Origin: Lachnospiraceae bacterium
GTDB taxonomy: Bacteria > Bacillota > Clostridia > Lachnospirales > Lachnospiraceae
Assembly (NCBI GenBank): GCA_014804655.1
Contig: JAAUZK010000004.1
Span: forward strand, 192,450-256,449
DNA: 64,000 nucleotides
Direction: 5' to 3'
Shown: piece by piece, positions 1 to 64,000 of the stretch
Layout of the letters: each line of letters opens with the position of its first letter
Position numbering within the stretch: position 1 is the stretch's first letter
The notes under the pieces: model-generated
The model's input: only the letters and a program-made list of their open reading frames with translations
Databases searched by the model: none
What the model was told of the DNA's origin: nothing
Position numbers and translations under genes: made by a program

Positions 1-2721
1 AGATGTTTCTTCAATCTGGTTACCTGCCAGATCTTTAGCCTTCACCTTGATAGACAGGACATTGTTATCATTATAGTCCATTGTAGCATTCTGGATTCCC
101 GCTACCATCTCTACATCCAGAAGCTCATATTTCAGTACGGAATATTCAGTCTCTGCGACTGTCTCTTTCAGTTCGTTGAAAGCATCCAGAACATACTCTA
201 CATTATCATCCGTAGTTTCCTTCCTGCCGTACCGATAATAATGGTCACCCGAAACAAGCTGATCCAGAACATACTCATAACGCTGTTCTTCTTCATCGTA
301 TATCATCTTCGCGGTCTGCTTAGAAGTTTCTTCCTCCCCATCAACCGCTTTTGCAGCACTATCTGCCTTCGGCGCGATTACCTCCAGAGATACATCCGCA
401 TAACCGCCCTCACTACCTGCAAGGAATGCATCGTCATCTCTATAATAGAAATTGATTTTCTTCTCTTTCGTATCAATCTCGTAGCCTGTATTGTAAGGAT
501 AGGTGTAGGTGATACCCTTGCCTTCTTCCATCTTGATCTTAACGATATTCTGATCTACAGGCATTGGGCAATTATAGTCATTGCCATCTTTCTCCGCCCA
601 TTCATTGCCGGGCTCTGTCCTTCTAATATTATACGAAATGGAATCAACCCCCGGTGCTACAGGAACCCGAGTTATAAATGTACCGTCTTCTTCAGCAACA
701 AAATCACAAACTGTAGTTCCGAATCCATTATTCCATGTACGTAACTGCCAATTGCCATCTTTCTTGGTCTCACGCGTATATTCTACGACCAGATAACGGT
801 CGGCCCCGTCTTTAATCTCCGGAAGCGTATCTGTCAACGGTTGTCCAAACACATAATACAGTGTAACTTCCTCTTTCGCTTCCTTGTTATTGTATGTTCT
901 GTCTACTCCATCCTGCCAATCTTCCCATGTACCTTTTGCACGGGATTTCATACCAAGATTGGTGAAGCTCAGTTCAGCCGTAGCCTTCAGCCATTCCCTA
1001 CCATCCTCTAATTCTTCCTTTTCCGTAAAGGGAAACTCTTTACCGCCACCGCCACCATTTTCCCATATCCAGAGATCGATAGCCTCTGTACTCATCTCAT
1101 GCATGGCATCGTAGTAGTAGATCGTATAAGTGTACAATGTGCTTACGACATTGACTGTCACTTTTGATGTATAGGTTCCGGTTTCATCAGCAGCTACCAG
1201 ATCAAAAGATTTAACATCCGCCGGGAAATCACTCTTAACAGCCACTGTAGCTGAATCTTCTCCCGTCGCCTGCGTTAAGGTCACTTTATCCGCCCATGTT
1301 GCATCTGCATCGGCCGGAACACTATATGTTACAGCAACATCTTTAGAGCTCACTGCCGCAGCAACATTAACTATCGACTCTCCCGTATAAGCTTCATATA
1401 ATTGTAATGTTTTCGGCAAATCCACTGCATTACCACCAGGCACTGCGTCCGTTGCTGCCTGTGAATTCACTAACCCGGGAACAATCACAATATTGTTGCT
1501 ATCTTCTTCACCTTTATGAAGCTGTTTCGGATCAACAGCCCACTTACCATTTACCCCAAATCCATACTCATAGGAGCCCGGTCCCATGGAGAAAGTTTTC
1601 TCCCAATAACCGGTCTTAGTATTACAGGTCATATCCACAGACGGCCAATTTGATCCTGTCATCTCCCCTTTGATGGTCACCGTTTCCGCCGAGGGTGCGT
1701 AATAATAGAATGTTACTTCCCCCTTTTCGCTATCAATCGACGGGAGTTTAGCGTCCGCCTTCTCCCCAAGGCCCGATGCCATGACTCTTACTGTAACGGT
1801 ACTAGTCGCACTGCCGCCCACCTCTGTCGCCGTCATGGTGAAGGTATTGCTGACATCCCAGCTTGAACCGACTGTAAGCTTCTGGTTGCCGACTTCACCG
1901 CTTAAGGTAATAGCACGCTCCGTATCTACGGTCGTGGTCTCGCTTGTCAATGTGTATTGTACAGCCACATCGTCAATCTTAGCATCCAGAGCCTTTTCTT
2001 CTTCGCTGACTACGCTGATCGTGATATTTCTTATCCCATCGATGATTAAATCTCTAGTTTTATCATTGTCTCCATCTACGGCTTCATAAGTATTAGCGCC
2101 AGCAGCAAACTTATAATTGTACTTTCCGGGTGCAAGCGGTGACTCTGAAGTTCCGGTCCAGACGTTATTATCGCCTTTCGTCAACTTAGCCAGTATATCC
2201 CAATCTCCGCCAACTTTACCGCCCTTTGCCACAACATCCTTCAGATCGTCTGCTGCTACAATTGCACCATTATTGTTCCAATCCTTAAATGTAAGCTCCG
2301 ATGCTATACAAGTAAAGGTTACAGTCATATCATCATTGATCTTGTATCCTGTTGTTGCAGTCTGCTGCTCCTCGTCCGGTTCTGAATCATCCACCGGCTG
2401 CTTAGCAGGCGTATCATCCGTCACATCATTTTCATCTCCATTATCCGCAGGGTCAACTACATTTGTACCCTCTCCCACAGGATTTTGGACATCCTGACCT
2501 TCGTCGGTCTCATTTCCGGCTTGCTCTCCTGTCTGATCGTCCGCCGGGTCTTCAGTTTTCTGCTCATCTTCGTCTTCTGTCCCGTTCACATCGTCCACCG
2601 TATCTTCCACGCCGAGCTCTTCCGCATGCACGGTCATGGTCAGATTCGTCGGAACCGACGTAAAGAGCATCGCCGATGCCAATATGGCACTGAGCACTGT
2701 CTTCCAACATCTCTTTCTCAT
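1..2721 (-). CDS. Secreted pullulanase/amylopullulanase-like protein, N-terminal part (runs off window)
   Basis: The reading frame is open from ATG at 2721 to the left edge, giving 907 codons with no stop, so the C-terminus is missing. A strong AGGAGG site lies just upstream. Residues 1-35 form a signal peptide (basic MRKRCWK, hydrophobic core, cleavage near VHA-EE). Next is an acidic, low-complexity linker rich in D, E, T and P to about residue 125. Two modules resembling the E-set/X25 repeats of amylopullulanases follow: one carries PGKYNYKF and a second GSYEYGFGVNGKWAVD, with Ig-like domains between and after. These repeats normally precede a GH13 catalytic domain, which would lie outside the window. 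Likely role (inference): cell-surface or secreted starch or glycogen breakdown. The catalytic family cannot be confirmed here. Confidence 0.8.
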   Translation of the reverse strand, partial: MRKRCWKTVLSAILASAMLFTSVPTNLTMTVHAEELGVEDTVDDVNGTEDEDEQKTEDPADDQTGEQAGNETDEGQDVQNPVGEGTNVVDPADNGDENDVTDDTPAKQPVDDSEPDEEQQTATTGYKINDDMTVTFTCIASELTFKDWNNNGAIVAADDLKDVVAKGGKVGGDWDILAKLTKGDNNVWTGTSESPLAPGKYNYKFAAGANTYEAVDGDNDKTRDLIIDGIRNITISVVSEEEKALDAKIDDVAVQYTLTSETTTVDTERAITLSGEVGNQKLTVGSSWDVSNTFTMTATEVGGSATSTVTVRVMASGLGEKADAKLPSIDSEKGEVTFYYYAPSAETVTIKGEMTGSNWPSVDMTCNTKTGYWEKTFSMGPGSYEYGFGVNGKWAVDPKQLHKGEEDSNNIVIVPGLVNSQAATDAVPGGNAVDLPKTLQLYEAYTGESIVNVAAAVSSKDVAVTYSVPADADATWADKVTLTQATGEDSATVAVKSDFPADVKSFDLVAADETGTYTSKVTVNVVSTLYTYTIYYYDAMHEMSTEAIDLWIWENGGGGGKEFPFTEKEELEDGREWLKATAELSFTNLGMKSRAKGTWEDWQDGVDRTYNNKEAKEEVTLYYVFGQPLTDTLPEIKDGADRYLVVEYTRETKKDGNWQLRTWNNGFGTTVCDFVAEEDGTFITRVPVAPGVDSISYNIRRTEPGNEWAEKDGNDYNCPMPVDQNIVKIKMEEGKGITYTYPYNTGYEIDTKEKKINFYYRDDDAFLAGSEGGYADVSLEVIAPKADSAAKAVDGEEETSKQTAKMIYDEEEQRYEYVLDQLVSGDHYYRYGRKETTDDNVEYVLDAFNELKETVAETEYSVLKYELLDVEMVAGIQNATMDYNDNNVLSIKVKAKDLAGNQIEETS

Positions 2722-3084
2722 TTTTTTCCTCCTATTCTTTTTTGGTTACTTTCTGCGGAACGCATTGTACCAATCTTCCAACGCTTTCCGCTCTACGAAA
2801 ACCCCAATATCGTTTTGCCTACCCACATATGTAATTAGAATTTTCGTATTTTTTCGTAATTTTATTATATCTCAAAAAAAATCAATCCTCTATTGACGTT
2901 GTGCAACACGTTTGTACTTTTTTTTTATCTATTTTTACTAAAAAAGGGAATGAGGGTGTCGGAAATACACAGCGAACGCAAAACATTTCAAGGAAGCGAT
3001 CAAGCTTTACATCTAATGCCTGTTTTGTTATACTTACATTGTAGCAATCAATACAAGTTATATTTATAGAAAGTAGGTGATTGT
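2722..3084. other. Divergent intergenic region, 363 bases
   Basis: This stretch separates the minus-strand pullulanase-like gene from the plus-strand small gene, so it should carry promoters for both directions. Visible are the AGGAGG site of the leftward gene near 2730, the TATAAT listed separately, and AT-rich sequence with two similar TTTTCGTA runs. For the rightward gene, TATATT near 3060 could be a -10, but no convincing -35 was found. A 78-codon minus-strand frame at 2882-3118 overlaps the small gene and looks non-coding. No RNA gene or riboswitch was recognised. Confidence 0.5.
2864..2869 (-). promoter_or_regulatory. Candidate -10 box for the pullulanase-like gene
   Basis: On the minus strand the sequence reads TATAAT about 140 bases upstream of the ATG at 2721, in an AT-rich tract. 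At 17 bases further upstream the hexamer is TAGAGG, a poor -35 match, so the assignment rests on the -10 alone. Confidence 0.3.
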
Positions 3085-3276
3085 ATGCCGTCTGGTATTG
3101 AAGTAACAAAAGCTGCACTTGACGATTTTAAAAAAATTCAAACCTATATGCTATTAGCTAAAAAAGAAAATGCTGTCGAGACATATGCAGAACTAAAGAA
3201 AGAGTATTTGACAATAAAGGCATTGCTGAATGTCTCCGGCGTGAATTTGACAGATATTGACCTTATCAAAGAATAA
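3085..3276 (+). CDS. Small hypothetical protein (63 aa)
   Basis: This short plus-strand frame starts with ATG 8 bases after a modest AGGTG site (GTAGGTGATTGT-ATG). The product is charged and mostly helix-forming (KKIQTYMLL..., ETYAELKKEYLTIKALL), with no signal peptide or membrane segment. I do not recognise the family. It is the only rightward gene in the window and ends 25 bases before a strong hairpin terminator shared with the convergent polysaccharide locus. Support comes from the codon-like composition, the binding site and the terminator placement; the short length leaves doubt. Confidence 0.55.
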   Translation: MPSGIEVTKAALDDFKKIQTYMLLAKKENAVETYAELKKEYLTIKALLNVSGVNLTDIDLIKE

Positions 3277-3301
3277 AGATAAATAAACCGTAGCATAAAA
3301 T

Positions 3302-3344
3302 AAAGTGTAAAGTCTACTAAATTTATTAGGACTTTACACTTTTT
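3302..3344. terminator. Bidirectional rho-independent terminator
   Basis: Thirteen bases at 3302-3314 (AAAGTGTAAAGTC) are perfectly complementary to 3330-3342. The 15-base loop can itself pair partly (CTAA with TTAG). The stem is followed by T-rich sequence on the plus strand and, because the stem starts AAAG, by a T run on the minus strand. It lies between the ends of two convergent genes (3276 and 3386) and so can stop both the small rightward gene and the very long leftward locus. Confidence 0.85.
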
Positions 3345-3385
3345 AAGTTTATCTGCCTATTTCATTTCTACGACATTACATATAA

Positions 3386-4618
3386 TCACTCTATCGCTAC
3401 TGACTCTGCCTCCACATCCGTCAACAAATAATACCCCATCATCATAAGCAGGAAGTTCCTGCCGATATAGACCGAGATCAGATGAGCCTCCACCACATTA
3501 TAGACTGCCAGAATGGCAAACAGTAGAAGTCCGCAGGCGTCTTTTTTCTTCCAAAACTTCCACAGAAGTGCAAGCTGGGCGATGACATAGATCACTCCCG
3601 GAACAACACCATAGCGATAGAATAGCTTCACCCACCCCATATCGAAGTAATATTTCATATTGTTCGGTTCGGAAAAAGCTGACCAGGTATGGATCATGCC
3701 GTCATTCTTCTCCGAGTCCGTAAGGGACACGATCCTGCCGCTGATATGCCGATCGATCCGTCCCAATGTCACGATATGCTTATTATCCAGCGGGTTCAGA
3801 TAGTAGAATTCGTTCCACTGGGCATCACGCACCCTCTGCGCACACACTGCTGCGTCTACGGAAAAACCGATGCATAACGCAAGCACAAGCAGACCGCACA
3901 CATAGATCAGGGCTCTTTCACGCAGTATTTTACAATAACTGAGTATGCACGCTCCCGCCAGAAATCCGGTCGCGATCAGCATGCCCGTTTTGGATTCCGT
4001 CAGCATATAGACTTCCACATTGAGCAGCATGATAAACAGATACATATACCATTTCATCCGGTCAAAATAGACATACACTCCCATCGCCACCAACATCAGG
4101 AACATGCACGACAGAGCGTTGGGGTGTCCCATACCCAGCGTATAACGGGTCTCCTCCGCTGCTTCCTGACCGATATAACGTGTCGTCTCCGCAGATTCAT
4201 GCCCGAATGCCTGTGTCAGACTAATCTCTCCGTATATGCCGGTCACGGACAGCGCAATGATGACCAGACAGCCAAGCAGCGTCACCTGAAATGCATATTT
4301 CAACATCTGGCTGAGCGGAATATCTTTACATGCCGCCACGAAGGTGACGATACGGATCAGATCGTTTGCCCCCGTAATCCGATAGGACACGAACGCTACC
4401 GCTTCCAGCAGGATAATAGCGCACCACTGTTTCTTATCATAATCCGTCAACAGCAGCTTACAGGCAAAAATCAGAAAAGTGATCTGAAACAGCCGTCCTT
4501 CAATAGGATTAATATAATTGCTTTTATCAATGATCACAATAAGGAGCTCAATGGTCAGCCCGATGTAGAAGAGAAGCCACGGGAATTTACCTGACTTTAT
4601 TCTACGATATAATTCCAT
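3386..4618 (-). CDS. Polytopic membrane protein, O-antigen polymerase-like (Wzy-type)
   Basis: This 410-aa protein has about ten hydrophobic segments spread along its length and one longer, more polar loop around residues 255-320, a layout typical of O-antigen/capsule polymerases and ligases. No signature residues can be assigned because Wzy proteins are very divergent. The ATG at 4618 follows a GGGGAG site. It is the last gene of the leftward locus, followed by the terminator at 3302-3344. Likely role (inference): linking flipped repeat units on the outer face of the membrane. It could instead be another membrane protein of the EpsG/Wzy type; a second, larger ligase-like protein lies at 47366-49933. 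Confidence 0.65.
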   Translation of the reverse strand: MELYRRIKSGKFPWLLFYIGLTIELLIVIIDKSNYINPIEGRLFQITFLIFACKLLLTDYDKKQWCAIILLEAVAFVSYRITGANDLIRIVTFVAACKDIPLSQMLKYAFQVTLLGCLVIIALSVTGIYGEISLTQAFGHESAETTRYIGQEAAEETRYTLGMGHPNALSCMFLMLVAMGVYVYFDRMKWYMYLFIMLLNVEVYMLTESKTGMLIATGFLAGACILSYCKILRERALIYVCGLLVLALCIGFSVDAAVCAQRVRDAQWNEFYYLNPLDNKHIVTLGRIDRHISGRIVSLTDSEKNDGMIHTWSAFSEPNNMKYYFDMGWVKLFYRYGVVPGVIYVIAQLALLWKFWKKKDACGLLLFAILAVYNVVEAHLISVYIGRNFLLMMMGYYLLTDVEAESVAIE

Positions 4619-4739
4619 TCACAGTCTCCCCTTTCTTCTATCTGTATACTGCCTGTGTGCCGTCCGTTGTCTTATAATCTGCACATACCATTTTCCTGTC
4701 CATACTGAACATACTCTCTTCGCTGCCCCGGCTTCTATA

Positions 4740-5681
4740 TCATCGATGCAGTATTCGTGCTACAGCGCCATGTGCCCTGCGCAGCCATTTCTTGACGGTC
4801 AGCTTCGCTTTTTTCAATGCAACCACCGCTCCGCTCACCTCAGGAGCAATGAGAAAATCATACTCCTCCTGATGCCTTCGCAGATAATCCGGATAGCTCT
4901 CATCTATGGGTACACGGATAAACTTCGCATTTCTGCCGAAGATATCCTCGCCGCACAACAATCTGTCCACCGCGTCATTCAGATAACTTGATTTATTGTA
5001 CTCCTGATGAGCCGCTGCCTGCACTTTTACTCCGATGCGCTTCGCCACATCACGCTCGCCGTCACCGCCCATGTAGCCGAAATGCCAGCCACCGTCAGCC
5101 ACACGTACACTGCGCGGATCTTCCGGCGATACTTCGCGCAGATAAACGATCCCCTCCGGAGGCAGCGCGGCGAAGCTGCAGATCTTGCTCCCCAGCCATT
5201 TCTTCTGTTCCACGCCGGGGAATTCTCCTGTAATGGACAGCAGATTACCCGATATTTCCTCAATATTCAGGAAACAGTAGAACATCCTCTGCGCCAGATG
5301 ATAGATCTTTCCCGGATCAAAATTCTGCAGAATTTCCTTTAAAACCCGCGGATTCGGTATCTCGTCCACGTCGCTGAATATCACGATATCATCAGGCCTA
5401 CAGTCCGTCATTCCGCGAATCAGCCCGTTTTTCTGGAACTTATCCCGCTCATGGGTCGTCACGCCTTCCATGGGAGAATCATCCACCGCCACGTAAATGA
5501 TCTTATCTTCAAACTCTGCAAACATATCCCTGTGCCTAGCGAATATCATTTCCTTCGGCTCTCCGGAAAAAGTCACCGTGGCTTCCTCCAGCACGAACTT
5601 ATCCACATAAGGAGCCATGATCTGCATTCTGAGTTTTAGAATATCCAGTTCGTTAAAAAAAGGTATACAATCATATATCAT
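4740..5681 (-). CDS. Glycosyltransferase family 17 protein
   Basis: The 313-aa product begins MIYDCIPFFNELDILKLR, the characteristic opening of GT17 proteins (relatives of eukaryotic beta-1,4-N-acetylglucosaminyltransferase III). Family-like features follow: an HRD-rich region, DDIVIFSDVDEIPNP near residue 100 as the metal/nucleotide-sugar binding segment, and WHFGYMGG near 200. It is cytosolic, with no membrane segment except possibly the basic C-terminal tail (KKWLRRAHGAVARILHR), which may touch the membrane. The ATG at 5681 has an AGGA site. It sits between a polymerase-like gene and a DUF5672 gene. The sugar transferred is unknown. Confidence 0.85.
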   Translation of the reverse strand: MIYDCIPFFNELDILKLRMQIMAPYVDKFVLEEATVTFSGEPKEMIFARHRDMFAEFEDKIIYVAVDDSPMEGVTTHERDKFQKNGLIRGMTDCRPDDIVIFSDVDEIPNPRVLKEILQNFDPGKIYHLAQRMFYCFLNIEEISGNLLSITGEFPGVEQKKWLGSKICSFAALPPEGIVYLREVSPEDPRSVRVADGGWHFGYMGGDGERDVAKRIGVKVQAAAHQEYNKSSYLNDAVDRLLCGEDIFGRNAKFIRVPIDESYPDYLRRHQEEYDFLIAPEVSGAVVALKKAKLTVKKWLRRAHGAVARILHR

Positions 5682-5763
5682 GTGTTATTTTATCCTGTTC
5701 TATCTAAGTTCCATCCACCACGCGCCAAATATTATGTCTACATTATATATTTCTGATGTTATT

Positions 5764-6531
5764 TCACATACTCTGTTTTGAAGCATGCCATCTGCGCCAG
5801 AACAGAAAGGGTCTGAGAATATCCTTAGTCTTTCTCCAAACTACTTTCCACGGGCTTATGAATCTCGGATACTGTTCGTTCCTGCCGCGCCACTTATGGA
5901 AGATAAAGGGCTTCTCCACATCCATGATTTCCGAAATCATATGCTCATGTCCGAAATATTTGGCCACTTCGATGGGCGCAAACCGCATACCTGCGTCCTC
6001 GATCACGTTCTTGTATTTACAGCACAGGAAGACATCCTCATTATAATCTCCCTCTATATTCTTTTCCCACTTCAAATTTGCCTGCTTCGGGAAATCCAGC
6101 AGCCGCTTGCTTCGGATGGAAACACTGTTGCCTACACGACAGATCTGCCCCTTCGCGTCACGATAGGAATAGTCATTTTCCGGAAGCGGCCACGGGGAAC
6201 CGATATAGTCATAATCCAGGAACTCCTTCCGCCAGCTTTCCGGGTGTACCACGAACCCGTCGGCATGAACTAACAGCATATAATCTGTATGAATGTGTTC
6301 TCCCAGTTCATACACCATCTTGTAGTTAAATTTATCGATATTATCCAGCTTGGATGTATGGGAATATCGTATGGAACGCGGCAGCGTAAGCGGCTTCCTG
6401 TGGGTAATCAGCACAACATCGCCAAACTCGATCTGTCTCATGCTGTATTTCAACGCCTTGATTGTTTCATAGATATCCACACTGGTCATTGCCGCCAGCG
6501 TGACATTCGGCAGTTTCAATTTATCGGTCAT
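5764..6531 (-). CDS. DUF5672 family putative glycosyltransferase
   Basis: This 255-aa soluble protein matches the DUF5672 pattern by eye: an N-terminal Rossmann-like half, YMLLVHADGFVVHPESW near residue 105 (HADG in the place of a DxD-type motif), DYIGSPWP near 130, VGNSVSIRSKRL near 155 and NEDVFLCCKY near 185. These features resemble GT-A fold enzymes. Its ATG lies one base after the stop of the upstream DUF6056 gene, so the two are very likely co-translated. Substrate unknown. The assignment rests on motif recall, not an alignment. Confidence 0.75.
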   Translation of the reverse strand: MTDKLKLPNVTLAAMTSVDIYETIKALKYSMRQIEFGDVVLITHRKPLTLPRSIRYSHTSKLDNIDKFNYKMVYELGEHIHTDYMLLVHADGFVVHPESWRKEFLDYDYIGSPWPLPENDYSYRDAKGQICRVGNSVSIRSKRLLDFPKQANLKWEKNIEGDYNEDVFLCCKYKNVIEDAGMRFAPIEVAKYFGHEHMISEIMDVEKPFIFHKWRGRNEQYPRFISPWKVVWRKTKDILRPFLFWRRWHASKQSM

Positions 6532-6532
6532 A

Positions 6533-8212
6533 CTAATTCACCACCTTCACGCTATCCTTATGATAATACCGTGTCACCGCCAGATTCAGCCAATTTTCCG
6601 CATCCTCTGACATATCCTGAAAGTCAAACAGCGCCGGTTTGGCGGAATAGGGGCTCACCTCCACATCCATAATCGTATCGTCCGTATAGATCCGATGCCG
6701 TTCCATCGCTTCCTCGTAGAAAGTCTGCGCCTCCCCGTTGACCAGTGACCGCACCGCCGATACACTCGTATAAGTATTCTTATCCGCCGTGCAGACCCAC
6801 ATCACAAGTATCATAAGGAGAGCCACTGCCGTCATTCTGTTTCCTGCTTTTTCCAAGAAAGCACCGAACAGTTCCCCTGCCGTCATCTGATCCGCTTTAT
6901 TCTTAACACTCTCTGAATCCTTCTCCCGCATTGCTACCCGTGCCACCTGTTCCTCTCTGTGCGCAAAATACCCGAGCCAGTAAGCGCTCACCATGATCAG
7001 GCACAGATAATATACCATCTGAATAATATTATCCACTCTGGACATTCCCACCATACCGACCGCATAAAGCGTCGGCGTAAACATGGCGGATAGCACGCAG
7101 AAAGCCCCTGCTGTCACCCATACGGGATGATCAAAAGATCTCTCTGATTTCTTCACGAGCTTCCACATTACAGGCAAAAGCAATAACAAAACGAGAACCA
7201 CAAACACTGATGTCCAGCGAATGATGAATACCACGCAATAATAAAACGAAAGCAGAATCGACATCACCGCCGGATATCCCACATCCATATCCATGCTGCC
7301 CCGTCTGGCATTGCCCGGCGCCATCGTGTTGATCATAAATCCGATACTGCCGGTAACAAAAGGAATCGCGGCCGCAGCAATTTTCTTACGATTCGTCACC
7401 GCCGCTATGATAACCAGCAGCGCCATGACGATCTCCGCCTGCAGCCCCGTTACCAGATTGCCGCCGCCCACAATCACCGCCAACACTGACGCGATTCCGC
7501 ACCAGAGCGCTTCCCTCGTTCTGTCCTGCGCCCACAAGCCTGCTGAGAGTGCCGTCAGAGTGAAGAACCATAAAGACTCCATCAAAATATAGTGGGTAGA
7601 GCCGTTATACCAGTAGATTCCCTCGAAAGGTGCCTCTATCACCTGATAGAATGCAAAGAGCAGCATAAACATGATAAAACTGCCGCCCGTTCTGTCAATT
7701 CCCAACCATCTGTACAGAATATGCCTTCCAAGTACGCAGGTTGATACCGCAAACATCCCGATCATCAGAATCGGAACCACGTAAGCGAGCTCATAATGAA
7801 AGTTCATAGGGCAAAGCGCCATCAGGAAACAGGATACATAAGTGCCCTGCCATTCCCGATAGAATTCCATGTTCTGCTTCCAAGCCGTCTGAATGGACTG
7901 CCCCAGAGAGCCTGTGGCTACCCAGGTATCGTGCACCTGCTTTCCGTAATCATAGTCATCGATGCACATCACGTTATATCTGCCCAACAGCAGAAGCGGA
8001 ATGAGAGACAGAACCAGCAGGATTCCCGCATATATTGTCATCCGCTTCATGGGAATCCGGTCAATGCGCGCCGAGATCCTGCCGCATATGCTCTGCAGGG
8101 ATCCCGTAAACCTGATATATATATTGTTTTCCTTCTTCTTTTCTGTGTCGCCCATCCGATCCTGTATCCTTTTTCCTTTACTTTTCGGGGTTTTTCTATC
8201 TATATCAGACAT
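6533..8212 (-). CDS. DUF6056 family membrane protein, GT-C-like
   Basis: This 559-aa protein has a hydrophilic 50-residue N-terminus, then about eleven hydrophobic segments. Just after the first segment comes MCIDDYDYGKQVHDTW, the acidic loop typical of DUF6056 and of GT-C fold lipid-phosphate-sugar transferases, where paired acids in the first outer loop are catalytic. The second loop holds EAPFEGIYWYNGSTHYI. It probably adds a sugar from a polyprenyl-phosphate donor outside the membrane (inference). Its start codon overlaps the preceding stop as TAATG at 8210-8214, indicating coupled translation with the GT11-like gene. Confidence 0.75.
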   Translation of the reverse strand: MSDIDRKTPKSKGKRIQDRMGDTEKKKENNIYIRFTGSLQSICGRISARIDRIPMKRMTIYAGILLVLSLIPLLLLGRYNVMCIDDYDYGKQVHDTWVATGSLGQSIQTAWKQNMEFYREWQGTYVSCFLMALCPMNFHYELAYVVPILMIGMFAVSTCVLGRHILYRWLGIDRTGGSFIMFMLLFAFYQVIEAPFEGIYWYNGSTHYILMESLWFFTLTALSAGLWAQDRTREALWCGIASVLAVIVGGGNLVTGLQAEIVMALLVIIAAVTNRKKIAAAAIPFVTGSIGFMINTMAPGNARRGSMDMDVGYPAVMSILLSFYYCVVFIIRWTSVFVVLVLLLLLPVMWKLVKKSERSFDHPVWVTAGAFCVLSAMFTPTLYAVGMVGMSRVDNIIQMVYYLCLIMVSAYWLGYFAHREEQVARVAMREKDSESVKNKADQMTAGELFGAFLEKAGNRMTAVALLMILVMWVCTADKNTYTSVSAVRSLVNGEAQTFYEEAMERHRIYTDDTIMDVEVSPYSAKPALFDFQDMSEDAENWLNLAVTRYYHKDSVKVVN

Positions 8213-9240
8213 TACTGCCGAAGTTTTCTTAATCTTCTCGCCACGCCTCTTGCGATCTTACACAGATACGCTTTCTTATATATATATTGTGCATGCAGTT
8301 TCGCAAACGCCAGCCGCACTCCTGTCAGTTTCACATTAACCGCCGCATATTTCTTCGATGTCCGCTTATACTCCTCCAGCTCTCTCTTACACTCCTCGGC
8401 CGTATACACCCTGCCCTTGCGGTCCATATAATGCCAGCCCGCATAAATATTCTGCTCCGACGCCCAGTAACCGTCGGATACATTATGTCGCGCCCAATAT
8501 TTCGGCGCTAGGATATACTGCACCGTATCACTGGTAAACGCAGGAAAATACGCAAAAGAAGAATTCGCCAGCAACAGATATTTTGCATTCTTCAACACAC
8601 TGTAATCTTTCGCCAGATCAAAATTATAAGCGGGTATACCCGGTAGAAACTTTCCCGCCTCCTTCACATCATTGGTGATGATCATAAACTCCATGTCAGG
8701 ATTGATCCTTCGCATCTGCTTCATTCCCATAATCCAGTATTTCTTCCGCAGATACAATTCCGGCGAGCCCATATAATCACTGCATCGCAGATGCAGAATG
8801 CAGAGATTGTCCCGGCTGTATTCTTTGCAGTCATACTCCGGCTTGACCGCAAGCCACTTCTTGATCTCCTCTCTATGGGAAATAAAATATTCCTCCGCCT
8901 GAAGATTGCCGTAGATCAGCGTACCGTCTTCAATATCAGACAGCTTCGCATCGGCATCTGTCACATACACGCCATGTGTCAGATCATGCCTGGAGTTTCC
9001 CGCATATAACCTGGTTTCTTTCTCGTAGAAAACCTTCTTATAATCTTCCCTTGCAGATGGCACTCCCATATCCAGATCCATGAAATAAAGTCCGCAGTCG
9101 CTGTGCATATTGTTGGCAAAATGCTCCGGATCAAGCACACTGAACTGATACCCCTTATCCAGAGCGGTGCATCTGGTCGTAACATAGAAAAACAACTGGT
9201 TTCCAAGTCCGAAACCTTCCTGTACCTCAATCCCAAGCAT
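8212..9240 (-). CDS. GT11-like (fucosyltransferase-family) glycosyltransferase
   Basis: The 342-aa product starts MLGIEVQEGFGLGNQLFFY, matching the GGLGNQMFQY opening of family 11 transferases. It also has LHLRCSDYMG (the HxRxxDY-type donor-binding motif, with C replacing R/G) and LLLANSSFAYFPAF (the SNSSFSWW-type motif). I chose ATG 9240 because AGGAGG sits five bases upstream; a frame extension to 9279 would read through a repeat hairpin. The C-terminus is basic. It is diverged from classical alpha-1,2-fucosyltransferases, and no GDP-fucose synthesis genes are in the window, so the sugar may differ. Confidence 0.75.
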   Translation of the reverse strand: MLGIEVQEGFGLGNQLFFYVTTRCTALDKGYQFSVLDPEHFANNMHSDCGLYFMDLDMGVPSAREDYKKVFYEKETRLYAGNSRHDLTHGVYVTDADAKLSDIEDGTLIYGNLQAEEYFISHREEIKKWLAVKPEYDCKEYSRDNLCILHLRCSDYMGSPELYLRKKYWIMGMKQMRRINPDMEFMIITNDVKEAGKFLPGIPAYNFDLAKDYSVLKNAKYLLLANSSFAYFPAFTSDTVQYILAPKYWARHNVSDGYWASEQNIYAGWHYMDRKGRVYTAEECKRELEEYKRTSKKYAAVNVKLTGVRLAFAKLHAQYIYKKAYLCKIARGVARRLRKLRQ

Positions 9241-9254
9241 ACTAACCTCCTGTG

Positions 9255-9367
9255 CGGAGAATGCCCGTATTTTGGGCATTCTCCTGCGTGAGACTTAGAA
9301 CTTCTTAGCGAAACAGCCCTTGCTGTAATCATGACTTGCTGCGCAAGTCCAGAAGTTCTTCTCACGC
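9255..9367 (-). repeat. Composite hairpin repeat, copy 1 (113 bp)
   Basis: An 11-bp perfect stem (9256-9266 with 9274-9284) is followed by a larger inverted structure: 9286-9293 pairs with 9360-9367 and 9297-9305 pairs with 9351-9359. It lies between the ABC transporter stop codon, which it overlaps (TGA at 9362-9364), and the AGGAGG of the next gene. A close copy lies at 20463-20557. Compared with that copy, this one carries an extra small palindrome, GACTTGCTGCGCAAGTC. There is no T run, so it does not look like a classical terminator. Confidence 0.85.
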
Positions 9368-11179
9368 TATCTTCGTCTCCGTTATCTTCTCGTCTTCTAC
9401 CTTATAGATCACATCACACTTAGCGATCGTGTTGAGTCTGTGGGCAATAATCACCATAGTCTTCCTGCCATGGAAGCTGTTAATGGCATCCATAACCGCT
9501 TTTTCCGTATCATTATCCAGCGCAGAAGTCGCCTCATCGAAGACCAGAATCTCCGGGTTGTGGTACAGCGCTCTGGCGATGCCCAGACGCTGTCTCTGTC
9601 CGCCGGATATTCTGACACCCCTGTCACCTATGGTCGTATCCAGTCCTTCCGGAAGCTCTTCCACGAATTCCTTAAGCTGTGCCTCCTCCAGCACTTCCCA
9701 GATCCGTTTATCATCGATCCGATCCGCATCGATACCGAAGGCGATATTGTCCCTGATCGACTCGTCGATCAGATAGATGGACTGCGGAATATAGCCGATC
9801 TTGGCAAGCCATGCGGGATAATTGTCGAAGATATCCATCCCGTCACAAGTAATCTTGCCCGACTGCACATGCAGAAGCCCCAGCAGAATATCCACAATCG
9901 TGGACTTGCCTGCGCCGGACGGCCCCATGATACCTACGGACTGTCCTTTCTTCACTTCCATATGAGCATCCGTGAATATATTTTTCTCCGTATTCGGATA
10001 AGCGTAGGTGATATGATCTAAAACGATCTTATCCTGCAGTTCCAGCTTCGGAAGTTCCGGCTGCTTATCACCGGTAAGCCCGGTCACGCTTCCGTTCACG
10101 TCTTTCTTCATGCTCTCGTTCAGATTATCATACAGATAATCCAGACAGGGCTGCGCGTATGCGATCTCCGAAAGGTATGTGTTGATACGGTTGATGCCGG
10201 GCAGCATACGAACCGCCGCCATGGCGAAAACCGTCAACTGCGGAACCAGCACGGTTAAATCACCGCCCCGCATCATATACAGCAGCATAAACAGAAACAT
10301 CGCCGCCATAAAGATCGTCTCGATCAGAAGCCTCGGCAGATTATTGAGCACCGCATAATTTCTCGCCACGTTTGCACCGACGGCGCCGCTCTCATAATAA
10401 TTGCGCACAAAAAACTCTTCTCTGTGCAACACCTTCACATCTTTTAACCCGTAGATCGACTGAATCCGCCACTTGGCGATACGCGACTGTATCGTCTGAT
10501 TCTTGTGCCCGATTCTGTTAAGGCGCGGCTTTAACTGCTTCGTAATGATCAGGGTCAGTCCTAAGAAGATCACTACGATAAAAAGACACATAAGCGGACT
10601 GTTCACCACCAGCACAATGCACAGCGAAACCGCAACCACGATCTCCGTAATCATCTGTATCATCACGAGAATCAATTGAAAAGCGTTTGGAATATCACTG
10701 TCTGTCAGGCGGAATACCGTGGGAATATCCGCTCCCAGATAATCCTCATACGGACGGTTTAAGAATTCCCGCATCACACGGCTGATCATACGATTCCTGT
10801 TCCGCGTCACGAAAGTGTTCTGTACATAAGTCAGGAACAACAGATAGGCGTTCTTAAACACATACAGCACGATCAACACAATGAGCATATACATAATCAA
10901 ATCTCTGCTTGTCTGAATGTGCAGCATCTGTGCCACATCGCGCACCGGCTCTTTCTCCATGATGGCTTCCGGGTCCATAATTGCCGTCACTACCGGCAGG
11001 AGCATGGATACGCCCAGTGTTTCCAGCAATCCGCCGATCAGGATTAACACCGCCAGACCGACCAACTGCTTCTTTTGCTTTTGATCAAACAGATATCCTA
11101 CTTTGTGAATCAGAGTAACTTTCTTCCCTGTCTGCTCGTTGTCTCTATGACTATCTTCTCCAACTGCCTGTTTACTCAT
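9362..11179 (-). CDS. ABC transporter, fused permease-ATPase (PglK/MsbA-like glycan flippase)
   Basis: This 605-aa half-transporter has an N-terminal membrane domain (about six segments, residues 40-330) and a C-terminal ATPase. Walker A is GPSGAGKST at 419-427, the signature ISGGQ is at 524-528 and Walker B ILVFDEATS is at 544-552. It works as a homodimer. The sequence style and the polysaccharide context suggest flipping of lipid-linked oligosaccharide, as PglK does (inference). A clear paralogue lies at 61017-62783; both share the GGLLETLGVSM-type first membrane helix. Two glycan flippases and no Wzx in one locus suggests ABC-driven export. The last codons fall in a composite repeat. Confidence 0.88.
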   Translation of the reverse strand: MSKQAVGEDSHRDNEQTGKKVTLIHKVGYLFDQKQKKQLVGLAVLILIGGLLETLGVSMLLPVVTAIMDPEAIMEKEPVRDVAQMLHIQTSRDLIMYMLIVLIVLYVFKNAYLLFLTYVQNTFVTRNRNRMISRVMREFLNRPYEDYLGADIPTVFRLTDSDIPNAFQLILVMIQMITEIVVAVSLCIVLVVNSPLMCLFIVVIFLGLTLIITKQLKPRLNRIGHKNQTIQSRIAKWRIQSIYGLKDVKVLHREEFFVRNYYESGAVGANVARNYAVLNNLPRLLIETIFMAAMFLFMLLYMMRGGDLTVLVPQLTVFAMAAVRMLPGINRINTYLSEIAYAQPCLDYLYDNLNESMKKDVNGSVTGLTGDKQPELPKLELQDKIVLDHITYAYPNTEKNIFTDAHMEVKKGQSVGIMGPSGAGKSTIVDILLGLLHVQSGKITCDGMDIFDNYPAWLAKIGYIPQSIYLIDESIRDNIAFGIDADRIDDKRIWEVLEEAQLKEFVEELPEGLDTTIGDRGVRISGGQRQRLGIARALYHNPEILVFDEATSALDNDTEKAVMDAINSFHGRKTMVIIAHRLNTIAKCDVIYKVEDEKITETKIA

Positions 11180-11258
11180 GTATCGTTAATTCCTTTCGTA
11201 CTACCGCATGCCTGCCCGTTCCTTCTTTTTCTTCGGCCTCGCACGCGCCTGCCATTCT

Positions 11259-12263
11259 CTACGGCAGATCACTTGTTGGTACGCGCTGCATATCTTTCCT
11301 GTAGATATCCGTACAATCCCATCCATTCATCCACCTGTCAGGCGCAAGTACTGTCTTATGGGGATTCCCGCATAAGTAAGAGGCCCACCAGCTATAGCTG
11401 CTGTTTGCCAGTATATGGTGCCTGCATTTGCTCATCAGGGCAAACTCCGCATAATCCCTCTGCTCTGCTGTCCCTGCCGTTTCCGGTATTTCTACTATTT
11501 TGATCCGATACGTTGTTACGGATCTCTCTTCTCTTTCTATTCTATCTGCCGCTTTCGCTTCGTCTAATGCCTTTGACTTATCTGCCGTCTCAGCTTCGGC
11601 GATCTGTTCCCTGATCCACTGCTTATCATTTGTAAATATATAGAATATGCACTCCGGATGTTCCCGTTTCATCTGTTCTATCGCTCTTAGGTAATACGCC
11701 TCCGTGCAGATTCCGCCGAACAGTTCCTGATTCTCCGGCAGCAGATAGTCGCCTCTGCGGATATGCACGCTGACAGACTCGGTATCGTTGATCTGTGTCA
11801 GCCATTTGGCCGCTGTACACTGCTCCCCGTTATCCTGCATGGCGGCATCTACAAACTGTAACAGTCTGTCCGTATCATAAGCAGCTCTGACCTCCTGCGT
11901 CACCCCGGCAAAATACTTCTCCGTCTGCCAATATCCCTCTAAATAGATATCATCCCACTCCATGATTTCCGGATGAAAGCGCTTGTCCGCCTCGAAATAA
12001 GATTTCTTCCTCCTGCCAAACAGCTTCCTGCGCACTCTCGCCCAGGGCAGCATGGAAGAATCCAACATTTGTATTAGCTCCTCCGCCGTCGCCCGCTCGT
12101 ACTCGATGCCGAAGTACTTAAGCGCCGGATCGCGCTGCGCATCCTGTGCAAATCCTGCCACATCATCGATTTTGACGGTTCTGCCCAGACTTTTCAGTTG
12201 TAGATATAAGGCATACTGGAACATCTGATTGCCCAGCCCGCCCGCAAGCTGTATGATGACCAT
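11259..12263 (-). CDS. Family 11 alpha-1,2-fucosyltransferase-like glycosyltransferase
   Basis: The 334-aa product begins MVIIQLAGGLGNQMFQYALY, an almost canonical GT11 start. It also has HIRRGDYLL, the GDP-sugar binding motif, and ILANSSYSWWASYL, the conserved SNSSFSWW segment near the C-terminus. ATG 12263 fits the family start; a TTG 33 bases upstream has a better-placed purine-rich site (AAGAGGA), so the start is not settled. An acidic A/E/K-rich insertion of about 35 residues (around 215-250, AEAETADKSKALDEAKAADR) interrupts the region before the last motif. It probably adds fucose or a related deoxy sugar to the glycan. Confidence 0.85.
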   Translation of the reverse strand: MVIIQLAGGLGNQMFQYALYLQLKSLGRTVKIDDVAGFAQDAQRDPALKYFGIEYERATAEELIQMLDSSMLPWARVRRKLFGRRKKSYFEADKRFHPEIMEWDDIYLEGYWQTEKYFAGVTQEVRAAYDTDRLLQFVDAAMQDNGEQCTAAKWLTQINDTESVSVHIRRGDYLLPENQELFGGICTEAYYLRAIEQMKREHPECIFYIFTNDKQWIREQIAEAETADKSKALDEAKAADRIEREERSVTTYRIKIVEIPETAGTAEQRDYAEFALMSKCRHHILANSSYSWWASYLCGNPHKTVLAPDRWMNGWDCTDIYRKDMQRVPTSDLP

Positions 12264-12320
12264 ATTATAATGCTTTCTGTCCTCTTGGTTACACAAATTC
12301 GATTAATAACGATAGTTATT

Positions 12321-13412
12321 TTATTGACTGTGCTTCATTTTTCTTAATACCGCTTTCACCCTGACCTTAAGCGGTATGATCACTCGTTCGTCCAGCCGTA
12401 CTCTGCACAAATACTGCTTCGGAGAACGTAAGAAGAGCTTCATCTTCCGATAATCCCGCGGATCGGCCACCGCACATCCATAGGCTTTACTGTAATGCTC
12501 TCTGTTATCCCGTATGATCTGCATAAGTTGCTCTAAATAGCTGTACCGCTCCGGCATGTCCGCATTATACACCTGTACATAGAACTGCAGTAATCTTTTA
12601 TAAAAAAAATAATCATGAATATCCGCCAGATCCTCTCTCCCCAGACTCTTAAGAAATTCGGTCTTCTCATAATAAGCCGGGATCTGATCCGTAAAAGTGT
12701 GCGAATTGATCTGCGCATTCATGATACTTCCCTCTCTGTCTATTATATAGTTATAACAGGCACTGTCAAGGTAAATACATTTAGCTGCATGACCAAGCGC
12801 TCTGGTGGTAAACATGATGTCCTCGTACCATTTTCCCACCGGAAATTCGATTCCCGCAAGGACTTCTTTCTTATATAATTTATTCCATGCGGCATTCTGA
12901 ATATCGTAGTCCGGCGTTTCCTGCACATAATATTGCAGCGCCTCCTGTCCTTCAAACAGGACCGCCCTGTCCTTCGACTGATCCACGATATTCGTTCTGT
13001 ATACCCGGCGATAACGACAGATTGCTACCTCTGCCTTCTGTTCCTTCAGCGCGCCGAACATCTTCTCATACATGTCGGGATCGATCCAGTCATCGCCGTC
13101 CACAAATCCGATATAAGCGCCCCTTGCATCAGCAATCCCCACATTTCTTGCTTCGGAGGGACCGCCGTGCTCCTTATGGATAACTCTGATCCGCGCATCT
13201 TTAGCTGCCAAACGGTCACAGACCGTCCCTGTAGAATCAGTAGAACCGTCGTCCACCACGATAATGTCCAGATTACCGTATGTCTGATTGCGAACTGACT
13301 CTACCCCACGTCCAATATACTCTTCTATATTATAAGCTGTTACAATAATCGAAATCAGATCCGTCTGCTCTCTTATACCGATAGCCGGATGATAGTGCTC
13401 AATAACTTTCAT
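12321..13412 (-). CDS. Family 2 glycosyltransferase
   Basis: This 363-aa protein has the GT2 (GT-A) nucleotide-sugar domain: SIIVTAYNIEEYIGRGVESV near residue 20, VVDDGSTDSTG near 52, and GFVDGDDWIDPDMYEKM near 105 with the DxD-like DGDD. A conserved W-x-D pair (KWYEDIMF) near 200 could hold the catalytic base. It is soluble with a basic C-terminus and no membrane helix. ATG 13412 follows GAGGT. It is one of many sugar-adding enzymes of the locus; donor and acceptor cannot be told. Confidence 0.88.
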   Translation of the reverse strand: MKVIEHYHPAIGIREQTDLISIIVTAYNIEEYIGRGVESVRNQTYGNLDIIVVDDGSTDSTGTVCDRLAAKDARIRVIHKEHGGPSEARNVGIADARGAYIGFVDGDDWIDPDMYEKMFGALKEQKAEVAICRYRRVYRTNIVDQSKDRAVLFEGQEALQYYVQETPDYDIQNAAWNKLYKKEVLAGIEFPVGKWYEDIMFTTRALGHAAKCIYLDSACYNYIIDREGSIMNAQINSHTFTDQIPAYYEKTEFLKSLGREDLADIHDYFFYKRLLQFYVQVYNADMPERYSYLEQLMQIIRDNREHYSKAYGCAVADPRDYRKMKLFLRSPKQYLCRVRLDERVIIPLKVRVKAVLRKMKHSQ

Positions 13413-13439
13413 CTTGTGACCTCGCTTTGTGTCTACTAA

Positions 13440-15362
13440 TCATTTCTGCAAATAACACGTGCGCATCCACTCCTGAAACATCAATACATACCAGATCTGC
13501 ACACGCCAGATATCCCGCTTAATATAGTCGTCCCACAACTGCCATACTACATCAGTCTCCAATATGCCCTGCTCATCCAGCGTCTTCCTATCAATCAGAC
13601 TCTGTGCCCACTCCCGCAGTTCCGGTTCCTTCAGCCATTTATGCAGGGGAATGCTGAATCCCTTCTTCGGCCGCTCCATCAGCTCACGCGGCACATAGCG
13701 ATAAAGGATATCACGCAGAATCTTTTTAGTCACACCATCCTGCTTGCGATAGGCCAGCGGGAGCGTCCATGCAAACTCTACCACATCCCGATCCAACATA
13801 GGCACCCTTGTCTCCAGTGAGACCGCCATGGCGGTGCGGTCCACCTTACACAGAATGTCGTCAGGATGATACATCAATAGATCCATCAACATCAAATTAT
13901 GCTGCGGTTCCCCTAGAAGCCCTGACGGATAAGTGTCCATAACCGTATCATACCGCTCTGCCTGCGTGCATAGCTCTTTGTCAGTTTTAGCCACGCCATT
14001 CTGTCTCCTCACAAGCCGGAACCCTTCTCCGATCTCGGATCGCAGATACATATCCTCAATACCGCGCGCGCCCAGAAGCCCGGCTCTGACCGCCATAGCA
14101 CCGTGACTCCCGGCACTACCCACGCCGAGAAGCGCGCTGACCGTCTTACGCAGCCCATAAGGAATCTTTCGTGTTTTCTGCCATATTCTGTCGATAGAGG
14201 TGTAAGTATTATAACCGCAGAACAGCTCATCGCCTCCGTCCCCGCTTAAAGATACCGTCACATGCTCTCTGGTCATCTTACTGACCAGATAAGTGGGAAT
14301 CTGAGACGAATCCGCAAAAGGTTCCCCAAACATCTGCGCCAGATGCGGGATCACCCCGCGGGCATCCTCTTCCGTAATATACAGTTCTGTATGCTCTGTT
14401 CCCAGATGCGCCGCGATCTGTCCGGCAATGTCTGCTTCATTGAATTTCTCATCCCACATACCGATCGTGAAGCTGCGCACCTTCCTGTCACTTATGGACT
14501 GCATAAGAGATACCACCGTGCTGCTGTCGATTCCTGCGGAGAGAAATGCTCCCACCGGCACATCCGCCACCATCTGGCTACGAATCGATTCTTTCAGCAG
14601 ACGCTCCAATTCCTCCGCCGCCTCCGTCTCACTTCCTGTAAAAAGATGCGACTGTCCGTAAACTGCCGCTTCACGCATAGACCAGTAGGTTTTTATCTCA
14701 TATTTATTAAATGGAAATTTAATTTTCAAACACTTTCCTGGCTCTAATTTATAGATACTCTGATATACAGAATAGGGAGCCGGAATGTAGCCATATCGAA
14801 AATATTGTTCCAGAATCCCCGTATTAACGGGGTTTTCAAAACCATCCAGCGCCGCGATGGAATTCAGGTCGGAGGCAAATACGAACTTGTCTCCCTGCAC
14901 AAATCCATAGTACAAAGGCTTCTCTCCCACCCTGTCACGGGAGATAGATAACGCTTGTTCTTTTTTATCATATACGGCCATGGCGAACATGCCCTTTGCC
15001 ATGCGAAGCGTCTCTTCCATGCCATATGCCGCGATTGCCTCCAGAAGTACCTCCGTGTCGGATGTCCCCCGAAAATCCACTGTCTTGTGCTCCTGCAGCA
15101 ACCTGTCCCGAATCGTCCGGTAATTATAGATCTCTCCGTTATAGGCTATCACATAACGCCCGTCATGAGATTCCATGGGCTGCGCGCCCGATGGAGTCAG
15201 ATCCACAATAGAGAGCCTTCTGTGTCCCAGAACCACCGCATGCTCCTCGGATGCCCAGATGCCGGAAGCGTCAGGTCCCCTGTGATACATCTTCTCATTC
15301 ATTCTCTCTATATTCCGCTGCCAGTTGTCACCCCAATTACATAATCCGGCAATTCCACACAT
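13440..15362 (-). CDS. asnB: Asparagine synthase (glutamine-hydrolysing) family, copy 1
   Basis: The 640-aa product has the class II glutamine amidotransferase domain with the N-terminal nucleophile Cys2 (MCGIAG), then the ATP-pyrophosphatase synthetase domain with FLSAGIDSS near residue 270 (P-loop-like SxGxDS) and SLSGDGGDELFCGYN near 365. Length is typical of AsnB. In polysaccharide loci such proteins often amidate a sugar carboxyl rather than aspartate. With a HexNAc-uronate pathway nearby (31-41 kb), uronamide formation is a reasonable guess. A second copy lies at 18497-20407. Downstream spacing to the GT2 gene is 27 bases. Confidence 0.88.
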   Translation of the reverse strand: MCGIAGLCNWGDNWQRNIERMNEKMYHRGPDASGIWASEEHAVVLGHRRLSIVDLTPSGAQPMESHDGRYVIAYNGEIYNYRTIRDRLLQEHKTVDFRGTSDTEVLLEAIAAYGMEETLRMAKGMFAMAVYDKKEQALSISRDRVGEKPLYYGFVQGDKFVFASDLNSIAALDGFENPVNTGILEQYFRYGYIPAPYSVYQSIYKLEPGKCLKIKFPFNKYEIKTYWSMREAAVYGQSHLFTGSETEAAEELERLLKESIRSQMVADVPVGAFLSAGIDSSTVVSLMQSISDRKVRSFTIGMWDEKFNEADIAGQIAAHLGTEHTELYITEEDARGVIPHLAQMFGEPFADSSQIPTYLVSKMTREHVTVSLSGDGGDELFCGYNTYTSIDRIWQKTRKIPYGLRKTVSALLGVGSAGSHGAMAVRAGLLGARGIEDMYLRSEIGEGFRLVRRQNGVAKTDKELCTQAERYDTVMDTYPSGLLGEPQHNLMLMDLLMYHPDDILCKVDRTAMAVSLETRVPMLDRDVVEFAWTLPLAYRKQDGVTKKILRDILYRYVPRELMERPKKGFSIPLHKWLKEPELREWAQSLIDRKTLDEQGILETDVVWQLWDDYIKRDIWRVQIWYVLMFQEWMRTCYLQK

Positions 15363-15380
15363 GTGTCTTTCCTTTCTTTA

Positions 15381-15460
15381 ATTGAGCTTCGTTCAATTAC
15401 GAGATTTGCTTCTCAAACTCGAATAGTATCTTATCCTCTTCTTGGTTGAGCTTCGCTCAA
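15381..15460. repeat. Cluster of three tiny palindromes
   Basis: The 99-base gap between an SGNH gene and asnB holds three short hairpins: 15381-15397 (ATTGAG, loop CTTCG, TTCAAT), 15401-15420 (GAGATTTG with CAAACTC, one bulge) and 15446-15460 (TTGAG, CTTCG, CTCAA). The first and third are near-copies of each other. They belong to the TTCG-loop palindrome class seen elsewhere in the window. Confidence 0.75.
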
Positions 15461-15461
15461 A

Positions 15462-16574
15462 TCACTCATCCACAACAGCATACTCTTCATTTGCGATCCG
15501 TTCAGCTATCGTCTGCCTTGCAGTCTCCATCTCGCCCTGCCATCTTACATACGCCTCGTCCCACGACTCGTATGCCGCCTCGCCCCGTTTATCCGTGAAA
15601 TCATAGTTTTCCAGCAAATAGGTCTGCAGAAAATTCGTGCACTTCTCCGCCCCGACGGCGTTCGTATGACTGCCGTAATCCGCGAAATCTTCCTCGAATA
15701 TTATGCCGATCTGCTCATAATAATCGTTCATATTCAGAAACCGATAGCCGCAGGATGTCACAATCTCTCCTATATAATTGTACATCTGCTGGTCTTCTAA
15801 CGATTCCCCGTAGGGCGATACGATAAACAGCGCCTCATGATTCCCTTGCTCCAAATAATCCAATAGATCCCGCAGATACGCCTCCTGCTCCTCCGGAATC
15901 CCTTTCGTCCCCTCCGCATTGCCACAATCCGGCATGGGCAGCGGTCCCACTTCATCCTTGAAAGTATACCCCTTGAGCGGGTGCGGATTGCAGTACAGCA
16001 TATTCGCCCACTCCGATGGAAGCGCCAGCATCTTCCAATTCGTATGATATTTCATAATATCCAGATAAAAGCTGATCCTCCCCTCTTCGTTATCTTCCGG
16101 AACCATCGCCTGTATCGCCTTATTCCTGAGTACCGAATACCGCAGATTATCCGTCACGCCCCGAGTGTACGCCATATTCTCCCGAAGCCCTGCGTCTTCC
16201 ATAGTAAACATTCTCATCTCGAAAATATACAGCTTAGGATCTTGGGATTTCTCCGCCTCCTCCACCAAATACTTCATCGCCACAGGCCGCTGTACATTAG
16301 AAGACAACGGATACATTGCGATGCCGCTCTCTCCCCAGAGCTTAGGCGCTGCATAATAAGGAAAAACCGGACTCGAGCCGATCATCACGATATCCAGCGA
16401 ATCCTTCTTCTCGGCATAAAATCCCGCAAACCGATCCTTCACGTCCCCGTTAGTCCTTACCATATAAGACACCACCAGCAACACCACCAAGAAAATCGCA
16501 ATAAAGCTGACAATCTGCAAGACAATCCAAACTCTATTCTGTTCTCCGATTTCAATCTCTTCTTTTTGTTCCAT
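15462..16574 (-). CDS. SGNH-hydrolase-like membrane-anchored protein (DltD/AlgX-like)
   Basis: This 370-aa protein has one N-terminal membrane helix (residues 17-38) and an extracytoplasmic domain. The SGNH serine block is IVMIGSSPV (Ser67/68) and the C-terminal DYGSHTNAVG gives Asp299 and His303 as the matching acid and base. This layout resembles DltD and the AlgJ/AlgX O-acetylation partners that hand acyl groups to or from polysaccharides. It lies away from the MBOAT gene (22702-24276) but could serve it or another acyl acceptor. A second such protein is at 27172-28359. Function inferred from fold-level motifs only. Confidence 0.7.
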   Translation of the reverse strand: MEQKEEIEIGEQNRVWIVLQIVSFIAIFLVVLLVVSYMVRTNGDVKDRFAGFYAEKKDSLDIVMIGSSPVFPYYAAPKLWGESGIAMYPLSSNVQRPVAMKYLVEEAEKSQDPKLYIFEMRMFTMEDAGLRENMAYTRGVTDNLRYSVLRNKAIQAMVPEDNEEGRISFYLDIMKYHTNWKMLALPSEWANMLYCNPHPLKGYTFKDEVGPLPMPDCGNAEGTKGIPEEQEAYLRDLLDYLEQGNHEALFIVSPYGESLEDQQMYNYIGEIVTSCGYRFLNMNDYYEQIGIIFEEDFADYGSHTNAVGAEKCTNFLQTYLLENYDFTDKRGEAAYESWDEAYVRWQGEMETARQTIAERIANEEYAVVDE

Positions 16575-16862
16575 GCGTTATTTTTCTCGTTTCCAGTTAA
16601 ATATTAAATTCACTTTTAACATTTTTATTGTTATATAACACTTTCTATCGCCAGTCTATATCGTCATAATCTTTCAAAATCATATCTCACATATCTCTTT
16701 ACAATACTTTTCTAAGTATCATTCAAAGAAGACATTATCTCACTAAATTTTTTAGGTATACAGCGTGGAGCAGTATATATTTATCATAAGGACCGTTTGG
16801 ATATGTTTAAATCCTTCGGATTTAAACTGCCGGCTAATTTAAGACAACTGTCTCATACCCAT
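16575..16862. other. AT-rich non-coding spacer with one perfect palindrome
   Basis: This is the first half of a 568-base gap between genes (16575-17142). It is AT-rich and has no plausible frame. At 16806-16826 a 9-bp perfect stem closes a three-base loop (TTTAAATCC-TTC-GGATTTAAA), again the TTCG-type palindrome. The rest of the gap is filled by the MITE-like repeat at 16863-17036 and about 100 further bases in which nothing was recognised. A promoter for the downstream SGNH gene may lie here, but no clear -35/-10 pair was found. Confidence 0.5.
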
Positions 16863-17036
16863 CCAATACCCAGCGCAGAGGGAAGTTAATATCTTAAGGA
16901 GCCCCTTAAAAAGCGTCAGTGCTTAACGAGGTCATGAGTTGCGAAGCAACTCACGAGTTTAGCATCTGCTACGCTTTTTACGGAGCGAGAGCGCGGCTCC
17001 GTAGATATTAACTTTCATCTGCGCGTCTGGCTTAGA
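16863..17036. repeat. MITE-like repeat, copy A (174 bp)
   Basis: Copies lie also at 50031-50189 and 57362-57560, with a truncated one at 43205-43242. The ends hold roughly 30-bp imperfect inverted repeats (16873-16903 against 16995-17024), reading GCGCAGA...GTTAATATCTTAAGGAGCC from the left and its complement from the right. CCAATACC outside the left arm and CTTAGA outside the right arm are also conserved. The interior carries the small palindrome GAGTTGCGAAGCAACTC at 16936-16952. It has no coding frame. Its structure suits a non-autonomous mobile element or a long structured RNA. Confidence 0.8.
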
Positions 17037-17142
17037 AGCCTCGCCTGTCGCCCCTCAATATAAACCGACATTTTATACAGCACGTCCCATAACACCCATT
17101 ACAGCAGTTAATAAGTTAATTCACGATTTAATATATTGCGTG

Positions 17143-18261
17143 TTATTTCTCCATAATCCCCTCAAAATACCCCATCCACATCCGATTCACCCTATCAGGC
17201 GCCAACCTCTCCTGAATCTTAACAGCTTCCCTGCCAAGCCTGTCCGCATATTCCGGATCACAAAGCACCCGATCCATCGCCATCTCCAACGCCCGCTGAT
17301 CCCCAGTCGGAATGATCAACCCATTCACTCCATCCTCCATTAATTCCACCGTACCGCCGCTGGGCACATCCGTAGAAATCACCGGCAGTCCCGTCGCCAA
17401 CGCCTCGATCAACGCATTGGACACACCCTCGGAATAGGATGTCAATAGGAAAAGCGACGCCCGCTCGATCTGCACCGCCACATCAGGAATCACTCCCGCC
17501 AGCGATACGCGTTCGGATACTCCCAGCTCTTTTGCAAGATTTTCCAGATAAGTCCGCAGCTCGCCTTCTCCGTATATAGTCAGCGTATATTCCGGATACC
17601 GGTCCTGAATCGCCGCGAAGGCACGTATCATCATCTCATGATTCTTATTGGCATCCAGACGACCGACCGAAACGATACGTTTATCCCGCTCTCCCTCATA
17701 TCTGATTCTGATAAAATCAGGGTTCAGAGAGTTGGGCAGAATGACCGCCCGATTTTGTATCTTCTTATTAAAGAAGAACTTTGATCTCGTCGTCTGTAAA
17801 ACGATACCATCCGCAAGTGGAAATAACAAATTGGCGAGCAGACGCATCAATCTGTTCGGGTACTCCTCTTTCGCTTCCCCCACCACCGACACTACCGGTC
17901 TTGTCTTGGTAAACATTGTGGTAACAACTGTCATGAAATTATTTTTACCGATACACGAAAGCACAAGATCAGGTTTTTCATTTTTCCAAATTCGATGCAG
18001 TTTACGAACCCGATGTATAAAATTCAAGATTCGACTGTTATTTAATTCTTCTAAAGTCAGATCGGAGAGCACCCGTTTAATCTCTCCCGGCAACATATAT
18101 TCTTCCTCACTCGGATATTGATATTGGGTGACCATTGTCACCTGATATCCCTCTCCCAGGAAAAATTCTGCCAGATTTACGAAGACTCTTTCGGCTCCTC
18201 CCTTATGCAAAGATCCGATATAAAAAGCAATGTGTTTTTTTTTCAACTCATTTTCATGCAT
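17143..18261 (-). CDS. Family 4 glycosyltransferase (GT-B)
   Basis: The 372-aa product has the N-terminal acceptor domain opening IAFYIGSLHKGGAERV, with the GGAE motif common in GT4, and the C-terminal donor domain with IVSVGRLDANKNH near residue 195, and SEGVSNALIEALATGLPVIS near 280, where the E-x7-E pair contacts the nucleotide sugar. It is a soluble, membrane-associated enzyme. ATG 18261 follows GAAGGA. Upstream is a 235-base, very AT-rich gap (18262-18496) with no gene; this could contain a promoter. Specificity unknown. Confidence 0.88.
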   Translation of the reverse strand: MHENELKKKHIAFYIGSLHKGGAERVFVNLAEFFLGEGYQVTMVTQYQYPSEEEYMLPGEIKRVLSDLTLEELNNSRILNFIHRVRKLHRIWKNEKPDLVLSCIGKNNFMTVVTTMFTKTRPVVSVVGEAKEEYPNRLMRLLANLLFPLADGIVLQTTRSKFFFNKKIQNRAVILPNSLNPDFIRIRYEGERDKRIVSVGRLDANKNHEMMIRAFAAIQDRYPEYTLTIYGEGELRTYLENLAKELGVSERVSLAGVIPDVAVQIERASLFLLTSYSEGVSNALIEALATGLPVISTDVPSGGTVELMEDGVNGLIIPTGDQRALEMAMDRVLCDPEYADRLGREAVKIQERLAPDRVNRMWMGYFEGIMEK

Positions 18262-18496
18262 TTTGAATAAAATCCTTCATAATTTTATCTAAAAAGAGTT
18301 TTTCTGCATTTTTTCTTCTTTTTTCTTGCAAAATCCTTTTAAAACAACACTTTTGTTAAATTTATTTTTATTTTTGGATTTTAAATTGCATCGACAATTT
18401 ATTCTTTTTTCTGACCGCTTATTTCGCTAAAAATCACTATTTTATTGCGTTATTTTATCTTTTATAGCATTCCGAAAGTTATACAATCACCTTTTT

Positions 18497-20407
18497 TCAC
18501 TCGTGATACGTCTGATACCACTGTTGGAATACGAAGAAGGACCATGTCAATTTTGAGTAGTTCGCTCCTGTCGCAGGACCCGCATCTCCTGTCCTGACAT
18601 ACTGCCCGATCATGTCCGAAACATACTTTGCATCGAAAATATCCTGTCGTTTCAAATAATCGTAACTACTGTAACCTAACAACTGTTCTCTAAGCGGTCC
18701 CCGCAGCCATTTGTCCAGCGGAACCCCGAATCCCACTTTAGGTCTCTCCAAAAGTTCCTTCGGAATATAATCATAGGCGATATCTTTCAGAATATGTTTT
18801 TTATCCCCATCGGCATATTTAAATGCGTGCGGAATCCTGTAAGACAATTCCATAACATCCGTATCCAAAATCGGGCAACGTGCTTCCAGCGAATATTTCA
18901 TGGAAGCGCGATCCACTTTACAGAGAATGTCACCAGGAAGATATGTGTCCATATCAAGAAGCATTCTCCTGATCTGCCAGTCCTTCACATTGTAGCGGCT
19001 CTCAAACAGATAGTGGATGGGAAGTGCCTCTTCTCTCTGACCGTTCTTTCCTCCTCGCGGTTCCTGTACCATCGCTTTTGCACGAACCGGATAATTGCCT
19101 GCGCCAAACTGGGTCTTACTCTCTCTCTCCCTGTTGCCTGCGATTACGCGCACTTTGAAGGGCAGCCGGTCCGTCATATGCAGCTGCTTAAGTATCGGAA
19201 GATGACAGACGCCGTACACCATTGCTCCAAGCGTATCCAGCTTCTGCGCCTGTGCCACATTCTGATAAATATTATAACCGCAGAAAAACTCGTCGCCGCC
19301 GTCTCCCGACAGCGCCACCGTCACATGCTCTTTTGCCAGCTTGGACACCATCATTGTAGCAATCTGCGAGCTGTCCGCAAACGGTTCATCATAATACACC
19401 GGTATGCTCTCCACCAGATCAAACATATCCCGCTCATCAATATAGAGCTCCGTGTGGTTTGTTCCCAGATAATCCGCCACCGCCCTGGCATACTTAGCCT
19501 CATTATACTTTTCCTCATGAAACCCGATAGAGAAAGTCTTCACCGGACTATCCGAGCATTCCTGTGCAATGGCAGTGACCAGCGAAGAATCATAGCCGCC
19601 GCTTAAGAAAGACCCTAACGGCACATCGGCGATCATACGGGCACGCACGGACTTCTGCAACGCTTCCTTCAGACTGGCCTTCGCTTCCCCGTAATCTTTG
19701 ATCTGATTTCCCACAGCTTCCCGGTACACTTTACTGACATCCCAGTATTTCCATGTGTTGATATTCCCCTCCGTAAACCGCAGGACCGCCCCTGGCTCCA
19801 ACTTATATACATTCCGGTAAATACTCTCCGGCGCATTGATATACTGTTGGAACAGATAGCGGGACAATACGCGGCGATCAATCTCACCCGTAAAACCCGG
19901 ACATTTCATGATCGGTTTTAACTCTGAGGCAAATACCAGATTACCGTCTTCATACCAATAATAAAGGGGCTTCTTGCCAATGCGGTCACGTATCAGATAT
20001 ACTTCCTGTGTCTGCCTGTCAAACAACGCGATCGCAAACATCCCGTTGAAACGCTCCACGCACCGAATGCCCCATTTTAAATAGGCGGCTATGATGACCT
20101 CCGTATCACAGTTGGACCGGAAGGGATAGTCCGCCAATTCTTCTCTCAGTTCCCGATAATTATAGATTTCACCATTATATACTACGCTGACCCGCTGATC
20201 CACAGAGTGCATGGGCTGATGCCCCAACGCAGACAGATCCAGAATGGAAAGCCGCCTCTGCCCAAACCCGACCCGCCGGCCCCCCGTCATCTCATAGACT
20301 TCCGCGCCGCTGTCGTCTGGTCCTCTGTGATACATCGTATCGTTCATGTCTATCAACTGATTTATTGTTATCCTCTTTTTACTAATATAACCGCATATTC
20401 CACACAT
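18497..20407 (-). CDS. asnB: Asparagine synthase (glutamine-hydrolysing) family, copy 2
   Basis: This 636-aa AsnB-type protein has Cys2 as the amidotransferase nucleophile (MCGICG), the synthetase P-loop FLSGGYDSS near residue 265 and ALSGDGGDEFFCGYN near 360. It is colinear with copy 1 (13440-15362) but clearly diverged from it. Two AsnB paralogues in one glycan locus, together with an ATP-grasp enzyme, argue for amide or amino-acid decorations on sugars rather than housekeeping asparagine supply (inference). It ends at the AT-rich gap 18262-18496, and a composite repeat lies upstream at 20463-20557. Confidence 0.87.
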   Translation of the reverse strand: MCGICGYISKKRITINQLIDMNDTMYHRGPDDSGAEVYEMTGGRRVGFGQRRLSILDLSALGHQPMHSVDQRVSVVYNGEIYNYRELREELADYPFRSNCDTEVIIAAYLKWGIRCVERFNGMFAIALFDRQTQEVYLIRDRIGKKPLYYWYEDGNLVFASELKPIMKCPGFTGEIDRRVLSRYLFQQYINAPESIYRNVYKLEPGAVLRFTEGNINTWKYWDVSKVYREAVGNQIKDYGEAKASLKEALQKSVRARMIADVPLGSFLSGGYDSSLVTAIAQECSDSPVKTFSIGFHEEKYNEAKYARAVADYLGTNHTELYIDERDMFDLVESIPVYYDEPFADSSQIATMMVSKLAKEHVTVALSGDGGDEFFCGYNIYQNVAQAQKLDTLGAMVYGVCHLPILKQLHMTDRLPFKVRVIAGNRERESKTQFGAGNYPVRAKAMVQEPRGGKNGQREEALPIHYLFESRYNVKDWQIRRMLLDMDTYLPGDILCKVDRASMKYSLEARCPILDTDVMELSYRIPHAFKYADGDKKHILKDIAYDYIPKELLERPKVGFGVPLDKWLRGPLREQLLGYSSYDYLKRQDIFDAKYVSDMIGQYVRTGDAGPATGANYSKLTWSFFVFQQWYQTYHE

Positions 20408-20462
20408 ATATTTCCCATCCGATACCGATTGACAATCGCATTACATCTTAAAGTAACCAGCA

Positions 20463-20557
20463 CGGAGAATGCCTGTATTTTGGCATTCTCCTGCGTGAGA
20501 CTTAGAACTTCTTAGCGAAACAGCCCTTGCTGTGAGCTTTAGAAGTTCTTCTCACGC
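20463..20557 (-). repeat. Composite hairpin repeat, copy 2 (95 bp)
   Basis: It is nearly identical to 9255-9367: GGAGAATGCC with GGCATTCTCC, then a GCGTGAGA...TCTCACGC stem enclosing AGAACTTCT/AGAAGTTCT. It lacks the inner GACTTGCTGCGCAAGTC palindrome of copy 1, having only GAGCTTT there. It lies just after the stop of the deacetylase-like gene, the same placement as copy 1 relative to the ABC gene. Confidence 0.85.
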
Positions 20558-20559
20558 TT

Positions 20560-21318
20560 TTACCGTACATTCTTCTCCAAGAAATACTCCCGATACTCAC
20601 CGAAATCTTTACATTCATTATCCACGGATTCTACCAGTTCTATGTACTTCTCCTGTAGCAGATCCCTGTAGTTGTCGAAGTTACCGCATCCTTTCTTACT
20701 CCATGCGAAAGGATGGGTCAGGATCTGCACCTTATCGTACCCCTTGATATTCTCCTCATCCGGATATCCGTAACGCCAAATATGATTTGCGTCTGACATA
20801 TATTTCACATTTAACGATGTACTCTCATCGATTCTGTCCGCGAACGTAAAGAAGTCATCCTGATATGCATTTAATATACCGTCCAGCTTAATATTCTCCC
20901 GCAGGATGTCCTTAGACGGCCTGTGCACCGAGAACTCCGTGATCTCGAATCCAAACATCTCGCTTAAGATCTCCATCTCCATCTTAATGCGTCCGCGAAT
21001 CTGCTGCATATTCGTCATACCGTTTAATGCAAAATGCAGCCCGATATGTTGTCCTCTCTCATGCATATCCTTGATCATATCCATATTTTTTCTGGAAAGA
21101 ATATTATAAGTATTATTTGTCCACTGGAAAAAGAATGTGGAGATAAAATCCATACTCTGTTCCACTTTCGCTAACTGATAAGCCCTGTCCACGCTGTATT
21201 CCACATCGTGGCGCATAATGATAAATTTGTCTTTTCCCAGAGCGTCCGCATAACCACAGTGTCTCCCGGTGGACTGTATAATCCTGATAATCTGTCTGTA
21301 ATCGTCGTATGAAAACAT
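20560..21318 (-). CDS. Polysaccharide-deacetylase-like protein
   Basis: This 252-aa soluble protein looks like a diverged NodB-fold protein. IIMRHDVEYS (Arg36-His37-Asp38) stands at the place of the usual first metal/acid motif, GQHIGLHFALNG (His91, His95) resembles the metal-binding H-x3-H, and QILTHPFAW (His202) resembles the last motif. There is no signal peptide, so it probably acts in the cytosol on a sugar precursor or lipid-linked intermediate. ATG 21318 follows GAGG. Upstream 21319-21504 is non-coding. Substrate unknown; assignment to the deacetylase superfamily is tentative. Confidence 0.6.
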   Translation of the reverse strand: MFSYDDYRQIIRIIQSTGRHCGYADALGKDKFIIMRHDVEYSVDRAYQLAKVEQSMDFISTFFFQWTNNTYNILSRKNMDMIKDMHERGQHIGLHFALNGMTNMQQIRGRIKMEMEILSEMFGFEITEFSVHRPSKDILRENIKLDGILNAYQDDFFTFADRIDESTSLNVKYMSDANHIWRYGYPDEENIKGYDKVQILTHPFAWSKKGCGNFDNYRDLLQEKYIELVESVDNECKDFGEYREYFLEKNVR

Positions 21319-21504
21319 AATAAAACCTCATCTCTTTCTTTCAAACTGCAACATTCCCGCCCCCTCCCCGGCACTTTCCGAAAAGATATAACGGGCATAT
21401 TTCTTCTCTATTATATACGTAACCGCCTCACAGGACAAGTTTGTTGTACTCCTCCTCTCGTCCCAAAATGCAGCCATCATTTCTTTTCACACTCACACCA
21501 ATAA

Positions 21505-22614
21505 TCAACTTGAACTCTTAGTTATTAATTCCTCAATATAATCTCTCCACTGTTCGAAGACTGCCTGAATGTTCGCTCTCTCTGCGATCTTACGCGCATT
21601 GCTGCCAAGCTGCTCTGCCAGTTCGGGATTCTCGATCAAGCGATTAATTCCGTCCTCTAACGCCTGCTGATCCTTAATGGGAATCAACAAACCGTCCACT
21701 CCGTCAGTCATGATCGTCCGCGGTCCGCCGCACGGACAGTCCGTGGCCACAATGGGAAGTCCCAGCGCCATGGCTTCCATAAGAGCATTAGGAAGGCCTT
21801 CCCAGTCCGAGGTAAAGGCAAACAGCGCGGCATCCGCCAGCTCCTTTTCCAGACTGTCACTGGCGCCCATAAGGTGAATATAATCCTGTGCATGGTACTC
21901 CTCGATCAGCCCTTCCAGAATCTCTTTCGTTCCGTCGAAGGAATCTCCCCCGTATATTTTCAAATCATAATCCGGATGCTTCGCGTGCACATTGACAAAC
22001 GCCCGAATCAGCATAGGCTGATTCTTAAAGTCCACCAGTCTGCCGGACTGCACCACCGTCTTGGTCCGCACCTTCGGCATTGGCACCCCAATATATTTAT
22101 CATGAATAGGATTCAGGATAATCCGCGAATTATCCTGTAGTCTGGGTGCAAAAAAGTCCCGCGCCCCCTCTGTCTGGAAGACACACCCGTCTGCCCGTGG
22201 AAACAGCAGCGGGATCTGTATTTTATCAGACCGTTCTTCATAATGTCCCGCCGGGTCCGTCCTGATGGAAATAAGCACCGGTATTTTGATAAAATACGCT
22301 GCCATCAAACCTCTGTAGAGTGCTTTTCTCGCAAAAGGAATCAGAATATCCGGCTTCTCCTCCTTCAGAAACTTCCTCAGATACTTCACACGAAGCATGA
22401 ATTGAACGAGACGGTGCTTCTTATCATCCCCCTCGCGCAGTCCCACATGAACGCGTCTCACCTTAGAAGCAATCTGAAATTCATTCTCGCCGTACCATTC
22501 CGTGGCAATAATGACCTCATATCCCTCTTTCGCAAACTGGTTCGCCAGATTCGTGACCACACGCTCCGCGCCGCCCTGCTCTAAACAATTTAAATGAAAT
22601 GCAATCTTTCTCAT
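21505..22614 (-). CDS. Family 4 glycosyltransferase (GT-B)
   Basis: This 369-aa product opens KIAFHLNCLEQGGAERVVTNLA. The donor domain has VVQSGRLVDFKNQPML near residue 190 and WEGLPNALMEAMALGLPIVATD near 275, with the E-x7-E pair. The start is set at ATG 22614, which fits the family and has an AGGTT site; the frame remains open a further 36 bases to an upstream alternative codon. It follows the MBOAT gene by 87 bases and is the last gene of the probable Dlt-like transcription unit. It may build the sugar that is acylated. Confidence 0.87.
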   Translation of the reverse strand: MRKIAFHLNCLEQGGAERVVTNLANQFAKEGYEVIIATEWYGENEFQIASKVRRVHVGLREGDDKKHRLVQFMLRVKYLRKFLKEEKPDILIPFARKALYRGLMAAYFIKIPVLISIRTDPAGHYEERSDKIQIPLLFPRADGCVFQTEGARDFFAPRLQDNSRIILNPIHDKYIGVPMPKVRTKTVVQSGRLVDFKNQPMLIRAFVNVHAKHPDYDLKIYGGDSFDGTKEILEGLIEEYHAQDYIHLMGASDSLEKELADAALFAFTSDWEGLPNALMEAMALGLPIVATDCPCGGPRTIMTDGVDGLLIPIKDQQALEDGINRLIENPELAEQLGSNARKIAERANIQAVFEQWRDYIEELITKSSS

Positions 22615-22701
22615 GAGATTAACCTGTCTTGATACACTGTTTTTATACACCGTCTTTTACATACTTTCTCTATCGGGAACTCTTCATCTTAAGAACCGGA
22701 C

Positions 22702-24276
22702 TTAAAAACTCTGATACATAAACGCCGCCGTATCATAGCCGCCACCGTAGATTCCCGTTATCAACACGAGCAGAACGATTCCGTAATAGAACGCCCATCT
22801 GACAACTGCCGGCCTTGCAGCAAAATAGGTCCGCACATCCTCTCCCCGCTCTTCCAGTACGGACACTGCCAGCCAGATCAACAATACCACCGCCAGCAGC
22901 ATAAAATCATATTTGCTCAGTCCATAAGAAGTGATCTCCCGTGACAATAATATTCCGATCTTAAGTCGTGTCAGGAAGGTATAGAAAATCGCTCCCGCCT
23001 GCCGCAGACTCTCACTCCGTATCAACACATCCGCCATAAAGACAATAACCCATGTCCGCACCATGCAGAAGAAAGACCACGCTTTGCCGTCTTTAATATG
23101 GAGTTTTGCCTTCCAGCCGACATACTTCTGTTCCAGAAGAAGCGACGCGCTCATGATAACGCCGTAATAAACGCCCCACAGCATATAAGCAAGCGTCCTG
23201 CCGTGCCATATCCCTGTGAAAAACCAGACAAGCATCGTTCCGATGATCGGCACCACCTGCCTGCCCATGTCATTCCATTTATTCTTGCAGGCTTTATTGA
23301 TCTTACGTCCCGTTCCAGACATCACGAAAGAAAACATCACGTAATCCTTAAACCATGTTCCCAGCGTGATATGCCATCTACGCCAGAAATCCGCCACGGA
23401 CCTTGCGAAATAGGGACGCTTGAAATTCTCCGGCAACACAATATCAAATGTCTCGCTGACACCCGCCGCCATATCAATATATCCGGAAAAATCCGCATAA
23501 AGCTGAAGCATATAAAAAACCGTGGCACAGGCAAAAATACTGCCTGCCACAGAAGATGTCTCGACACCGTACACTCTGTCTACAAAAATACCGATCCGAT
23601 CGGCAATCACCAGCTTCTTGAACGCACCCCAAACAAAGCGCTGGACTCCACGAAGCATTAAGTCATATTGAAATACATGCTCCCGCTCAAACTGTTCCTT
23701 CATCTTGTCAAAACGATTGAAAGGCCCCTGTGTAACTGCAGGGAAATATGCCAGAAACAGGAGCACCTTCAGGAAATCCGTTTCTACCTTACAGTTCTCT
23801 CTTCCCGCATCCACCACATAGCTGATGGCGGTCAAGGTATAGAAAGAAATCCCTAACGGCATAATCACCTTTTCCAAAAAGCCGATATGAGAGCCTGTCA
23901 AGGTCTCTGCAAACGGCAGAAGAACCACTGCATATTTATAAAAAACCAGTAATCCCAGATTAATAGTAATATACAGGATCTGAATCCGTTTCCGCTTCTT
24001 CGAAAAGGCAGCCTTGCATGCCTTCTTGCTCTCCTTGTCGGCACACTGTGCACTCTCTGTCTTCTCACGTTCCAGAGAATTTTTCAAGTAGATGCCGCAC
24101 CCGTAGGTCGTGATAGCCGTAAGCAGCAGACCAAGCGGGAAGCCCCTAAGTCCTATGACATAGAAGACCAGGCTGGCTGCCAGCAGGATATACCACTGAA
24201 ACTTCTTCGGAACCAGATAATAAAGCGCAAAAGTCAACATCCAGAGCGCCACAAAGGAATAGGATATGAGCTGCAT
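22702..24276 (-). CDS. MBOAT family O-acyltransferase (DltB/AlgI-like)
   Basis: The 524-aa protein has about eleven membrane helices and the MBOAT signature: FWRRWHITLGTWFKDY (His302) and the catalytic histidine in WFFTGIWHGRTLAYMLWG (His358). MBOATs of this subfamily move an acyl group from an intracellular carrier to a polymer outside the membrane. The ATG directly follows the TAA of the carrier protein gene, and the binding site GGAGG lies inside the carrier gene, so the two are translationally coupled. This is the strongest evidence that the carrier feeds this enzyme. See the Dlt-like cassette finding. Confidence 0.9.
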   Translation of the reverse strand: MQLISYSFVALWMLTFALYYLVPKKFQWYILLAASLVFYVIGLRGFPLGLLLTAITTYGCGIYLKNSLEREKTESAQCADKESKKACKAAFSKKRKRIQILYITINLGLLVFYKYAVVLLPFAETLTGSHIGFLEKVIMPLGISFYTLTAISYVVDAGRENCKVETDFLKVLLFLAYFPAVTQGPFNRFDKMKEQFEREHVFQYDLMLRGVQRFVWGAFKKLVIADRIGIFVDRVYGVETSSVAGSIFACATVFYMLQLYADFSGYIDMAAGVSETFDIVLPENFKRPYFARSVADFWRRWHITLGTWFKDYVMFSFVMSGTGRKINKACKNKWNDMGRQVVPIIGTMLVWFFTGIWHGRTLAYMLWGVYYGVIMSASLLLEQKYVGWKAKLHIKDGKAWSFFCMVRTWVIVFMADVLIRSESLRQAGAIFYTFLTRLKIGILLSREITSYGLSKYDFMLLAVVLLIWLAVSVLEERGEDVRTYFAARPAVVRWAFYYGIVLLVLITGIYGGGYDTAAFMYQSF

Positions 24277-24507
24277 TTATTCCTCCAACAGTTTCTGCAC
24301 GAGGGCGATGATAGCTTCTTTGTTCTTGAAGTTCTCAGCCACTACATATTTTGCGTCAATTTCGATATCAAATTCATCCTCAAGGTCGCTGACTACATTG
24401 ATGACGGTGAAAGAATCGATGACACCGTCCTCCATCATGCTGTCGCCATCGTAGGACAGCGCTTCCTCACAGTGTTCTTCCAGAATTTCTAAGATTTTTT
24501 CTTCCAT
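24277..24507 (-). CDS. Acyl/aminoacyl carrier protein (DltC-like)
   Basis: This 76-aa acidic protein has the four-helix carrier pattern and the phosphopantetheine site in GVIDSFTVINV (Ser32). DltC-type carriers have DS-x-x-xx-V here, whereas fatty-acid ACPs have DSL; the F at +1 is unusual. Helix II/III acids (DLEDEFDIEI) are typical. AGGAG precedes the ATG. It stands between a formyltransferase and the MBOAT gene. Likely role: holding an aminoacyl group made by the ligase at 25548-27053 as a thioester until it is passed to the MBOAT. Confidence 0.88.
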   Translation of the reverse strand: MEEKILEILEEHCEEALSYDGDSMMEDGVIDSFTVINVVSDLEDEFDIEIDAKYVVAENFKNKEAIIALVQKLLEE

Positions 24508-24568
24508 TATGTAATGCTCCTTTCAAAAAATAAGATAGGGGTGTATCGCCGTACGTCTATGTAATGTA

Positions 24569-25438
24569 TTACAAATTTACATCCAAAAAACGATATTTCA
24601 TCTTTAACAAATCGCCCGCTCTTAATTTCAGATATAAAAATCCTTCTTCATCTTTACGCTTATCGGCGGGTATCTTGCGGTATCGCAGGATTTCTGCCTC
24701 CCGCCCGTCTACGATCGTCCGCATCAGCGGGAAAATATCATTCTTACCGTAATCTACGCTTCTAAGCAGGCGATAGACATTCTCCGGCCGGTCCGTCAAC
24801 GCAAAGAAGCCGTCTGCGGGCACTTCCCGTGAACGGTACATCCTTCGATCAGGGTCAAAGTCCTGCGGGATCGCCGCCACACTCTCAGTAATGATATCCG
24901 CAAAGCTCTCCCGGAACGCCTCTGACGCAAGATTCATGAGTTGTTCCGTCAGTTCATAGGCCTTCATATCTGCTGTGATCTCACATTGTTTCTGAATGAT
25001 AATGTTGCCCTCATCCACACCGGAGGTCACGTAATGCCATGTGATACCCGTTTTCTTTTCCCCCATATAAATAACCCATGTGGGCGCGTTTCTGCCGGGG
25101 TAATCAGGCAGAAGGGCATTGTGAAAATTGATAATGGTGATATTCGATTTGTCCACAAGGGAAGGCGGAAACAGGAAATTATTGCTGGCGCTTATAATCA
25201 GTGTTTTCTCCGTAATCCGATCAAGGACTGCTTCCAGCTCCTTCTTATCCGTGATCTGTGTAAAAGGGATATTGTTTTCCGCACAGATCTTCTCCGTAAT
25301 ACTTAAGGGATGTATCTCGTGCTCGATAAACTCTACCTGATACCCGTATTCTTCTCTTCTGTCATATACATACTGTAATACTTCTCCGGTTACCTTACCG
25401 TAACCGAGGATGACAACTTTCTGAAATGTTGTCTTCAT
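24569..25438 (-). CDS. Formyltransferase-fold protein within the Dlt-like cassette
   Basis: The 289-aa product carries the formyltransferase core: IINFHNALLPDYPGRNAP with Asn104 and His106, then GVDEGNI with Asp142. The N-x-H spacing and the 36-residue distance to Asp match the N-H-D catalytic triad of methionyl-tRNA and sugar N-formyltransferases that use 10-formyl-tetrahydrofolate. The N-terminal half has LGYGKVTGE in place of a Rossmann opening. ATG 25438 suits the family; ATG 25468 is in frame but lacks a binding site. Its place between adenylating ligase and carrier suggests that it formylates the amino group of the carried amino acid, as formylation domains do in linear gramicidin synthetase (inference). 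Formylation of a sugar amine is the alternative. Confidence 0.8.
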   Translation of the reverse strand: MKTTFQKVVILGYGKVTGEVLQYVYDRREEYGYQVEFIEHEIHPLSITEKICAENNIPFTQITDKKELEAVLDRITEKTLIISASNNFLFPPSLVDKSNITIINFHNALLPDYPGRNAPTWVIYMGEKKTGITWHYVTSGVDEGNIIIQKQCEITADMKAYELTEQLMNLASEAFRESFADIITESVAAIPQDFDPDRRMYRSREVPADGFFALTDRPENVYRLLRSVDYGKNDIFPLMRTIVDGREAEILRYRKIPADKRKDEEGFLYLKLRAGDLLKMKYRFLDVNL

Positions 25439-25547
25439 ACCACCGCCCATGCCTTTCTGTATAGCCATGATTATTCAAAACGCTACTATCATACCCATAT
25501 CCTTATACATCACGTTCAGGTGCTACCTTTGGTGAAGATGTGAACAG

Positions 25548-27053
25548 TTATAAGTATTCCTTCAGCTTCACCCGGTCAATCTTCCCGTTCGCATTGATGG
25601 GCATGTTCGGAAGTGTGACCACCTTATTCGGCAGCATATATTCAGGCACAAGACTGGAAATTTGTTCATTGATATATGCCTTGTCCAATTCCTCCTCGAT
25701 AAACAGCACGATCTTCTGCCGCTTTTCGTCATAGAGACAGCAACAGAGCGCGATCTGATCCAGAGAGGAAACCGCCGTCTCGATCTCACCTAATTCAATC
25801 CGGTGCCCCATATGTTTGATCTGGAAATCTTTGCGGGACAAGTAGATGATCTCACCGTATTCGTTATATTTCACCAGATCGCCGGTGCGGTAAATAGTTT
25901 CAGGCACATATGGATTCAGTGGATTCTGTACAAAGGCTTCCTTCGTCTTCTCAGGATTATTGTAATATCCCATGGAAAGTGAAGTGCCCCTGACGCAGAG
26001 CTCCCCGATCTCATCTCCTGTAACCGGCTCGTTTCTATCATTCAGGACGATAATATCCGTATTTGCCATCGGGATGCCGATGGGCAGCGGTTCATCATCT
26101 GTGAATTCACGGTCTACAATATAATAAGTGCAGGCATCCGTAATTTCGGTAGGTCCGTACAAATTTGCGTACTGAACATCCGGCAGGAATCTGCGCCATG
26201 TATTCAGCTGTTTATTAGGCATAACTTCGCCGCAGAACAACACCCTGCGCAGTGTGTCCGACAGATCAACATTGCGAAATGCTTTTAACTTGGCCACCAC
26301 GATCAGCGCCGACGGCACCCAGAAGATTGTGTTGATTTTATTTTCTTTCAGATATTCCAACAACGGCACCGGCTGCGCAAACAGGTTCTTCGGAATAATA
26401 TATGTAGTCGCGCCGCTCTTGATCGTGCTGTAGATATCCAGAATCGAATTGTCGAAATAGAAAGGCGCCTGATTGCCGAAGGTGTCCTCCTGCGTAATCT
26501 CAAAGGTCTCCGTCACCCAATCTATATAATCAATCACAGACCGGTGGTTGATGGTCACGCCCTTAGGCACACCGGTGGAGCCGGAAGTAAAGAGGACGTA
26601 CAGCAGATCCGTATCGATGCCTTTACCTCTCGCCGCCTCAATGGCCTCTTCGTCAACCGAGCCGCCTATAGCCTCCTCAAACAGCACATAATCTCCCTTA
26701 TAATCGAACCGTTCAAAGACCGGCTGCAGTTCCCTGCTCGTCACCACGAGTGACGGCTGCAGCACTTCCAAAATCTTATTCACGCGGCTTGCAGGCATGT
26801 CCACATCGATAGGCGAGTAGAAATTGCAGCTATAGGCCGCGCCCATAAAAGAAACCAGTACATCAACACCTTTTTCCAGATAGATGACTACCGGTTTCTT
26901 AAATAATTTCCTCTCTATCATCTGTGTAGCCAGTGCCTGCGCCTGCGTGCTCAGTTCCCGAAAAGTAATCTCTTTCTTTTCGTCCGCAAAGGCGATCTTA
27001 TCCGGCAGTCTGCGCGCGGTTTTATCCAGCCAGTAGGTAACATTTGCTTTCAT
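25548..27053 (-). CDS. Amino-acid adenylating ligase (DltA-like)
   Basis: The 501-aa AMP-binding enzyme has LFTSGSTGVPKGV (154-166, A3), FYFDNSILDIYS with Asp201, the residue that normally pairs with the alpha-amino group, VLFCGEVMPN with Cys274 in a DltA-like pocket loop, NLYGPTEITDACTYY (A5), YRTGDL (A7) and the C-terminal NGKIDR with Lys491 (A10). Length and motifs fit DltA (D-alanine:carrier ligase) rather than acyl-CoA synthetases. It would activate an amino acid, possibly D-alanine, and load it on the carrier at 24277-24507. It shares a transcription unit with SGNH, formyltransferase and MBOAT genes. Confidence 0.87.
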   Translation of the reverse strand: MKANVTYWLDKTARRLPDKIAFADEKKEITFRELSTQAQALATQMIERKLFKKPVVIYLEKGVDVLVSFMGAAYSCNFYSPIDVDMPASRVNKILEVLQPSLVVTSRELQPVFERFDYKGDYVLFEEAIGGSVDEEAIEAARGKGIDTDLLYVLFTSGSTGVPKGVTINHRSVIDYIDWVTETFEITQEDTFGNQAPFYFDNSILDIYSTIKSGATTYIIPKNLFAQPVPLLEYLKENKINTIFWVPSALIVVAKLKAFRNVDLSDTLRRVLFCGEVMPNKQLNTWRRFLPDVQYANLYGPTEITDACTYYIVDREFTDDEPLPIGIPMANTDIIVLNDRNEPVTGDEIGELCVRGTSLSMGYYNNPEKTKEAFVQNPLNPYVPETIYRTGDLVKYNEYGEIIYLSRKDFQIKHMGHRIELGEIETAVSSLDQIALCCCLYDEKRQKIVLFIEEELDKAYINEQISSLVPEYMLPNKVVTLPNMPINANGKIDRVKLKEYL

Positions 27054-27171
27054 AATATATGACCAAACCTTTCTCTTATTTCACAGTCATTCCGGTCAGG
27101 GGAAAAATCTCCGCTCTCTTGTCGCGGCAGACCAGCCGGCTATGACTCCTGTCTGCCGCAACTCATCACGC

Positions 27172-28359
27172 TTACGGAGCTGTCGGATAGAATGTGTCCG
27201 GTATCTTCTCTGTCTTCACGTGATATATATCATACAGATCCGTCATTTCAAGTCCGCATCCCGCCGGATCGTACGATCCGTACAACGCCACGCCACGATC
27301 TGCCGCCATCTGCCTGATCCTCTCCTCCACCTGAAAAGTGACATGAAACTGCTCCTCAGATTCTATGTAATTATACATCATGGGGGAATAGGGTGGCAAG
27401 TATAACATCACTTCCACGCCCTGCGCTTGCAGATAGTCGATCAATCCGTTAAGCAGCGCTACGCTTTCCTCATCCATCTCGTCATAATCCGTCAAACGGT
27501 AGACGACGTGCTCTTCCATAGACTGTCTCGTCAATTCTTCCACTTCACTCACATCCACATCCCGCAGGCTCTTCTGATATGCGATACTGCCGTCGTAATG
27601 CTTCAGATACTGTTCCGCCTCCCAATCCTGTGTGTATGTAACCGCGAAACGTTTATGCGACGGAAGGCAAGTAACGTTGTAGCGGAAATAGTCTAAGGAC
27701 AGCCATTTGTTGTTATTCCTACCGGTACCCGGTTGTGAATGTATATCTGTGCCTGTTATGCCGGCGATCTTTTCCTGTTGCTCCTTTTGCACCATAGCTT
27801 GACCGGTTTCTTCCTTTACATAAGCCGTATCGCCCGACAAATCTTCTGTCGCCGACTCATCGCCTCTATCTTCCAACCCCTCTATCTTTCTCTCCATATA
27901 GACAGCATAGTCCTCCAGCTCTTTCCACCGGTCATTATTATGGCTCGCATTGAAAAGAAACGCATCCACCCCGATAATCATCCTCTCAGGCAGACATCCC
28001 GCCTGATCCAGAATCCCGGCCACCGCCAGAAGATCGTAGATTGTGGACTCCGACAACGCTGTGTTGTAAAAGGAATCCGTATCAAACATCGTATGGTCGA
28101 AATTCATCACCCGGCTGGAACCTGCAACGATCAGCTCTTTCGCCTCCTCCTGCTGCTTCAGACAGGCCAGCAGCAGGCTTCTGTCGTTAAAGTCCGACTC
28201 CTGAAGCCCCATCACATTCATGGAACCTCCCACCATCTGTTCACCGATCTGATCATAGGTCACCCGCAGATATGCATAGGAATCCACATACCAGTTGACC
28301 GCCGCCACCATACACATAAGCGGCAGGATAAATAAAACTGCCTTACACCACTTTTTCAT
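27172..28359 (-). CDS. SGNH-hydrolase-like membrane-anchored protein (DltD-like)
   Basis: This 395-aa protein has a signal-anchor helix (residues 5-24) and an extracytoplasmic SGNH-like domain: LIVAGSSRVMNF (Ser81/82), and YDIYHVKTEKI with Asp377 and His380 near the C-terminus. DltD and AlgJ/AlgX have the same layout and act with MBOAT proteins. A low-complexity charged insert (about 160-215) divides the domain. It is the first gene of the Dlt-like set in transcription order (SGNH, ligase, formyltransferase, carrier, MBOAT). It probably acts in final acyl transfer or editing on the polymer. Confidence 0.77.
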   Translation of the reverse strand: MKKWCKAVLFILPLMCMVAAVNWYVDSYAYLRVTYDQIGEQMVGGSMNVMGLQESDFNDRSLLLACLKQQEEAKELIVAGSSRVMNFDHTMFDTDSFYNTALSESTIYDLLAVAGILDQAGCLPERMIIGVDAFLFNASHNNDRWKELEDYAVYMERKIEGLEDRGDESATEDLSGDTAYVKEETGQAMVQKEQQEKIAGITGTDIHSQPGTGRNNNKWLSLDYFRYNVTCLPSHKRFAVTYTQDWEAEQYLKHYDGSIAYQKSLRDVDVSEVEELTRQSMEEHVVYRLTDYDEMDEESVALLNGLIDYLQAQGVEVMLYLPPYSPMMYNYIESEEQFHVTFQVEERIRQMAADRGVALYGSYDPAGCGLEMTDLYDIYHVKTEKIPDTFYPTAP

Positions 28360-28398
28360 CCGTATACCTCATGTATCTTATAAAGACCCGCGTTCCAC

Positions 28399-30201
28399 TT
28401 AATGATCAAGATGAAACCAGCCTTGTACGCTCTCTTCCTGCAAATTATTATAAGATAGATACAAATATTTCCAAACCATGTCAGAGTACTTCATATCATC
28501 GTAATAAGAAAATATTTCTCCCTCTGCATCCATAACCATTCCGAAACTTCCCGTCACCGGAACCTCGTCCCGCATACGGTTCATATAGCGATAATACGGC
28601 ATCATCTCCACTCCTGCCTTTTCTAACAAAAGCGGAACCAATCCGTTTACGCTGATCACTCCCATATCCTCACTGTCAATATCATAATTTGCCCATATAA
28701 TAAACGGCGTTGCCCGCGCCAAAATCTCCTGCTTAGGAGAATCAATTTCCGCAACTTCCCGTATAAAATTCGGTGCATGATCTCCTACCATACATATGAT
28801 GACGGGCTGTTCTTTCCCGGAATAATACTCTGTAAGTTCCTTAAACGCGATATCGCTGAGACGAACGCAGGAAAGGTATTCGTTCAATTCCTTTTCCAGA
28901 TCGCCGCCGTATCCGGAAACATGAACCAGTGTTTCCTCCGCATCGTTCATCATGTAATCACCGTGATTCTGCATGGTAAGCAAATATGAGAAGATTTTGT
29001 CATGATCGGCTTTTCTGCTCTCATACCATGCGGTCAGATTGTGATAAGCGCCTTCATCCGTCATCCATTCACGTTTTCCATAATACATATAGTTTTCGAA
29101 ATCTTCTTTAAAAAATCTTTCGTCAAATCCCATAGCGGAATAACTTTCTATCCTGTTATAATTTCCGCCGTCCGCCGGATGTGCCGCCATCGTGTAATAT
29201 CCGCACTCCTCCAAATTCGTTACTATGCTGCTCGTACAAGACATATCCAGAACATTAAAGGGCGTAAGTTCACCTAATAAGTAGTTCGTATTACTTGTCA
29301 GCAGCTCAAACTCCGAACGGTTTGTTGCCCCGCCGATCACGGATGTTACCGCATTTCCCCTGATCGCATTGCCCATGCTGTAATAATTTTCCATGTAAGG
29401 TACATCAGTCCGCAGATCACATAAAATCGACAGATCATAAAAGGATTCGTTTAAAATCAGAATGATATCCGGCAGTTCCTCACCGGCACCTTCCTTGTCA
29501 TCCTTATAATCTTCATAATCGGTCAGAAGCTCTTCATCATAACCGTCGGGCTGTGTAATTTTGATATTATTCAAGAATACATTGGCATACACATACAGGG
29601 GATATCCTTCTTCAATACAAGTATTTCTGGACGTCCAATCCCTTAATATCACACCTTGCAGATTCTTTGCGGGAAACGACATTACCCACATCATACACCC
29701 ACCGGCAAGCAAAAGCGCAACTCTGCATATCACAGCTTTTCTCCCGGATATTTTTTCCTCCCCCGCAACAACTCTTTTCTGCAAATAACATAACACAATA
29801 CTGGAACCGTATATGATCAGAACCGCTGTGCCGAAAATCAACGGCGTTTTCTTCAGCAGTAATGTTGTATCCATCACGTGCAGCGCCGTCTTTGCGTTCG
29901 AAATCTCCGCTAAAGTAAATACCTGTCCGTGCAGCGCATATACATAGTCGTTTACCAAAGCCCACACGGCACATGCCGTACTGAATATAAGTCCCGTTAT
30001 CCATGGTGTCGGTGAAAAAGAAGCTATAATACAGTAAACAGCCGTCAATAACAACAGATTGCATAATATATACGCAGGCTTCGTCATTAACAACCTTCTG
30101 GCAACATGGCAGCTCGCCTGCAATGTTATAAAATTGGTATATAGCATTAAAATAATCAAACCGAATAACGCTGCTTTTTTCTTCACTGTCTCTTTCTGCA
30201 T
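28399..30201 (-). CDS. LtaS/MdoB-type phosphoglycerol (or sulfatase-like) transferase
   Basis: The 600-aa protein has five N-terminal membrane helices (to residue 180) and an extracellular alkaline-phosphatase-superfamily domain. PDIILILNESFYDL gives the metal-binding Glu252, IGGATNRSEFELLT gives Thr293 as probable nucleophile, and CMVGDHAPNF near 485 gives the late D-H metal ligands. LtaS-type enzymes use this to move glycerol-phosphate from phosphatidylglycerol to a polymer. Next to the Dlt-like cassette, it suggests a glycerol-phosphate-bearing glycan that is then aminoacylated, as in lipoteichoic acid (inference). Phosphoethanolamine transfer is an alternative. Confidence 0.85.
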   Translation of the reverse strand: MQKETVKKKAALFGLIILMLYTNFITLQASCHVARRLLMTKPAYILCNLLLLTAVYCIIASFSPTPWITGLIFSTACAVWALVNDYVYALHGQVFTLAEISNAKTALHVMDTTLLLKKTPLIFGTAVLIIYGSSIVLCYLQKRVVAGEEKISGRKAVICRVALLLAGGCMMWVMSFPAKNLQGVILRDWTSRNTCIEEGYPLYVYANVFLNNIKITQPDGYDEELLTDYEDYKDDKEGAGEELPDIILILNESFYDLSILCDLRTDVPYMENYYSMGNAIRGNAVTSVIGGATNRSEFELLTSNTNYLLGELTPFNVLDMSCTSSIVTNLEECGYYTMAAHPADGGNYNRIESYSAMGFDERFFKEDFENYMYYGKREWMTDEGAYHNLTAWYESRKADHDKIFSYLLTMQNHGDYMMNDAEETLVHVSGYGGDLEKELNEYLSCVRLSDIAFKELTEYYSGKEQPVIICMVGDHAPNFIREVAEIDSPKQEILARATPFIIWANYDIDSEDMGVISVNGLVPLLLEKAGVEMMPYYRYMNRMRDEVPVTGSFGMVMDAEGEIFSYYDDMKYSDMVWKYLYLSYNNLQEESVQGWFHLDH

Positions 30202-30249
30202 TATTTTTCCTGCTTACCTTCCTATACTCATTCTCCGCAAAAATTGCCT

Positions 30250-32025
30250 CTAACTCTCCTGATTCCCGAAGCTGTAACTAAACAGCACCGGAAACGCTGC
30301 AAACAGCCCATACGCATAGCGGAATTCATTGTACACCGGTGTTGCCAGCATAAGCGTTGCAAGTAGCATAATAAACGGCACATAGATCATGATGCTGCTC
30401 CGCTGATACAGTGTATACGCCATTGCAAACACCATAAGCCATGTGCTGAGTCCCAGACTCCACACTTTATTGTAAAGATCCTGAAATCCTATCAGAAAAT
30501 CGTGCATTCCAAGCTCCGCTTCATAGGTAAAAAGCTTCCTCTGCGTGGTGATCCCGAACGGATTATCCACCATGTAATACTCCCCGTATACATACTCATA
30601 ATCCTTTACATCATAAGCCCAATATCCCGCCGTCTGTCTGACCTGTGCCACCACATACTGCAACGGATTGCGAAGTCCTACTCTGAACCACAATTTGAAA
30701 TATTCCCATTTATTGTCGGCGATGACCTGCTGATCACCGTCGCTGCGTATGAAGTTCTTAACAATGTCAAACAGCCACGGATTATAGTAATCTCCTACCT
30801 CTTCTACCGGCACAACCCTGTCGATCATCGCAACTTCTTCTTCGGTCAGTTCTCCGCCCTTGAGATAAGCGCACAAGATATGCTGTGTGGGCATGGTCAG
30901 CCCTTCGATGGTGTCAGGCGGCTCCACCTGAAGCGCTTTTAATACCGGCCCATGGTAGATCAGATAACACAATAATACTGCCGCCACGCATAGAAACGTT
31001 CTGCGCGGGAAGTGTTGCTTTTGTACTATTTTAACGATCAGCAGGATCAAAGCAGTGCCTGCATATATAAAAACACCGTTACTGCGCAGGACACAGAGCA
31101 GAAAGCCGATGACTACATATCGAATTGCTCTTGCCAGCGAAATTCTCTTTGTGTATCCGGAATACGCACCCCATCTTCCGCCGCCATGTTTATATAATGC
31201 CGCATCCGACGGCGTATCCTCGTCCACGCTCTGCCGTGCCTCGTCCCCTGTGCCTTCCGCATCTAAGTCATATTCCACAGTCATCCACATAAAAAGCAGC
31301 AACGCGGCTGTAAAAAATTCGTCCTTACCCATACAGATCGTCAAAAGGCCATTGATCGGCAGGAACGCATAGAAAGCCACCGCCAGCACCAGCCATAATA
31401 GCCTCGTTCCCCTTTTATAGAGCTGATACAGGAAAAAGGCGAACACCATCGCCATAACAAGCACCTGAACAAAAGTATAAAATGCGGCTCCGCCTATATA
31501 ACTGCCGGAAAACCGATAACCAACCATAAAAAGGCCTTTCAGAATCAGCGTGTGAAAATAAGGATGGTGGTTCGATGCCGCCGCCCATCCCAAAGCCTGC
31601 TCAATCTGCCACACTGCATCGTTATTAAGCCATGTGGGATAATACATCAGATAATAAGGCAGATAACCCAGCAGGCAGACTGCCGTAAACAGAAGATAAA
31701 CATACCATTTCCCCTGCCGCCCCTTCTTTTCGGAAATGCGGGATAGCAGTGGAATCTTTGAAGCAGCCTCAGAAACAATCTCAACCCTGTTTGACAGGAT
31801 CAGACACATTCCAAGGAGCACCCCATAGCTTCCGAACATCCATAGCAAAGCACGCCCCAGATTCTGCAAAATGCTAAGAGATGCCACTTTTTCCAATGCA
31901 CCGAACATAGCCGCCATAGTATAAAACAGCGCAAAAGGGATCAGTATGAGAAACTGCCGCTTATTTGGCATTTTGATTATTTTGTTTTCACTTACTGTAT
32001 GTACTTCCCTTGATTCCCTGCTCAT
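30250..32025 (-). CDS. DUF6020 family membrane protein, GT-C-like
   Basis: This 591-aa polytopic protein has about twelve helices and the DUF6020 feature after the second helix group: YYPTWLNNDAVWQIEQALGW, then NHHPYFHTL. The acidic residue and HHP in this outer loop recall GT-C glycosyltransferases. A low-complexity insertion (around 255-295, DEARQSVDEDTPSD and a glycine run) lies in a loop. I set the start at ATG 32025, because it overlaps the upstream stop as ATGA; a GTG at 32031 is also possible. A paralogue is at 50215-52026. Probable outer-face sugar transferase; not proven. Confidence 0.75.
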   Translation of the reverse strand: MSRESREVHTVSENKIIKMPNKRQFLILIPFALFYTMAAMFGALEKVASLSILQNLGRALLWMFGSYGVLLGMCLILSNRVEIVSEAASKIPLLSRISEKKGRQGKWYVYLLFTAVCLLGYLPYYLMYYPTWLNNDAVWQIEQALGWAAASNHHPYFHTLILKGLFMVGYRFSGSYIGGAAFYTFVQVLVMAMVFAFFLYQLYKRGTRLLWLVLAVAFYAFLPINGLLTICMGKDEFFTAALLLFMWMTVEYDLDAEGTGDEARQSVDEDTPSDAALYKHGGGRWGAYSGYTKRISLARAIRYVVIGFLLCVLRSNGVFIYAGTALILLIVKIVQKQHFPRRTFLCVAAVLLCYLIYHGPVLKALQVEPPDTIEGLTMPTQHILCAYLKGGELTEEEVAMIDRVVPVEEVGDYYNPWLFDIVKNFIRSDGDQQVIADNKWEYFKLWFRVGLRNPLQYVVAQVRQTAGYWAYDVKDYEYVYGEYYMVDNPFGITTQRKLFTYEAELGMHDFLIGFQDLYNKVWSLGLSTWLMVFAMAYTLYQRSSIMIYVPFIMLLATLMLATPVYNEFRYAYGLFAAFPVLFSYSFGNQES

Positions 32026-33161
32026 CCGCACAACCTTGATTTCCTTTGTATCCTGTTAGATTCCGCCCACTCCCGTATCTTCTCGATATAGGATTCCGCC
32101 GTATAATCTGCTGCGCGCTTACGTGCCATCTCACGATAATGCTCCATCTTATCCTGATCTTCCAGAAGCGTCATGATCTGCTGCGCCAGATTTTTCTCCT
32201 CGTCCGTGATATTTTCGGAGGCAAAATCCACGTCAGGGCTCATATTCGGAATCAGAATACCATATTTATCTTCCAGTATCTCTCTCGGACCTGTCATACA
32301 GTCCGTGGCAATCACGGGAAGCCCCATAGACATGGCCTCCACCATGGCATTGGGGAATCCTTCATAATAAGATGTCAACACATACAGGCTTCCCCTTTTC
32401 AGATAGGGATAAGGATTCTTCTTTAGGCCAGTAAAATAGACGGCATCATCAACGCCAAGCCTAACAGCCAACTCTCTGTACTCTGTGAATTCCCCTTTTC
32501 CGATGATCATTAGTTTCACATCCGGCAGCTTCTTATGCACCAGCGCAAAACTTTTCAGAAGATGCCAGAACCCCTTGACCGTATCCTCACGTCCCATGGA
32601 TATAAGAATTCTCCCATCACTCCAAGGCAGCTCAGCCTCCTCCCGCTCGGACAACGCTTTCACTTCCTTCATGTCAAAGGGATTCTGCAGCGTCACTGCT
32701 TTATCGCAATGGTATTTATCCTGTACTTCACGGCAAATGGTCTCCGAACAGCAGATCACTCTGTCCGCGCTCTTACAGAACAGGCGGATCTGTCTCGGAT
32801 TGCCCATATCCATATAGCTTCTGATACCAAGCCACCTGTATCCCCTGCCGCCGGACGCAATATTTGCAAGGTTCGCGGTCGGACCGAAACTATAGGCAAT
32901 GTCGATCTGCTCCCTCTTCTTCAAGCGGCGCAGTTTCCAGCCGCGTTTTAATACATTGATAATCTTACCAAGCTTGTCCGGACGGCTGGGCAGGCGCAGA
33001 TCCGCCACCGGAATGCCTTTGATATCATACGCCACATTACGGGAATCAAAGATGGCGATCTGTACATCAAAATACGGCTGCATAAGCTTCGCAGTCGCCG
33101 CGCATACCTTCTCTAATCCGCCCTGATGCAGGGACGGCACGATCAATAACAGTTTCTTCAT
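32022..33161 (-). CDS. Family 4 glycosyltransferase (GT-B)
   Basis: The 379-aa protein opens LLLIVPSLHQGGLEKVCAAT. The donor half has ILISMGREDTVKGFWHLL near residue 195 and YEGFPNAMVEAMSMGLPVIATD near 275, with the E-x7-E motif. The start and stop are both in 4-base ATGA overlaps: with the upstream GT4 (33158-33161) and the downstream DUF6020 gene (32022-32025). The three genes are therefore a tightly coupled block. Specificity unknown. Confidence 0.88.
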   Translation of the reverse strand: MKKLLLIVPSLHQGGLEKVCAATAKLMQPYFDVQIAIFDSRNVAYDIKGIPVADLRLPSRPDKLGKIINVLKRGWKLRRLKKREQIDIAYSFGPTANLANIASGGRGYRWLGIRSYMDMGNPRQIRLFCKSADRVICCSETICREVQDKYHCDKAVTLQNPFDMKEVKALSEREEAELPWSDGRILISMGREDTVKGFWHLLKSFALVHKKLPDVKLMIIGKGEFTEYRELAVRLGVDDAVYFTGLKKNPYPYLKRGSLYVLTSYYEGFPNAMVEAMSMGLPVIATDCMTGPREILEDKYGILIPNMSPDVDFASENITDEEKNLAQQIMTLLEDQDKMEHYREMARKRAADYTAESYIEKIREWAESNRIQRKSRLCG

Positions 33162-34342
33162 AGCCCCGAACTGTCTCCTCTCTTATAAAACAAGCGATAA
33201 TCCGCCGCCTGCGTCTTTACATCGAATCCGGCTTCCTTCATTCTCTGAAAAGTATTCTGCCGTTCATACTCTGCCGCCTTGGCGATCTGCTCCGCCCACG
33301 CCTCAGCAGGCTGTTCAGTACTCAGGTACGTCACCAGATCTGTTGCCGCAGCCTCGCTCGTGATCGTATCGGACACGAAACATTTAAGCCCTGCCGCCTG
33401 CGCTTCCACCAGCACACCGGGAAGCCCCTCAAAGAAGGAGGGTAACAGAAAAATATCCATGGCCTGATAATAGTCCTGCGGCCGCCTCTGATTGCCAAGG
33501 AATCTGACCTTATCCTCGATTCCCAGCATACGGCACTTCTCCCTGATGTTCTCCTGATCAGGACCTTCTCCCAGCATAAGAAGTACTGCATTCTGTCTGA
33601 TTTCACATAGTTTGGCAAAAATATCGATCAGATAAGGATGATTCTTCTGATAATTAAACCGCCCCACATGTCCGATCACCAGCTCCTCCTTCAGTCCCAA
33701 CCGCTCCCTCACCTGCGCACGCACCTTGGGATCATAAGTAAATTCGACGGCATCAATGGCATTGTAAATGATCTTCACCCTGCCTTCATCCATTGCCGCT
33801 TTCCCGAATACATCTTCTCCGGCAAGCTTGGAACATGCAAAGCAGCAGTCCGCCTTCTGCGCGAGACCTCGTCTGAAGAATCTCGTCGCGATTCCTTTTA
33901 AACCTTTGACCACTCCCGCATTTCTGGCATGTGCCACCGTAACGGGAATCCCGTATTTCTTCGCAATCGGCAGATAAATACCCGCCGTGCTGGTCATGTG
34001 CCCCTGTACCACACGGAACTCATGGTGCTGTCTGAAAAAGTCCCGCACCGCCTTCCTGTAGCTTAAATAATTATATACTTTAAACTTGGGAAGCACATAG
34101 ATATGTCCGCCCAGACTCAGAATTTCTTCGTCGTAAAATTCCGGTTTCCTTTGGTTTACAGCTTCACTAATGCTCCGGTTCATAGCAGAGCTTATGCTCC
34201 AGTTCATAGCTTCGCTATGAACTAGAAAATCAAATTGTATTTCGTTCCTGTCCATCTGCCGGTACAGATCCATGATGCGGCTCTCAGCGCCGCCCAGTCC
34301 CACGCCGCCCAGCACATGCAGAACCCGAATCGCCTCTGACAT
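33158..34342 (-). CDS. Family 4 glycosyltransferase with in-frame palindrome and tandem-repeat insertion
   Basis: This 394-aa EpsF-like GT4 starts IRVLHVLGGVGLGGAESRIMDL. Its donor domain has IGHVGRFNYQKNHPYL near residue 230 and FFEGLPGVLVEAQAAGLKCFVSD near 310. Between FLVHSE and EFYDEEI, where relatives usually have a short loop, it carries two 8-residue repeats and part of a third (about residues 45-64, units AMNWSISS and AMNRSISE). The DNA there contains a 24-bp tandem repeat next to a perfect 8-bp palindrome. The fold is probably intact because the insert lies in a surface loop of the acceptor domain. The gene overlaps its neighbour by ATGA. Confidence 0.87.
   Translation of the reverse strand: MSEAIRVLHVLGGVGLGGAESRIMDLYRQMDRNEIQFDFLVHSEAMNWSISSAMNRSISEAVNQRKPEFYDEEILSLGGHIYVLPKFKVYNYLSYRKAVRDFFRQHHEFRVVQGHMTSTAGIYLPIAKKYGIPVTVAHARNAGVVKGLKGIATRFFRRGLAQKADCCFACSKLAGEDVFGKAAMDEGRVKIIYNAIDAVEFTYDPKVRAQVRERLGLKEELVIGHVGRFNYQKNHPYLIDIFAKLCEIRQNAVLLMLGEGPDQENIREKCRMLGIEDKVRFLGNQRRPQDYYQAMDIFLLPSFFEGLPGVLVEAQAAGLKCFVSDTITSEAAATDLVTYLSTEQPAEAWAEQIAKAAEYERQNTFQRMKEAGFDVKTQAADYRLFYKRGDSSGL
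34151..34222 (-). repeat. Coding palindrome plus 24-bp tandem repeat
   Basis: Inside the GT4 gene, 34187-34210 and 34163-34186 are two diverged 24-bp units, with a 12-bp third part at 34151-34162. The palindrome GTTCATAG-CTTCG-CTATGAAC occupies 34202-34222 and overlaps the first unit. The loop is the same TTCG type as in the non-coding palindromes. It keeps the reading frame. Confidence 0.85.
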
Positions 34343-34407
34343 ATTAATGCCTTTCTATCTTTAACAATTAAATTTCAAGCGTTATATTTCGTGCGTTATT
34401 GTTTAAC

Positions 34408-35328
34408 CTACGCCAACACATCCCCCACCGCGATCTGGCTTACACTCTCGTACCGATCGATCAGTAAGGAACCATCCACCGTACGCACTACCGGCTTGCC
34501 GTCAAATATATCGATCACCTCTCCCGGCGCATAAGCAGAGAAATCGATCATCTCATCAAATGGATGCGCTTCCCATACCGTCACCTTCTCTTCCCCGATC
34601 ATGGCATAAGCCCCCGGAAAAGGAGCCGCAACACCGCGGATCAGGTTGTAGATTTCCCTTGTTCTCGCATGGAAGTCGATCTTGCCATCCGCCGCCGTCC
34701 GTTTATTATACCACGAGTCATAGTCCTTAGACTCCGTGCGTATCACGATATTATCCTCCTCATAAGCCTTCAGCAGTTTCCGGATCAGATTCTTGGAGCA
34801 GATCATGTTCTTATACTGCGCCGTCCGGATGTCATCGTGAGGCGTGATGGAAAACATTTCCGTTGAAAACACATTGGGGCTGTCCGCCTTTTCATCATAG
34901 CGGAACATATTCAGATTGAATCTGGTATCCCCCAGGATAATAGACCAGTTAAGCGGCGACCGCCCTCTGCCGAAAGGAAGATAACCACAGTTCCCATGGA
35001 ATCCGTAGATACCATACTTGAACGCATCCAGAACAGAAGGCGGTATCAGCCTCTGCCATCCCATGGAAATACCAATATCAAATTCATTTTCCTGTATAAA
35101 CTTCTGCGTTTTCTCATCTGTCAGGAAATAACTGTCCGCCTCATGCACCGGAATCCCGTATTTCTCAGTCAGGATCGACAGCCCTTTATACCCAGACACC
35201 TGATTTTTCTTCGTCACCTCCGGGCTGATGGTAATCACCAGATCCACCGGACAAATCTGCTCCTGTATGAAGTTCACAATATTCTCTGAAGTATCCTTTA
35301 CGCCGAATACCACTACTTTGTATTTCAT
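34408..35328 (-). CDS. Formyltransferase family protein (sugar N-formyltransferase-like)
   Basis: This 306-aa protein has an N-terminal formyltransferase domain and a C-terminal OB-like domain (from about 200, RGVAAPFPGAYAMI), as in Fmt and ArnA-N. The core reads YGFHGNCGYLPFGRGRSPLNW with His111; the usual Asn two residues earlier is Gly109. ADSPNVF places Asp149 at the third triad position. The start at ATG 35328 has AGGAGG six bases upstream, better than ATG 35343. It could formylate a 4-amino sugar, such as that made by PglF/PglE or RffA in this locus (inference). The missing Asn means activity is uncertain. Confidence 0.78.
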   Translation of the reverse strand: MKYKVVVFGVKDTSENIVNFIQEQICPVDLVITISPEVTKKNQVSGYKGLSILTEKYGIPVHEADSYFLTDEKTQKFIQENEFDIGISMGWQRLIPPSVLDAFKYGIYGFHGNCGYLPFGRGRSPLNWSIILGDTRFNLNMFRYDEKADSPNVFSTEMFSITPHDDIRTAQYKNMICSKNLIRKLLKAYEEDNIVIRTESKDYDSWYNKRTAADGKIDFHARTREIYNLIRGVAAPFPGAYAMIGEEKVTVWEAHPFDEMIDFSAYAPGEVIDIFDGKPVVRTVDGSLLIDRYESVSQIAVGDVLA

Positions 35329-35468
35329 CTTATTCCTCCTCATCCTTCCGTCTTCCGATTTTCCAGTTTATGACCACTCAGTAACATAATAAATTCTCGG
35401 GACTATTGTTTTATATCAATACCGGCATAAATCGTTGTTTGCCCCCAAATTTGATTTCTCTGTAAAAT

Positions 35469-36194
35469 TCATGCGTCCTCTTTATTAACTTTATCTATCG
35501 TAAAAATAATTTCCGACTTTCCAGCCGCATCATCATATGTACTGCAATAAGTCTCAAACCCAAGCATATTTTTCTTTGTATTCTCATCTATTTTCAAATT
35601 CTCAATATTCCTTATATGCGAAAGCAGCTTTTCTTTTTTATATAGCTTGTCACTATGACCGCAAAGATATAAGTCAAAAGGCAGCTCCATAGTCGACCTA
35701 ATTGTCTCATATAAATGTTCCATTGACAAGGAGCCATAATTAAACAGCCACAGACATTCATTTAAGGCATCCCCGGCGATCAGAATCTGCTCCTCCGGTA
35801 TGATAAAACCGACAGAACCTTTCGTATGTCCGATTAGGGGAACGACATCAATATTGAGATCGCCTAATGAAATTCGCTGTCCTGTTTCTATTTCTTTCAA
35901 ATTATAAGGTTTGCGATCCTTTTCCTCAAAATGCCTGATCAAATCCCATTCCTCTTTCAGTGCATAGACCGTCTCGAATCTGTAGTTTCCTCCGATATGA
36001 TCCGGATGTCCGTGGCTGTTGATCACAATATATGGCGTAGAAATATTTTCTTCCACAAATGCGCGAAGATCGCGCCTGCCGTAGCCGGTATCTATCAATA
36101 CCGCCAGCTCACTCCCTTTAATGAGAGTGCAGTATACTCCGTTGTCTTCTGCAATCTGCCAGATGTTATCACGTATTTCTGTATATTCGTACAT
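35469..36194 (-). CDS. Metallo-beta-lactamase fold hydrolase
   Basis: The 241-aa protein has the two-metal site SHGHPDHIGG (His61, His63, Asp65, His66), GHTKGSVGF (His123), AGDAL (Asp142) and CGHSDKLY (His180). These are all ligands of a glyoxalase II-like MBL enzyme. ATG 36194 has GGAGGAG upstream, so the frame extension to 36248 is not used. It is cytosolic. Its job among polysaccharide genes is unclear: possibilities include thioester hydrolysis or a passenger gene. Its base composition is more AT-rich than that of its neighbours. Confidence 0.85.
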   Translation of the reverse strand: MYEYTEIRDNIWQIAEDNGVYCTLIKGSELAVLIDTGYGRRDLRAFVEENISTPYIVINSHGHPDHIGGNYRFETVYALKEEWDLIRHFEEKDRKPYNLKEIETGQRISLGDLNIDVVPLIGHTKGSVGFIIPEEQILIAGDALNECLWLFNYGSLSMEHLYETIRSTMELPFDLYLCGHSDKLYKKEKLLSHIRNIENLKIDENTKKNMLGFETYCSTYDDAAGKSEIIFTIDKVNKEDA

Positions 36195-36222
36195 GTTATC
36201 TCCTCCACGTTTAATATATGAT

Positions 36223-37146
36223 TCACTCCCCACGCAGATAATGCTCATACAGATAATCCTGCATATTCACATACTCCTGCACCCGCTCATAATTATCCAG
36301 CACCGCAGGAAGCTTTGCCTCGTAAGTCTCCTTCGTACACTCTCTGATCCTGCGCTTCGCTTCCTCAATATCCGGCTTCTTAAGCAGGATCATACCATCC
36401 GTATTAAAGAAATCACCAATTTTACGCGCCCCCAGATAGACCGGTATGGTCTGTGCCGCCAGACAGCTTGTAAGGCGCTCCGAGAAATAATAATCCGACA
36501 CGTCATTCTCGATAATCAGCGAAAAACGATACCGATCCAGCGTCTCATCCACACTCTGCACATAGTCTCCGCCGTCAAATCTGCCGTATGTATCGGCTAA
36601 CTGTTCTTTTTTGCACGTTCTGGCGAGTTCCAGACGGAATCTGTGCAGTTCGCACATAGTCTTGTCCGAGGATAGGATGGACAGATCGCGATCTTTCTTC
36701 AGATACAGCCCGTCCTTCATCTCCTGATTCCATATACCCGCCGCAATTGGATAAAATCTGGCGTTCTCTATCTCATTCAGTATTCTCTCATCGTAAGTAA
36801 AAACATAGCGAAACTCTTTTTCCAGCCCTCTGTGTTTATGAAACACCTCATAGTCCTGCGGCACGATGGTGCGGGATTCCGTCAGCATGCCATACTTCAC
36901 CCGCGGCTTCCCCAGCGGATGCGCCATGGACTCCGGTCCGTAGAAATGTGTACCCAGCCCGTAATTATACCGGTCCCAGAAGAAATATTTCCCCTCATGC
37001 CCAAAAGGGGCATGTCTTGAGTGCCTGTTCTTAATGAAATAGGTCTCAAGAGGCTGCCCCTCCGCGTTGTATATTCTCGGCATTGTACCGTCTATCTCAT
37101 ATTCTCTGGCTATCTGTATGCGATAGCCGCCAATCTTTAACTCCAT
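36223..37146 (-). CDS. Family 10 glycosyltransferase (fucosyltransferase-like)
   Basis: The 307-aa protein has the GT10 C-terminal signature around residues 210-245: RFSLIIENDVSDYYFSERL then AAQTIPVYLGARKIGDFF, the part that binds GDP-fucose in alpha-1,3/4-fucosyltransferases. It has no membrane anchor. With two GT11-like genes it makes three fucosyltransferase-type enzymes in the locus, while gmd/fcl are not in the window. Donor may be GDP-fucose made elsewhere or another deoxy sugar. It ends 28 bases before the MBL gene start. Confidence 0.82.
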   Translation of the reverse strand: MELKIGGYRIQIAREYEIDGTMPRIYNAEGQPLETYFIKNRHSRHAPFGHEGKYFFWDRYNYGLGTHFYGPESMAHPLGKPRVKYGMLTESRTIVPQDYEVFHKHRGLEKEFRYVFTYDERILNEIENARFYPIAAGIWNQEMKDGLYLKKDRDLSILSSDKTMCELHRFRLELARTCKKEQLADTYGRFDGGDYVQSVDETLDRYRFSLIIENDVSDYYFSERLTSCLAAQTIPVYLGARKIGDFFNTDGMILLKKPDIEEAKRRIRECTKETYEAKLPAVLDNYERVQEYVNMQDYLYEHYLRGE

Positions 37147-37185
37147 ACCGATTCCTCAATGTCGCTGCCCTTGAATCATCTATCC

Positions 37186-38163
37186 TTATTTCAGATACTC
37201 CTTATACCAGTCGATAGCCAGCGCGATTCCTTTCTCAAAATCATACTCCGGATCATAGCCCAGCAGTTCTCTCGCCTTGCTGATATCCGCATTGGAATCC
37301 CGTACATCACCCTTGCGGGCAGGTCCGTAAATCGGCTCTACATCCTTATCCAGTGCCTTGCAAAGATAATTATATATATCAATCAGGAACAATCTGCCGC
37401 CGGCACCGATGTTATAGGCCTGTCCTGCCGCCTCGGAAGATGCCTGACAGGCGCGCAGATTCGCTTCAATCACATTGTCAATATATGTGAAATCTCTGGA
37501 CTGTCTGCCATCACCGTTGATGGTAGGCACTTCCCCGTGAAGAAGCTGTTTAATAAATTTCGGAATAACAGCAGCATACATGCCGTCAGGATTCTGTCTG
37601 CGTCCGAACACGTTGAAATACCGCAGTCCGTAAGTATCCAGACCGTACAGCTCCTTGTACAGCCGTCCGTATTCCTCATCCACTTTCTTCGTCAGCGCAT
37701 ATGGCGAGATCACTTTGCCCTCCTGTCCTTCCTTCTTCGGCAGTGTGGTGGAATCTCCGTAAACGGAAGAACTGGAAGCATATACAAATTTCTTAACACC
37801 GCACTTTCTGGCCGCTTCCATCATATTCAATGTACCGCGTATGTTGATCTCCTCATACAGAAGAGGCATCTCGATGCTTCGCGGCACGCTGCCCCATGCC
37901 GCCTGATTGAGCACATAATCCACACCTTCACAGGCCTCCATGCAGGTATCCATGTTCCTGATATCACCTTTGATAAATGTAAACCTGTCATTTCTTTCCA
38001 AATGCTCGATGTTCTCATACTTTCCGGTGGACAGGTCGTCCAGACAACGCACGGTATAACCCATGTCGATCAATGCGTCACAGATATTGGAGCCGATAAA
38101 ACCGGCGCCACCGCTTACCAAAAACACACTTCCTTCGCTAAACTTAACATCACGATATCCCAT
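37186..38163 (-). CDS. NAD-dependent sugar epimerase (TviC/WbpP-like UDP-HexNAc 4-epimerase)
   Basis: This 325-aa short-chain dehydrogenase has the Rossmann motif GGAGFIGSN (18-26), DLSTG (43-48), NQAAWGSVPRSIEMP (86-100), the catalytic SSSVYG (131-136) and YALTK (Tyr155, Lys159). The NQAA-GSVPRS segment is typical of TviC/WbpP-type UDP-GlcNAc(A) 4-epimerases rather than GalE. Together with the dehydrogenase at 39582-40898 it should give UDP-GalNAcA. GAGGAG precedes the ATG. The membrane-protein gene between the two does not alter the likely co-transcription. Confidence 0.85.
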   Translation of the reverse strand: MGYRDVKFSEGSVFLVSGGAGFIGSNICDALIDMGYTVRCLDDLSTGKYENIEHLERNDRFTFIKGDIRNMDTCMEACEGVDYVLNQAAWGSVPRSIEMPLLYEEINIRGTLNMMEAARKCGVKKFVYASSSSVYGDSTTLPKKEGQEGKVISPYALTKKVDEEYGRLYKELYGLDTYGLRYFNVFGRRQNPDGMYAAVIPKFIKQLLHGEVPTINGDGRQSRDFTYIDNVIEANLRACQASSEAAGQAYNIGAGGRLFLIDIYNYLCKALDKDVEPIYGPARKGDVRDSNADISKARELLGYDPEYDFEKGIALAIDWYKEYLK

Positions 38164-38211
38164 TTTCTCCTCATTTCTGCGTTGCTTGCCGCAAATTCCG
38201 CAATTAAAATT

Positions 38212-39594
38212 TTATTTTTTTAATGTTACCTCTCTGACTAACAGAAACAGAGCCGTATAAAACAACGAAAATCCATAGATCATATACCGCGACAGGCACA
38301 TGATAGTTATGGATGTGGCACATACGTTAGCTGCAATAAAAAGAAGCGCCACGCCCATCACCCACGCGGCATCCTGCCCGCCCTCTCTCAGCATCACATC
38401 CATGTTCTTCCGCCGTCTTCCGCGAAATACCTGCCGCACGGCAAGTCCGATCGCCACCGCATACAGAGCAAGCGCCAGCCAGTTGAGCACCAGATGTACC
38501 ACCGCCACACTTCTAATAAACCCATAGACACATAGCGATATATAATCATACAGCCATTGCCCGAAGCAGGCCGGCAGAAGTTTTGCAAGCATACGCCCTG
38601 CCAGTTCGTCCGACATACTGCTTTGCTGATAATAATCCACTTTACCCAGTCCAAAGAAATAAGCAGACATATCGGCTTCCAACACCTGAAATTTCAATTC
38701 ATCATGATGACTCTCCAGATGTGCCGCCCGTTGCGCAAACGTGCTGCCTCCGTACCGGTAGTTAGCCTCTATGGCATCTGCCTCATCGTAGAACCGCTCA
38801 AAAAATTCCCGTTCAAGACTGCCGTCTTCAAACACCTCACCGTCTTCTCTGTCACAGGCATAGATCACATTGGTCAGCGTATTGACCTGCGCATAAGTAT
38901 TCCCCATAAAATATCCTGTAACGCCGTAATTGTATACATGAACCGTCAGGCTGCGCAGACCAAATACCGCAATTGCAGCTATTATAGGAATAAATAACGT
39001 CTGATATTTCTTGTAAAATAACATCTGTAGCAGTAATACCACCATCCATATAAGGATCGTAATCATCATCTGTCCCCTGGTCATAGACAACAGGAAAGCA
39101 AACACCAGGCTTATAATCCGATCCCGTCTGTGCTGCTCAAACACCATACGGAGCAGATAATACATAAAAAAATGGAACAGCGGAATGCACAGCGCCTCAC
39201 TCATCACCGAATTTTCCAGAAATATATGCAGTGCGGACACATATCGCGTCATCAGGTGCGGCACAAGCTGCAACAGCACAACAAGCAGTTCTTCCCATAA
39301 CCACAGACGAAAGTGCGCTGCAACATACTCCGTAAATATCCATATCCCCACTGCCGTCAGCACATTCTGCGCCACTGCCGCCACAGTCAAATAAGCGTCA
39401 CCGCATATTTTCCGAAAAAAGGCCAGAAACAACGGATATAACGGCTCTCTGTGTATATGCATCGTAATATACTGCTCCGAGTCATTGTAGACACCCACCC
39501 CGCAGGCTGCCAGCATTCCTAAGAAGAACATAAGCAGCGCCGCAAGAATACACCATGATTTAATTGTTTTTTTTCTATTAATTACAGTCTCCAA
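38212..39594 (-). CDS. Polytopic membrane protein, GT-C-like glycosyltransferase candidate
   Basis: The 460-aa protein has about ten hydrophobic segments. The first outer loop holds YNDSEQYITMHIHREPLYPLF, with D-x-E and a following REPLYP motif common in membrane mannosyl/glucosyl transferases. The frame starts at TTG 39594, which overlaps the last codons of the dehydrogenase gene by 13 bases; GAGGA lies inside that gene. A later start would cut the first helix. I do not recognise a named family. It probably transfers sugars from a lipid carrier, and it sits between two nucleotide-sugar genes. Confidence 0.65.
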   Translation of the reverse strand: METVINRKKTIKSWCILAALLMFFLGMLAACGVGVYNDSEQYITMHIHREPLYPLFLAFFRKICGDAYLTVAAVAQNVLTAVGIWIFTEYVAAHFRLWLWEELLVVLLQLVPHLMTRYVSALHIFLENSVMSEALCIPLFHFFMYYLLRMVFEQHRRDRIISLVFAFLLSMTRGQMMITILIWMVVLLLQMLFYKKYQTLFIPIIAAIAVFGLRSLTVHVYNYGVTGYFMGNTYAQVNTLTNVIYACDREDGEVFEDGSLEREFFERFYDEADAIEANYRYGGSTFAQRAAHLESHHDELKFQVLEADMSAYFFGLGKVDYYQQSSMSDELAGRMLAKLLPACFGQWLYDYISLCVYGFIRSVAVVHLVLNWLALALYAVAIGLAVRQVFRGRRRKNMDVMLREGGQDAAWVMGVALLFIAANVCATSITIMCLSRYMIYGFSLFYTALFLLVREVTLKK

Positions 39595-40898
39595 TACAGA
39601 TAATCCTCTGTCAGATACTCTTTCCTGTTCAATACACCCTTAATGTCCAATAGGACCTTCCGTTTATGCGACGCTGCATAGAAAAAATCGATCCGGTCTC
39701 TGTCCAGCTTTAAGAAGTCATCATGAGCTACCGCGATAATTACCGCATCCATGTCCTTAACCTCCTCCATCGACCGGAATGCAATTCCGTACAACCGCTT
39801 TGCTTCCTCTGCATCTGCTGCAGGGTCCACCACTATAGGATCTATACCGTACTCTCCCAGTTCCTTATAGATATCGATCACCTTCGTATTTCTCGTATCC
39901 GGACAGTTCTCCTTGAAGGTAAAGCCCAGAATCGCCACACGGGCATGTTTCACCGGAATATCCGCTTTGATCAGATTCTTCACAAGACTCTCCGCCACAT
40001 ATTTCCCCATATCATCATTGATACGGCGTCCGGACAGAATAATCTGTGAATGATAGCCCAGTTCTTCCGCCTTATAAGTCAGATAATAGGGATCTACGCC
40101 GATACAGTGTCCGCCCACGAGTCCGGGCATAAATTTCAGGAAGTTCCACTTCGTCCCGGCAGCATCTAACACCGCCCGCGTGTCGATATCCATCTTGTGA
40201 AAAATCATAGAAAGTTCATTCATGAACGCAATATTAATATCTCTCTGACTATTTTCGATGACCTTTGCAGCCTCTGCCACCTTAATGGACTCCGCACGGT
40301 ACACGCCCACCTCTACCACCAGTTCATATATCTTGGCAACGATATCCAGCGTCTCCTCGTCCATGCCGGACACGATTTTCGTGATAGTCTCTAATCTATG
40401 GACTTTATCGCCGGGATTGATACGTTCCGGCGAATAACCGATCTTGAAATCCACGCCGCACTTTAACCCCGACTCTTTCTCCAGAATCGGCACACAGATA
40501 TCCTCCGTCACACCTGGGTACACGGTAGATTCAAATACCACAATCGATCCCTTCGTCAGATTCTGTCCCAGGATACGGCTGGCTCCCTCCACCGGCGTTA
40601 AATCCGGCGTATGGTCATCATTCACCGGCGTGGGAACAGCTACGATATGAAACTTCGCTTCCCGAAGCTTCGCAGGGTCGGCAGTAAAATCTACCTTAGT
40701 GTTTCTGATCACCTCATCTCCCACCTCGTTGGTCGGATCGATGCCGCTCTTATACAGTTCGATCTTCTTCTCGTTCAGATCAAATCCCACCACATTAATT
40801 TTCTTAGCAAAAGCAACGGCAATCGGCATACCCACATAACCCAGTCCCACGAGAGATAATTTTTCCTCTCCTTTTACAATCTTCTCATATAAGTCCAT
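39582..40898 (-). CDS. Nucleotide-sugar dehydrogenase (TviB/WbpO-like UDP-HexNAc 6-dehydrogenase)
   Basis: The 438-aa protein has the NAD-binding GLGYVGMPIA (18-27), VPTPVNDDHTPDL (88-100), YSPERINPGD (155-164), the catalytic cysteine Cys265 in GGHCIGVDPYYL, and GFTFKENCPDTRNTK in the C-terminal domain. The sequence style (YSPERINPGDK, GGHCIGVDPYY) matches the UDP-N-acetylhexosamine dehydrogenases TviB and WbpO rather than UDP-glucose dehydrogenases. GGAGG precedes the ATG. With the epimerase at 37186-38163 it supplies a HexNAc-uronic acid, a possible target of the AsnB proteins. Confidence 0.88.
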   Translation of the reverse strand: MDLYEKIVKGEEKLSLVGLGYVGMPIAVAFAKKINVVGFDLNEKKIELYKSGIDPTNEVGDEVIRNTKVDFTADPAKLREAKFHIVAVPTPVNDDHTPDLTPVEGASRILGQNLTKGSIVVFESTVYPGVTEDICVPILEKESGLKCGVDFKIGYSPERINPGDKVHRLETITKIVSGMDEETLDIVAKIYELVVEVGVYRAESIKVAEAAKVIENSQRDINIAFMNELSMIFHKMDIDTRAVLDAAGTKWNFLKFMPGLVGGHCIGVDPYYLTYKAEELGYHSQIILSGRRINDDMGKYVAESLVKNLIKADIPVKHARVAILGFTFKENCPDTRNTKVIDIYKELGEYGIDPIVVDPAADAEEAKRLYGIAFRSMEEVKDMDAVIIAVAHDDFLKLDRDRIDFFYAASHKRKVLLDIKGVLNRKEYLTEDYLYWRL

Positions 40899-40964
40899 TT
40901 TTATCCTCCATTTTTCGTATACTTTTCTGTGATGCTTTATCCGGCTTCTGTTCAGACAGTCACG

Positions 40965-42053
40965 TTACTTCTGTCCCAGCAGCCGTCTTACTTCATCCAT
41001 ATAGGCTCCTGTCACCAGCCTCCGGTCAAATTCCCGCTCCATCTTCTCTCTGCCCCTGCGTCCCATCTCGGCGCGCTCATCTATAGACAAATCCAAAAAT
41101 TTCCGCATGGCGACGATCAGCTCCTCAGCATGTCCGGGCGTAAATCCGAATCCGGTGCATCCGTCCTCGAACGCCTCAAGACAGCCGCTGATATTGGAAG
41201 CAATAACCGGCCTTCCCGTGGCCGCGCCCTCGATCAGCGCATTGGACATTCCCTCATGGAAGGAAGCCACCACAATCGCACTGGATGCCGCCAAATACGG
41301 ATGTACTTCCGTATGGAATCCGATCTGACGCAAAATGCCTTCCTTTTCCAGCTCATCCAGCATGTCCTGATAATCCTCATCGCAGTATCCCATAATATCA
41401 AAGAAGACGTTATCACTATGTAACTCCTTCGCCGCCTCTATATATTCCAATATACCACGTTCTTTCATGACCCTGCCTACAAAGAGAAAATGCGTCTCTC
41501 CGGTGTCAGGATAAGACTCATACCGGTGTCTTTCCAGATTTACGCCCGATCCCATAACCATGCGCGTCTTCTTCGCCGTGATGCCGAGTCTCTGAAATAT
41601 CCCTCTGTTCTCTTCATTCTGGAAGAAAACACATGCGGCCCGTTTCAGCCCCGTTCGATACATGGTAACGATCACTTTCAGGAGAATCCCCGTCCTGTCA
41701 AAAGCGCCGCCCAGACCCGTGATCGTGGCAATATACGGAATCTTACGCCGCGCCGCCGCAAAACCGCCGTAGATATTCGGCTTGATCGTATAGGTGACCA
41801 CCAGATCAGGCTTCAGTTCTCTCATCAGTCTGCCGTAAGCCCGGTACAACTTCAAGTCTTCCAGCGGATTAATTCCCCTGCGGTTGATCGATGTCTTTAT
41901 GATCCGACATCCTTCCGCCGCCAGCTCCTTCTCTTTCACATCATCAGGCATACTGACATAGACCTCATGCTCCGCTAACATCGCCTGCATAAATTCATTT
42001 CTAAAATCATACAGCCCGCCGGAAGAATTTGTCAAAACCAATATTCTGCCCAT
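40965..42053 (-). CDS. Family 4 glycosyltransferase (PglA-like)
   Basis: The 362-aa product opens RILVLTNSSGGLYDFRNEF, resembling PglA-type transferases that add HexNAc to the first lipid-linked sugar. The donor half has FLFVGRVMKERGILEYI near residue 200 and HEGMSNALIEGAATGRPVIASN near 280 (E-x7-E). ATG 42053 has GAGGA six bases upstream; the longer frame to 42113 would read a small palindrome (42081-42101) as protein. It follows the ATP-grasp gene and belongs to the Pgl-like block. Confidence 0.85.
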   Translation of the reverse strand: MGRILVLTNSSGGLYDFRNEFMQAMLAEHEVYVSMPDDVKEKELAAEGCRIIKTSINRRGINPLEDLKLYRAYGRLMRELKPDLVVTYTIKPNIYGGFAAARRKIPYIATITGLGGAFDRTGILLKVIVTMYRTGLKRAACVFFQNEENRGIFQRLGITAKKTRMVMGSGVNLERHRYESYPDTGETHFLFVGRVMKERGILEYIEAAKELHSDNVFFDIMGYCDEDYQDMLDELEKEGILRQIGFHTEVHPYLAASSAIVVASFHEGMSNALIEGAATGRPVIASNISGCLEAFEDGCTGFGFTPGHAEELIVAMRKFLDLSIDERAEMGRRGREKMEREFDRRLVTGAYMDEVRRLLGQK

Positions 42054-42080
42054 ATTAATCCTCATTTCTGCGCACACTTT

Positions 42081-42101
42081 TGTCTCAGCTTTGTTGAGAC
42101 A
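42081..42101. repeat. Small palindrome upstream of the PglA-like gene
   Basis: A 7-bp stem TGTCTCA/TGAGACA closes the loop GCTTTGT. It lies in the 99-base gap between the ATP-grasp and PglA-like genes and is related in form to the TTCG-loop palindromes. Confidence 0.6.
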
Positions 42102-42152
42102 GCGCATTAACAAGTTCGTAATCCATACACGCCTTCCGGAAGCTTCCGTAAA

Positions 42153-43136
42153 TCATGGAACAATTTCTTCCCCGTTCATATCGCGTATCGCAATTTCATT
42201 ATACTTCATCATACAGATATTTTCCAAATAATTCCCGATTTCCGCTTTATTTTCCTGCCCCTCCAGATTACGGATGACCGATGCCGCCATATTGACACCG
42301 CAGGCATAAGCGTGAGGATAGCCGCCGCCAAACCGGGGATTGACTTCAGATATATAATATTCACCGCCGATCTCAAAGATATCAATATCGATCATACCAC
42401 GGAATCCGCATTTTTCCACAAAACCACGTATCAGCTCAAACAGCCTCTCATCCTTGAAAGACACTGATTTGTCCGTCTCTCCTGCGCGCATCTTGACTTT
42501 CTTCTTGACAAAGATTGAGGTACACTTACCGCTTATCATATCGATATACACATCCGCGCCGTATTCCTGCCCGTCCATGTACTCCTGTATCATCAAATCC
42601 TCATGGAGACCATACAAAACTTCGATCTCCTCACATCCGCCGACTTTGTTGATGTGCAAACTGGCGCTGCCTCTCACGGGTTTGACAAACACCGGATATG
42701 TGATCTCAGCGTTTGCCGCAGCCTGATAAAAACGCTCCTTGTCGGTATAACATTTCCCTGTAGGAATCTGCATTTTACAGAGTAACTCATACATTCTGTA
42801 TTTATCAAAACATGTCTCCACCAGATCATAATCCGATATGATCGGGGTCGTACCCACTGCAAGGAATCTCTCCCGCTCCTTCGCCAACATGCTCAGCTCC
42901 GGATCAATAAGTGAAAATACACCTGTTATTTTTTCTTTCTTGCAGATATCCAAAATCACATCCAAATATCCCGGCGCAGTAATTCGCGGCACCAGATAAA
43001 AGGCATCCGCGTCATATACCGCCGGAGCCAGATTACTGCAGTCCGTGGCAATGACCCGTCCCCTGCCCTCTAACTCTTTCTTAAAGTACTGTACTACCTT
43101 ATTCCTCGTACCTGCGCTCAAAATTAATATATTCAA
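42153..43136 (-). CDS. ATP-grasp ligase (carbamoyl-phosphate-synthase/PylC-like)
   Basis: This 327-aa protein has an N-terminal Rossmann-like part (ILILSAGTRNKVVQYF) and an ATP-grasp domain: YPVFVKPVRGSASLHI near residue 140, MIQEYMDGQEYGADVY near 182, and FEIGGEYYISEVNPRFGGGYPHAY near 255 with the Mg-binding E and N. Such enzymes join a carboxylate to an amine via acyl-phosphate. The start is TTG 43136 (ATA TTA ATT follow) with AAAGGTG upstream. It occupies the place where an acetyltransferase (PglD) would be expected next to PglC, so it may attach an amino acid to the 4-amino sugar or to the uronic acid (inference). Confidence 0.8.
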   Translation of the reverse strand: MNILILSAGTRNKVVQYFKKELEGRGRVIATDCSNLAPAVYDADAFYLVPRITAPGYLDVILDICKKEKITGVFSLIDPELSMLAKERERFLAVGTTPIISDYDLVETCFDKYRMYELLCKMQIPTGKCYTDKERFYQAAANAEITYPVFVKPVRGSASLHINKVGGCEEIEVLYGLHEDLMIQEYMDGQEYGADVYIDMISGKCTSIFVKKKVKMRAGETDKSVSFKDERLFELIRGFVEKCGFRGMIDIDIFEIGGEYYISEVNPRFGGGYPHAYACGVNMAASVIRNLEGQENKAEIGNYLENICMMKYNEIAIRDMNGEEIVP

Positions 43137-43204
43137 CCCAATACCCGCACCTTTCTCTCTACACTTACCGTCTCTGCAGTATTTTCATTACCCTTCAGAC
43201 CTGA

Positions 43205-43242
43205 CCAATACCCGGCACAGATGGAAATTAATTTCTTAAGGA
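43205..43242. repeat. MITE-like repeat, truncated copy D (left end only)
   Basis: The bases from CCAATACCC to CTTAAGGAG match the left arm of the 160-200 bp repeat (copies A-C), but the interior and right arm are absent. The TAA stop and last Pro codon of the phosphosugar transferase gene lie within it (43236-43241), so the insertion or its remnant defines the C-terminus of that protein. Confidence 0.75.
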
Positions 43243-43877
43243 GTTTTCCCCGCTTCTTCCAGTCTCTTCCGGCGTATCTCGGCAAAATTGCCCTCCACCG
43301 CATTGGTATCCTCCGCCACCTCATCGGTATGCCCTAGCACCGTCTTCACCGTCATCCACAACACCTTCACATCCATGCCGAAGCTAAGGTTCTCCACGTA
43401 CTCCACATCCCTGGCAAGCCGCCTGTCCCAATCGATGAAATTGCGTCCACTGACCTGCGCTAACCCCGTCAGCCCCGGCCGCACACTGTGACGCAGCCGC
43501 TCCCGTTCACTGTAATAGGGCAGATACGACACCAACAGCGGTCTGGGGCCTATAATACTCATATCGCCCTTTAGAATATTAAAAAGTTCCGGCAGTTCAT
43601 CCAGACTTGTCCCACGCAGGAACTTCCCGAATTTTGTCAGCCTCACTGCATCCGGCAAAAGTTTTCCGTTCTCGTCCTTTTCATCCGTCATCGTGCGAAA
43701 TTTACACAATGTAAAGATCTTCTCGCCCTGCCCCGGCCGCTCCTGCCGGAATAATACAGGGCTTCCCAGCTTCACACGGACCAGAATACATAGTATAAGC
43801 AAAATAGGGCTGAGTACGATAATCCCGCAAAGAGAAAGCAGAAAATCCAAACATCTTTTAATACAGTTTTTATACAT
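43236..43877 (-). CDS. pglC: Polyprenyl-phosphate phosphosugar transferase (PglC-like)
   Basis: The 213-aa monotopic enzyme has a re-entrant N-terminal hydrophobic helix (10-33), LCKFRTMTDEKDENG (58-71), the catalytic Asp93-Glu94 in GTSLDELPELFN, GDMSIIGPRPLL (104-115) and VRPGLTGLAQVSGRN (132-146). Size and motif order match Campylobacter PglC, which transfers phospho-diNAcBac to undecaprenyl phosphate. This is the probable first step of glycan assembly in this locus and the only such initiating enzyme seen here. The 3' end overlaps a truncated repeat. GAGGG precedes the ATG. Confidence 0.88.
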   Translation of the reverse strand: MYKNCIKRCLDFLLSLCGIIVLSPILLILCILVRVKLGSPVLFRQERPGQGEKIFTLCKFRTMTDEKDENGKLLPDAVRLTKFGKFLRGTSLDELPELFNILKGDMSIIGPRPLLVSYLPYYSERERLRHSVRPGLTGLAQVSGRNFIDWDRRLARDVEYVENLSFGMDVKVLWMTVKTVLGHTDEVAEDTNAVEGNFAEIRRKRLEEAGKTP

Positions 43878-43890
43878 ACGCTGTCCCTCT

Positions 43891-44142
43891 TTATCTCACG
43901 TCCCGATACAGAGCGTAATAGTCCGTCTCCATATTATCTGCATACTTCTCATAAAACTTCTTTGCATCATCCAGTGCCTTATTATAAATCCTGTCCCCCA
44001 GCATCTCCTGAAAAAAATCCAGCACCTTTCCGGTTCCGATAATTCCGAGATCCAGATCATGCTCTTCCTTAAAAAAATGAGCAATTTCCTCACACATCAA
44101 CCGTTTTTCTTCATCCTCAAAAGAATACATATATTTCTCCAC
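43891..44142 (-). CDS. DUF2164-like small protein
   Basis: The 83-aa acidic protein has a pattern recalled for DUF2164: an N-terminal helix with MCEEIAHFFKEEHDLDLG, then GKVLDFFQEMLGDRIYNKALDDAKKFYEKY. It has no membrane segment or known active site. GGAGAAATAT precedes the ATG. It lies 13-15 bases from both neighbours, pglC and pglE, so it is part of that operon. It may be a small partner or regulator of these enzymes; no function is known to me. Confidence 0.7.
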   Translation of the reverse strand: MEKYMYSFEDEEKRLMCEEIAHFFKEEHDLDLGIIGTGKVLDFFQEMLGDRIYNKALDDAKKFYEKYADNMETDYYALYRDVR

Positions 44143-44157
44143 TTATACTCGTATATT

Positions 44158-45294
44158 CTATTCCCTTCCGAAACACCCGCGAACCGTGCGAATGATCAGA
44201 TCCATATCCTCATCCGTATTCTTAATATCGCTGGGCAGACAAAGTCCTCTATTGAACACATCCTCACCCACACTGCTTCCGTCCTCTTTGTGAGCGATGA
44301 AATCACACTTCTCAAAAACAGGCTGCAAATGCATCGGTTTCCAGATCGGACGTGACTCGATATTCTCCTCCGCCAGTGCGTCCATTATCATATCGGGTGT
44401 TACGTCACACCCGTCTTTAATTGTCATACAGGATAACCAGCAGTTCGCATCTCCCTCCGGATTTAGCGGATTCATGCTGATCTGCGGTATATCCGCGAAA
44501 GCTTCCCTATACTGTTTATAGATCGCTTTCTTCTTGGTCTTATGCTCCTCTATATGGAGAAGCTGTCCCCGACCAATTCCTGCCGTGACATTGCTCATAC
44601 GATAGTTATACCCAATTTGGGAATGTTGATAATGTCTTGCGGGATCCCTTGCCTGTGTGGCCAGGAAGGTCGCGCGTTTCGTCGCTTCCTCCTCCGCCGA
44701 TACCAGCATACCGCCGCCGGAAGTCGTGATAATCTTATTTCCATTAAAAGAATAAATACCGTATTTACCGAAAGTGCCCGTATGCCGTCCCTTGTAAGTA
44801 CTACTCATAGACTCCGCCGCATCCTCGATCATCGGCACACCGTGTTCCTCGCACATTGCCATGATCTCATCCAATTTTGCGGGAGTACCGTACAAGTGCA
44901 CGCAGATTACCGCTTTCGGGTGCGGATATTTTTCAAAAGCCCGCTTAAGCGCCTCTGGAGACATATTCCATGTATCCGGTTCCGCATCGATAAATACCGG
45001 TGTCGCATCCTCGTACACTATCGGATTACAGGATGCTGAGAAAGTCAGATCCGACACGAAAACGATATCACCCTGACCAACTCCGATCAACTTCAGCGCC
45101 AGATGGATCGCTGCTGTTCCCGCACTGAGTGCCGCCGCATGACCACAACCCGTATATGTTGCTATCTCCTGTTCAAAAGCGCTGACATTAGGGCCAAGCG
45201 GCGCAACCCAGTTTGTGTCGAATGCCTCTTGCACATATTTCTGCTCTTCCCCATGCATGGTTGGGCACGATAAGTATATCCTTTTCTTCTCCAT
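44158..45294 (-). CDS. pglE: DegT/DnrJ/EryC1 aminotransferase (PglE-like)
   Basis: The 378-aa PLP enzyme has SAGTAAIHLAL (57-67), the PLP phosphate-binding DLTFSAS (82-88), IEDAAESMSSTYKGRHTGTFG (156-176) and the Schiff-base Lys187 in SFNGNKIITTSGGG. Close in sequence style to PglE, which makes UDP-4-amino-4,6-dideoxy-GlcNAc from the PglF product with glutamate as donor. It is separated from the PglF gene by a 178-base gap with hairpins. AGAGG precedes the ATG. Confidence 0.88.
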   Translation of the reverse strand: MEKKRIYLSCPTMHGEEQKYVQEAFDTNWVAPLGPNVSAFEQEIATYTGCGHAAALSAGTAAIHLALKLIGVGQGDIVFVSDLTFSASCNPIVYEDATPVFIDAEPDTWNMSPEALKRAFEKYPHPKAVICVHLYGTPAKLDEIMAMCEEHGVPMIEDAAESMSSTYKGRHTGTFGKYGIYSFNGNKIITTSGGGMLVSAEEEATKRATFLATQARDPARHYQHSQIGYNYRMSNVTAGIGRGQLLHIEEHKTKKKAIYKQYREAFADIPQISMNPLNPEGDANCWLSCMTIKDGCDVTPDMIMDALAEENIESRPIWKPMHLQPVFEKCDFIAHKEDGSSVGEDVFNRGLCLPSDIKNTDEDMDLIIRTVRGCFGRE

Positions 45295-45331
45295 AACAGC
45301 CTCTTTTCCTTTCCGGATTTATAAACTCTCT

Positions 45332-45405
45332 CGTAACTGTTCAGTATCTTCACAGTTACGATGCAAAATCCATCCTAAATTGTCTTCGACAATGGGATTT
45401 TGCAT
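45332..45405. repeat. Two consecutive hairpins in the pglF-pglE gap
   Basis: The first has a 9-bp stem (CGTAACTGT at 45332-45340 with 45352-45360). The second is nested: an outer 11-bp stem (ATGCAAAATCC at 45361-45371 with 45395-45405) encloses an inner ATTGTC-TTC-GACAAT palindrome (45379-45393). There is no T run after them in the leftward direction. They could attenuate or stabilise the message, or be inserted palindromes like others here. Confidence 0.7.
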
Positions 45406-45472
45406 GCTTGAATCATATTCTTACGGTCTCAGCAGTAAATGCTTCGACCTGCGCTGAATAGTTGCAATTTCT

Positions 45473-47356
45473 CTATTTCTGGTTCTCCTCATCCTGACTG
45501 TGATACGTCGGAACAATCTTCTTTATAAGCGGTCTGATATCCGAATTTTCGACCTGACATTCATCTTTCAGCTCTTTAAGCTGGGCAAAAAATTCATGTT
45601 CATTAAGTTCGATCGGTTTTCCGATATGAATCATCTTATTCGCCGTATCTTTCATGCCTTCCTCGTCCATGAGGAGCTCTTCATACAGCTTCTCGCCCGG
45701 TCGCAGCCCCGTGAATTCAATCTGGATATCCTCTCCCACACGATAGCCCGACAATTTGATCAGATTCTGCGCCAGATCCAGTATTCTCACGGGTTCCCCC
45801 ATATCCAGCACAAAGATCTCCCCGCCTCTGGCATAAGCGCCTGCCTGCAGGACAAGCGACACCGCTTCCGGAATCGTCATAAAATAGCGGATGATATCCG
45901 GATGAGTCACGGTCACCGGTCCTCCCGCAGCAATCTGTTTACGAAACAGAGGAATAACGCTGCCGTTACTGCCTAGCACATTGCCAAACCGAACCGCCAC
46001 AAACTCCGTCTCGTAATGCTTGTCAAAAGTCTGTATGATCATCTCACAGATCCGTTTGCTGGCTCCCATAATATTCGTCGGATTTACCGCCTTATCGGTA
46101 GAAATCATAACGAAGCGCTGCACACCGCTCATGGCAGCTGCCTGCGCGGTCTTAAAGGTTCCGAACACGTTATTCTTAATCGCCTCGGTGGGGCTGTCCT
46201 CCATAAGCGGCACATGCTTGTGCGCCGCCGCATGATATACAATATCAGGACGATATTCCGAGAAAATATAGTTCATACGGTTTGTATTCCGCACAGATGC
46301 AATCAGCACTACCAGATCCAGCTCCGGATATTTCGCCCTCAGCTCCTGCTGCACATCATACACCGTATTCTCATAAATATCTACAATAATAAGCCTCTTA
46401 GGTCTGTGCGACGCAATCTGCCGGCATAACTCGCTGCCGATGGAGCCGCCTCCTCCGGTGACCAGCACCGACTTGCCCTGCACATAGCCGAGAATGGAAT
46501 CCAGATCTACACTGATCGGATCTCTGCCCAGCAGATCTTCCACCTCAACGTCCCGCAGTTTACTGACGTTAACCTCTCCGTTCACCAACTGATACATGCC
46601 CGGCAGGGAGCGCAGCTTACAGTTTGCATCCTTACAGATATCCAGAATGCTTTTAATCTCCGCCCTGCTGGCCGACGGCATCGCCACGATAATCTCGTCC
46701 ACCTCATAGATATCGGCACATTCCACGATCTTGTCACGGCCTCCCACGACCTTGATGCCTTGAATATATTTTCCCCATTTTCCCTTGTCATCATCAATAA
46801 TACATTTGATAACCATAGTGGAAAAGTTGCTGTTGACAATCTCCTTAATAATCAGGTTCGCTGCTTCTCCCGCTCCGATCACCATAACGGAAATCCTGTT
46901 CTTCTTATTCTGCTGCTTATGTTTCAGGCTCCGAAAGAATCGATATGAGAAACGGCTGCAGAAGATACACGTAATCAACAGGAACAGATATAAGAAATAA
47001 TAGCTCTTGGGCACCGCTCTGGACGAAGTCCTGAAAAACTGCAGGCATACACTGTTTACCAGCGTAGACAATGCACAGGATACCACGATATTCTGCAATT
47101 CTGTCTCCCCTGCAAACGCCCAGAGGCTGCTGTACAGGCGGAACAGATAGAATATACCCAGCGTCACCACGATATTAAGCGGCATCACATGCTCGATGGG
47201 ACTCAAGAAGTGCTCCGGGATCTCATCGACACGGAATTCGTAGCGCATCACAATCGCCAGATAGCTCGCCAGAATCACACTGATCACATCATATATGATC
47301 AGGCAGGTTCTCCTATAAAACAGCTTTACATTAAAGGGTTTTCTCTCTTTGTTCAT
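45473..47356 (-). CDS. pglF: UDP-GlcNAc 4,6-dehydratase, membrane type (PglF/CapD-like)
   Basis: The 627-aa protein has four N-terminal membrane helices (to about 130), a CoA-binding-like Rossmann domain (MVIGAGEAANLIIKEI near 170), and a C-terminal SDR domain with TGGGGSIGSE near 300, AAAHKHVPLMEDSP near 385 and STDKAVNPTNIMGASK near 430. This is the atypical T-D-K catalytic set of PglF and CapD. It produces UDP-4-keto-6-deoxy-GlcNAc for the aminotransferase that follows. The start ATG has AGGATG upstream and lies 9 bases after the O-antigen ligase-like gene. Confidence 0.9.
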   Translation of the reverse strand: MNKERKPFNVKLFYRRTCLIIYDVISVILASYLAIVMRYEFRVDEIPEHFLSPIEHVMPLNIVVTLGIFYLFRLYSSLWAFAGETELQNIVVSCALSTLVNSVCLQFFRTSSRAVPKSYYFLYLFLLITCIFCSRFSYRFFRSLKHKQQNKKNRISVMVIGAGEAANLIIKEIVNSNFSTMVIKCIIDDDKGKWGKYIQGIKVVGGRDKIVECADIYEVDEIIVAMPSASRAEIKSILDICKDANCKLRSLPGMYQLVNGEVNVSKLRDVEVEDLLGRDPISVDLDSILGYVQGKSVLVTGGGGSIGSELCRQIASHRPKRLIIVDIYENTVYDVQQELRAKYPELDLVVLIASVRNTNRMNYIFSEYRPDIVYHAAAHKHVPLMEDSPTEAIKNNVFGTFKTAQAAAMSGVQRFVMISTDKAVNPTNIMGASKRICEMIIQTFDKHYETEFVAVRFGNVLGSNGSVIPLFRKQIAAGGPVTVTHPDIIRYFMTIPEAVSLVLQAGAYARGGEIFVLDMGEPVRILDLAQNLIKLSGYRVGEDIQIEFTGLRPGEKLYEELLMDEEGMKDTANKMIHIGKPIELNEHEFFAQLKELKDECQVENSDIRPLIKKIVPTYHSQDEENQK

Positions 47357-47365
47357 AGTTTCATC

Positions 47366-49933
47366 CTACACCGCTTTCTTTCTGTCGATCAAAAGTGGTG
47401 CCATTGTCAACAGTAAACAATATGCAATCGAACTGCAGGGATGGAAGATCCATTCCGTCAGCCCCGCAACCGCAAAAAGAATCAACAGGGCAAGCGGCAG
47501 CGCCGCACAGACTCTGTCCTCTTTGCGTCTATGAAAATAGACCGCCGCCTGCACCAAAGTGCCGACGCCCAACAGAATAAAGATCATGCCCACATAGATC
47601 CCGTGGTCATAGGCAGCCTGAAGGTAGATATTATGTGCATGAACGTTATAATGACCGTTCGGCTCCATAATACCCATGTCTTCATGCCCAACCTTGTTGA
47701 GATTATTATAATACAGTCTGAAAATTTCTAATCTTCCGTTTGTATAGGAATATTCTTCCTCACTGTCCTCAGCGTCCTGAACCTCGCCATCCGGCTGCGT
47801 ATCCGCAGATGCCATATCCATCATCTGCCCGTCGGCTGTCAGACGCTCTGCTCCCGCCGCCGTATCCCGTAACGCTGCAAGCAGAATCGCCTCTCCCTCC
47901 AGCACATGCGGATCACCGGACAACTCCTCCTTCGCATCGGCAACCATATAGATCGCCCGCAGACTCTCCTCCTCCGGTATGCCCAGCACCTTCATCTGAA
48001 ACACCTGTATGAACCGCTGGATGGTAATGTAATAATAAGAATCCATGTCCCTGCCATGCACGATCTCTACAGGCAGTTCTTCGATCTCATGCATCTGCGG
48101 TCTGGCGACCACCGCCGGAACCATCCTCTGGGCGGTAAATACCACTGGGAAACAAACCACCGCCGCAAGCAGCATCATACCGATGCTTTGCAGCATGCTG
48201 CGCCATTTGTTCCGCATGGAGAAACAGAGCACCGGAATCATCACCACCGACATGACAAGAACCGCCAGATATCCCGTTCTGGACAACGTAAACAGCAGAT
48301 ATACTGCCGATACGCCGAACATAATCAGCTCTTTATAGACAACCGCCAATCTCTGCTCTCTCCTGTATGCGTCTAAAAACTTCACCAGTGCGGCACCCAC
48401 TACCAAGGCAAGATATACCGCCGACATCGTCACCGTATGGAAGATGAAGGGATATCTGTAGTATATAAAGAACATATACGGCCTGTGCAAGAGACAGTAC
48501 ACCACCATCACCCCGAAGTGAAGCAGGATTCCGTTACAGATATTCCGAAGCAGCCCGGCCTTTCCGTCCCACGCCGCCATGTTCAGATAAAACAAAGCAA
48601 ACGAACATACCAGATAGATCGGCCATCCTCTCGTATTGCGATATATGATAATCGCCGCAAAAAACACCGTCACTAAAACACAGTACGGAACGCATACGCC
48701 TCTGACCTGCCCCCGTATCAGAACACGTATGGTGCCAATCACTACAAGCCCTGCCAGAATACCGGCCCACACGGTAAGCTTCACCGCGAGAACCTGGGTT
48801 TCTTCCGGGTCCGTCAGTGCCGCTAAGGCACCTTGATAATAACGCATGCCGATAAATGCCGCCACGATGAGGTACACGAGGTTAATTATATTTAAAATAT
48901 CCTTGCTCCTATAGGTCACAATCACTGCCAGCGCAAAGAAAATCAGCTGCTGTCTGTACGCCACGGTATGATGGATCTCATACAGCCCGTTCATATAATT
49001 ACAACAAGCCCAGATCGCCCCTGCAAACATCATTGACTGTAACCAGCCCGGTATATTTGTTTTCAGAACATCAAAGAACGTCCTGTCTGTGGCACGGCCT
49101 GTCCTGTCATGATTGACCGCATAGAGCAGAAGCGCCGCAGTAAGCAGAATACTTCCTTCATAGAAAAAAATAGACACAGTATTGGTCGTGAACAATTTGC
49201 AGGGCCATACCGCTGCACACGCCACACAGCCTGCAAGTATAATGAGCGGATTACACACAGCCTTGACAGTCTGTTCCACCGTGACCAGCGCATTTCTCTC
49301 CGGATACCTCCGATAGTACCTGCTTGTAAGATAAGAAACCAGAACCGCAGATAACACAAACAGAGCAGCACACAGTAGTGTTTTGCCCTTGCGAAGCGGT
49401 ACCTCATATTCATACACGGCTATCATGCAGCGCTCTGTGTCTTCCACATTGCCATAGTACAGCGTACCGTTATAAATATTTCCCGAATCCGCCGTATATT
49501 GATACGCCACACGAAACGGCGCTTCGATCCCCTGCAGCAGGAAATAATATTCCCTGCCGACCTGTGTATCGATATTGACCTGCACTGTACAGAAGCCCGG
49601 AATCTTCTTCATATCTTCCGTATCGATCACCTGCTGCATGATCACATGCATAGCAGCATCATACAATACGAAATTGAACTCTTCCCCCGCCGTTCCTTCA
49701 TGGAGGTAAATATCAATATTTTTTAATCTGTCATACTGAGCGATGAACATCTGCTGTACCACATAGCCTGACGTAATCTCCTCAGATTCCATAACAGTCC
49801 CTGGCAGCGTCTTACTGTTGGCAGTCACCGTCTCCTTGATCAGACGAACCGGCCACAGTGCAAACACCGCGCACAGTACAATGATCCAGACCGTTCCACA
49901 GATTGCCTGTCTTCTATTGAGTATCCTGTTCAT
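47366..49933 (-). CDS. Large O-antigen ligase/polymerase-like membrane protein
   Basis: This 855-aa protein has an N-terminal helix, a 150-residue extracytoplasmic beta-rich domain (residues 40-175), then about twelve helices. Near the C-terminus, HAHNIYLQAAYDHGIYVGMIF is the Wzy_C-type motif typical of WaaL ligases and PglL-like O-oligosaccharyltransferases. An acidic low-complexity stretch (about 700-730) precedes it. Probable role: transfer or polymerisation of the flipped glycan outside the membrane. It is much longer than the usual 400-600 aa because of the N-terminal domain. GGAATGG precedes the ATG. Confidence 0.8.
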   Translation of the reverse strand: MNRILNRRQAICGTVWIIVLCAVFALWPVRLIKETVTANSKTLPGTVMESEEITSGYVVQQMFIAQYDRLKNIDIYLHEGTAGEEFNFVLYDAAMHVIMQQVIDTEDMKKIPGFCTVQVNIDTQVGREYYFLLQGIEAPFRVAYQYTADSGNIYNGTLYYGNVEDTERCMIAVYEYEVPLRKGKTLLCAALFVLSAVLVSYLTSRYYRRYPERNALVTVEQTVKAVCNPLIILAGCVACAAVWPCKLFTTNTVSIFFYEGSILLTAALLLYAVNHDRTGRATDRTFFDVLKTNIPGWLQSMMFAGAIWACCNYMNGLYEIHHTVAYRQQLIFFALAVIVTYRSKDILNIINLVYLIVAAFIGMRYYQGALAALTDPEETQVLAVKLTVWAGILAGLVVIGTIRVLIRGQVRGVCVPYCVLVTVFFAAIIIYRNTRGWPIYLVCSFALFYLNMAAWDGKAGLLRNICNGILLHFGVMVVYCLLHRPYMFFIYYRYPFIFHTVTMSAVYLALVVGAALVKFLDAYRREQRLAVVYKELIMFGVSAVYLLFTLSRTGYLAVLVMSVVMIPVLCFSMRNKWRSMLQSIGMMLLAAVVCFPVVFTAQRMVPAVVARPQMHEIEELPVEIVHGRDMDSYYYITIQRFIQVFQMKVLGIPEEESLRAIYMVADAKEELSGDPHVLEGEAILLAALRDTAAGAERLTADGQMMDMASADTQPDGEVQDAEDSEEEYSYTNGRLEIFRLYYNNLNKVGHEDMGIMEPNGHYNVHAHNIYLQAAYDHGIYVGMIFILLGVGTLVQAAVYFHRRKEDRVCAALPLALLILFAVAGLTEWIFHPCSSIAYCLLLTMAPLLIDRKKAV

Positions 49934-50030
49934 TATCCATTCCTGATCTTTTCCAAAATATCATTGCTTAGTATATCACGATTGTATATTTTTTACAACT
50001 AAGCTACAATTGCCACTTCACTAAACATAA

Positions 50031-50189
50031 CCAATACCTAGCGCAGATGGAAGTTAATTTCTTAAGAAGCCCCTTAAAAAGCGTCAGCGCTTATCGAGGT
50101 TTCTCACGAGTTTAGCGCCTGTTACGCTTTTTACGGAGCGGAAGCGCGGCGACGAAGATATTAACTTTCATCTGCGCGAACGGCTTAGA
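50031..50189. repeat. MITE-like repeat, copy B (159 bp)
   Basis: Same element as 16863-17036. CCAATACC and CTTAGA mark the ends, and the GCGCAGATGGAAGTTAAT arm is complemented by ATTAACTTTCATCTGCGC. It lacks the internal GAGTTGCGAAGCAACTC palindrome of copies A and C, making it the shortest full copy. It lies 26 bases after the stop of the DUF6020 gene. Confidence 0.8.
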
Positions 50190-50214
50190 TGCACTGTGAA
50201 CAACAACCGACGTG

Positions 50215-52026
50215 CTATACCTCTTCCAAAAGCATAGCCGCGAACAACGGCAGCCCATACCAAAAGATCAGGACATACCGCGGCAGATACGTAGGACCTA
50301 AAATAACCGTCAACCAGACGAGCAATACCATCATATAAGGAATCACAACATGATACTTTTTCCGATACAGCACATAAGCGAACACAAAGGCAATGCACCA
50401 GAAGATTCCACCCGGAGAGTAAAGCATGGAGTATATGGGAATCTTTTCCTGGGAAATCTCCAGCGCCAGCTTGCGATACGCCGCATCAAGCCACGGGATC
50501 TTGCTGTCCCGAAATCCCGGTTCCTCCACTTCATATCCGAAATAGGAGCTGTCCTCATAAGTAAAAGTAAAAACCGTATTGCCGGAGTAAACATCAATCA
50601 CCGTATCCGGATACCAAAATCCGTACGAATTCATCAGCCATGCGTTAATATAGGATAAAGGCTTCTTCAAACCGATCCGCACCCAAAGCCCGGCGTATTT
50701 GGATTTGTCCGCCGCAAACACTTCATTCTGAAAATGAACTTTCACCGGATCGGACAATTTGGGATTATATAAGACAAGTGCCTCCTCCGGCAGAATTTCA
50801 TGAAGTGCCTCAACATCCTCCGGTCCAAAGACTTCTTGGTTGAACTTGTAGGTTCTGGCAAGCTGCTGTATGGGCACCGTGAGAATCTCCTGATTCTCCC
50901 CACCTTCTGCATGAAATACCACCGTAAGTCCGGTATTGATCACGAAATACGACAGAAATATGACTGCCAGCAGAACCGCAAGTTTTTTCAGATACTTTTT
51001 ATGATATAACAACAGAATAGGCACCATTACCGCAAATGCATAGACACCGTTTTTGCGAAACAGCATCATTGCCACCGCACTGAGAATAAAAAAGATTTTT
51101 TTACTCTTGGAAGCAAAAAACTCTTCCTCATCGCTTCCCATATCCAGAAGCGCCAATAGAAGCAGCAGAAGCGCCGCCGTAAACAATGCATCCTTGGCGG
51201 AACAAAGCGTAAACATGACAATCACCGGGAAAAAAGCAAAATAGAGCAGAGAGATTAGCCGCACTGCTTTAGAAACCTTCCTTTTTCTCATAAAGGAAAG
51301 CAAATATGTGAATGCTCCTGACACCACTATCATCTGCACTACCATATAGCAGGCAATGCCAAAATTATAAGAGCCGGTCACCTTGTGCACCGCACAGATG
51401 ATGCCGCCCAGCATTAGCACATGCACAAGCGGATGATGGGTAGAAAATGTTCTGGATGCGACCTGCAGCCACTCCTCCTGTGCATCGTACACAAAGAACC
51501 CCGGATAAACCGCCAGCAGCACCGGCAGCCAGCACAGAAGCATAAAAAGAAAAGTAAGTATATTCACATACTCCGCCGTTTTTTTCGGCACGACGGGCAT
51601 TTTGATATGTTCTGCAAGTCTGTTTTTCCGATCCTCCATGCCGCTTAAGAAATCCCAGAATTTCCTGACAAGGATTGTAAAGAGACATGTCAATACAGGC
51701 AGGGATATCCATAATCTCCAATCTTTGAAATCAACGTTTCCGACGGCATCCAGCCGCACGCCGAACAGCATTGCCGTGGTAAATAAAAAGGCGAGAATCC
51801 CCGCAATTATCCATCCCCTTTTGTCCTTTAAATTGATCGTCTGCAACGAGCGGTTCACCGCATACAAACACAGCAACCACACGAAAACGGCAAAAATACT
51901 GTTAGTGAAACCAAGCGTGTTCTCCTTAAGATTTAGGACCTGTGGAAAACACAGCGTCCCCGCCGTCGCAATCAAGAATGCGACAGTGCTCAATTTCAGT
52001 TTTATTCTGAATTCGTTCTCATTCAT
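50215..52026 (-). CDS. DUF6020 family membrane protein, GT-C-like (second copy)
   Basis: The 603-aa protein has about twelve helices and the loop VYPGFFVYDAQEEWLQV followed by THHPLVHVLM near residue 180-205, the same layout as the protein at 30250-32025. Later FFPVIVMFTLCSAKDALFTA resembles the second conserved part. It may be the outer-face transferase of a three-part lipid-sugar system with the GtrB-like GT2 just upstream (52055-53032) and GtrA at 60499-60927 (inference). GGAACAG precedes the ATG. Confidence 0.75.
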   Translation of the reverse strand: MNENEFRIKLKLSTVAFLIATAGTLCFPQVLNLKENTLGFTNSIFAVFVWLLCLYAVNRSLQTINLKDKRGWIIAGILAFLFTTAMLFGVRLDAVGNVDFKDWRLWISLPVLTCLFTILVRKFWDFLSGMEDRKNRLAEHIKMPVVPKKTAEYVNILTFLFMLLCWLPVLLAVYPGFFVYDAQEEWLQVASRTFSTHHPLVHVLMLGGIICAVHKVTGSYNFGIACYMVVQMIVVSGAFTYLLSFMRKRKVSKAVRLISLLYFAFFPVIVMFTLCSAKDALFTAALLLLLLALLDMGSDEEEFFASKSKKIFFILSAVAMMLFRKNGVYAFAVMVPILLLYHKKYLKKLAVLLAVIFLSYFVINTGLTVVFHAEGGENQEILTVPIQQLARTYKFNQEVFGPEDVEALHEILPEEALVLYNPKLSDPVKVHFQNEVFAADKSKYAGLWVRIGLKKPLSYINAWLMNSYGFWYPDTVIDVYSGNTVFTFTYEDSSYFGYEVEEPGFRDSKIPWLDAAYRKLALEISQEKIPIYSMLYSPGGIFWCIAFVFAYVLYRKKYHVVIPYMMVLLVWLTVILGPTYLPRYVLIFWYGLPLFAAMLLEEV

Positions 52027-52054
52027 AATCTGTTCCTAATTCCGTTAAGACATT

Positions 52055-53032
52055 CTAAATGGGTGATTCATGCTCTGTTCCAAGTAATTCTTCACCTCTA
52101 CGCCTTTCACCAATGCATTCTTTGATAACATACTGTGGAGAATTGTTGAGTGAAATATAGATCCTCCCGATATATTCCCCGATCAGTCCAAGCATCAGCA
52201 TGATCATGCCGCCGATAAACACAAGCGCCGCCATCATGGCGCTGAATCCGATCGGTACATTGGGATTGACGAATTTCTTAATAACCGTATAAATACCGTA
52301 CAGAAATCCTCCGCATGCCGTTATACACCCCATCGCCGTCGCCACACGAAGAGGTTTGATACTGAACGCCGTAAAACCGTTAAACCACAGTCCCAGCAAT
52401 TTACCGATGGTATAACCCGAAGTTCCCACTTCCCGCTCTCTATGCGACACTTCCACGTTGGTAATATTCTTAGTGGAGCGCAGTACAAGCCCAATCACAT
52501 AGGGATACGGATTCGTATAGCGCAGCATCTCATCTACCACAAATCTCCGGGCCGCAAAATAACTTGACAGATACAATTCCTTCGGTTTTCCCAGCATAAT
52601 CCTCGTCATAAGCTCATTGATCTTGCTGCCGAAATTGCGAAATCCCGAATGCTGTTTATGGGAATACTTCGCATAGACTACGTCATAGCCTTCCTCTATC
52701 TCACGGAGCAGCTTTCCTACTTCGCCAGCGGGTGTCTGCCCGTCATCATCCAGGCACACCACGATTTCTCCGCGGATGTGGCGAAATCCGGCCATCAACG
52801 CCGCATGCTGACCGAAATTCCTTGCCAGATTAATGCCGCATATATCTTTGCGCCGTGCGCAAAGCCCACGGATCACCTCGAATGTATCATCCGGCGAACT
52901 GTCGTTGACCAGCACGATCTCATGCTCATACTCCGGCATTTTCTCCATCGCCGTATCAATTTCTTCCACTACCTTACCGATGGTCTGCGCCGAACGGTAA
53001 CACGGTATTACAAAACTGACAAGTTTACCCAT
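52055..53032 (-). CDS. Family 2 polyprenyl-phosphate glycosyltransferase (GtrB/DPM-like)
   Basis: The 325-aa protein has LVSFVIPCYRSAQTI at the N-terminus, VLVNDSSPDDTFEV near 48, CLDDDGQTPAGEV near 95 and two C-terminal membrane helices (about 235-300). This is the form of bactoprenol glucosyl/aminosugar transferases such as GtrB, ArnC and YkoT. It makes polyprenyl-phosphate-sugar for GT-C enzymes. ATG 53032 has GGAGG five bases upstream, preferred over a 22-codon longer frame. It overlaps the GNAT gene end by 8 bases, so translation is coupled. Confidence 0.88.
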   Translation of the reverse strand: MGKLVSFVIPCYRSAQTIGKVVEEIDTAMEKMPEYEHEIVLVNDSSPDDTFEVIRGLCARRKDICGINLARNFGQHAALMAGFRHIRGEIVVCLDDDGQTPAGEVGKLLREIEEGYDVVYAKYSHKQHSGFRNFGSKINELMTRIMLGKPKELYLSSYFAARRFVVDEMLRYTNPYPYVIGLVLRSTKNITNVEVSHREREVGTSGYTIGKLLGLWFNGFTAFSIKPLRVATAMGCITACGGFLYGIYTVIKKFVNPNVPIGFSAMMAALVFIGGMIMLMLGLIGEYIGRIYISLNNSPQYVIKECIGERRRGEELLGTEHESPI

Positions 53033-53558
53033 GTTTTCCTCCACACATATCCCTAAACCGTCTTTGGTCGATCTCCATAAAGCATACTTCCCGCTCACCC
53101 TGCTTCGTCATTACGGTCTCTTTTTGACCTGTCATGCAGAAACCGACATGCTCATAACTCTTCCTTGCCGCAATATTATCTGCCAGAAAACGCAGAAATA
53201 TCGTGCGAAGCTGTAAGTCCCCGAACGCAAATTTAAGTGCCAGCCGTGCCGCCGCCGTACCGTAACCGCGGCCGAGAGCCTCCTTCTCTCCGATAAAAAT
53301 ACCGTACTCGGCGACTCCTTCCCGCCTGTCAATATCGCGAAAATAGACACTGCCGATCTCCCTGCCGTCCGGCAGACAAATCACAAACTGCACCACACGC
53401 CCTGTCTCCACCTGATTCCGAATCCATGACAAGTGTCCTTCTCTTGTAAAGGGTTCCTGATAAATGAAGTTTTCCCGTACAAAATCCCTGTTGCGCCATG
53501 TGACGATCCTGTCCGTATCTTCCACCGTCATCGGGCGCAGATATATCACATCCTGCAT
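53025..53558 (-). CDS. GNAT N-acetyltransferase (RimJ/PseH-like)
   Basis: The product (177 aa from ATG 53558) has the GNAT core: IYLRPMTVEDTDRI at the start, EIGSVYFRDIDRREGVAEYGIFIGE, GRGYGTAAARLALKFAF (acetyl-CoA pyrophosphate loop) and NIAARKSYEHVGF. This resembles PseH-type acetyltransferases of amino-sugar nucleotides. Alternative ATGs at 53600, 53609 and 53657 exist; the last overlaps the preceding gene by 38 bases. Near the RffA-type aminotransferase (55694-56824) it may acetylate the 4-amino sugar, as RffC does, or the PglE product (inference). Confidence 0.82.
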   Translation of the reverse strand: MQDVIYLRPMTVEDTDRIVTWRNRDFVRENFIYQEPFTREGHLSWIRNQVETGRVVQFVICLPDGREIGSVYFRDIDRREGVAEYGIFIGEKEALGRGYGTAAARLALKFAFGDLQLRTIFLRFLADNIAARKSYEHVGFCMTGQKETVMTKQGEREVCFMEIDQRRFRDMCGGKHG

Positions 53559-53619
53559 TGCTTTATCCAAAAACCTTCCACATATTTTATATGCCGTCAT
53601 CCTGCACATGTCATATAAA

Positions 53620-55665
53620 TCATTTTGTTCCGATCCGATAGACGTGATACCGCACATTTTCTCCGATCACGTCCACCTCTTCTGTCCGAGTCTCGATACC
53701 CTGCGCCGCGTAATAGTCTGAGATCCAGCCGAGTCCTCGTTCCGCCGTCTCCAAGTCAGACATGATCAAATACACATTTTTCCCTTCGCACAGTGCCTCT
53801 TCTGCGTCCTCGATCCCCGATCGCTGCAGCTTCTCATAATAGAGCGGGCTCTTACACATCCATCCGCCCACTATATCATAATTGGCATAATCGTTATCGG
53901 AACCGTCAAACATTCTGCGTGAGAACGACACGGTAGAGTACACATCCTCAAAATAGAAATTCTCCTCATGCCCCCTGCAATAAGCGTCGATCTCATCCCT
54001 GTCGGTGTTGACCCACTCCCGCCGATTCTGATCCTCCCGCACCGCGGTCAAATTGCCCGTCAGCGCTCCCGCCAGAATCAGTCCGGCCAGAACCGCCATC
54101 CCGCGTGCCACACCGTTCCCTGTCGCAGTGCCGACACGTACCGCACAGCTTGTATCGATCCGTCCTGTCGGCAGCCTGCGAACCAGCATTCCCGTCAGCA
54201 GGGCAAATTCCGCAAGATATAGGGAATGCGTAATCCGCACAGGGTCACGCCCTCTCATAAGAATAAACATCCAGAGCCCACTGCGCACTGCAATCAACAA
54301 TATAAGCTGCCATGCAAAATCATATCGTAGAAGCACTCCCTGTTCTGCAGGCTCTGCATACAACCTGTTGTCCTGCTCTCCAGACCCAGCCCGGTTTACA
54401 CTTGCATCCTGCTCGCTCCCATCCTGTATGCCGGTGCGCCGCGCTTCACGAAAGCCCGCCAGAAATACTGCCGCATACGCCCAGAGCACCATCACATTAT
54501 ACGGCGCATCCCCACTGTGAAAAGTCCGATACCGATAAAAAACGAACTTTTCGCGAAAAATTTTACTCCAATCCTTCGACGCACCGATCGCATGCACGGC
54601 ATAATCCGCCAGCCTCGTCATAAGTTCCGTATTGATCGCCTCGTCCAGTCCAAAATTATAATTATTCAGTAAAGTCTGCTGATATGGGACCACGCCTAGA
54701 TCCGTAAGCGCCTCGCTGTAGTTCTCATCAGTAATCAGCTCCGGATAGAAGTCGTAGACCGTCGTCCGGGCATCGAAGAAATCCCTGAAATCTTTCCACT
54801 GCGCACTGCCGTATGCCACTTCATCCGCCGCAAAGGACAAGAACATTCCGACTAATATCATGCCCAGCACACCACCGTATTTCCACAGATTCTCTTTTAA
54901 AAATATCTTCTCTTCCCCCACGAGACGGTACAGGCCCGCCAGACAGATCAGAGGAAACGTGAGAAGCAGCATTTCCGACCGGAGCTGGTATGCTGCCACC
55001 ACAAGAATAACGGACGGAATATTTTTTATAACAAATTGTCGTGTGCCCAGTCCATCCGGTGTCGTCAGGAATAAAAAAACTGCTGCCGCCGAAAGCAACG
55101 CACAGGTGATCGTATACTGTATGCTGATAAGATGTGGAAGATATATTCCCCACATACACAAGGACAATCCTAACAGCAGCAGAAACCTTCGGTACACGCT
55201 GCCAAATAGCTCGCATAACCTCACACCAATGAGGTAGAAACAGCCAAACTGGCACAGACACAGAAACAACCCGTACCACGGTACGCCTCTGAATAATCGG
55301 TAACATAGGGCGATTAATGCCCCCAGCGGATACAGTGTCTGCATGTTATGTCCATCGGGCGTTCCGCTGTATACGCCCGACATAATGTCATGCATCATCG
55401 TGTCGTCATTTAAATCATAATAGAAATCGAAACAGACTCCCATCAGAATCACGTTGACCACTATGAAAATTAGCGCCGGTATGCAGTTCTCATACTTGTG
55501 CCCCTTGTCTTCCCGGACACAAACATTTCTTGAAAAGCCGGGCACAAGTACTTGATGCACACATGCTGCAAGCAGCATGGCGCGTGTACGCTCAGCGCAG
55601 CAAGTGCGCAGAGCTGATTTACAGACTTTCTTTTCACACTTGTTTATTCTTTTACCACATTCCAT
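53620..55665 (-). CDS. Large polytopic membrane protein, GT-C-like, with palindrome-bearing N-terminus
   Basis: The 681-aa protein has about eleven hydrophobic segments starting at residue 64, a first outer loop YYDLNDDTMMHDIMSGVYSG with paired acids as in GT-C transferases, and a soluble C-terminal part. Before the first helix lies an unusual 60-residue Cys/Arg-rich stretch whose DNA (55495-55613) is packed with inverted repeats, suggesting a late insertion. The start at ATG 55665 has GAGGG ten bases upstream and no better in-frame start was seen. A low-complexity insert near residues 430-460 (DGSEQDASVNRAGSGEQ) is also present. I do not recognise a named family. Confidence 0.68.
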   Translation of the reverse strand: MECGKRINKCEKKVCKSALRTCCAERTRAMLLAACVHQVLVPGFSRNVCVREDKGHKYENCIPALIFIVVNVILMGVCFDFYYDLNDDTMMHDIMSGVYSGTPDGHNMQTLYPLGALIALCYRLFRGVPWYGLFLCLCQFGCFYLIGVRLCELFGSVYRRFLLLLGLSLCMWGIYLPHLISIQYTITCALLSAAAVFLFLTTPDGLGTRQFVIKNIPSVILVVAAYQLRSEMLLLTFPLICLAGLYRLVGEEKIFLKENLWKYGGVLGMILVGMFLSFAADEVAYGSAQWKDFRDFFDARTTVYDFYPELITDENYSEALTDLGVVPYQQTLLNNYNFGLDEAINTELMTRLADYAVHAIGASKDWSKIFREKFVFYRYRTFHSGDAPYNVMVLWAYAAVFLAGFREARRTGIQDGSEQDASVNRAGSGEQDNRLYAEPAEQGVLLRYDFAWQLILLIAVRSGLWMFILMRGRDPVRITHSLYLAEFALLTGMLVRRLPTGRIDTSCAVRVGTATGNGVARGMAVLAGLILAGALTGNLTAVREDQNRREWVNTDRDEIDAYCRGHEENFYFEDVYSTVSFSRRMFDGSDNDYANYDIVGGWMCKSPLYYEKLQRSGIEDAEEALCEGKNVYLIMSDLETAERGLGWISDYYAAQGIETRTEEVDVIGENVRYHVYRIGTK
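55495..55613 (-). repeat. Inverted repeats in the 5' coding region
   Basis: CTTGTGCCC at 55495-55503 pairs with GGGCACAAG at 55540-55548; CATGCTG at 55562-55568 with CAGCATG at 55573-55579 (loop CAAG); and CTCAGCGCA at 55591-55599 with TGCGCAGAG at 55605-55613 (one mismatched pair, A opposite A). They encode residues 18-57 of the membrane protein and keep the frame. Confidence 0.75.
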
Positions 55666-55693
55666 GAACTACATGCCCTCAATCATATTTACT

Positions 55694-56824
55694 CTATAGG
55701 CGGTAGAATGCCTTCACCTGATCCACAATGTACTCTACCTCGTCCGCCGTCAGCTTATAGAACATAGGCAGACGCAAAAGTCTCTCGCTCTCTTTTGTCG
55801 TATAACGATCTTCTCCGTGGAACCTGCCGAATTTCATCCCCGCAGGCGCCGAATGCAGAGGTACATAATGGAATACCGCCATGACCCCCTTTTCTTTCAA
55901 GAAGCTGATCAGATCGGCTCTCTCTTCCATCTCCTTCGTCTTAATGTAGAACATGTGCCCGTTGTGAGTGCAGTACTCCGGCACATATGGCAGTTCGATC
56001 TTCCCCGCTTCCGCAAGAGGCGCCAGAAGCTCTCTATACTGATTCCACCTGTCTATCCTCGCCTGCGTGATCTCATTCGCCAGTTCCAGCTGCGCATACA
56101 GATAGGCGGCATTCATGTCGCTTGGCAGATAAGAAGAACCGTAATTCTGCCAACGGTACTTGTCCACCTGTCCGCGGAAATATTTACTGCGGTCCGTCCC
56201 TTTCTCCCGATAGATCTCCGCATTCTCAATATATTGCTCATCCCGTATGAGCAGCGCACCGCCTTCACCCATACTGAAATTCTTCGTCTCATGAAAGCTG
56301 AAACAGCCGAATTCTCCGAAAGTGCCCAAAGATCTCCCCTTATAAGATGCCATGATTCCCTGCGCAGCGTCTTCGATCACCATCAGATTATGCCGCTTCG
56401 CAATATCCATGATCGTATCCATCTCACAGCCCACACCCGCATAATGCACCGGTGCAATGGCTCTGGTACGTTCCGTAATGGCATCTTCAATCAGTTTCTC
56501 GTCTATATTCATGGTATCCGGTCTGACATCCACAAATACCGCCGTAGCCCCGCGCAGCACGAACGCATCCGCCGTAGACACGAATGTATAGGAAGGCATG
56601 ATCACCTCGTCACCCGCCTTGATATCCGCCAGCAGCGCCGCCAGTTCCGTAGCATGGGTGCATGATGTGGTGAGCAGGCATTTCGCCGTGCCGGTCTGAC
56701 GCTCGATCCACTCACTGCATTTCTTAGTAAAAGGCCCATCTCCGCAAATCTTCTGATTCCCGATGGCTTCCCTCATATATTCGATTTCATTTCCCGTATA
56801 AGGAGGTACGTTAAAATTAATCAT
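55694..56824 (-). CDS. rffA: dTDP-4-amino-4,6-dideoxygalactose transaminase (RffA/WecE)
   Basis: The 376-aa PLP enzyme opens INFNVPPYTGNEIEYM, typical of WecE/RffA. It has TTSCTHATELAALL (52-65), MPSYTFVSTADAFVLRGA (76-93), IEDAAQGIMASYKGRSLGTFG (150-170) and the Schiff-base Lys181 in SFHETKNFSMGEGG. It converts dTDP-4-keto-6-deoxyglucose to dTDP-Fuc4N. The RmlA/RmlB enzymes that would supply its substrate are not in this window. AGAGAGGAACAGG precedes the ATG. Confidence 0.9.
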   Translation of the reverse strand: MINFNVPPYTGNEIEYMREAIGNQKICGDGPFTKKCSEWIERQTGTAKCLLTTSCTHATELAALLADIKAGDEVIMPSYTFVSTADAFVLRGATAVFVDVRPDTMNIDEKLIEDAITERTRAIAPVHYAGVGCEMDTIMDIAKRHNLMVIEDAAQGIMASYKGRSLGTFGEFGCFSFHETKNFSMGEGGALLIRDEQYIENAEIYREKGTDRSKYFRGQVDKYRWQNYGSSYLPSDMNAAYLYAQLELANEITQARIDRWNQYRELLAPLAEAGKIELPYVPEYCTHNGHMFYIKTKEMEERADLISFLKEKGVMAVFHYVPLHSAPAGMKFGRFHGEDRYTTKESERLLRLPMFYKLTADEVEYIVDQVKAFYRL

Positions 56825-56880
56825 AGCCCTGTTCCTCTCTGTTTACTGCCGTAACACAACCCCGCTTGAAAACAGCAAAT

Positions 56881-57324
56881 TTACAATTTTCTTTGCAGAT
56901 AAACCATATCGACAAGCTGTACGCCACATTCGTAAATCGGATGATCGTAATGATCAATAAAAAAATCTTTTACAATATGTGAACGGGTAAATCCACATTT
57001 CTCATAGAACGGAATCGTTAAAGGACTGTCGCCCGTACCGACCTGCAAAACAGTGTACTGTCCCGAATACCTCTCTATGAGAAAGTCAATCAACATTTTC
57101 CCATAGCCTTTTCTCTGATGGTCCGGATCAGTAGCAATATTCTTTATTTCCAAAACCCCGCCTGATTCATCGGTAACAACACATTCGGCTTTTACCCCGT
57201 TATCATCAAGAATATACATCGTCCCCTTTTCCAAGTAACGGTCTATCATCTCCTCCTGCTCATCGGCCAGAAGAAGTAAATCTATATATTTTTTCCTGTT
57301 TGCAGTCACTTCTCTTATTTTCAT
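56881..57324 (-). CDS. GNAT N-acetyltransferase (stand-alone)
   Basis: This 147-aa protein is one GNAT domain: VLEIKNIATDPDHQRKGYGKMLIDFL around residues 60-85, with the Q-x-x-G-x-G acetyl-CoA loop, then GTGDSPLTIPFYEKCGFTRSHI near 110. ATG 57324 has AGGG ten bases upstream; a GTG at 57330 is in frame. It is more AT-rich than the genes around it and lies just downstream of a MITE-like repeat, so it may be a later arrival. Substrate unknown; the conserved YDHPIYECGVQLVDMVYL tail occurs in small-molecule acetyltransferases. Confidence 0.83.
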   Translation of the reverse strand: MKIREVTANRKKYIDLLLLADEQEEMIDRYLEKGTMYILDDNGVKAECVVTDESGGVLEIKNIATDPDHQRKGYGKMLIDFLIERYSGQYTVLQVGTGDSPLTIPFYEKCGFTRSHIVKDFFIDHYDHPIYECGVQLVDMVYLQRKL

Positions 57325-57361
57325 AAACACAATTCCCTACTGGCTACTGTTCCGCCATAAT

Positions 57362-57560
57362 CCAATACCCAGCGCGGATGAAAGTGAATATCTTAAGGAG
57401 CCCCTTAAAAAAAGTAAATTTCTTCGAAATTAACTTTGGTCAGCGCTTAACGAGGTTATGAGTTGCAAAGCAACTCACGAGTTTAGCGTCCGCTACGCTT
57501 TTTACGGAGCGAAAGCGCGGCTCCGTAGATATTAGCTTTCATCTGCGCGAACGTTTTAGA
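57362..57560. repeat. MITE-like repeat, copy C (199 bp) with nested hairpin
   Basis: Same ends and interior as copies A and B. Compared with them it carries an extra insert of about 28 bases at 57411-57438: a 12-bp stem with one mismatch and a TTC loop (AAAGTAAATTTC with GAAATTAACTTT). It also has the GAGTTGCAAAGCAACTC palindrome seen in A. It lies 26 bases after the stop of the membrane protein at 57587. Confidence 0.82.
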
Positions 57561-57586
57561 TAAACCGTGAATAGTATACCACACTC

Positions 57587-59365
57587 TCAGCCTTCTGTCA
57601 CATATACCACATACCGTGCGTTACTGAATCCCTCCTGATAGGAATGAGCCTTCATATACTCCCCTAATATCTTCAATTTTACATCCTGATCCAACTTCTC
57701 CTTCTCTACCCCAAACCAGCTCATGCCGTCGGCATCCTCATTCAAATATGCAGCTATAGAAGAGGACACGATCACAACAGGCGGTGTTCCAAGCTGTTCC
57801 ATGTCCCGCTCATATTCCACCATGCGATAGGAATCCAGATCGGGCCAGAAAGTAGATAACGCCGAGGGCATATCCAGAAAATACCCCAAACCCGGAACCT
57901 CTCCGTACAGAATCACTTCCCTGCCAGTAAGCTGTTTCTGCTGCGCATACTCCGCCAGTTCTTCCAGACACGCCGCATTGCCCTGATTCGTGTAGATTCC
58001 CGCCACCTTGTCAGGCACCGTCAGCACTGTGTCACGTGCCTCGCCGTTTCTGCCATCCTGAAAAGAAAACCTCAGATGAAAACCCACGCTCTGAATCAGA
58101 ATAAACACCACAAGCAGTACAAGCGGCATTCCCGCCACAGCTGTTAACTGCCCGTACCATACCCACAACACAAACGGCACGACAATAAACAGATTATTGA
58201 TAATCGGATACAACTCATTGTTACCGCCAAGCGGCGTCACCAAAATCTGTACAAGCACCAACACTGCCAGAATCTTCTGCTCCACTTTGACACTTTTCCT
58301 ACACAGACAGTACACCGCTGTAAAAACTGCCGTCAGTAGAAACAGTACTGCCGGATAATATATGCTGCCGAAATCATAATACAAAAAATTGAATACCCCT
58401 CTGCCCCAATAGAAACGCAACAGTACCAGCAGTACCGCTACATAGACCAATCCGCATAATCCCTCTACGACTTTTTTTCCCGGAAATAATCTTCGTTGCA
58501 GCCTAAAGAGCAGCCAACCGCCCGCCATGCAGATTCCCGCAAAGACCATCCAGAAAAGACCTGTGATATAATCGCTAAACATCCCCGTCAGCATGGCCGA
58601 CGGTTTATAATCCGTAGCTTTCTCCGTCATGGCAAACATCGTCTGAACCATAGCGGGATAAGCGCCTGCACCGTACCTAATACATATTGCCACGAGAGGC
58701 ACACCGAATCCGACAACATACCCCGCAATGCACCACAGTGTATCACGAACCGCCTGCTGCCACTTCCGTCCGCAGACCGCCGTGCCGTACCACACCGCCA
58801 CGATCAGCGCCGCCTGCACCACATTCGGCATGCGCACCGCCACATTGGCTCCCAGACACACTCCCGCCGCCACATAATATCTCCGGTCCTCTTTCAGAAT
58901 ACCGCGGTAGAGAAGAAGTATCCCCACCGTCATAAGCAGATAAGTCAAATAATTATATAAAATCGTAGATGGACACCAACACAGTCCCAACGCGATGATC
59001 TCACCCGCAAACACAAGCGGCATCGGAATCCGCCCCGCAGACCTGTCACTTCTGCGGAATGCTTCATATACTGCCAGCGCAGTTATCGACTGTATAAGCG
59101 ACGTGTAGAAATACATCCCCATCAGCTTATCGCCGAAAGGCAGATGCATGAACAGATTTCCCACCACGTTTGAAAGAAAGGTCGCCACCATCCAAGTGCC
59201 GTCTATAGAAGGAAAATACTGGAAATTCGACAGACTGTATGTGGTGTCCGCCATATCAATTCCCAGCCGAATCCGAAGCAGCGGATAGATCACCAGAATG
59301 AAGGGAAATACAATACGCTCTATGAAATTTTGATACCTACTATACACAGCGGATACTTTGCTCAT
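57587..59365 (-). CDS. Polytopic membrane protein of unknown family, GT-C-like
   Basis: The 592-aa protein has about eleven hydrophobic segments between residues 17 and 425, and a soluble extracytoplasmic C-terminal part. The first outer loop reads IDMADTTYSLSNFQYF, with acids in the position used by GT-C enzymes, though not a clear D-x-D. There is no signature that I can name. It stands between an acyltransferase gene (32-base gap) and a MITE-like repeat. Probable role in sugar transfer from lipid-phosphate donors, by context only. GGGTGA precedes the ATG closely. Confidence 0.6.
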   Translation of the reverse strand: MSKVSAVYSRYQNFIERIVFPFILVIYPLLRIRLGIDMADTTYSLSNFQYFPSIDGTWMVATFLSNVVGNLFMHLPFGDKLMGMYFYTSLIQSITALAVYEAFRRSDRSAGRIPMPLVFAGEIIALGLCWCPSTILYNYLTYLLMTVGILLLYRGILKEDRRYYVAAGVCLGANVAVRMPNVVQAALIVAVWYGTAVCGRKWQQAVRDTLWCIAGYVVGFGVPLVAICIRYGAGAYPAMVQTMFAMTEKATDYKPSAMLTGMFSDYITGLFWMVFAGICMAGGWLLFRLQRRLFPGKKVVEGLCGLVYVAVLLVLLRFYWGRGVFNFLYYDFGSIYYPAVLFLLTAVFTAVYCLCRKSVKVEQKILAVLVLVQILVTPLGGNNELYPIINNLFIVVPFVLWVWYGQLTAVAGMPLVLLVVFILIQSVGFHLRFSFQDGRNGEARDTVLTVPDKVAGIYTNQGNAACLEELAEYAQQKQLTGREVILYGEVPGLGYFLDMPSALSTFWPDLDSYRMVEYERDMEQLGTPPVVIVSSSIAAYLNEDADGMSWFGVEKEKLDQDVKLKILGEYMKAHSYQEGFSNARYVVYVTEG

Positions 59366-59397
59366 TCACCCTTGCTCCATTCGCCTGCTCAACAGAC

Positions 59398-60474
59398 TTA
59401 TTCTTCATTCTTTGCCCTGCTTCTTGCGAACAACTTCCGCACTCCGCGGAAAATCCACGTCCTCATCCAATCGACCATCGTACCAGCTACATATACGATC
59501 ACCACACAGCCGATCATGTGCGGAATAAACTTCCAGCTTCCCCACACCATATCCACACCCAGCCAATGCATCCACCGATACCGAACCAGTATATGCTCAT
59601 GCAGCAGATACACACCGAAGGTATAGGGTGCAAGATGTCTGATCACCTCAGCAGCCTTGCCTTCCCACGGCTTCATATCCTTAAACAGCATAAACAGTCC
59701 GATTGAACTAAGCAGACACAAAATATGATTGTATGTGTCCGGCATATCCATATAATAGGCAAACGGCGGCAGGACTTCCGCCAGGATGCCGGATACCACT
59801 GTAAGCACAAAAATCCCCATACTCATACCTACATAAAGAATCGCCGCATTCCGCTTCTTCTCCAGCTTTGGGACACCATACAGACGTATATATGCCGCAA
59901 TCAGAAACAGGAACAGGAACCAGCCATAGTCATAACCGTAACGATCCGTAGCCAGCGACGCAGGCAGCACAGACTTCCACACGCAGAAGAAAAGTGCCAT
60001 GACACTGATAATCAGCTGCAGTGTCCTGCGTTCCACCGCTTTCACGCCCGCCGCCAGAAGCGGCGCGAACAGATACATAATCAAATATGCCGTGGCAAAC
60101 CAGTAGTGCTCCGTCTCAATCGGCAGCACATAATTCAGCCAGTCATAGGCAGAAAGCTCACCCGCCGCAACCACGTCGGCACAGATCAGCACGACCGGTA
60201 TCAGCAGAGAATAAAAAAGAACCTGTGCTGCCAAAGACACCACACGCTCCGGTTTCCATGCAGACTCCACAAGAAAATATCCACTGAGCAGCACATAGCA
60301 GTTCACCGCAACAATGCAGAAAGCCTCTATGAGCTGCGCCGTATAATTCACTGCGGAATGCTCCTGCGTATATAACAGGACCAATTCACTTTTATTCAGA
60401 TAATGAAGGACGATAATCATAAGCATCGCCACAATACGCAGCAACTCAAAATTCGCCTGTCGTTTTCCCTGCAT
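59398..60474 (-). CDS. Acyltransferase family 3 membrane protein (OafA/YrhL-like)
   Basis: This 358-aa protein has about ten helices and the family opening NFELLRIVAMLMIIVLHYLNK with the conserved Arg and His. Then come NCYVLLSGYF near 75 and WFATAYLIMYLFAPLL near 130. Such enzymes acetylate or otherwise acylate surface sugars. ATG 60474 has GAGGAG six bases upstream; a TTG at 60498 is not needed. It is one of three acylation routes in the locus, the others being MBOAT/SGNH and GNAT. Confidence 0.88.
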   Translation of the reverse strand: MQGKRQANFELLRIVAMLMIIVLHYLNKSELVLLYTQEHSAVNYTAQLIEAFCIVAVNCYVLLSGYFLVESAWKPERVVSLAAQVLFYSLLIPVVLICADVVAAGELSAYDWLNYVLPIETEHYWFATAYLIMYLFAPLLAAGVKAVERRTLQLIISVMALFFCVWKSVLPASLATDRYGYDYGWFLFLFLIAAYIRLYGVPKLEKKRNAAILYVGMSMGIFVLTVVSGILAEVLPPFAYYMDMPDTYNHILCLLSSIGLFMLFKDMKPWEGKAAEVIRHLAPYTFGVYLLHEHILVRYRWMHWLGVDMVWGSWKFIPHMIGCVVIVYVAGTMVDWMRTWIFRGVRKLFARSRAKNEE

Positions 60475-60498
60475 AGACTTCTCCTCTATTCTTACCAA

Positions 60499-60927
60499 TC
60501 ACTTCTTCTCTTTAAATATCCATAATTTACTGAGAAAATAGTTGGCCACAATCACAAGCACCTGACATACAAACTTGGAGATAAACTCATTCAGACGCGC
60601 ACAGTCCACCATCAGGAACATAAGCGCAACTTCCAAAAGCTCCGTCGCAACTCTGGCGCCGACAAAAGAAACAAACTCTTCGAACAACGCCTTCACATCT
60701 TTATTCTTACTCTTAAAGACAAAAGTACGGTTTGTCCAATACGCAAACACCACCGTCAGTGCCCATGACAGCACCGTGGCAACCAGATAATGCAGACTAA
60801 GCACTTTTGAAAACAGATAGTAGAGCACATAATTCAGCACAAAAGCAAGGAATCCGAAAATCAGATAATTGATCCCTTCCTCATATTTCTTGTACATCCC
60901 CCATCCAAAATCCCAAAGTTTTTTCAT
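60499..60927 (-). CDS. GtrA family membrane protein
   Basis: The 142-aa protein has four helices in the GtrA layout: YLIFGFLAFVLNYVLYYLF, TVLSWALTVVFAYWTNRTFVFKSK and VCQVLVIVANYFLSKLWIF. The WTNRTFVFKS and NYFLSKLWIF motifs are characteristic. GtrA proteins are thought to flip or bind polyprenyl-phosphate-sugars together with GtrB-type GT2 enzymes such as that at 52055-53032. AGGATAATT precedes the ATG. Confidence 0.88.
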   Translation of the reverse strand: MKKLWDFGWGMYKKYEEGINYLIFGFLAFVLNYVLYYLFSKVLSLHYLVATVLSWALTVVFAYWTNRTFVFKSKNKDVKALFEEFVSFVGARVATELLEVALMFLMVDCARLNEFISKFVCQVLVIVANYFLSKLWIFKEKK

Positions 60928-61016
60928 AATTATCCTGTTCCTCTCTGCTTCTCATTGCTATCTCAGAAGCTCCATGCTGTACACCACCTGCCACTGCAGT
61001 CGCATCGTCATGGTTT

Positions 61017-62783
61017 TTAGTGCGTTTTCCTGTTTTCTTCTATAACCGCCTTGCCGTTCGCCACCCGGTAGACCATGTCGCACTTCTCGATAGTCTGCAG
61101 TCTGTGGGCAATGATGATCAGCGTCTTGCGCCCATGCAGTCTGTTAATGGAATCCATAATGGCCGCCTCCGTCTCATTGTCAAGCGCAGACGTGGCCTCG
61201 TCTAACACCAGCACCTCCGGATCTTCGAAAAGCGCTCTGGCGATGCCAATTCGCTGCCTCTGTCCGCCCGACAGACGAATGCCCCGCTCACCGATGCTCG
61301 TATCCAGGCCCTCCGGAAGCCCTCGCACAAATTCGTCAAGCTGTGCTTCCCTGAGCGCCTCCCACACTTTATTGTCATCTATGTCCTCATCCGGACAGCC
61401 GAATGCCACATTCTTACGGATCGTAGAGTCAATCATAAAGATCGTCTGCGGAATGTAACCGATATTCTTAAGCCATGATGCATAATGGTCTCTCACTTCC
61501 ACACCGTCCGCGAGGATACTGCCATTCTCGATCTCAAGCAGCCCTAACAGAATATCCACCACTGTGGTCTTACCGGCACCGGAGGTTCCCACGATTCCCA
61601 CCGATTTACCGACAGGTATTGTCATATCGGCATGATCGAAAATCAGCACATCCGTGTTGGGGTACTTATAGGTGATATCTTTCAATACGATATCCTTCCT
61701 GATCGCAAGCTTCTCCACATCGACTTTATTCTGATATGCCTCTTCCCCATAGTCGATATTTTCGTCCCGTATCTCCTCCTGCAGGTTATCACTCACACCC
61801 ATGAAGAACGGTTCAAAATAGGAAATCGAGGTCAAGTGATTGTTGATTCTGTTCGCGCACGGAATCAGACGCATCGCCACCACCGCTAACAACCCGATCT
61901 GCGGTAAGATATCTGTCGCCTCGGTTCCCCCGATGATCTGTATCATCAGATACAATACCATACTCGCAATCGCCATCGTCTCGATTAAAAGTCTGGGTGT
62001 TGCGTTATAAAGATTATACCGCTGTACCGCACTCACATATCCGGCTCCGCATTTGGAGTATTCATTGATAAAATAATTCTCTTTGCAGGCGATCTTGATC
62101 TCCTTGATTCCCATAACCGACTGCTCGATCCATTTATACAGTCCGCTGTAAAATTCCTGATTCTCTTCTCCCGCCTTCCTCATAATCGGTTTCAAGATAC
62201 ACTTAATGACAAGCAGGGCAACCACCAAAAGCACTGTCACTATTATGCTCATCCAGACATCTGTCACCAGACTGACAATGGCCAGGCAGACGAAGACAAT
62301 GCTCTCACTGATCAGCTGCAGCAGCGATAAGATCAGCCCGTACATGTTGTTCACATCCGACGTGATATTCCGCTGGATCACCGCGGTATCAGCATTCAGG
62401 TAATATTCATAGGGACGCTCCATGAAATTGATCATCATCCTTCTGGAAGTGGCAAACTGATTCGTATAAACAAAGCGGAGCTGAATCTTCTGCTGGATGA
62501 ACAGAAATATATTCTTAATAACAAATATCAGGATCAATCCGCCCATAACAATAATCGTCAGATCCCTGCTGCTGTCCGTATGGAAAATCCGGCAGATGAT
62601 CTGCAGATATGCATGATTCTCTATCGCATTTTCCTCCAATACGATATTCATGACCGGATAAATCATGGAAACGCCCAGCGTCTCTAAGACCGCCCCGATC
62701 AGCATGAGAAAAACAAGCAACACCATTTTCTGCTTCTGCTGCTTGTCCAATAAGACCATCAGTTTTCTGTATATTTTTATCAT
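61017..62783 (-). CDS. ABC transporter, fused permease-ATPase (PglK-like flippase, second copy)
   Basis: The 588-aa half-transporter has a six-helix membrane domain (to about 320) and an ATPase with GTSGAGKTT (Walker A), RLSGGQRQRIG (signature) and EVLVLDEATSALD (Walker B). It is colinear with the protein at 9362-11179 and shares AVLETLGVSM in the first helix, a RPYEYYLNADTAV stretch and PRLLIETMAIA. Probably a lipid-linked oligosaccharide flippase. The two copies bracket the locus, one near each end, consistent with two glycan products or a duplication. Confidence 0.87.
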   Translation of the reverse strand: MIKIYRKLMVLLDKQQKQKMVLLVFLMLIGAVLETLGVSMIYPVMNIVLEENAIENHAYLQIICRIFHTDSSRDLTIIVMGGLILIFVIKNIFLFIQQKIQLRFVYTNQFATSRRMMINFMERPYEYYLNADTAVIQRNITSDVNNMYGLILSLLQLISESIVFVCLAIVSLVTDVWMSIIVTVLLVVALLVIKCILKPIMRKAGEENQEFYSGLYKWIEQSVMGIKEIKIACKENYFINEYSKCGAGYVSAVQRYNLYNATPRLLIETMAIASMVLYLMIQIIGGTEATDILPQIGLLAVVAMRLIPCANRINNHLTSISYFEPFFMGVSDNLQEEIRDENIDYGEEAYQNKVDVEKLAIRKDIVLKDITYKYPNTDVLIFDHADMTIPVGKSVGIVGTSGAGKTTVVDILLGLLEIENGSILADGVEVRDHYASWLKNIGYIPQTIFMIDSTIRKNVAFGCPDEDIDDNKVWEALREAQLDEFVRGLPEGLDTSIGERGIRLSGGQRQRIGIARALFEDPEVLVLDEATSALDNETEAAIMDSINRLHGRKTLIIIAHRLQTIEKCDMVYRVANGKAVIEENRKTH

Positions 62784-62902
62784 AACTGCCGTATGCCCTT
62801 TCCAAAATCCAAGTGCCTGACATCAAAATACAAAATATTGTTATATTTTAACACAGGAAGCGGAGAAATTGCAAATATAGCATTCGCGTGAGTCGCCCCT
62901 CA

Positions 62903-63979
62903 TTATATCATCTCATTCTGCCGATGGACTTCCGGGGGTTCATATTTATCCAGAAAATCTTCTCCCAGGAAAAGCACTTCCTCCGCGAATTTGATCCCAT
63001 TGGGCACGGTAGCCACCGACACCACTCTTCTGAACTTAAGATCAGGTATGAAGTTCAGAATCTCCATCGGAAACATTGGATTCAGAACAATATACTCCGA
63101 AAAATCTTTGCGGTAATCCAACACATCACGGGGGTGCGGTTTGATCAGAACCTGCCCCTTCTTGCCGTCAACAACTCCATACTCCTCGATCACATCCGCA
63201 AAAAGCCTTCTCCGAACGTCCAGTGCACAAAGCGGCTCCGTCAGCACCAGCACCTTATCTTCCGCCCCCTGTTTAAGCTGCGCAAGAAGCCCGTCCATAT
63301 CTTCGATAAACAAGCGGATCAAAAGATCCTTGTCCTCTGCCGTCAGACGGTCCACCAATCTCGCACGCGGCACTTCAATATATTTCTTACAAGGATAAGG
63401 CACCACACTTAAGTCGTTGATCTCCATATCCAGACAGTATTTGCCGTAGCCGTTCTGGATAAAAATCAGATTACGCGCCGCCATCCACGCTTTTAATTCA
63501 AAATGCCCGCGATTGTCATACCGGGCGGTATCGTAATACTGAATGCAGTTAAGACCGTCCTCCAGTGCATGGTAATGTATCTTCTCATAGCTTAAATAAT
63601 AGCCGATGGGATCGGAATCGCAGAATACATAGATATCCTGATATTGCCTGAAATCAACCGGCACATAAGCTTTCTCCAGTCTGCCGAACATCTTCGTATA
63701 CTTGATGCGCGCGAGCATGTTGAGCACCAGATTGCCCCTGTCCGTGTGATATTTCTGTAACTCGGGAAAAAATACGTCCTCCTTCTCGTCAAACATCACG
63801 ACTTCCTCAAACAGACCGCAGGCTTCGGCGCGCTCTTTCAGATTCCCAAAATCATTGGACATAGTGCTCAGCACCAGCGTTGCCTTACCCTGACGTTCTT
63901 TCGGGAGTGCCAGCTCCTTCAGGCAGGTGACATATACGTGATAGTAAGTGTGACATACGTAGATTCTTTCTTTCGTCAT
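62903..63979 (-). CDS. GT52/polysialyltransferase-like glycosyltransferase
   Basis: The 358-aa soluble protein opens RIYVCHTYYHVYVTCLKEL, resembling the N-terminus of family 52 and bacterial polysialyltransferase-type enzymes. In the C-terminal half KGQVLIKPHPRDVLDY carries the H-P motif that contacts the CMP-sugar in such families, followed by EYIVLNPMFPMEI. The ATG at 63979 has AGGA 11 bases upstream. No CMP-sialic acid synthesis genes are in view, so the donor could be another sugar. It is the rightmost gene; the operon start lies beyond the window. Confidence 0.75.
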   Translation of the reverse strand: MTKERIYVCHTYYHVYVTCLKELALPKERQGKATLVLSTMSNDFGNLKERAEACGLFEEVVMFDEKEDVFFPELQKYHTDRGNLVLNMLARIKYTKMFGRLEKAYVPVDFRQYQDIYVFCDSDPIGYYLSYEKIHYHALEDGLNCIQYYDTARYDNRGHFELKAWMAARNLIFIQNGYGKYCLDMEINDLSVVPYPCKKYIEVPRARLVDRLTAEDKDLLIRLFIEDMDGLLAQLKQGAEDKVLVLTEPLCALDVRRRLFADVIEEYGVVDGKKGQVLIKPHPRDVLDYRKDFSEYIVLNPMFPMEILNFIPDLKFRRVVSVATVPNGIKFAEEVLFLGEDFLDKYEPPEVHRQNEMI

Positions 63980-64000
63980 AGTCGGTCATTCCTCATAATT

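Follow-up and report, generated by a model that had tools for sequence, protein, structure and literature searches.

A Dlt-like cassette with a formyltransferase gene between ligase and carrier genes: possible formylation of a carrier-bound amino acid before export to a surface glycan

The window, which is the whole stretch of 64,000 nucleotides that was analysed, holds a surface-polysaccharide locus of a gut-type bacterium. Five genes of this locus lie on the same strand and encode, in order, an SGNH protein, an adenylation-domain (A-domain) ligase, a formyltransferase, a carrier protein and an MBOAT (Table 1). This cassette had been described in an earlier note, and the sequence confirms its order and strand. 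The gaps between the genes are 0-118 bp; the MBOAT start follows the carrier stop directly (0 bp), an adjacency also claimed before.

Table 1. Features of the cassette and its surroundings, with positions in the window
Feature	Position	Strand	Basis
Second SGNH-type protein, possible alternative partner	15462..16574	-	relatives adjoin MBOATs in distant cassettes
Downstream glycosyltransferase, frequent neighbour (surface-glycan context)	21505..22650	-	PF00534 3.2e-33
MBOAT acyltransferase, 524 aa, His358	22702..24276	-	PF03062 3e-13
C-terminal hexapeptide FMYQSF (MBOAT residues 519-524), an FXYXXF acyl-shuttle motif	22705..22722	-	
Carrier protein (DltC-like), Ser32 in IDSF	24277..24507	-	NF003464 7.5e-9, below cut-off
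10-formyl-THF-type N-formyltransferase, carrier-linked clade	24569..25468	-	PF00551 3.5e-21
Stand-alone amino-acid adenylation ligase (DltA-like), pocket code DNLFLCLDAK	25548..27053	-	TIGR01733 and code
SGNH-fold protein, predicted (DltD/PatB-like role), 395 aa	27172..28359	-	conserved motifs, poor model
LtaS/sulfatase-type protein, upstream, outside the conserved core	28399..30201	-	PF00884 1.5e-22
Second, sugar-type formyltransferase with Formyl_trans_C, separate function	34408..35343	-	84-98% identical where matched in window-type loci

In the Dlt system, a stand-alone A-domain ligase, a carrier, an MBOAT and an SGNH protein are likewise encoded in one operon. Nevertheless, the cassette differs from a plain Dlt system, as which it had been read, since none of its ligase, carrier and MBOAT reaches the cut-offs of the Dlt models and a shuttle motif is fused to its MBOAT in the manner of PatA; it also has another ligase code and an extra formyltransferase. 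The ligase exceeds the cut-off of TIGR01733 (346 bits against 317) and misses those of both DltA models, with 331 bits against 476 for NF003417 and 323 against 559.85 for TIGR01734. The carrier scores 35.5 bits against a cut-off of 68 and 20.6 against 52.35 with the DltC models; Ser32 is present as claimed, and the motif around it is retained among relatives. For the MBOAT, the DltB model gives 150.8 bits against a cut-off of 375, and the nearest solved sequences are of the DltB type (6bug/8jem). His358, which the earlier note had singled out, is retained together with W357 in at least 97% of 45 MBOATs.

The FXYXXF tail is found in 42 of the 46 MBOATs of the formyltransferase loci set. In the portion of PMC12148441 drawn on here, this acyl-shuttle motif is placed on DltX in the Dlt system and at the C-terminus of PatA. 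Because the motif is fused to the MBOAT C-terminus, the export unit would be of the PatA type, and the cassette appears to join it to a Dlt-type supply; between the cassette genes there is no room for a DltX gene. The PatA/PatB-type pairs share with the cassette both the C-terminal shuttle and the SGNH partner. They are, however, fed by acyl-CoA and described without a carrier protein in the same portion of that source (PMC12148441), whereas here an adjacent, conserved ligase and carrier supply the group, which speaks against an acyl-CoA donor. Thus, the cassette crosses a divide in the literature, between the carrier-fed Dlt system with its separate DltX and the CoA-fed PatA-type MBOAT with its fused shuttle.

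The 395-aa protein at the start of the cassette has no Pfam or NCBIfam match, and a profile of 31 SGNH sequences, run against the PDB, returned nothing up to E 5. Its structure model, which is of poor quality, matches SGNH hydrolases and DltD and suggests the SGNH assignment; the GSS stretch (residues 80-82) and D377/H380 are invariant in all 31 aligned sequences. The second SGNH-type protein likewise lacks a Pfam or NCBIfam match.

The catalytic N-x-H and D that had been claimed for the formyltransferase are kept as N114, H116 and D152, invariant in 15 of 15 aligned sequences. More widely, all 47 formyltransferases match an N-x-H...LP stretch and 45 of them a longer pattern reaching the Asp, the other two deviating beside the catalytic residues. 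The structure model (pLDDT 90.8) has a two-domain formyltransferase fold, which cannot settle the predicted enzyme's substrate, as the scores of sugar, tRNA and hydrolase types among the matches listed differ by no more than about 2 Z units. Chains of LgrA are not among the best 50 fold matches listed, which counts neither for nor against a relation. The formyltransferase matches in the family, genus and phylum samples lie in open frames of 288-336 aa, too short for an F-A-T fusion; in the window, F, A and T are separate genes. In LgrA and other F-A-T initiation modules a formyltransferase (Formyl_trans_N with N-x-H...D) is also paired with an A-domain and a carrier; here, by contrast, three separate proteins feed an envelope acyltransferase and not a peptide synthetase.

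Conservation of the gene order, on which the earlier note had let its proposal depend, was checked and the proposal was not refuted. The complete five-gene order is found in 33 of 36 window-type loci, and the remaining three are interrupted by contig ends. These loci are set among glycosyltransferases and polymer genes, with the MBOAT and SGNH genes retained. Of the 60 genomes in the genus sample, 34 carry a window-type ligase (79-100% identity; four of the 34 matches cover the C-terminal three quarters only) and 35 the formyltransferase, including all 34 with the ligase. The order and class samples gave at least 2 of 392 and at least 2 of 391 genomes, namely the window's own and G108, both already in the set; the phylum sample gave at least 2 of 398 and added one genome. 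These three tallies are lower bounds, as at most six first-look candidates were scored per genome. Nine loci (L013, L014 and L016-L022) duplicate the contigs of L091-L099, and the latter alone were counted; of the nine, L013 and L014 gave a match to the LtaS/sulfatase-type gene and the other seven gave none. A Bacteroidetes candidate (L023) was dropped, 20 residues having been matched.

Farther away, the linkage of the formyltransferase to the module outlasts the gene order and persists down to 29-38% identity. Among eight other genomes of the family, four (L025-L028) have the order ligase, formyltransferase, carrier and MBOAT, and L030 has the same four genes permuted. The linkage also persists in L125 and L126 despite re-ordering, and in L180, which belongs to a different family of the phylum, the ligase and formyltransferase genes overlap by 4 bp and a carrier follows. 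A carrier gene is present in 46 of the 47 formyltransferase loci. In L024 the ligase and carrier lie 6.7-7 kb from the formyltransferase, and neither was found within the 20 kb of L031. In L029 the formyltransferase comes after a carrier and an amino acid--[acyl-carrier-protein] ligase unrelated to that of the window (NF005479, 4.3e-46, below the curated cut-off), whose ORF it overlaps.

The aspartate claimed to bind the alpha-amino group is conserved: the Asp235-equivalent site holds Asp in all 43 formyltransferase-linked ligases and Ser in 4 of 27 others. The side chain of the amino acid is less evident. Compared with the canonical DltA of L056, the window's code differs at 5 of 10 positions and has one extra Asp; we know of no close match to it. 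In some related cassettes a code with basic residues is accompanied by an Asp/Glu-type racemase, a combination that suggests acidic amino acids as their substrates, for Lys/Arg239 codes partly by analogy with a surfactin glutamate code. Consequently, the neutral product proposed earlier is unsupported.

The 27 ligase loci without a formyltransferase comprise L050-L056 and 20 of 25 lower-scoring ligase matches; of the other five, G060 was already present as L050, L125-L127 have a linked formyltransferase, and G1059:C11 was left out. In L172, a GNAT gene lies between ligase and carrier and the formyltransferase is absent, and its ligase is sister (100/97) to the formyltransferase-linked one of L127, with the same code. 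In L158, also devoid of the formyltransferase, an AAC(3)-like acetyltransferase ORF overlaps the start of the ligase by 4 bp; this ligase is sister to the window clade (99/99), and the contig ends before any MBOAT match. The ligase tree has several long branches, and the L127 and first L180 ligases, each split in two ORFs, were kept as such. In L125, an amino-acid racemase (TIGR00035, above cut-off) lies between ligase and formyltransferase. Tailoring-type neighbours were counted at 15 of the 27 loci and at 3 of 43 formyltransferase-linked ones, a count biased by its 11 queries, which were drawn from those same loci; part of the neighbour genes of the 27 loci were scanned against families, and at 12 none of the searched tailoring types was found.

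Taken as a whole, the cassette may serve the following pathway, to which we give a probability of roughly 0.6. The ligase would adenylate an alpha-amino acid, with Asp201 holding the amino group, and load it onto the carrier's Ser32-phosphopantetheine. In the cytosol, the formyltransferase would then transfer a formyl group from 10-formyl-THF to the amino group of the aminoacyl-carrier. The MBOAT would pass the formyl-aminoacyl group from the carrier to Tyr521 of its own FMYQSF shuttle and across the membrane, and the SGNH protein would hand it on to a hydroxyl (or amino) group on the glycan that the neighbouring genes of the locus produce. Gene content, conserved linkage, motifs and the varied tailoring genes beside close ligase relatives are observed; we infer each chemical step, the order of the steps, the acceptor and the amino acid. 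Formylation fits best between loading and export, as formyl-THF is found in the cytosol and an unblocked amino group should be required by the ligase. It is favoured at this stage by the conserved and re-shuffled linkage, the L029 loader, the acetyltransferases beside close ligase relatives and the racemase neighbour. Against the pathway stand the sequence proximity to sugar N-formyltransferases, the poor SGNH model, the distant ligase and carrier of L024 and their absence from the 20 kb of L031, the lack of an MBOAT match in L158, the 12 loci at which no searched tailoring type was found, and L126, where a GNAT and a formyltransferase gene occur together. A further counter-example is L165, which was grouped with the formyltransferase-less loci and whose amino-binding site holds Ser; a formyltransferase-like gene of weaker score (90 bits) lies about 1.8 kb from its ligase. 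Formylation of the aminoacyl-carrier before export is thus the part of the earlier interpretation that stands, as a best-supported inference with good genomic backing. This step is not known from the classical D-alanine system. Dlt systems place positive charge on envelope polymers; a formyl cap would abolish the charge of the amine and leave on the cell surface an N-formyl-aminoacyl group, a chemical kin of the ends of newly made bacterial proteins. A formyl-aminoacyl substituent on a bacterial glycan is reported for the O2 lipopolysaccharide of Vibrio anguillarum, a Gram-negative O antigen whose N-formyl-L-alanyl group is cited without a pathway in the portion of the source used (PMC10059132). 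As the earlier note had claimed, no Dlt-like system with a formyltransferase was found described among the matches listed, judged by titles and abstract openings; nothing on topic joined formyltransferase and MBOAT, nor N-formyl-alanine and polysaccharide.

It is also conceivable, if unlikely, that the substrate of the formyltransferase is a nucleotide-linked 4- or 3-amino sugar destined for this glycan, the enzyme being merely an operon-mate of a Dlt-like aminoacylation unit. Sugar N-formyltransferases such as WbkC, QdtF and ArnA share its fold and catalytic residues and are nearest by sequence, with 119 bits for WbkC and 61 for the LgrA formylation domain in a profile comparison with solved sequences. 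Nevertheless, the cut-offs of ArnA (72.9 bits against 777) and PRK07579 (42.3 against 238) are missed, the context is a ligase-carrier module, and another formyltransferase, of the sugar type, is encoded elsewhere in the locus. An amino-sugar substrate would leave unexplained the insertion between ligase and carrier, the re-shuffled carrier linkage, the pairing with an amino acid:ACP ligase in L029 and the acetyltransferases at the corresponding place, although these acetyltransferases could themselves act on amino sugars. Less probable still is a formyl-aminoacyl-carrier whose acceptor is a lipid, a secreted small molecule or an intracellular sugar intermediate. In L024 and L180 the gene after the carrier is KAS III-like instead of encoding an MBOAT, so that related modules may have other acceptors; window-type loci, however, keep MBOAT and SGNH genes amid those for glycans, and MBOAT/SGNH pairs act on envelope polymers in the portion of PMC12148441 drawn on. 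Finally, catalytic residues alone do not fix a substrate, but use of a free amino acid, a non-formyl product or a passenger gene is the least probable case, as ligases with Asp in 43 of 43 linked loci should accept a formylated free amino acid poorly, and the catalytic pattern and the linkage are both kept.

Beyond carrier-stage formylation in the window, we tentatively propose, at somewhat less than even odds, a Lachnospiraceae-type family of one-module, carrier-based glycan decorators. In these, a DltA-like ligase and a carrier would be combined with an exchangeable tailoring enzyme that modifies the amino acid on the carrier (formyltransferase, GNAT, AAC(3)-like acetyltransferase or PLP decarboxylase-like), with racemases supplying D-amino acids, and with a built-in-shuttle MBOAT and an SGNH partner. 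If so, swapping the tailoring gene would set the outer charge of the glycan, and chemistry of the nonribosomal-peptide type would serve as a capsule-editing kit.

The five genes of the cassette, coding for an SGNH protein, a ligase, a formyltransferase, a carrier and an MBOAT, lie in the order that the earlier note had described, all on the minus strand and tightly spaced, with intergenic gaps of 118, 79, 61 and 0 bp in the direction of transcription. At 346 bits the ligase clears the curated cut-off for amino-acid adenylation (317 bits) and stays below those for DltA, while the carrier and the MBOAT resemble DltC and DltB with scores under the respective cut-offs. In effect, no canonical DltA was found in this genome, as only one place, the cassette ligase, reaches E 1e-70 or better against the DltA profile. 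The formyltransferase contains Formyl_trans_N and reaches no NCBIfam cut-off. The SGNH protein had no match in Pfam or NCBIfam scans; its GSS motif and D377/H380 are invariant in 31/31 aligned sequences and a low-confidence model aligns to SGNH hydrolases and DltD, both of which support the fold only.

The conservation of this gene order, proposed in the earlier note as a check, holds on a single strand in 33 of 36 window-type loci (the window, L015 and L091-L124, L numbers denoting compared loci). Among these 33, one additional gene separates formyltransferase from carrier in L097 and L113, and in L102 the SGNH gene is split and the MBOAT cut; contig ends truncate the three remaining loci (L015, L105 and L108). 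By record title, a set of 11 loci comprises 8 from Lachnospiraceae, 1 from a Clostridia bacterium and 1 from "Bacterium 0.1xD8-71"; the eleventh, L023, was left out, with just 20 residues matched. Counting the window's own genome each time, the formyltransferase family was found in 9/299 family genomes (single-protein query, E 1e-20), 35/60 genus genomes (profile, E 1e-40) and, as lower bounds, at least 2 of 392, 391 and 398 genomes in the order (E 1e-50), class and phylum (both E 1e-40) samples. The window-type ligase is present in 34 of the 60 genus genomes, all 34 of which have the formyltransferase. Of the 8 other formyltransferase-positive family genomes, L025-L028 keep the order ligase-formyltransferase-carrier-MBOAT, and L030 has the four genes permuted. 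In L024, ligase and carrier are 6.7-7 kb from the formyltransferase. In L031 only an MBOAT and an SGNH gene accompany it, and another place in the same genome (L053) holds a ligase-carrier-MBOAT-SGNH cassette without formyltransferase. Overall, ligase and carrier each lie within 2 kb in 42 of 47 formyltransferase loci, and a carrier occurs somewhere in 46, L031 being the exception; these include L024 and also L029, whose carrier scores weakly against our carrier profile and is classed as an acyl carrier protein in NCBIfam. The linkage outlasts re-ordering (L030, L125, L126) and extends to another family (L180).

Four comparisons point to a carrier-bound amino acid, instead of a sugar, as the putative substrate of the formyltransferase. 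First, in L029 an amino acid--[acyl-carrier-protein] ligase-type protein (4.3e-46, below the curated cut-off), a class-II aminoacyl ligase, occupies the usual ligase's place between carrier and formyltransferase, and its ORF overlaps that of the formyltransferase. Second, other tailoring genes appear beside close relatives of the ligase. For instance, the ligases of L172 and formyltransferase-linked L127 are sisters (100/97) and share the pocket code DVKIMSLCNK, and in L172 a GNAT acetyltransferase gene separates ligase from carrier. Similarly, the L158 ligase is sister (99/99) to the window clade and an AAC(3)-like acetyltransferase ORF overlaps its start; no MBOAT was matched there up to the contig end. 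Further loci have GNATs, AAC(3)-like or PLP decarboxylase-like proteins close to the ligase, a neighbour count biased by queries taken from those loci. Third, the gene that separates ligase and formyltransferase in L125 codes for an amino-acid racemase scoring above its curated cut-off, which indicates an amino acid as the substrate. Fourth, the Asp for the alpha-amino group is kept in 43/43 formyltransferase-linked ligases and replaced by Ser in 4/27 unlinked ones. A sugar substrate would nevertheless agree with the profile of the formyltransferase, whose top score is 119 bits with WbkC, a sugar formyltransferase of the GDP-perosamine type, compared with 61 bits for the LgrA domain. The acetyltransferases could likewise act on amino sugars, and L126 has both a GNAT and a formyltransferase. 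The LgrA formylation domain itself has been proposed to descend from sugar enzymes.

Peptide synthetases are known to N-formylate an amino acid while it is bound to a carrier (PMC8949500), and Vibrio anguillarum O2 lipopolysaccharide is known to bear an N-formyl-L-alanyl group (PMC10059132). Among the papers listed in literature searches, none was found that couples such formylation to a Dlt-like envelope system.

The four Ser ligases (L055, L160, L164 and L165; codes SMLY... and SIWY...) probably do not load alpha-amino acids, judging from the loss of the amino-binding Asp. None of these loci has a window-clade formyltransferase; in L165, a formyltransferase-like gene with a weaker score of 90 bits lies about 1.8 kb off. 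In L160, where no MBOAT was matched, a sodium:solute symporter family gene separates ligase and carrier, and the corresponding position in L164 holds a similarly sized gene. A PLP decarboxylase-like gene adjoins the DVK-code ligase in L054 and L168, a parallel to the decarboxylation of carrier-bound glutamate in butirosin synthesis. In L024 and L180, a KAS III-like gene follows the carrier in the usual MBOAT place, possibly as an alternative route for acyl transfer to sugar.

The window-clade ligase code is DNLFLCLDAK in 33 of 34 and DNLFMCLDAK in one, whereas the canonical DltA of L056 has DLMVLCTVAK. Both share Cys301 and Ala331, and the polar groups that Asn236 and Asp330 add in the window clade make a small polar or diamino acid possible. 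An Asp/Glu-type racemase lies within 3.5 kb of 5/5 ligases with DAKCAGLGMK or DARCAVLGVK (L161, L166, L169; L167, L171), which fits acidic D-amino acids, as against 0/3 for DAKDMLLGDK (L050, L159, L162). Since codes and racemase neighbours differ, product charge may vary between cassettes, and the neutral product put forward in the earlier note is unproven.

The window MBOAT ends in FMYQSF. FXYXXF is the acyl-shuttle motif that, according to PMC12148441, Dlt systems carry on the separate microprotein DltX, whereas here it is at the MBOAT's own C-terminus. It ends 42 of 46 MBOATs of the formyltransferase-locus set (one a second MBOAT in L091); of the remaining four, two are truncated at contig ends and two terminate in FEYAQY. 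Among cousins without formyltransferase it occurs in 13/15, the others being one cut and the DltB-type MBOAT of L056, whose neighbouring ligase exceeds the DltA cut-off. Thus, the cassette and these cousins unite a carrier with a fused shuttle, a combination for which no description was found among the papers listed in literature searches.

The cassette sits inside a large surface-polysaccharide locus with several glycosyltransferases. From the gene content of this locus, the glycan probably contains amino sugars, and a separate enzyme is available to formylate them. This second formyltransferase, whose likely substrate is an amino sugar of that glycan, shows 84-98% identity to its counterparts in those window-type loci that gave a match. 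A second SGNH-type gene lies far from the cassette, and its relatives directly adjoin MBOATs in L030, L031, L053 and others. Of two DUF6020 membrane proteins, one often neighbours the cassette.

Features of the window locus and of compared loci
Feature	Location	Remark
Initiating sugar transferase	window 43236-43877	
UDP-GlcNAc 4,6-dehydratase-type enzyme	window 45473-47356	
UDP-sugar dehydrogenase	window 39582-40898	
Two DegT aminotransferases	window locus	
Two AsnB-like amidotransferases	window locus	our own reading of the sequence
Two ABC exporters	window locus	
AT3 acyltransferase	window locus	
Second formyltransferase	window 34408-35343	sugar-type, with Formyl_trans_C
Second SGNH-type gene	window 15462-16574	
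DUF6020 membrane proteins	window 30250-32031, 50215-52026	
PLP decarboxylase-like gene	L054:9916-11109, L168:6543-7721	
KAS III-like gene	L024:16372-17436, L180:9955-11019	
Sodium:solute symporter family gene	L160:6243-7826
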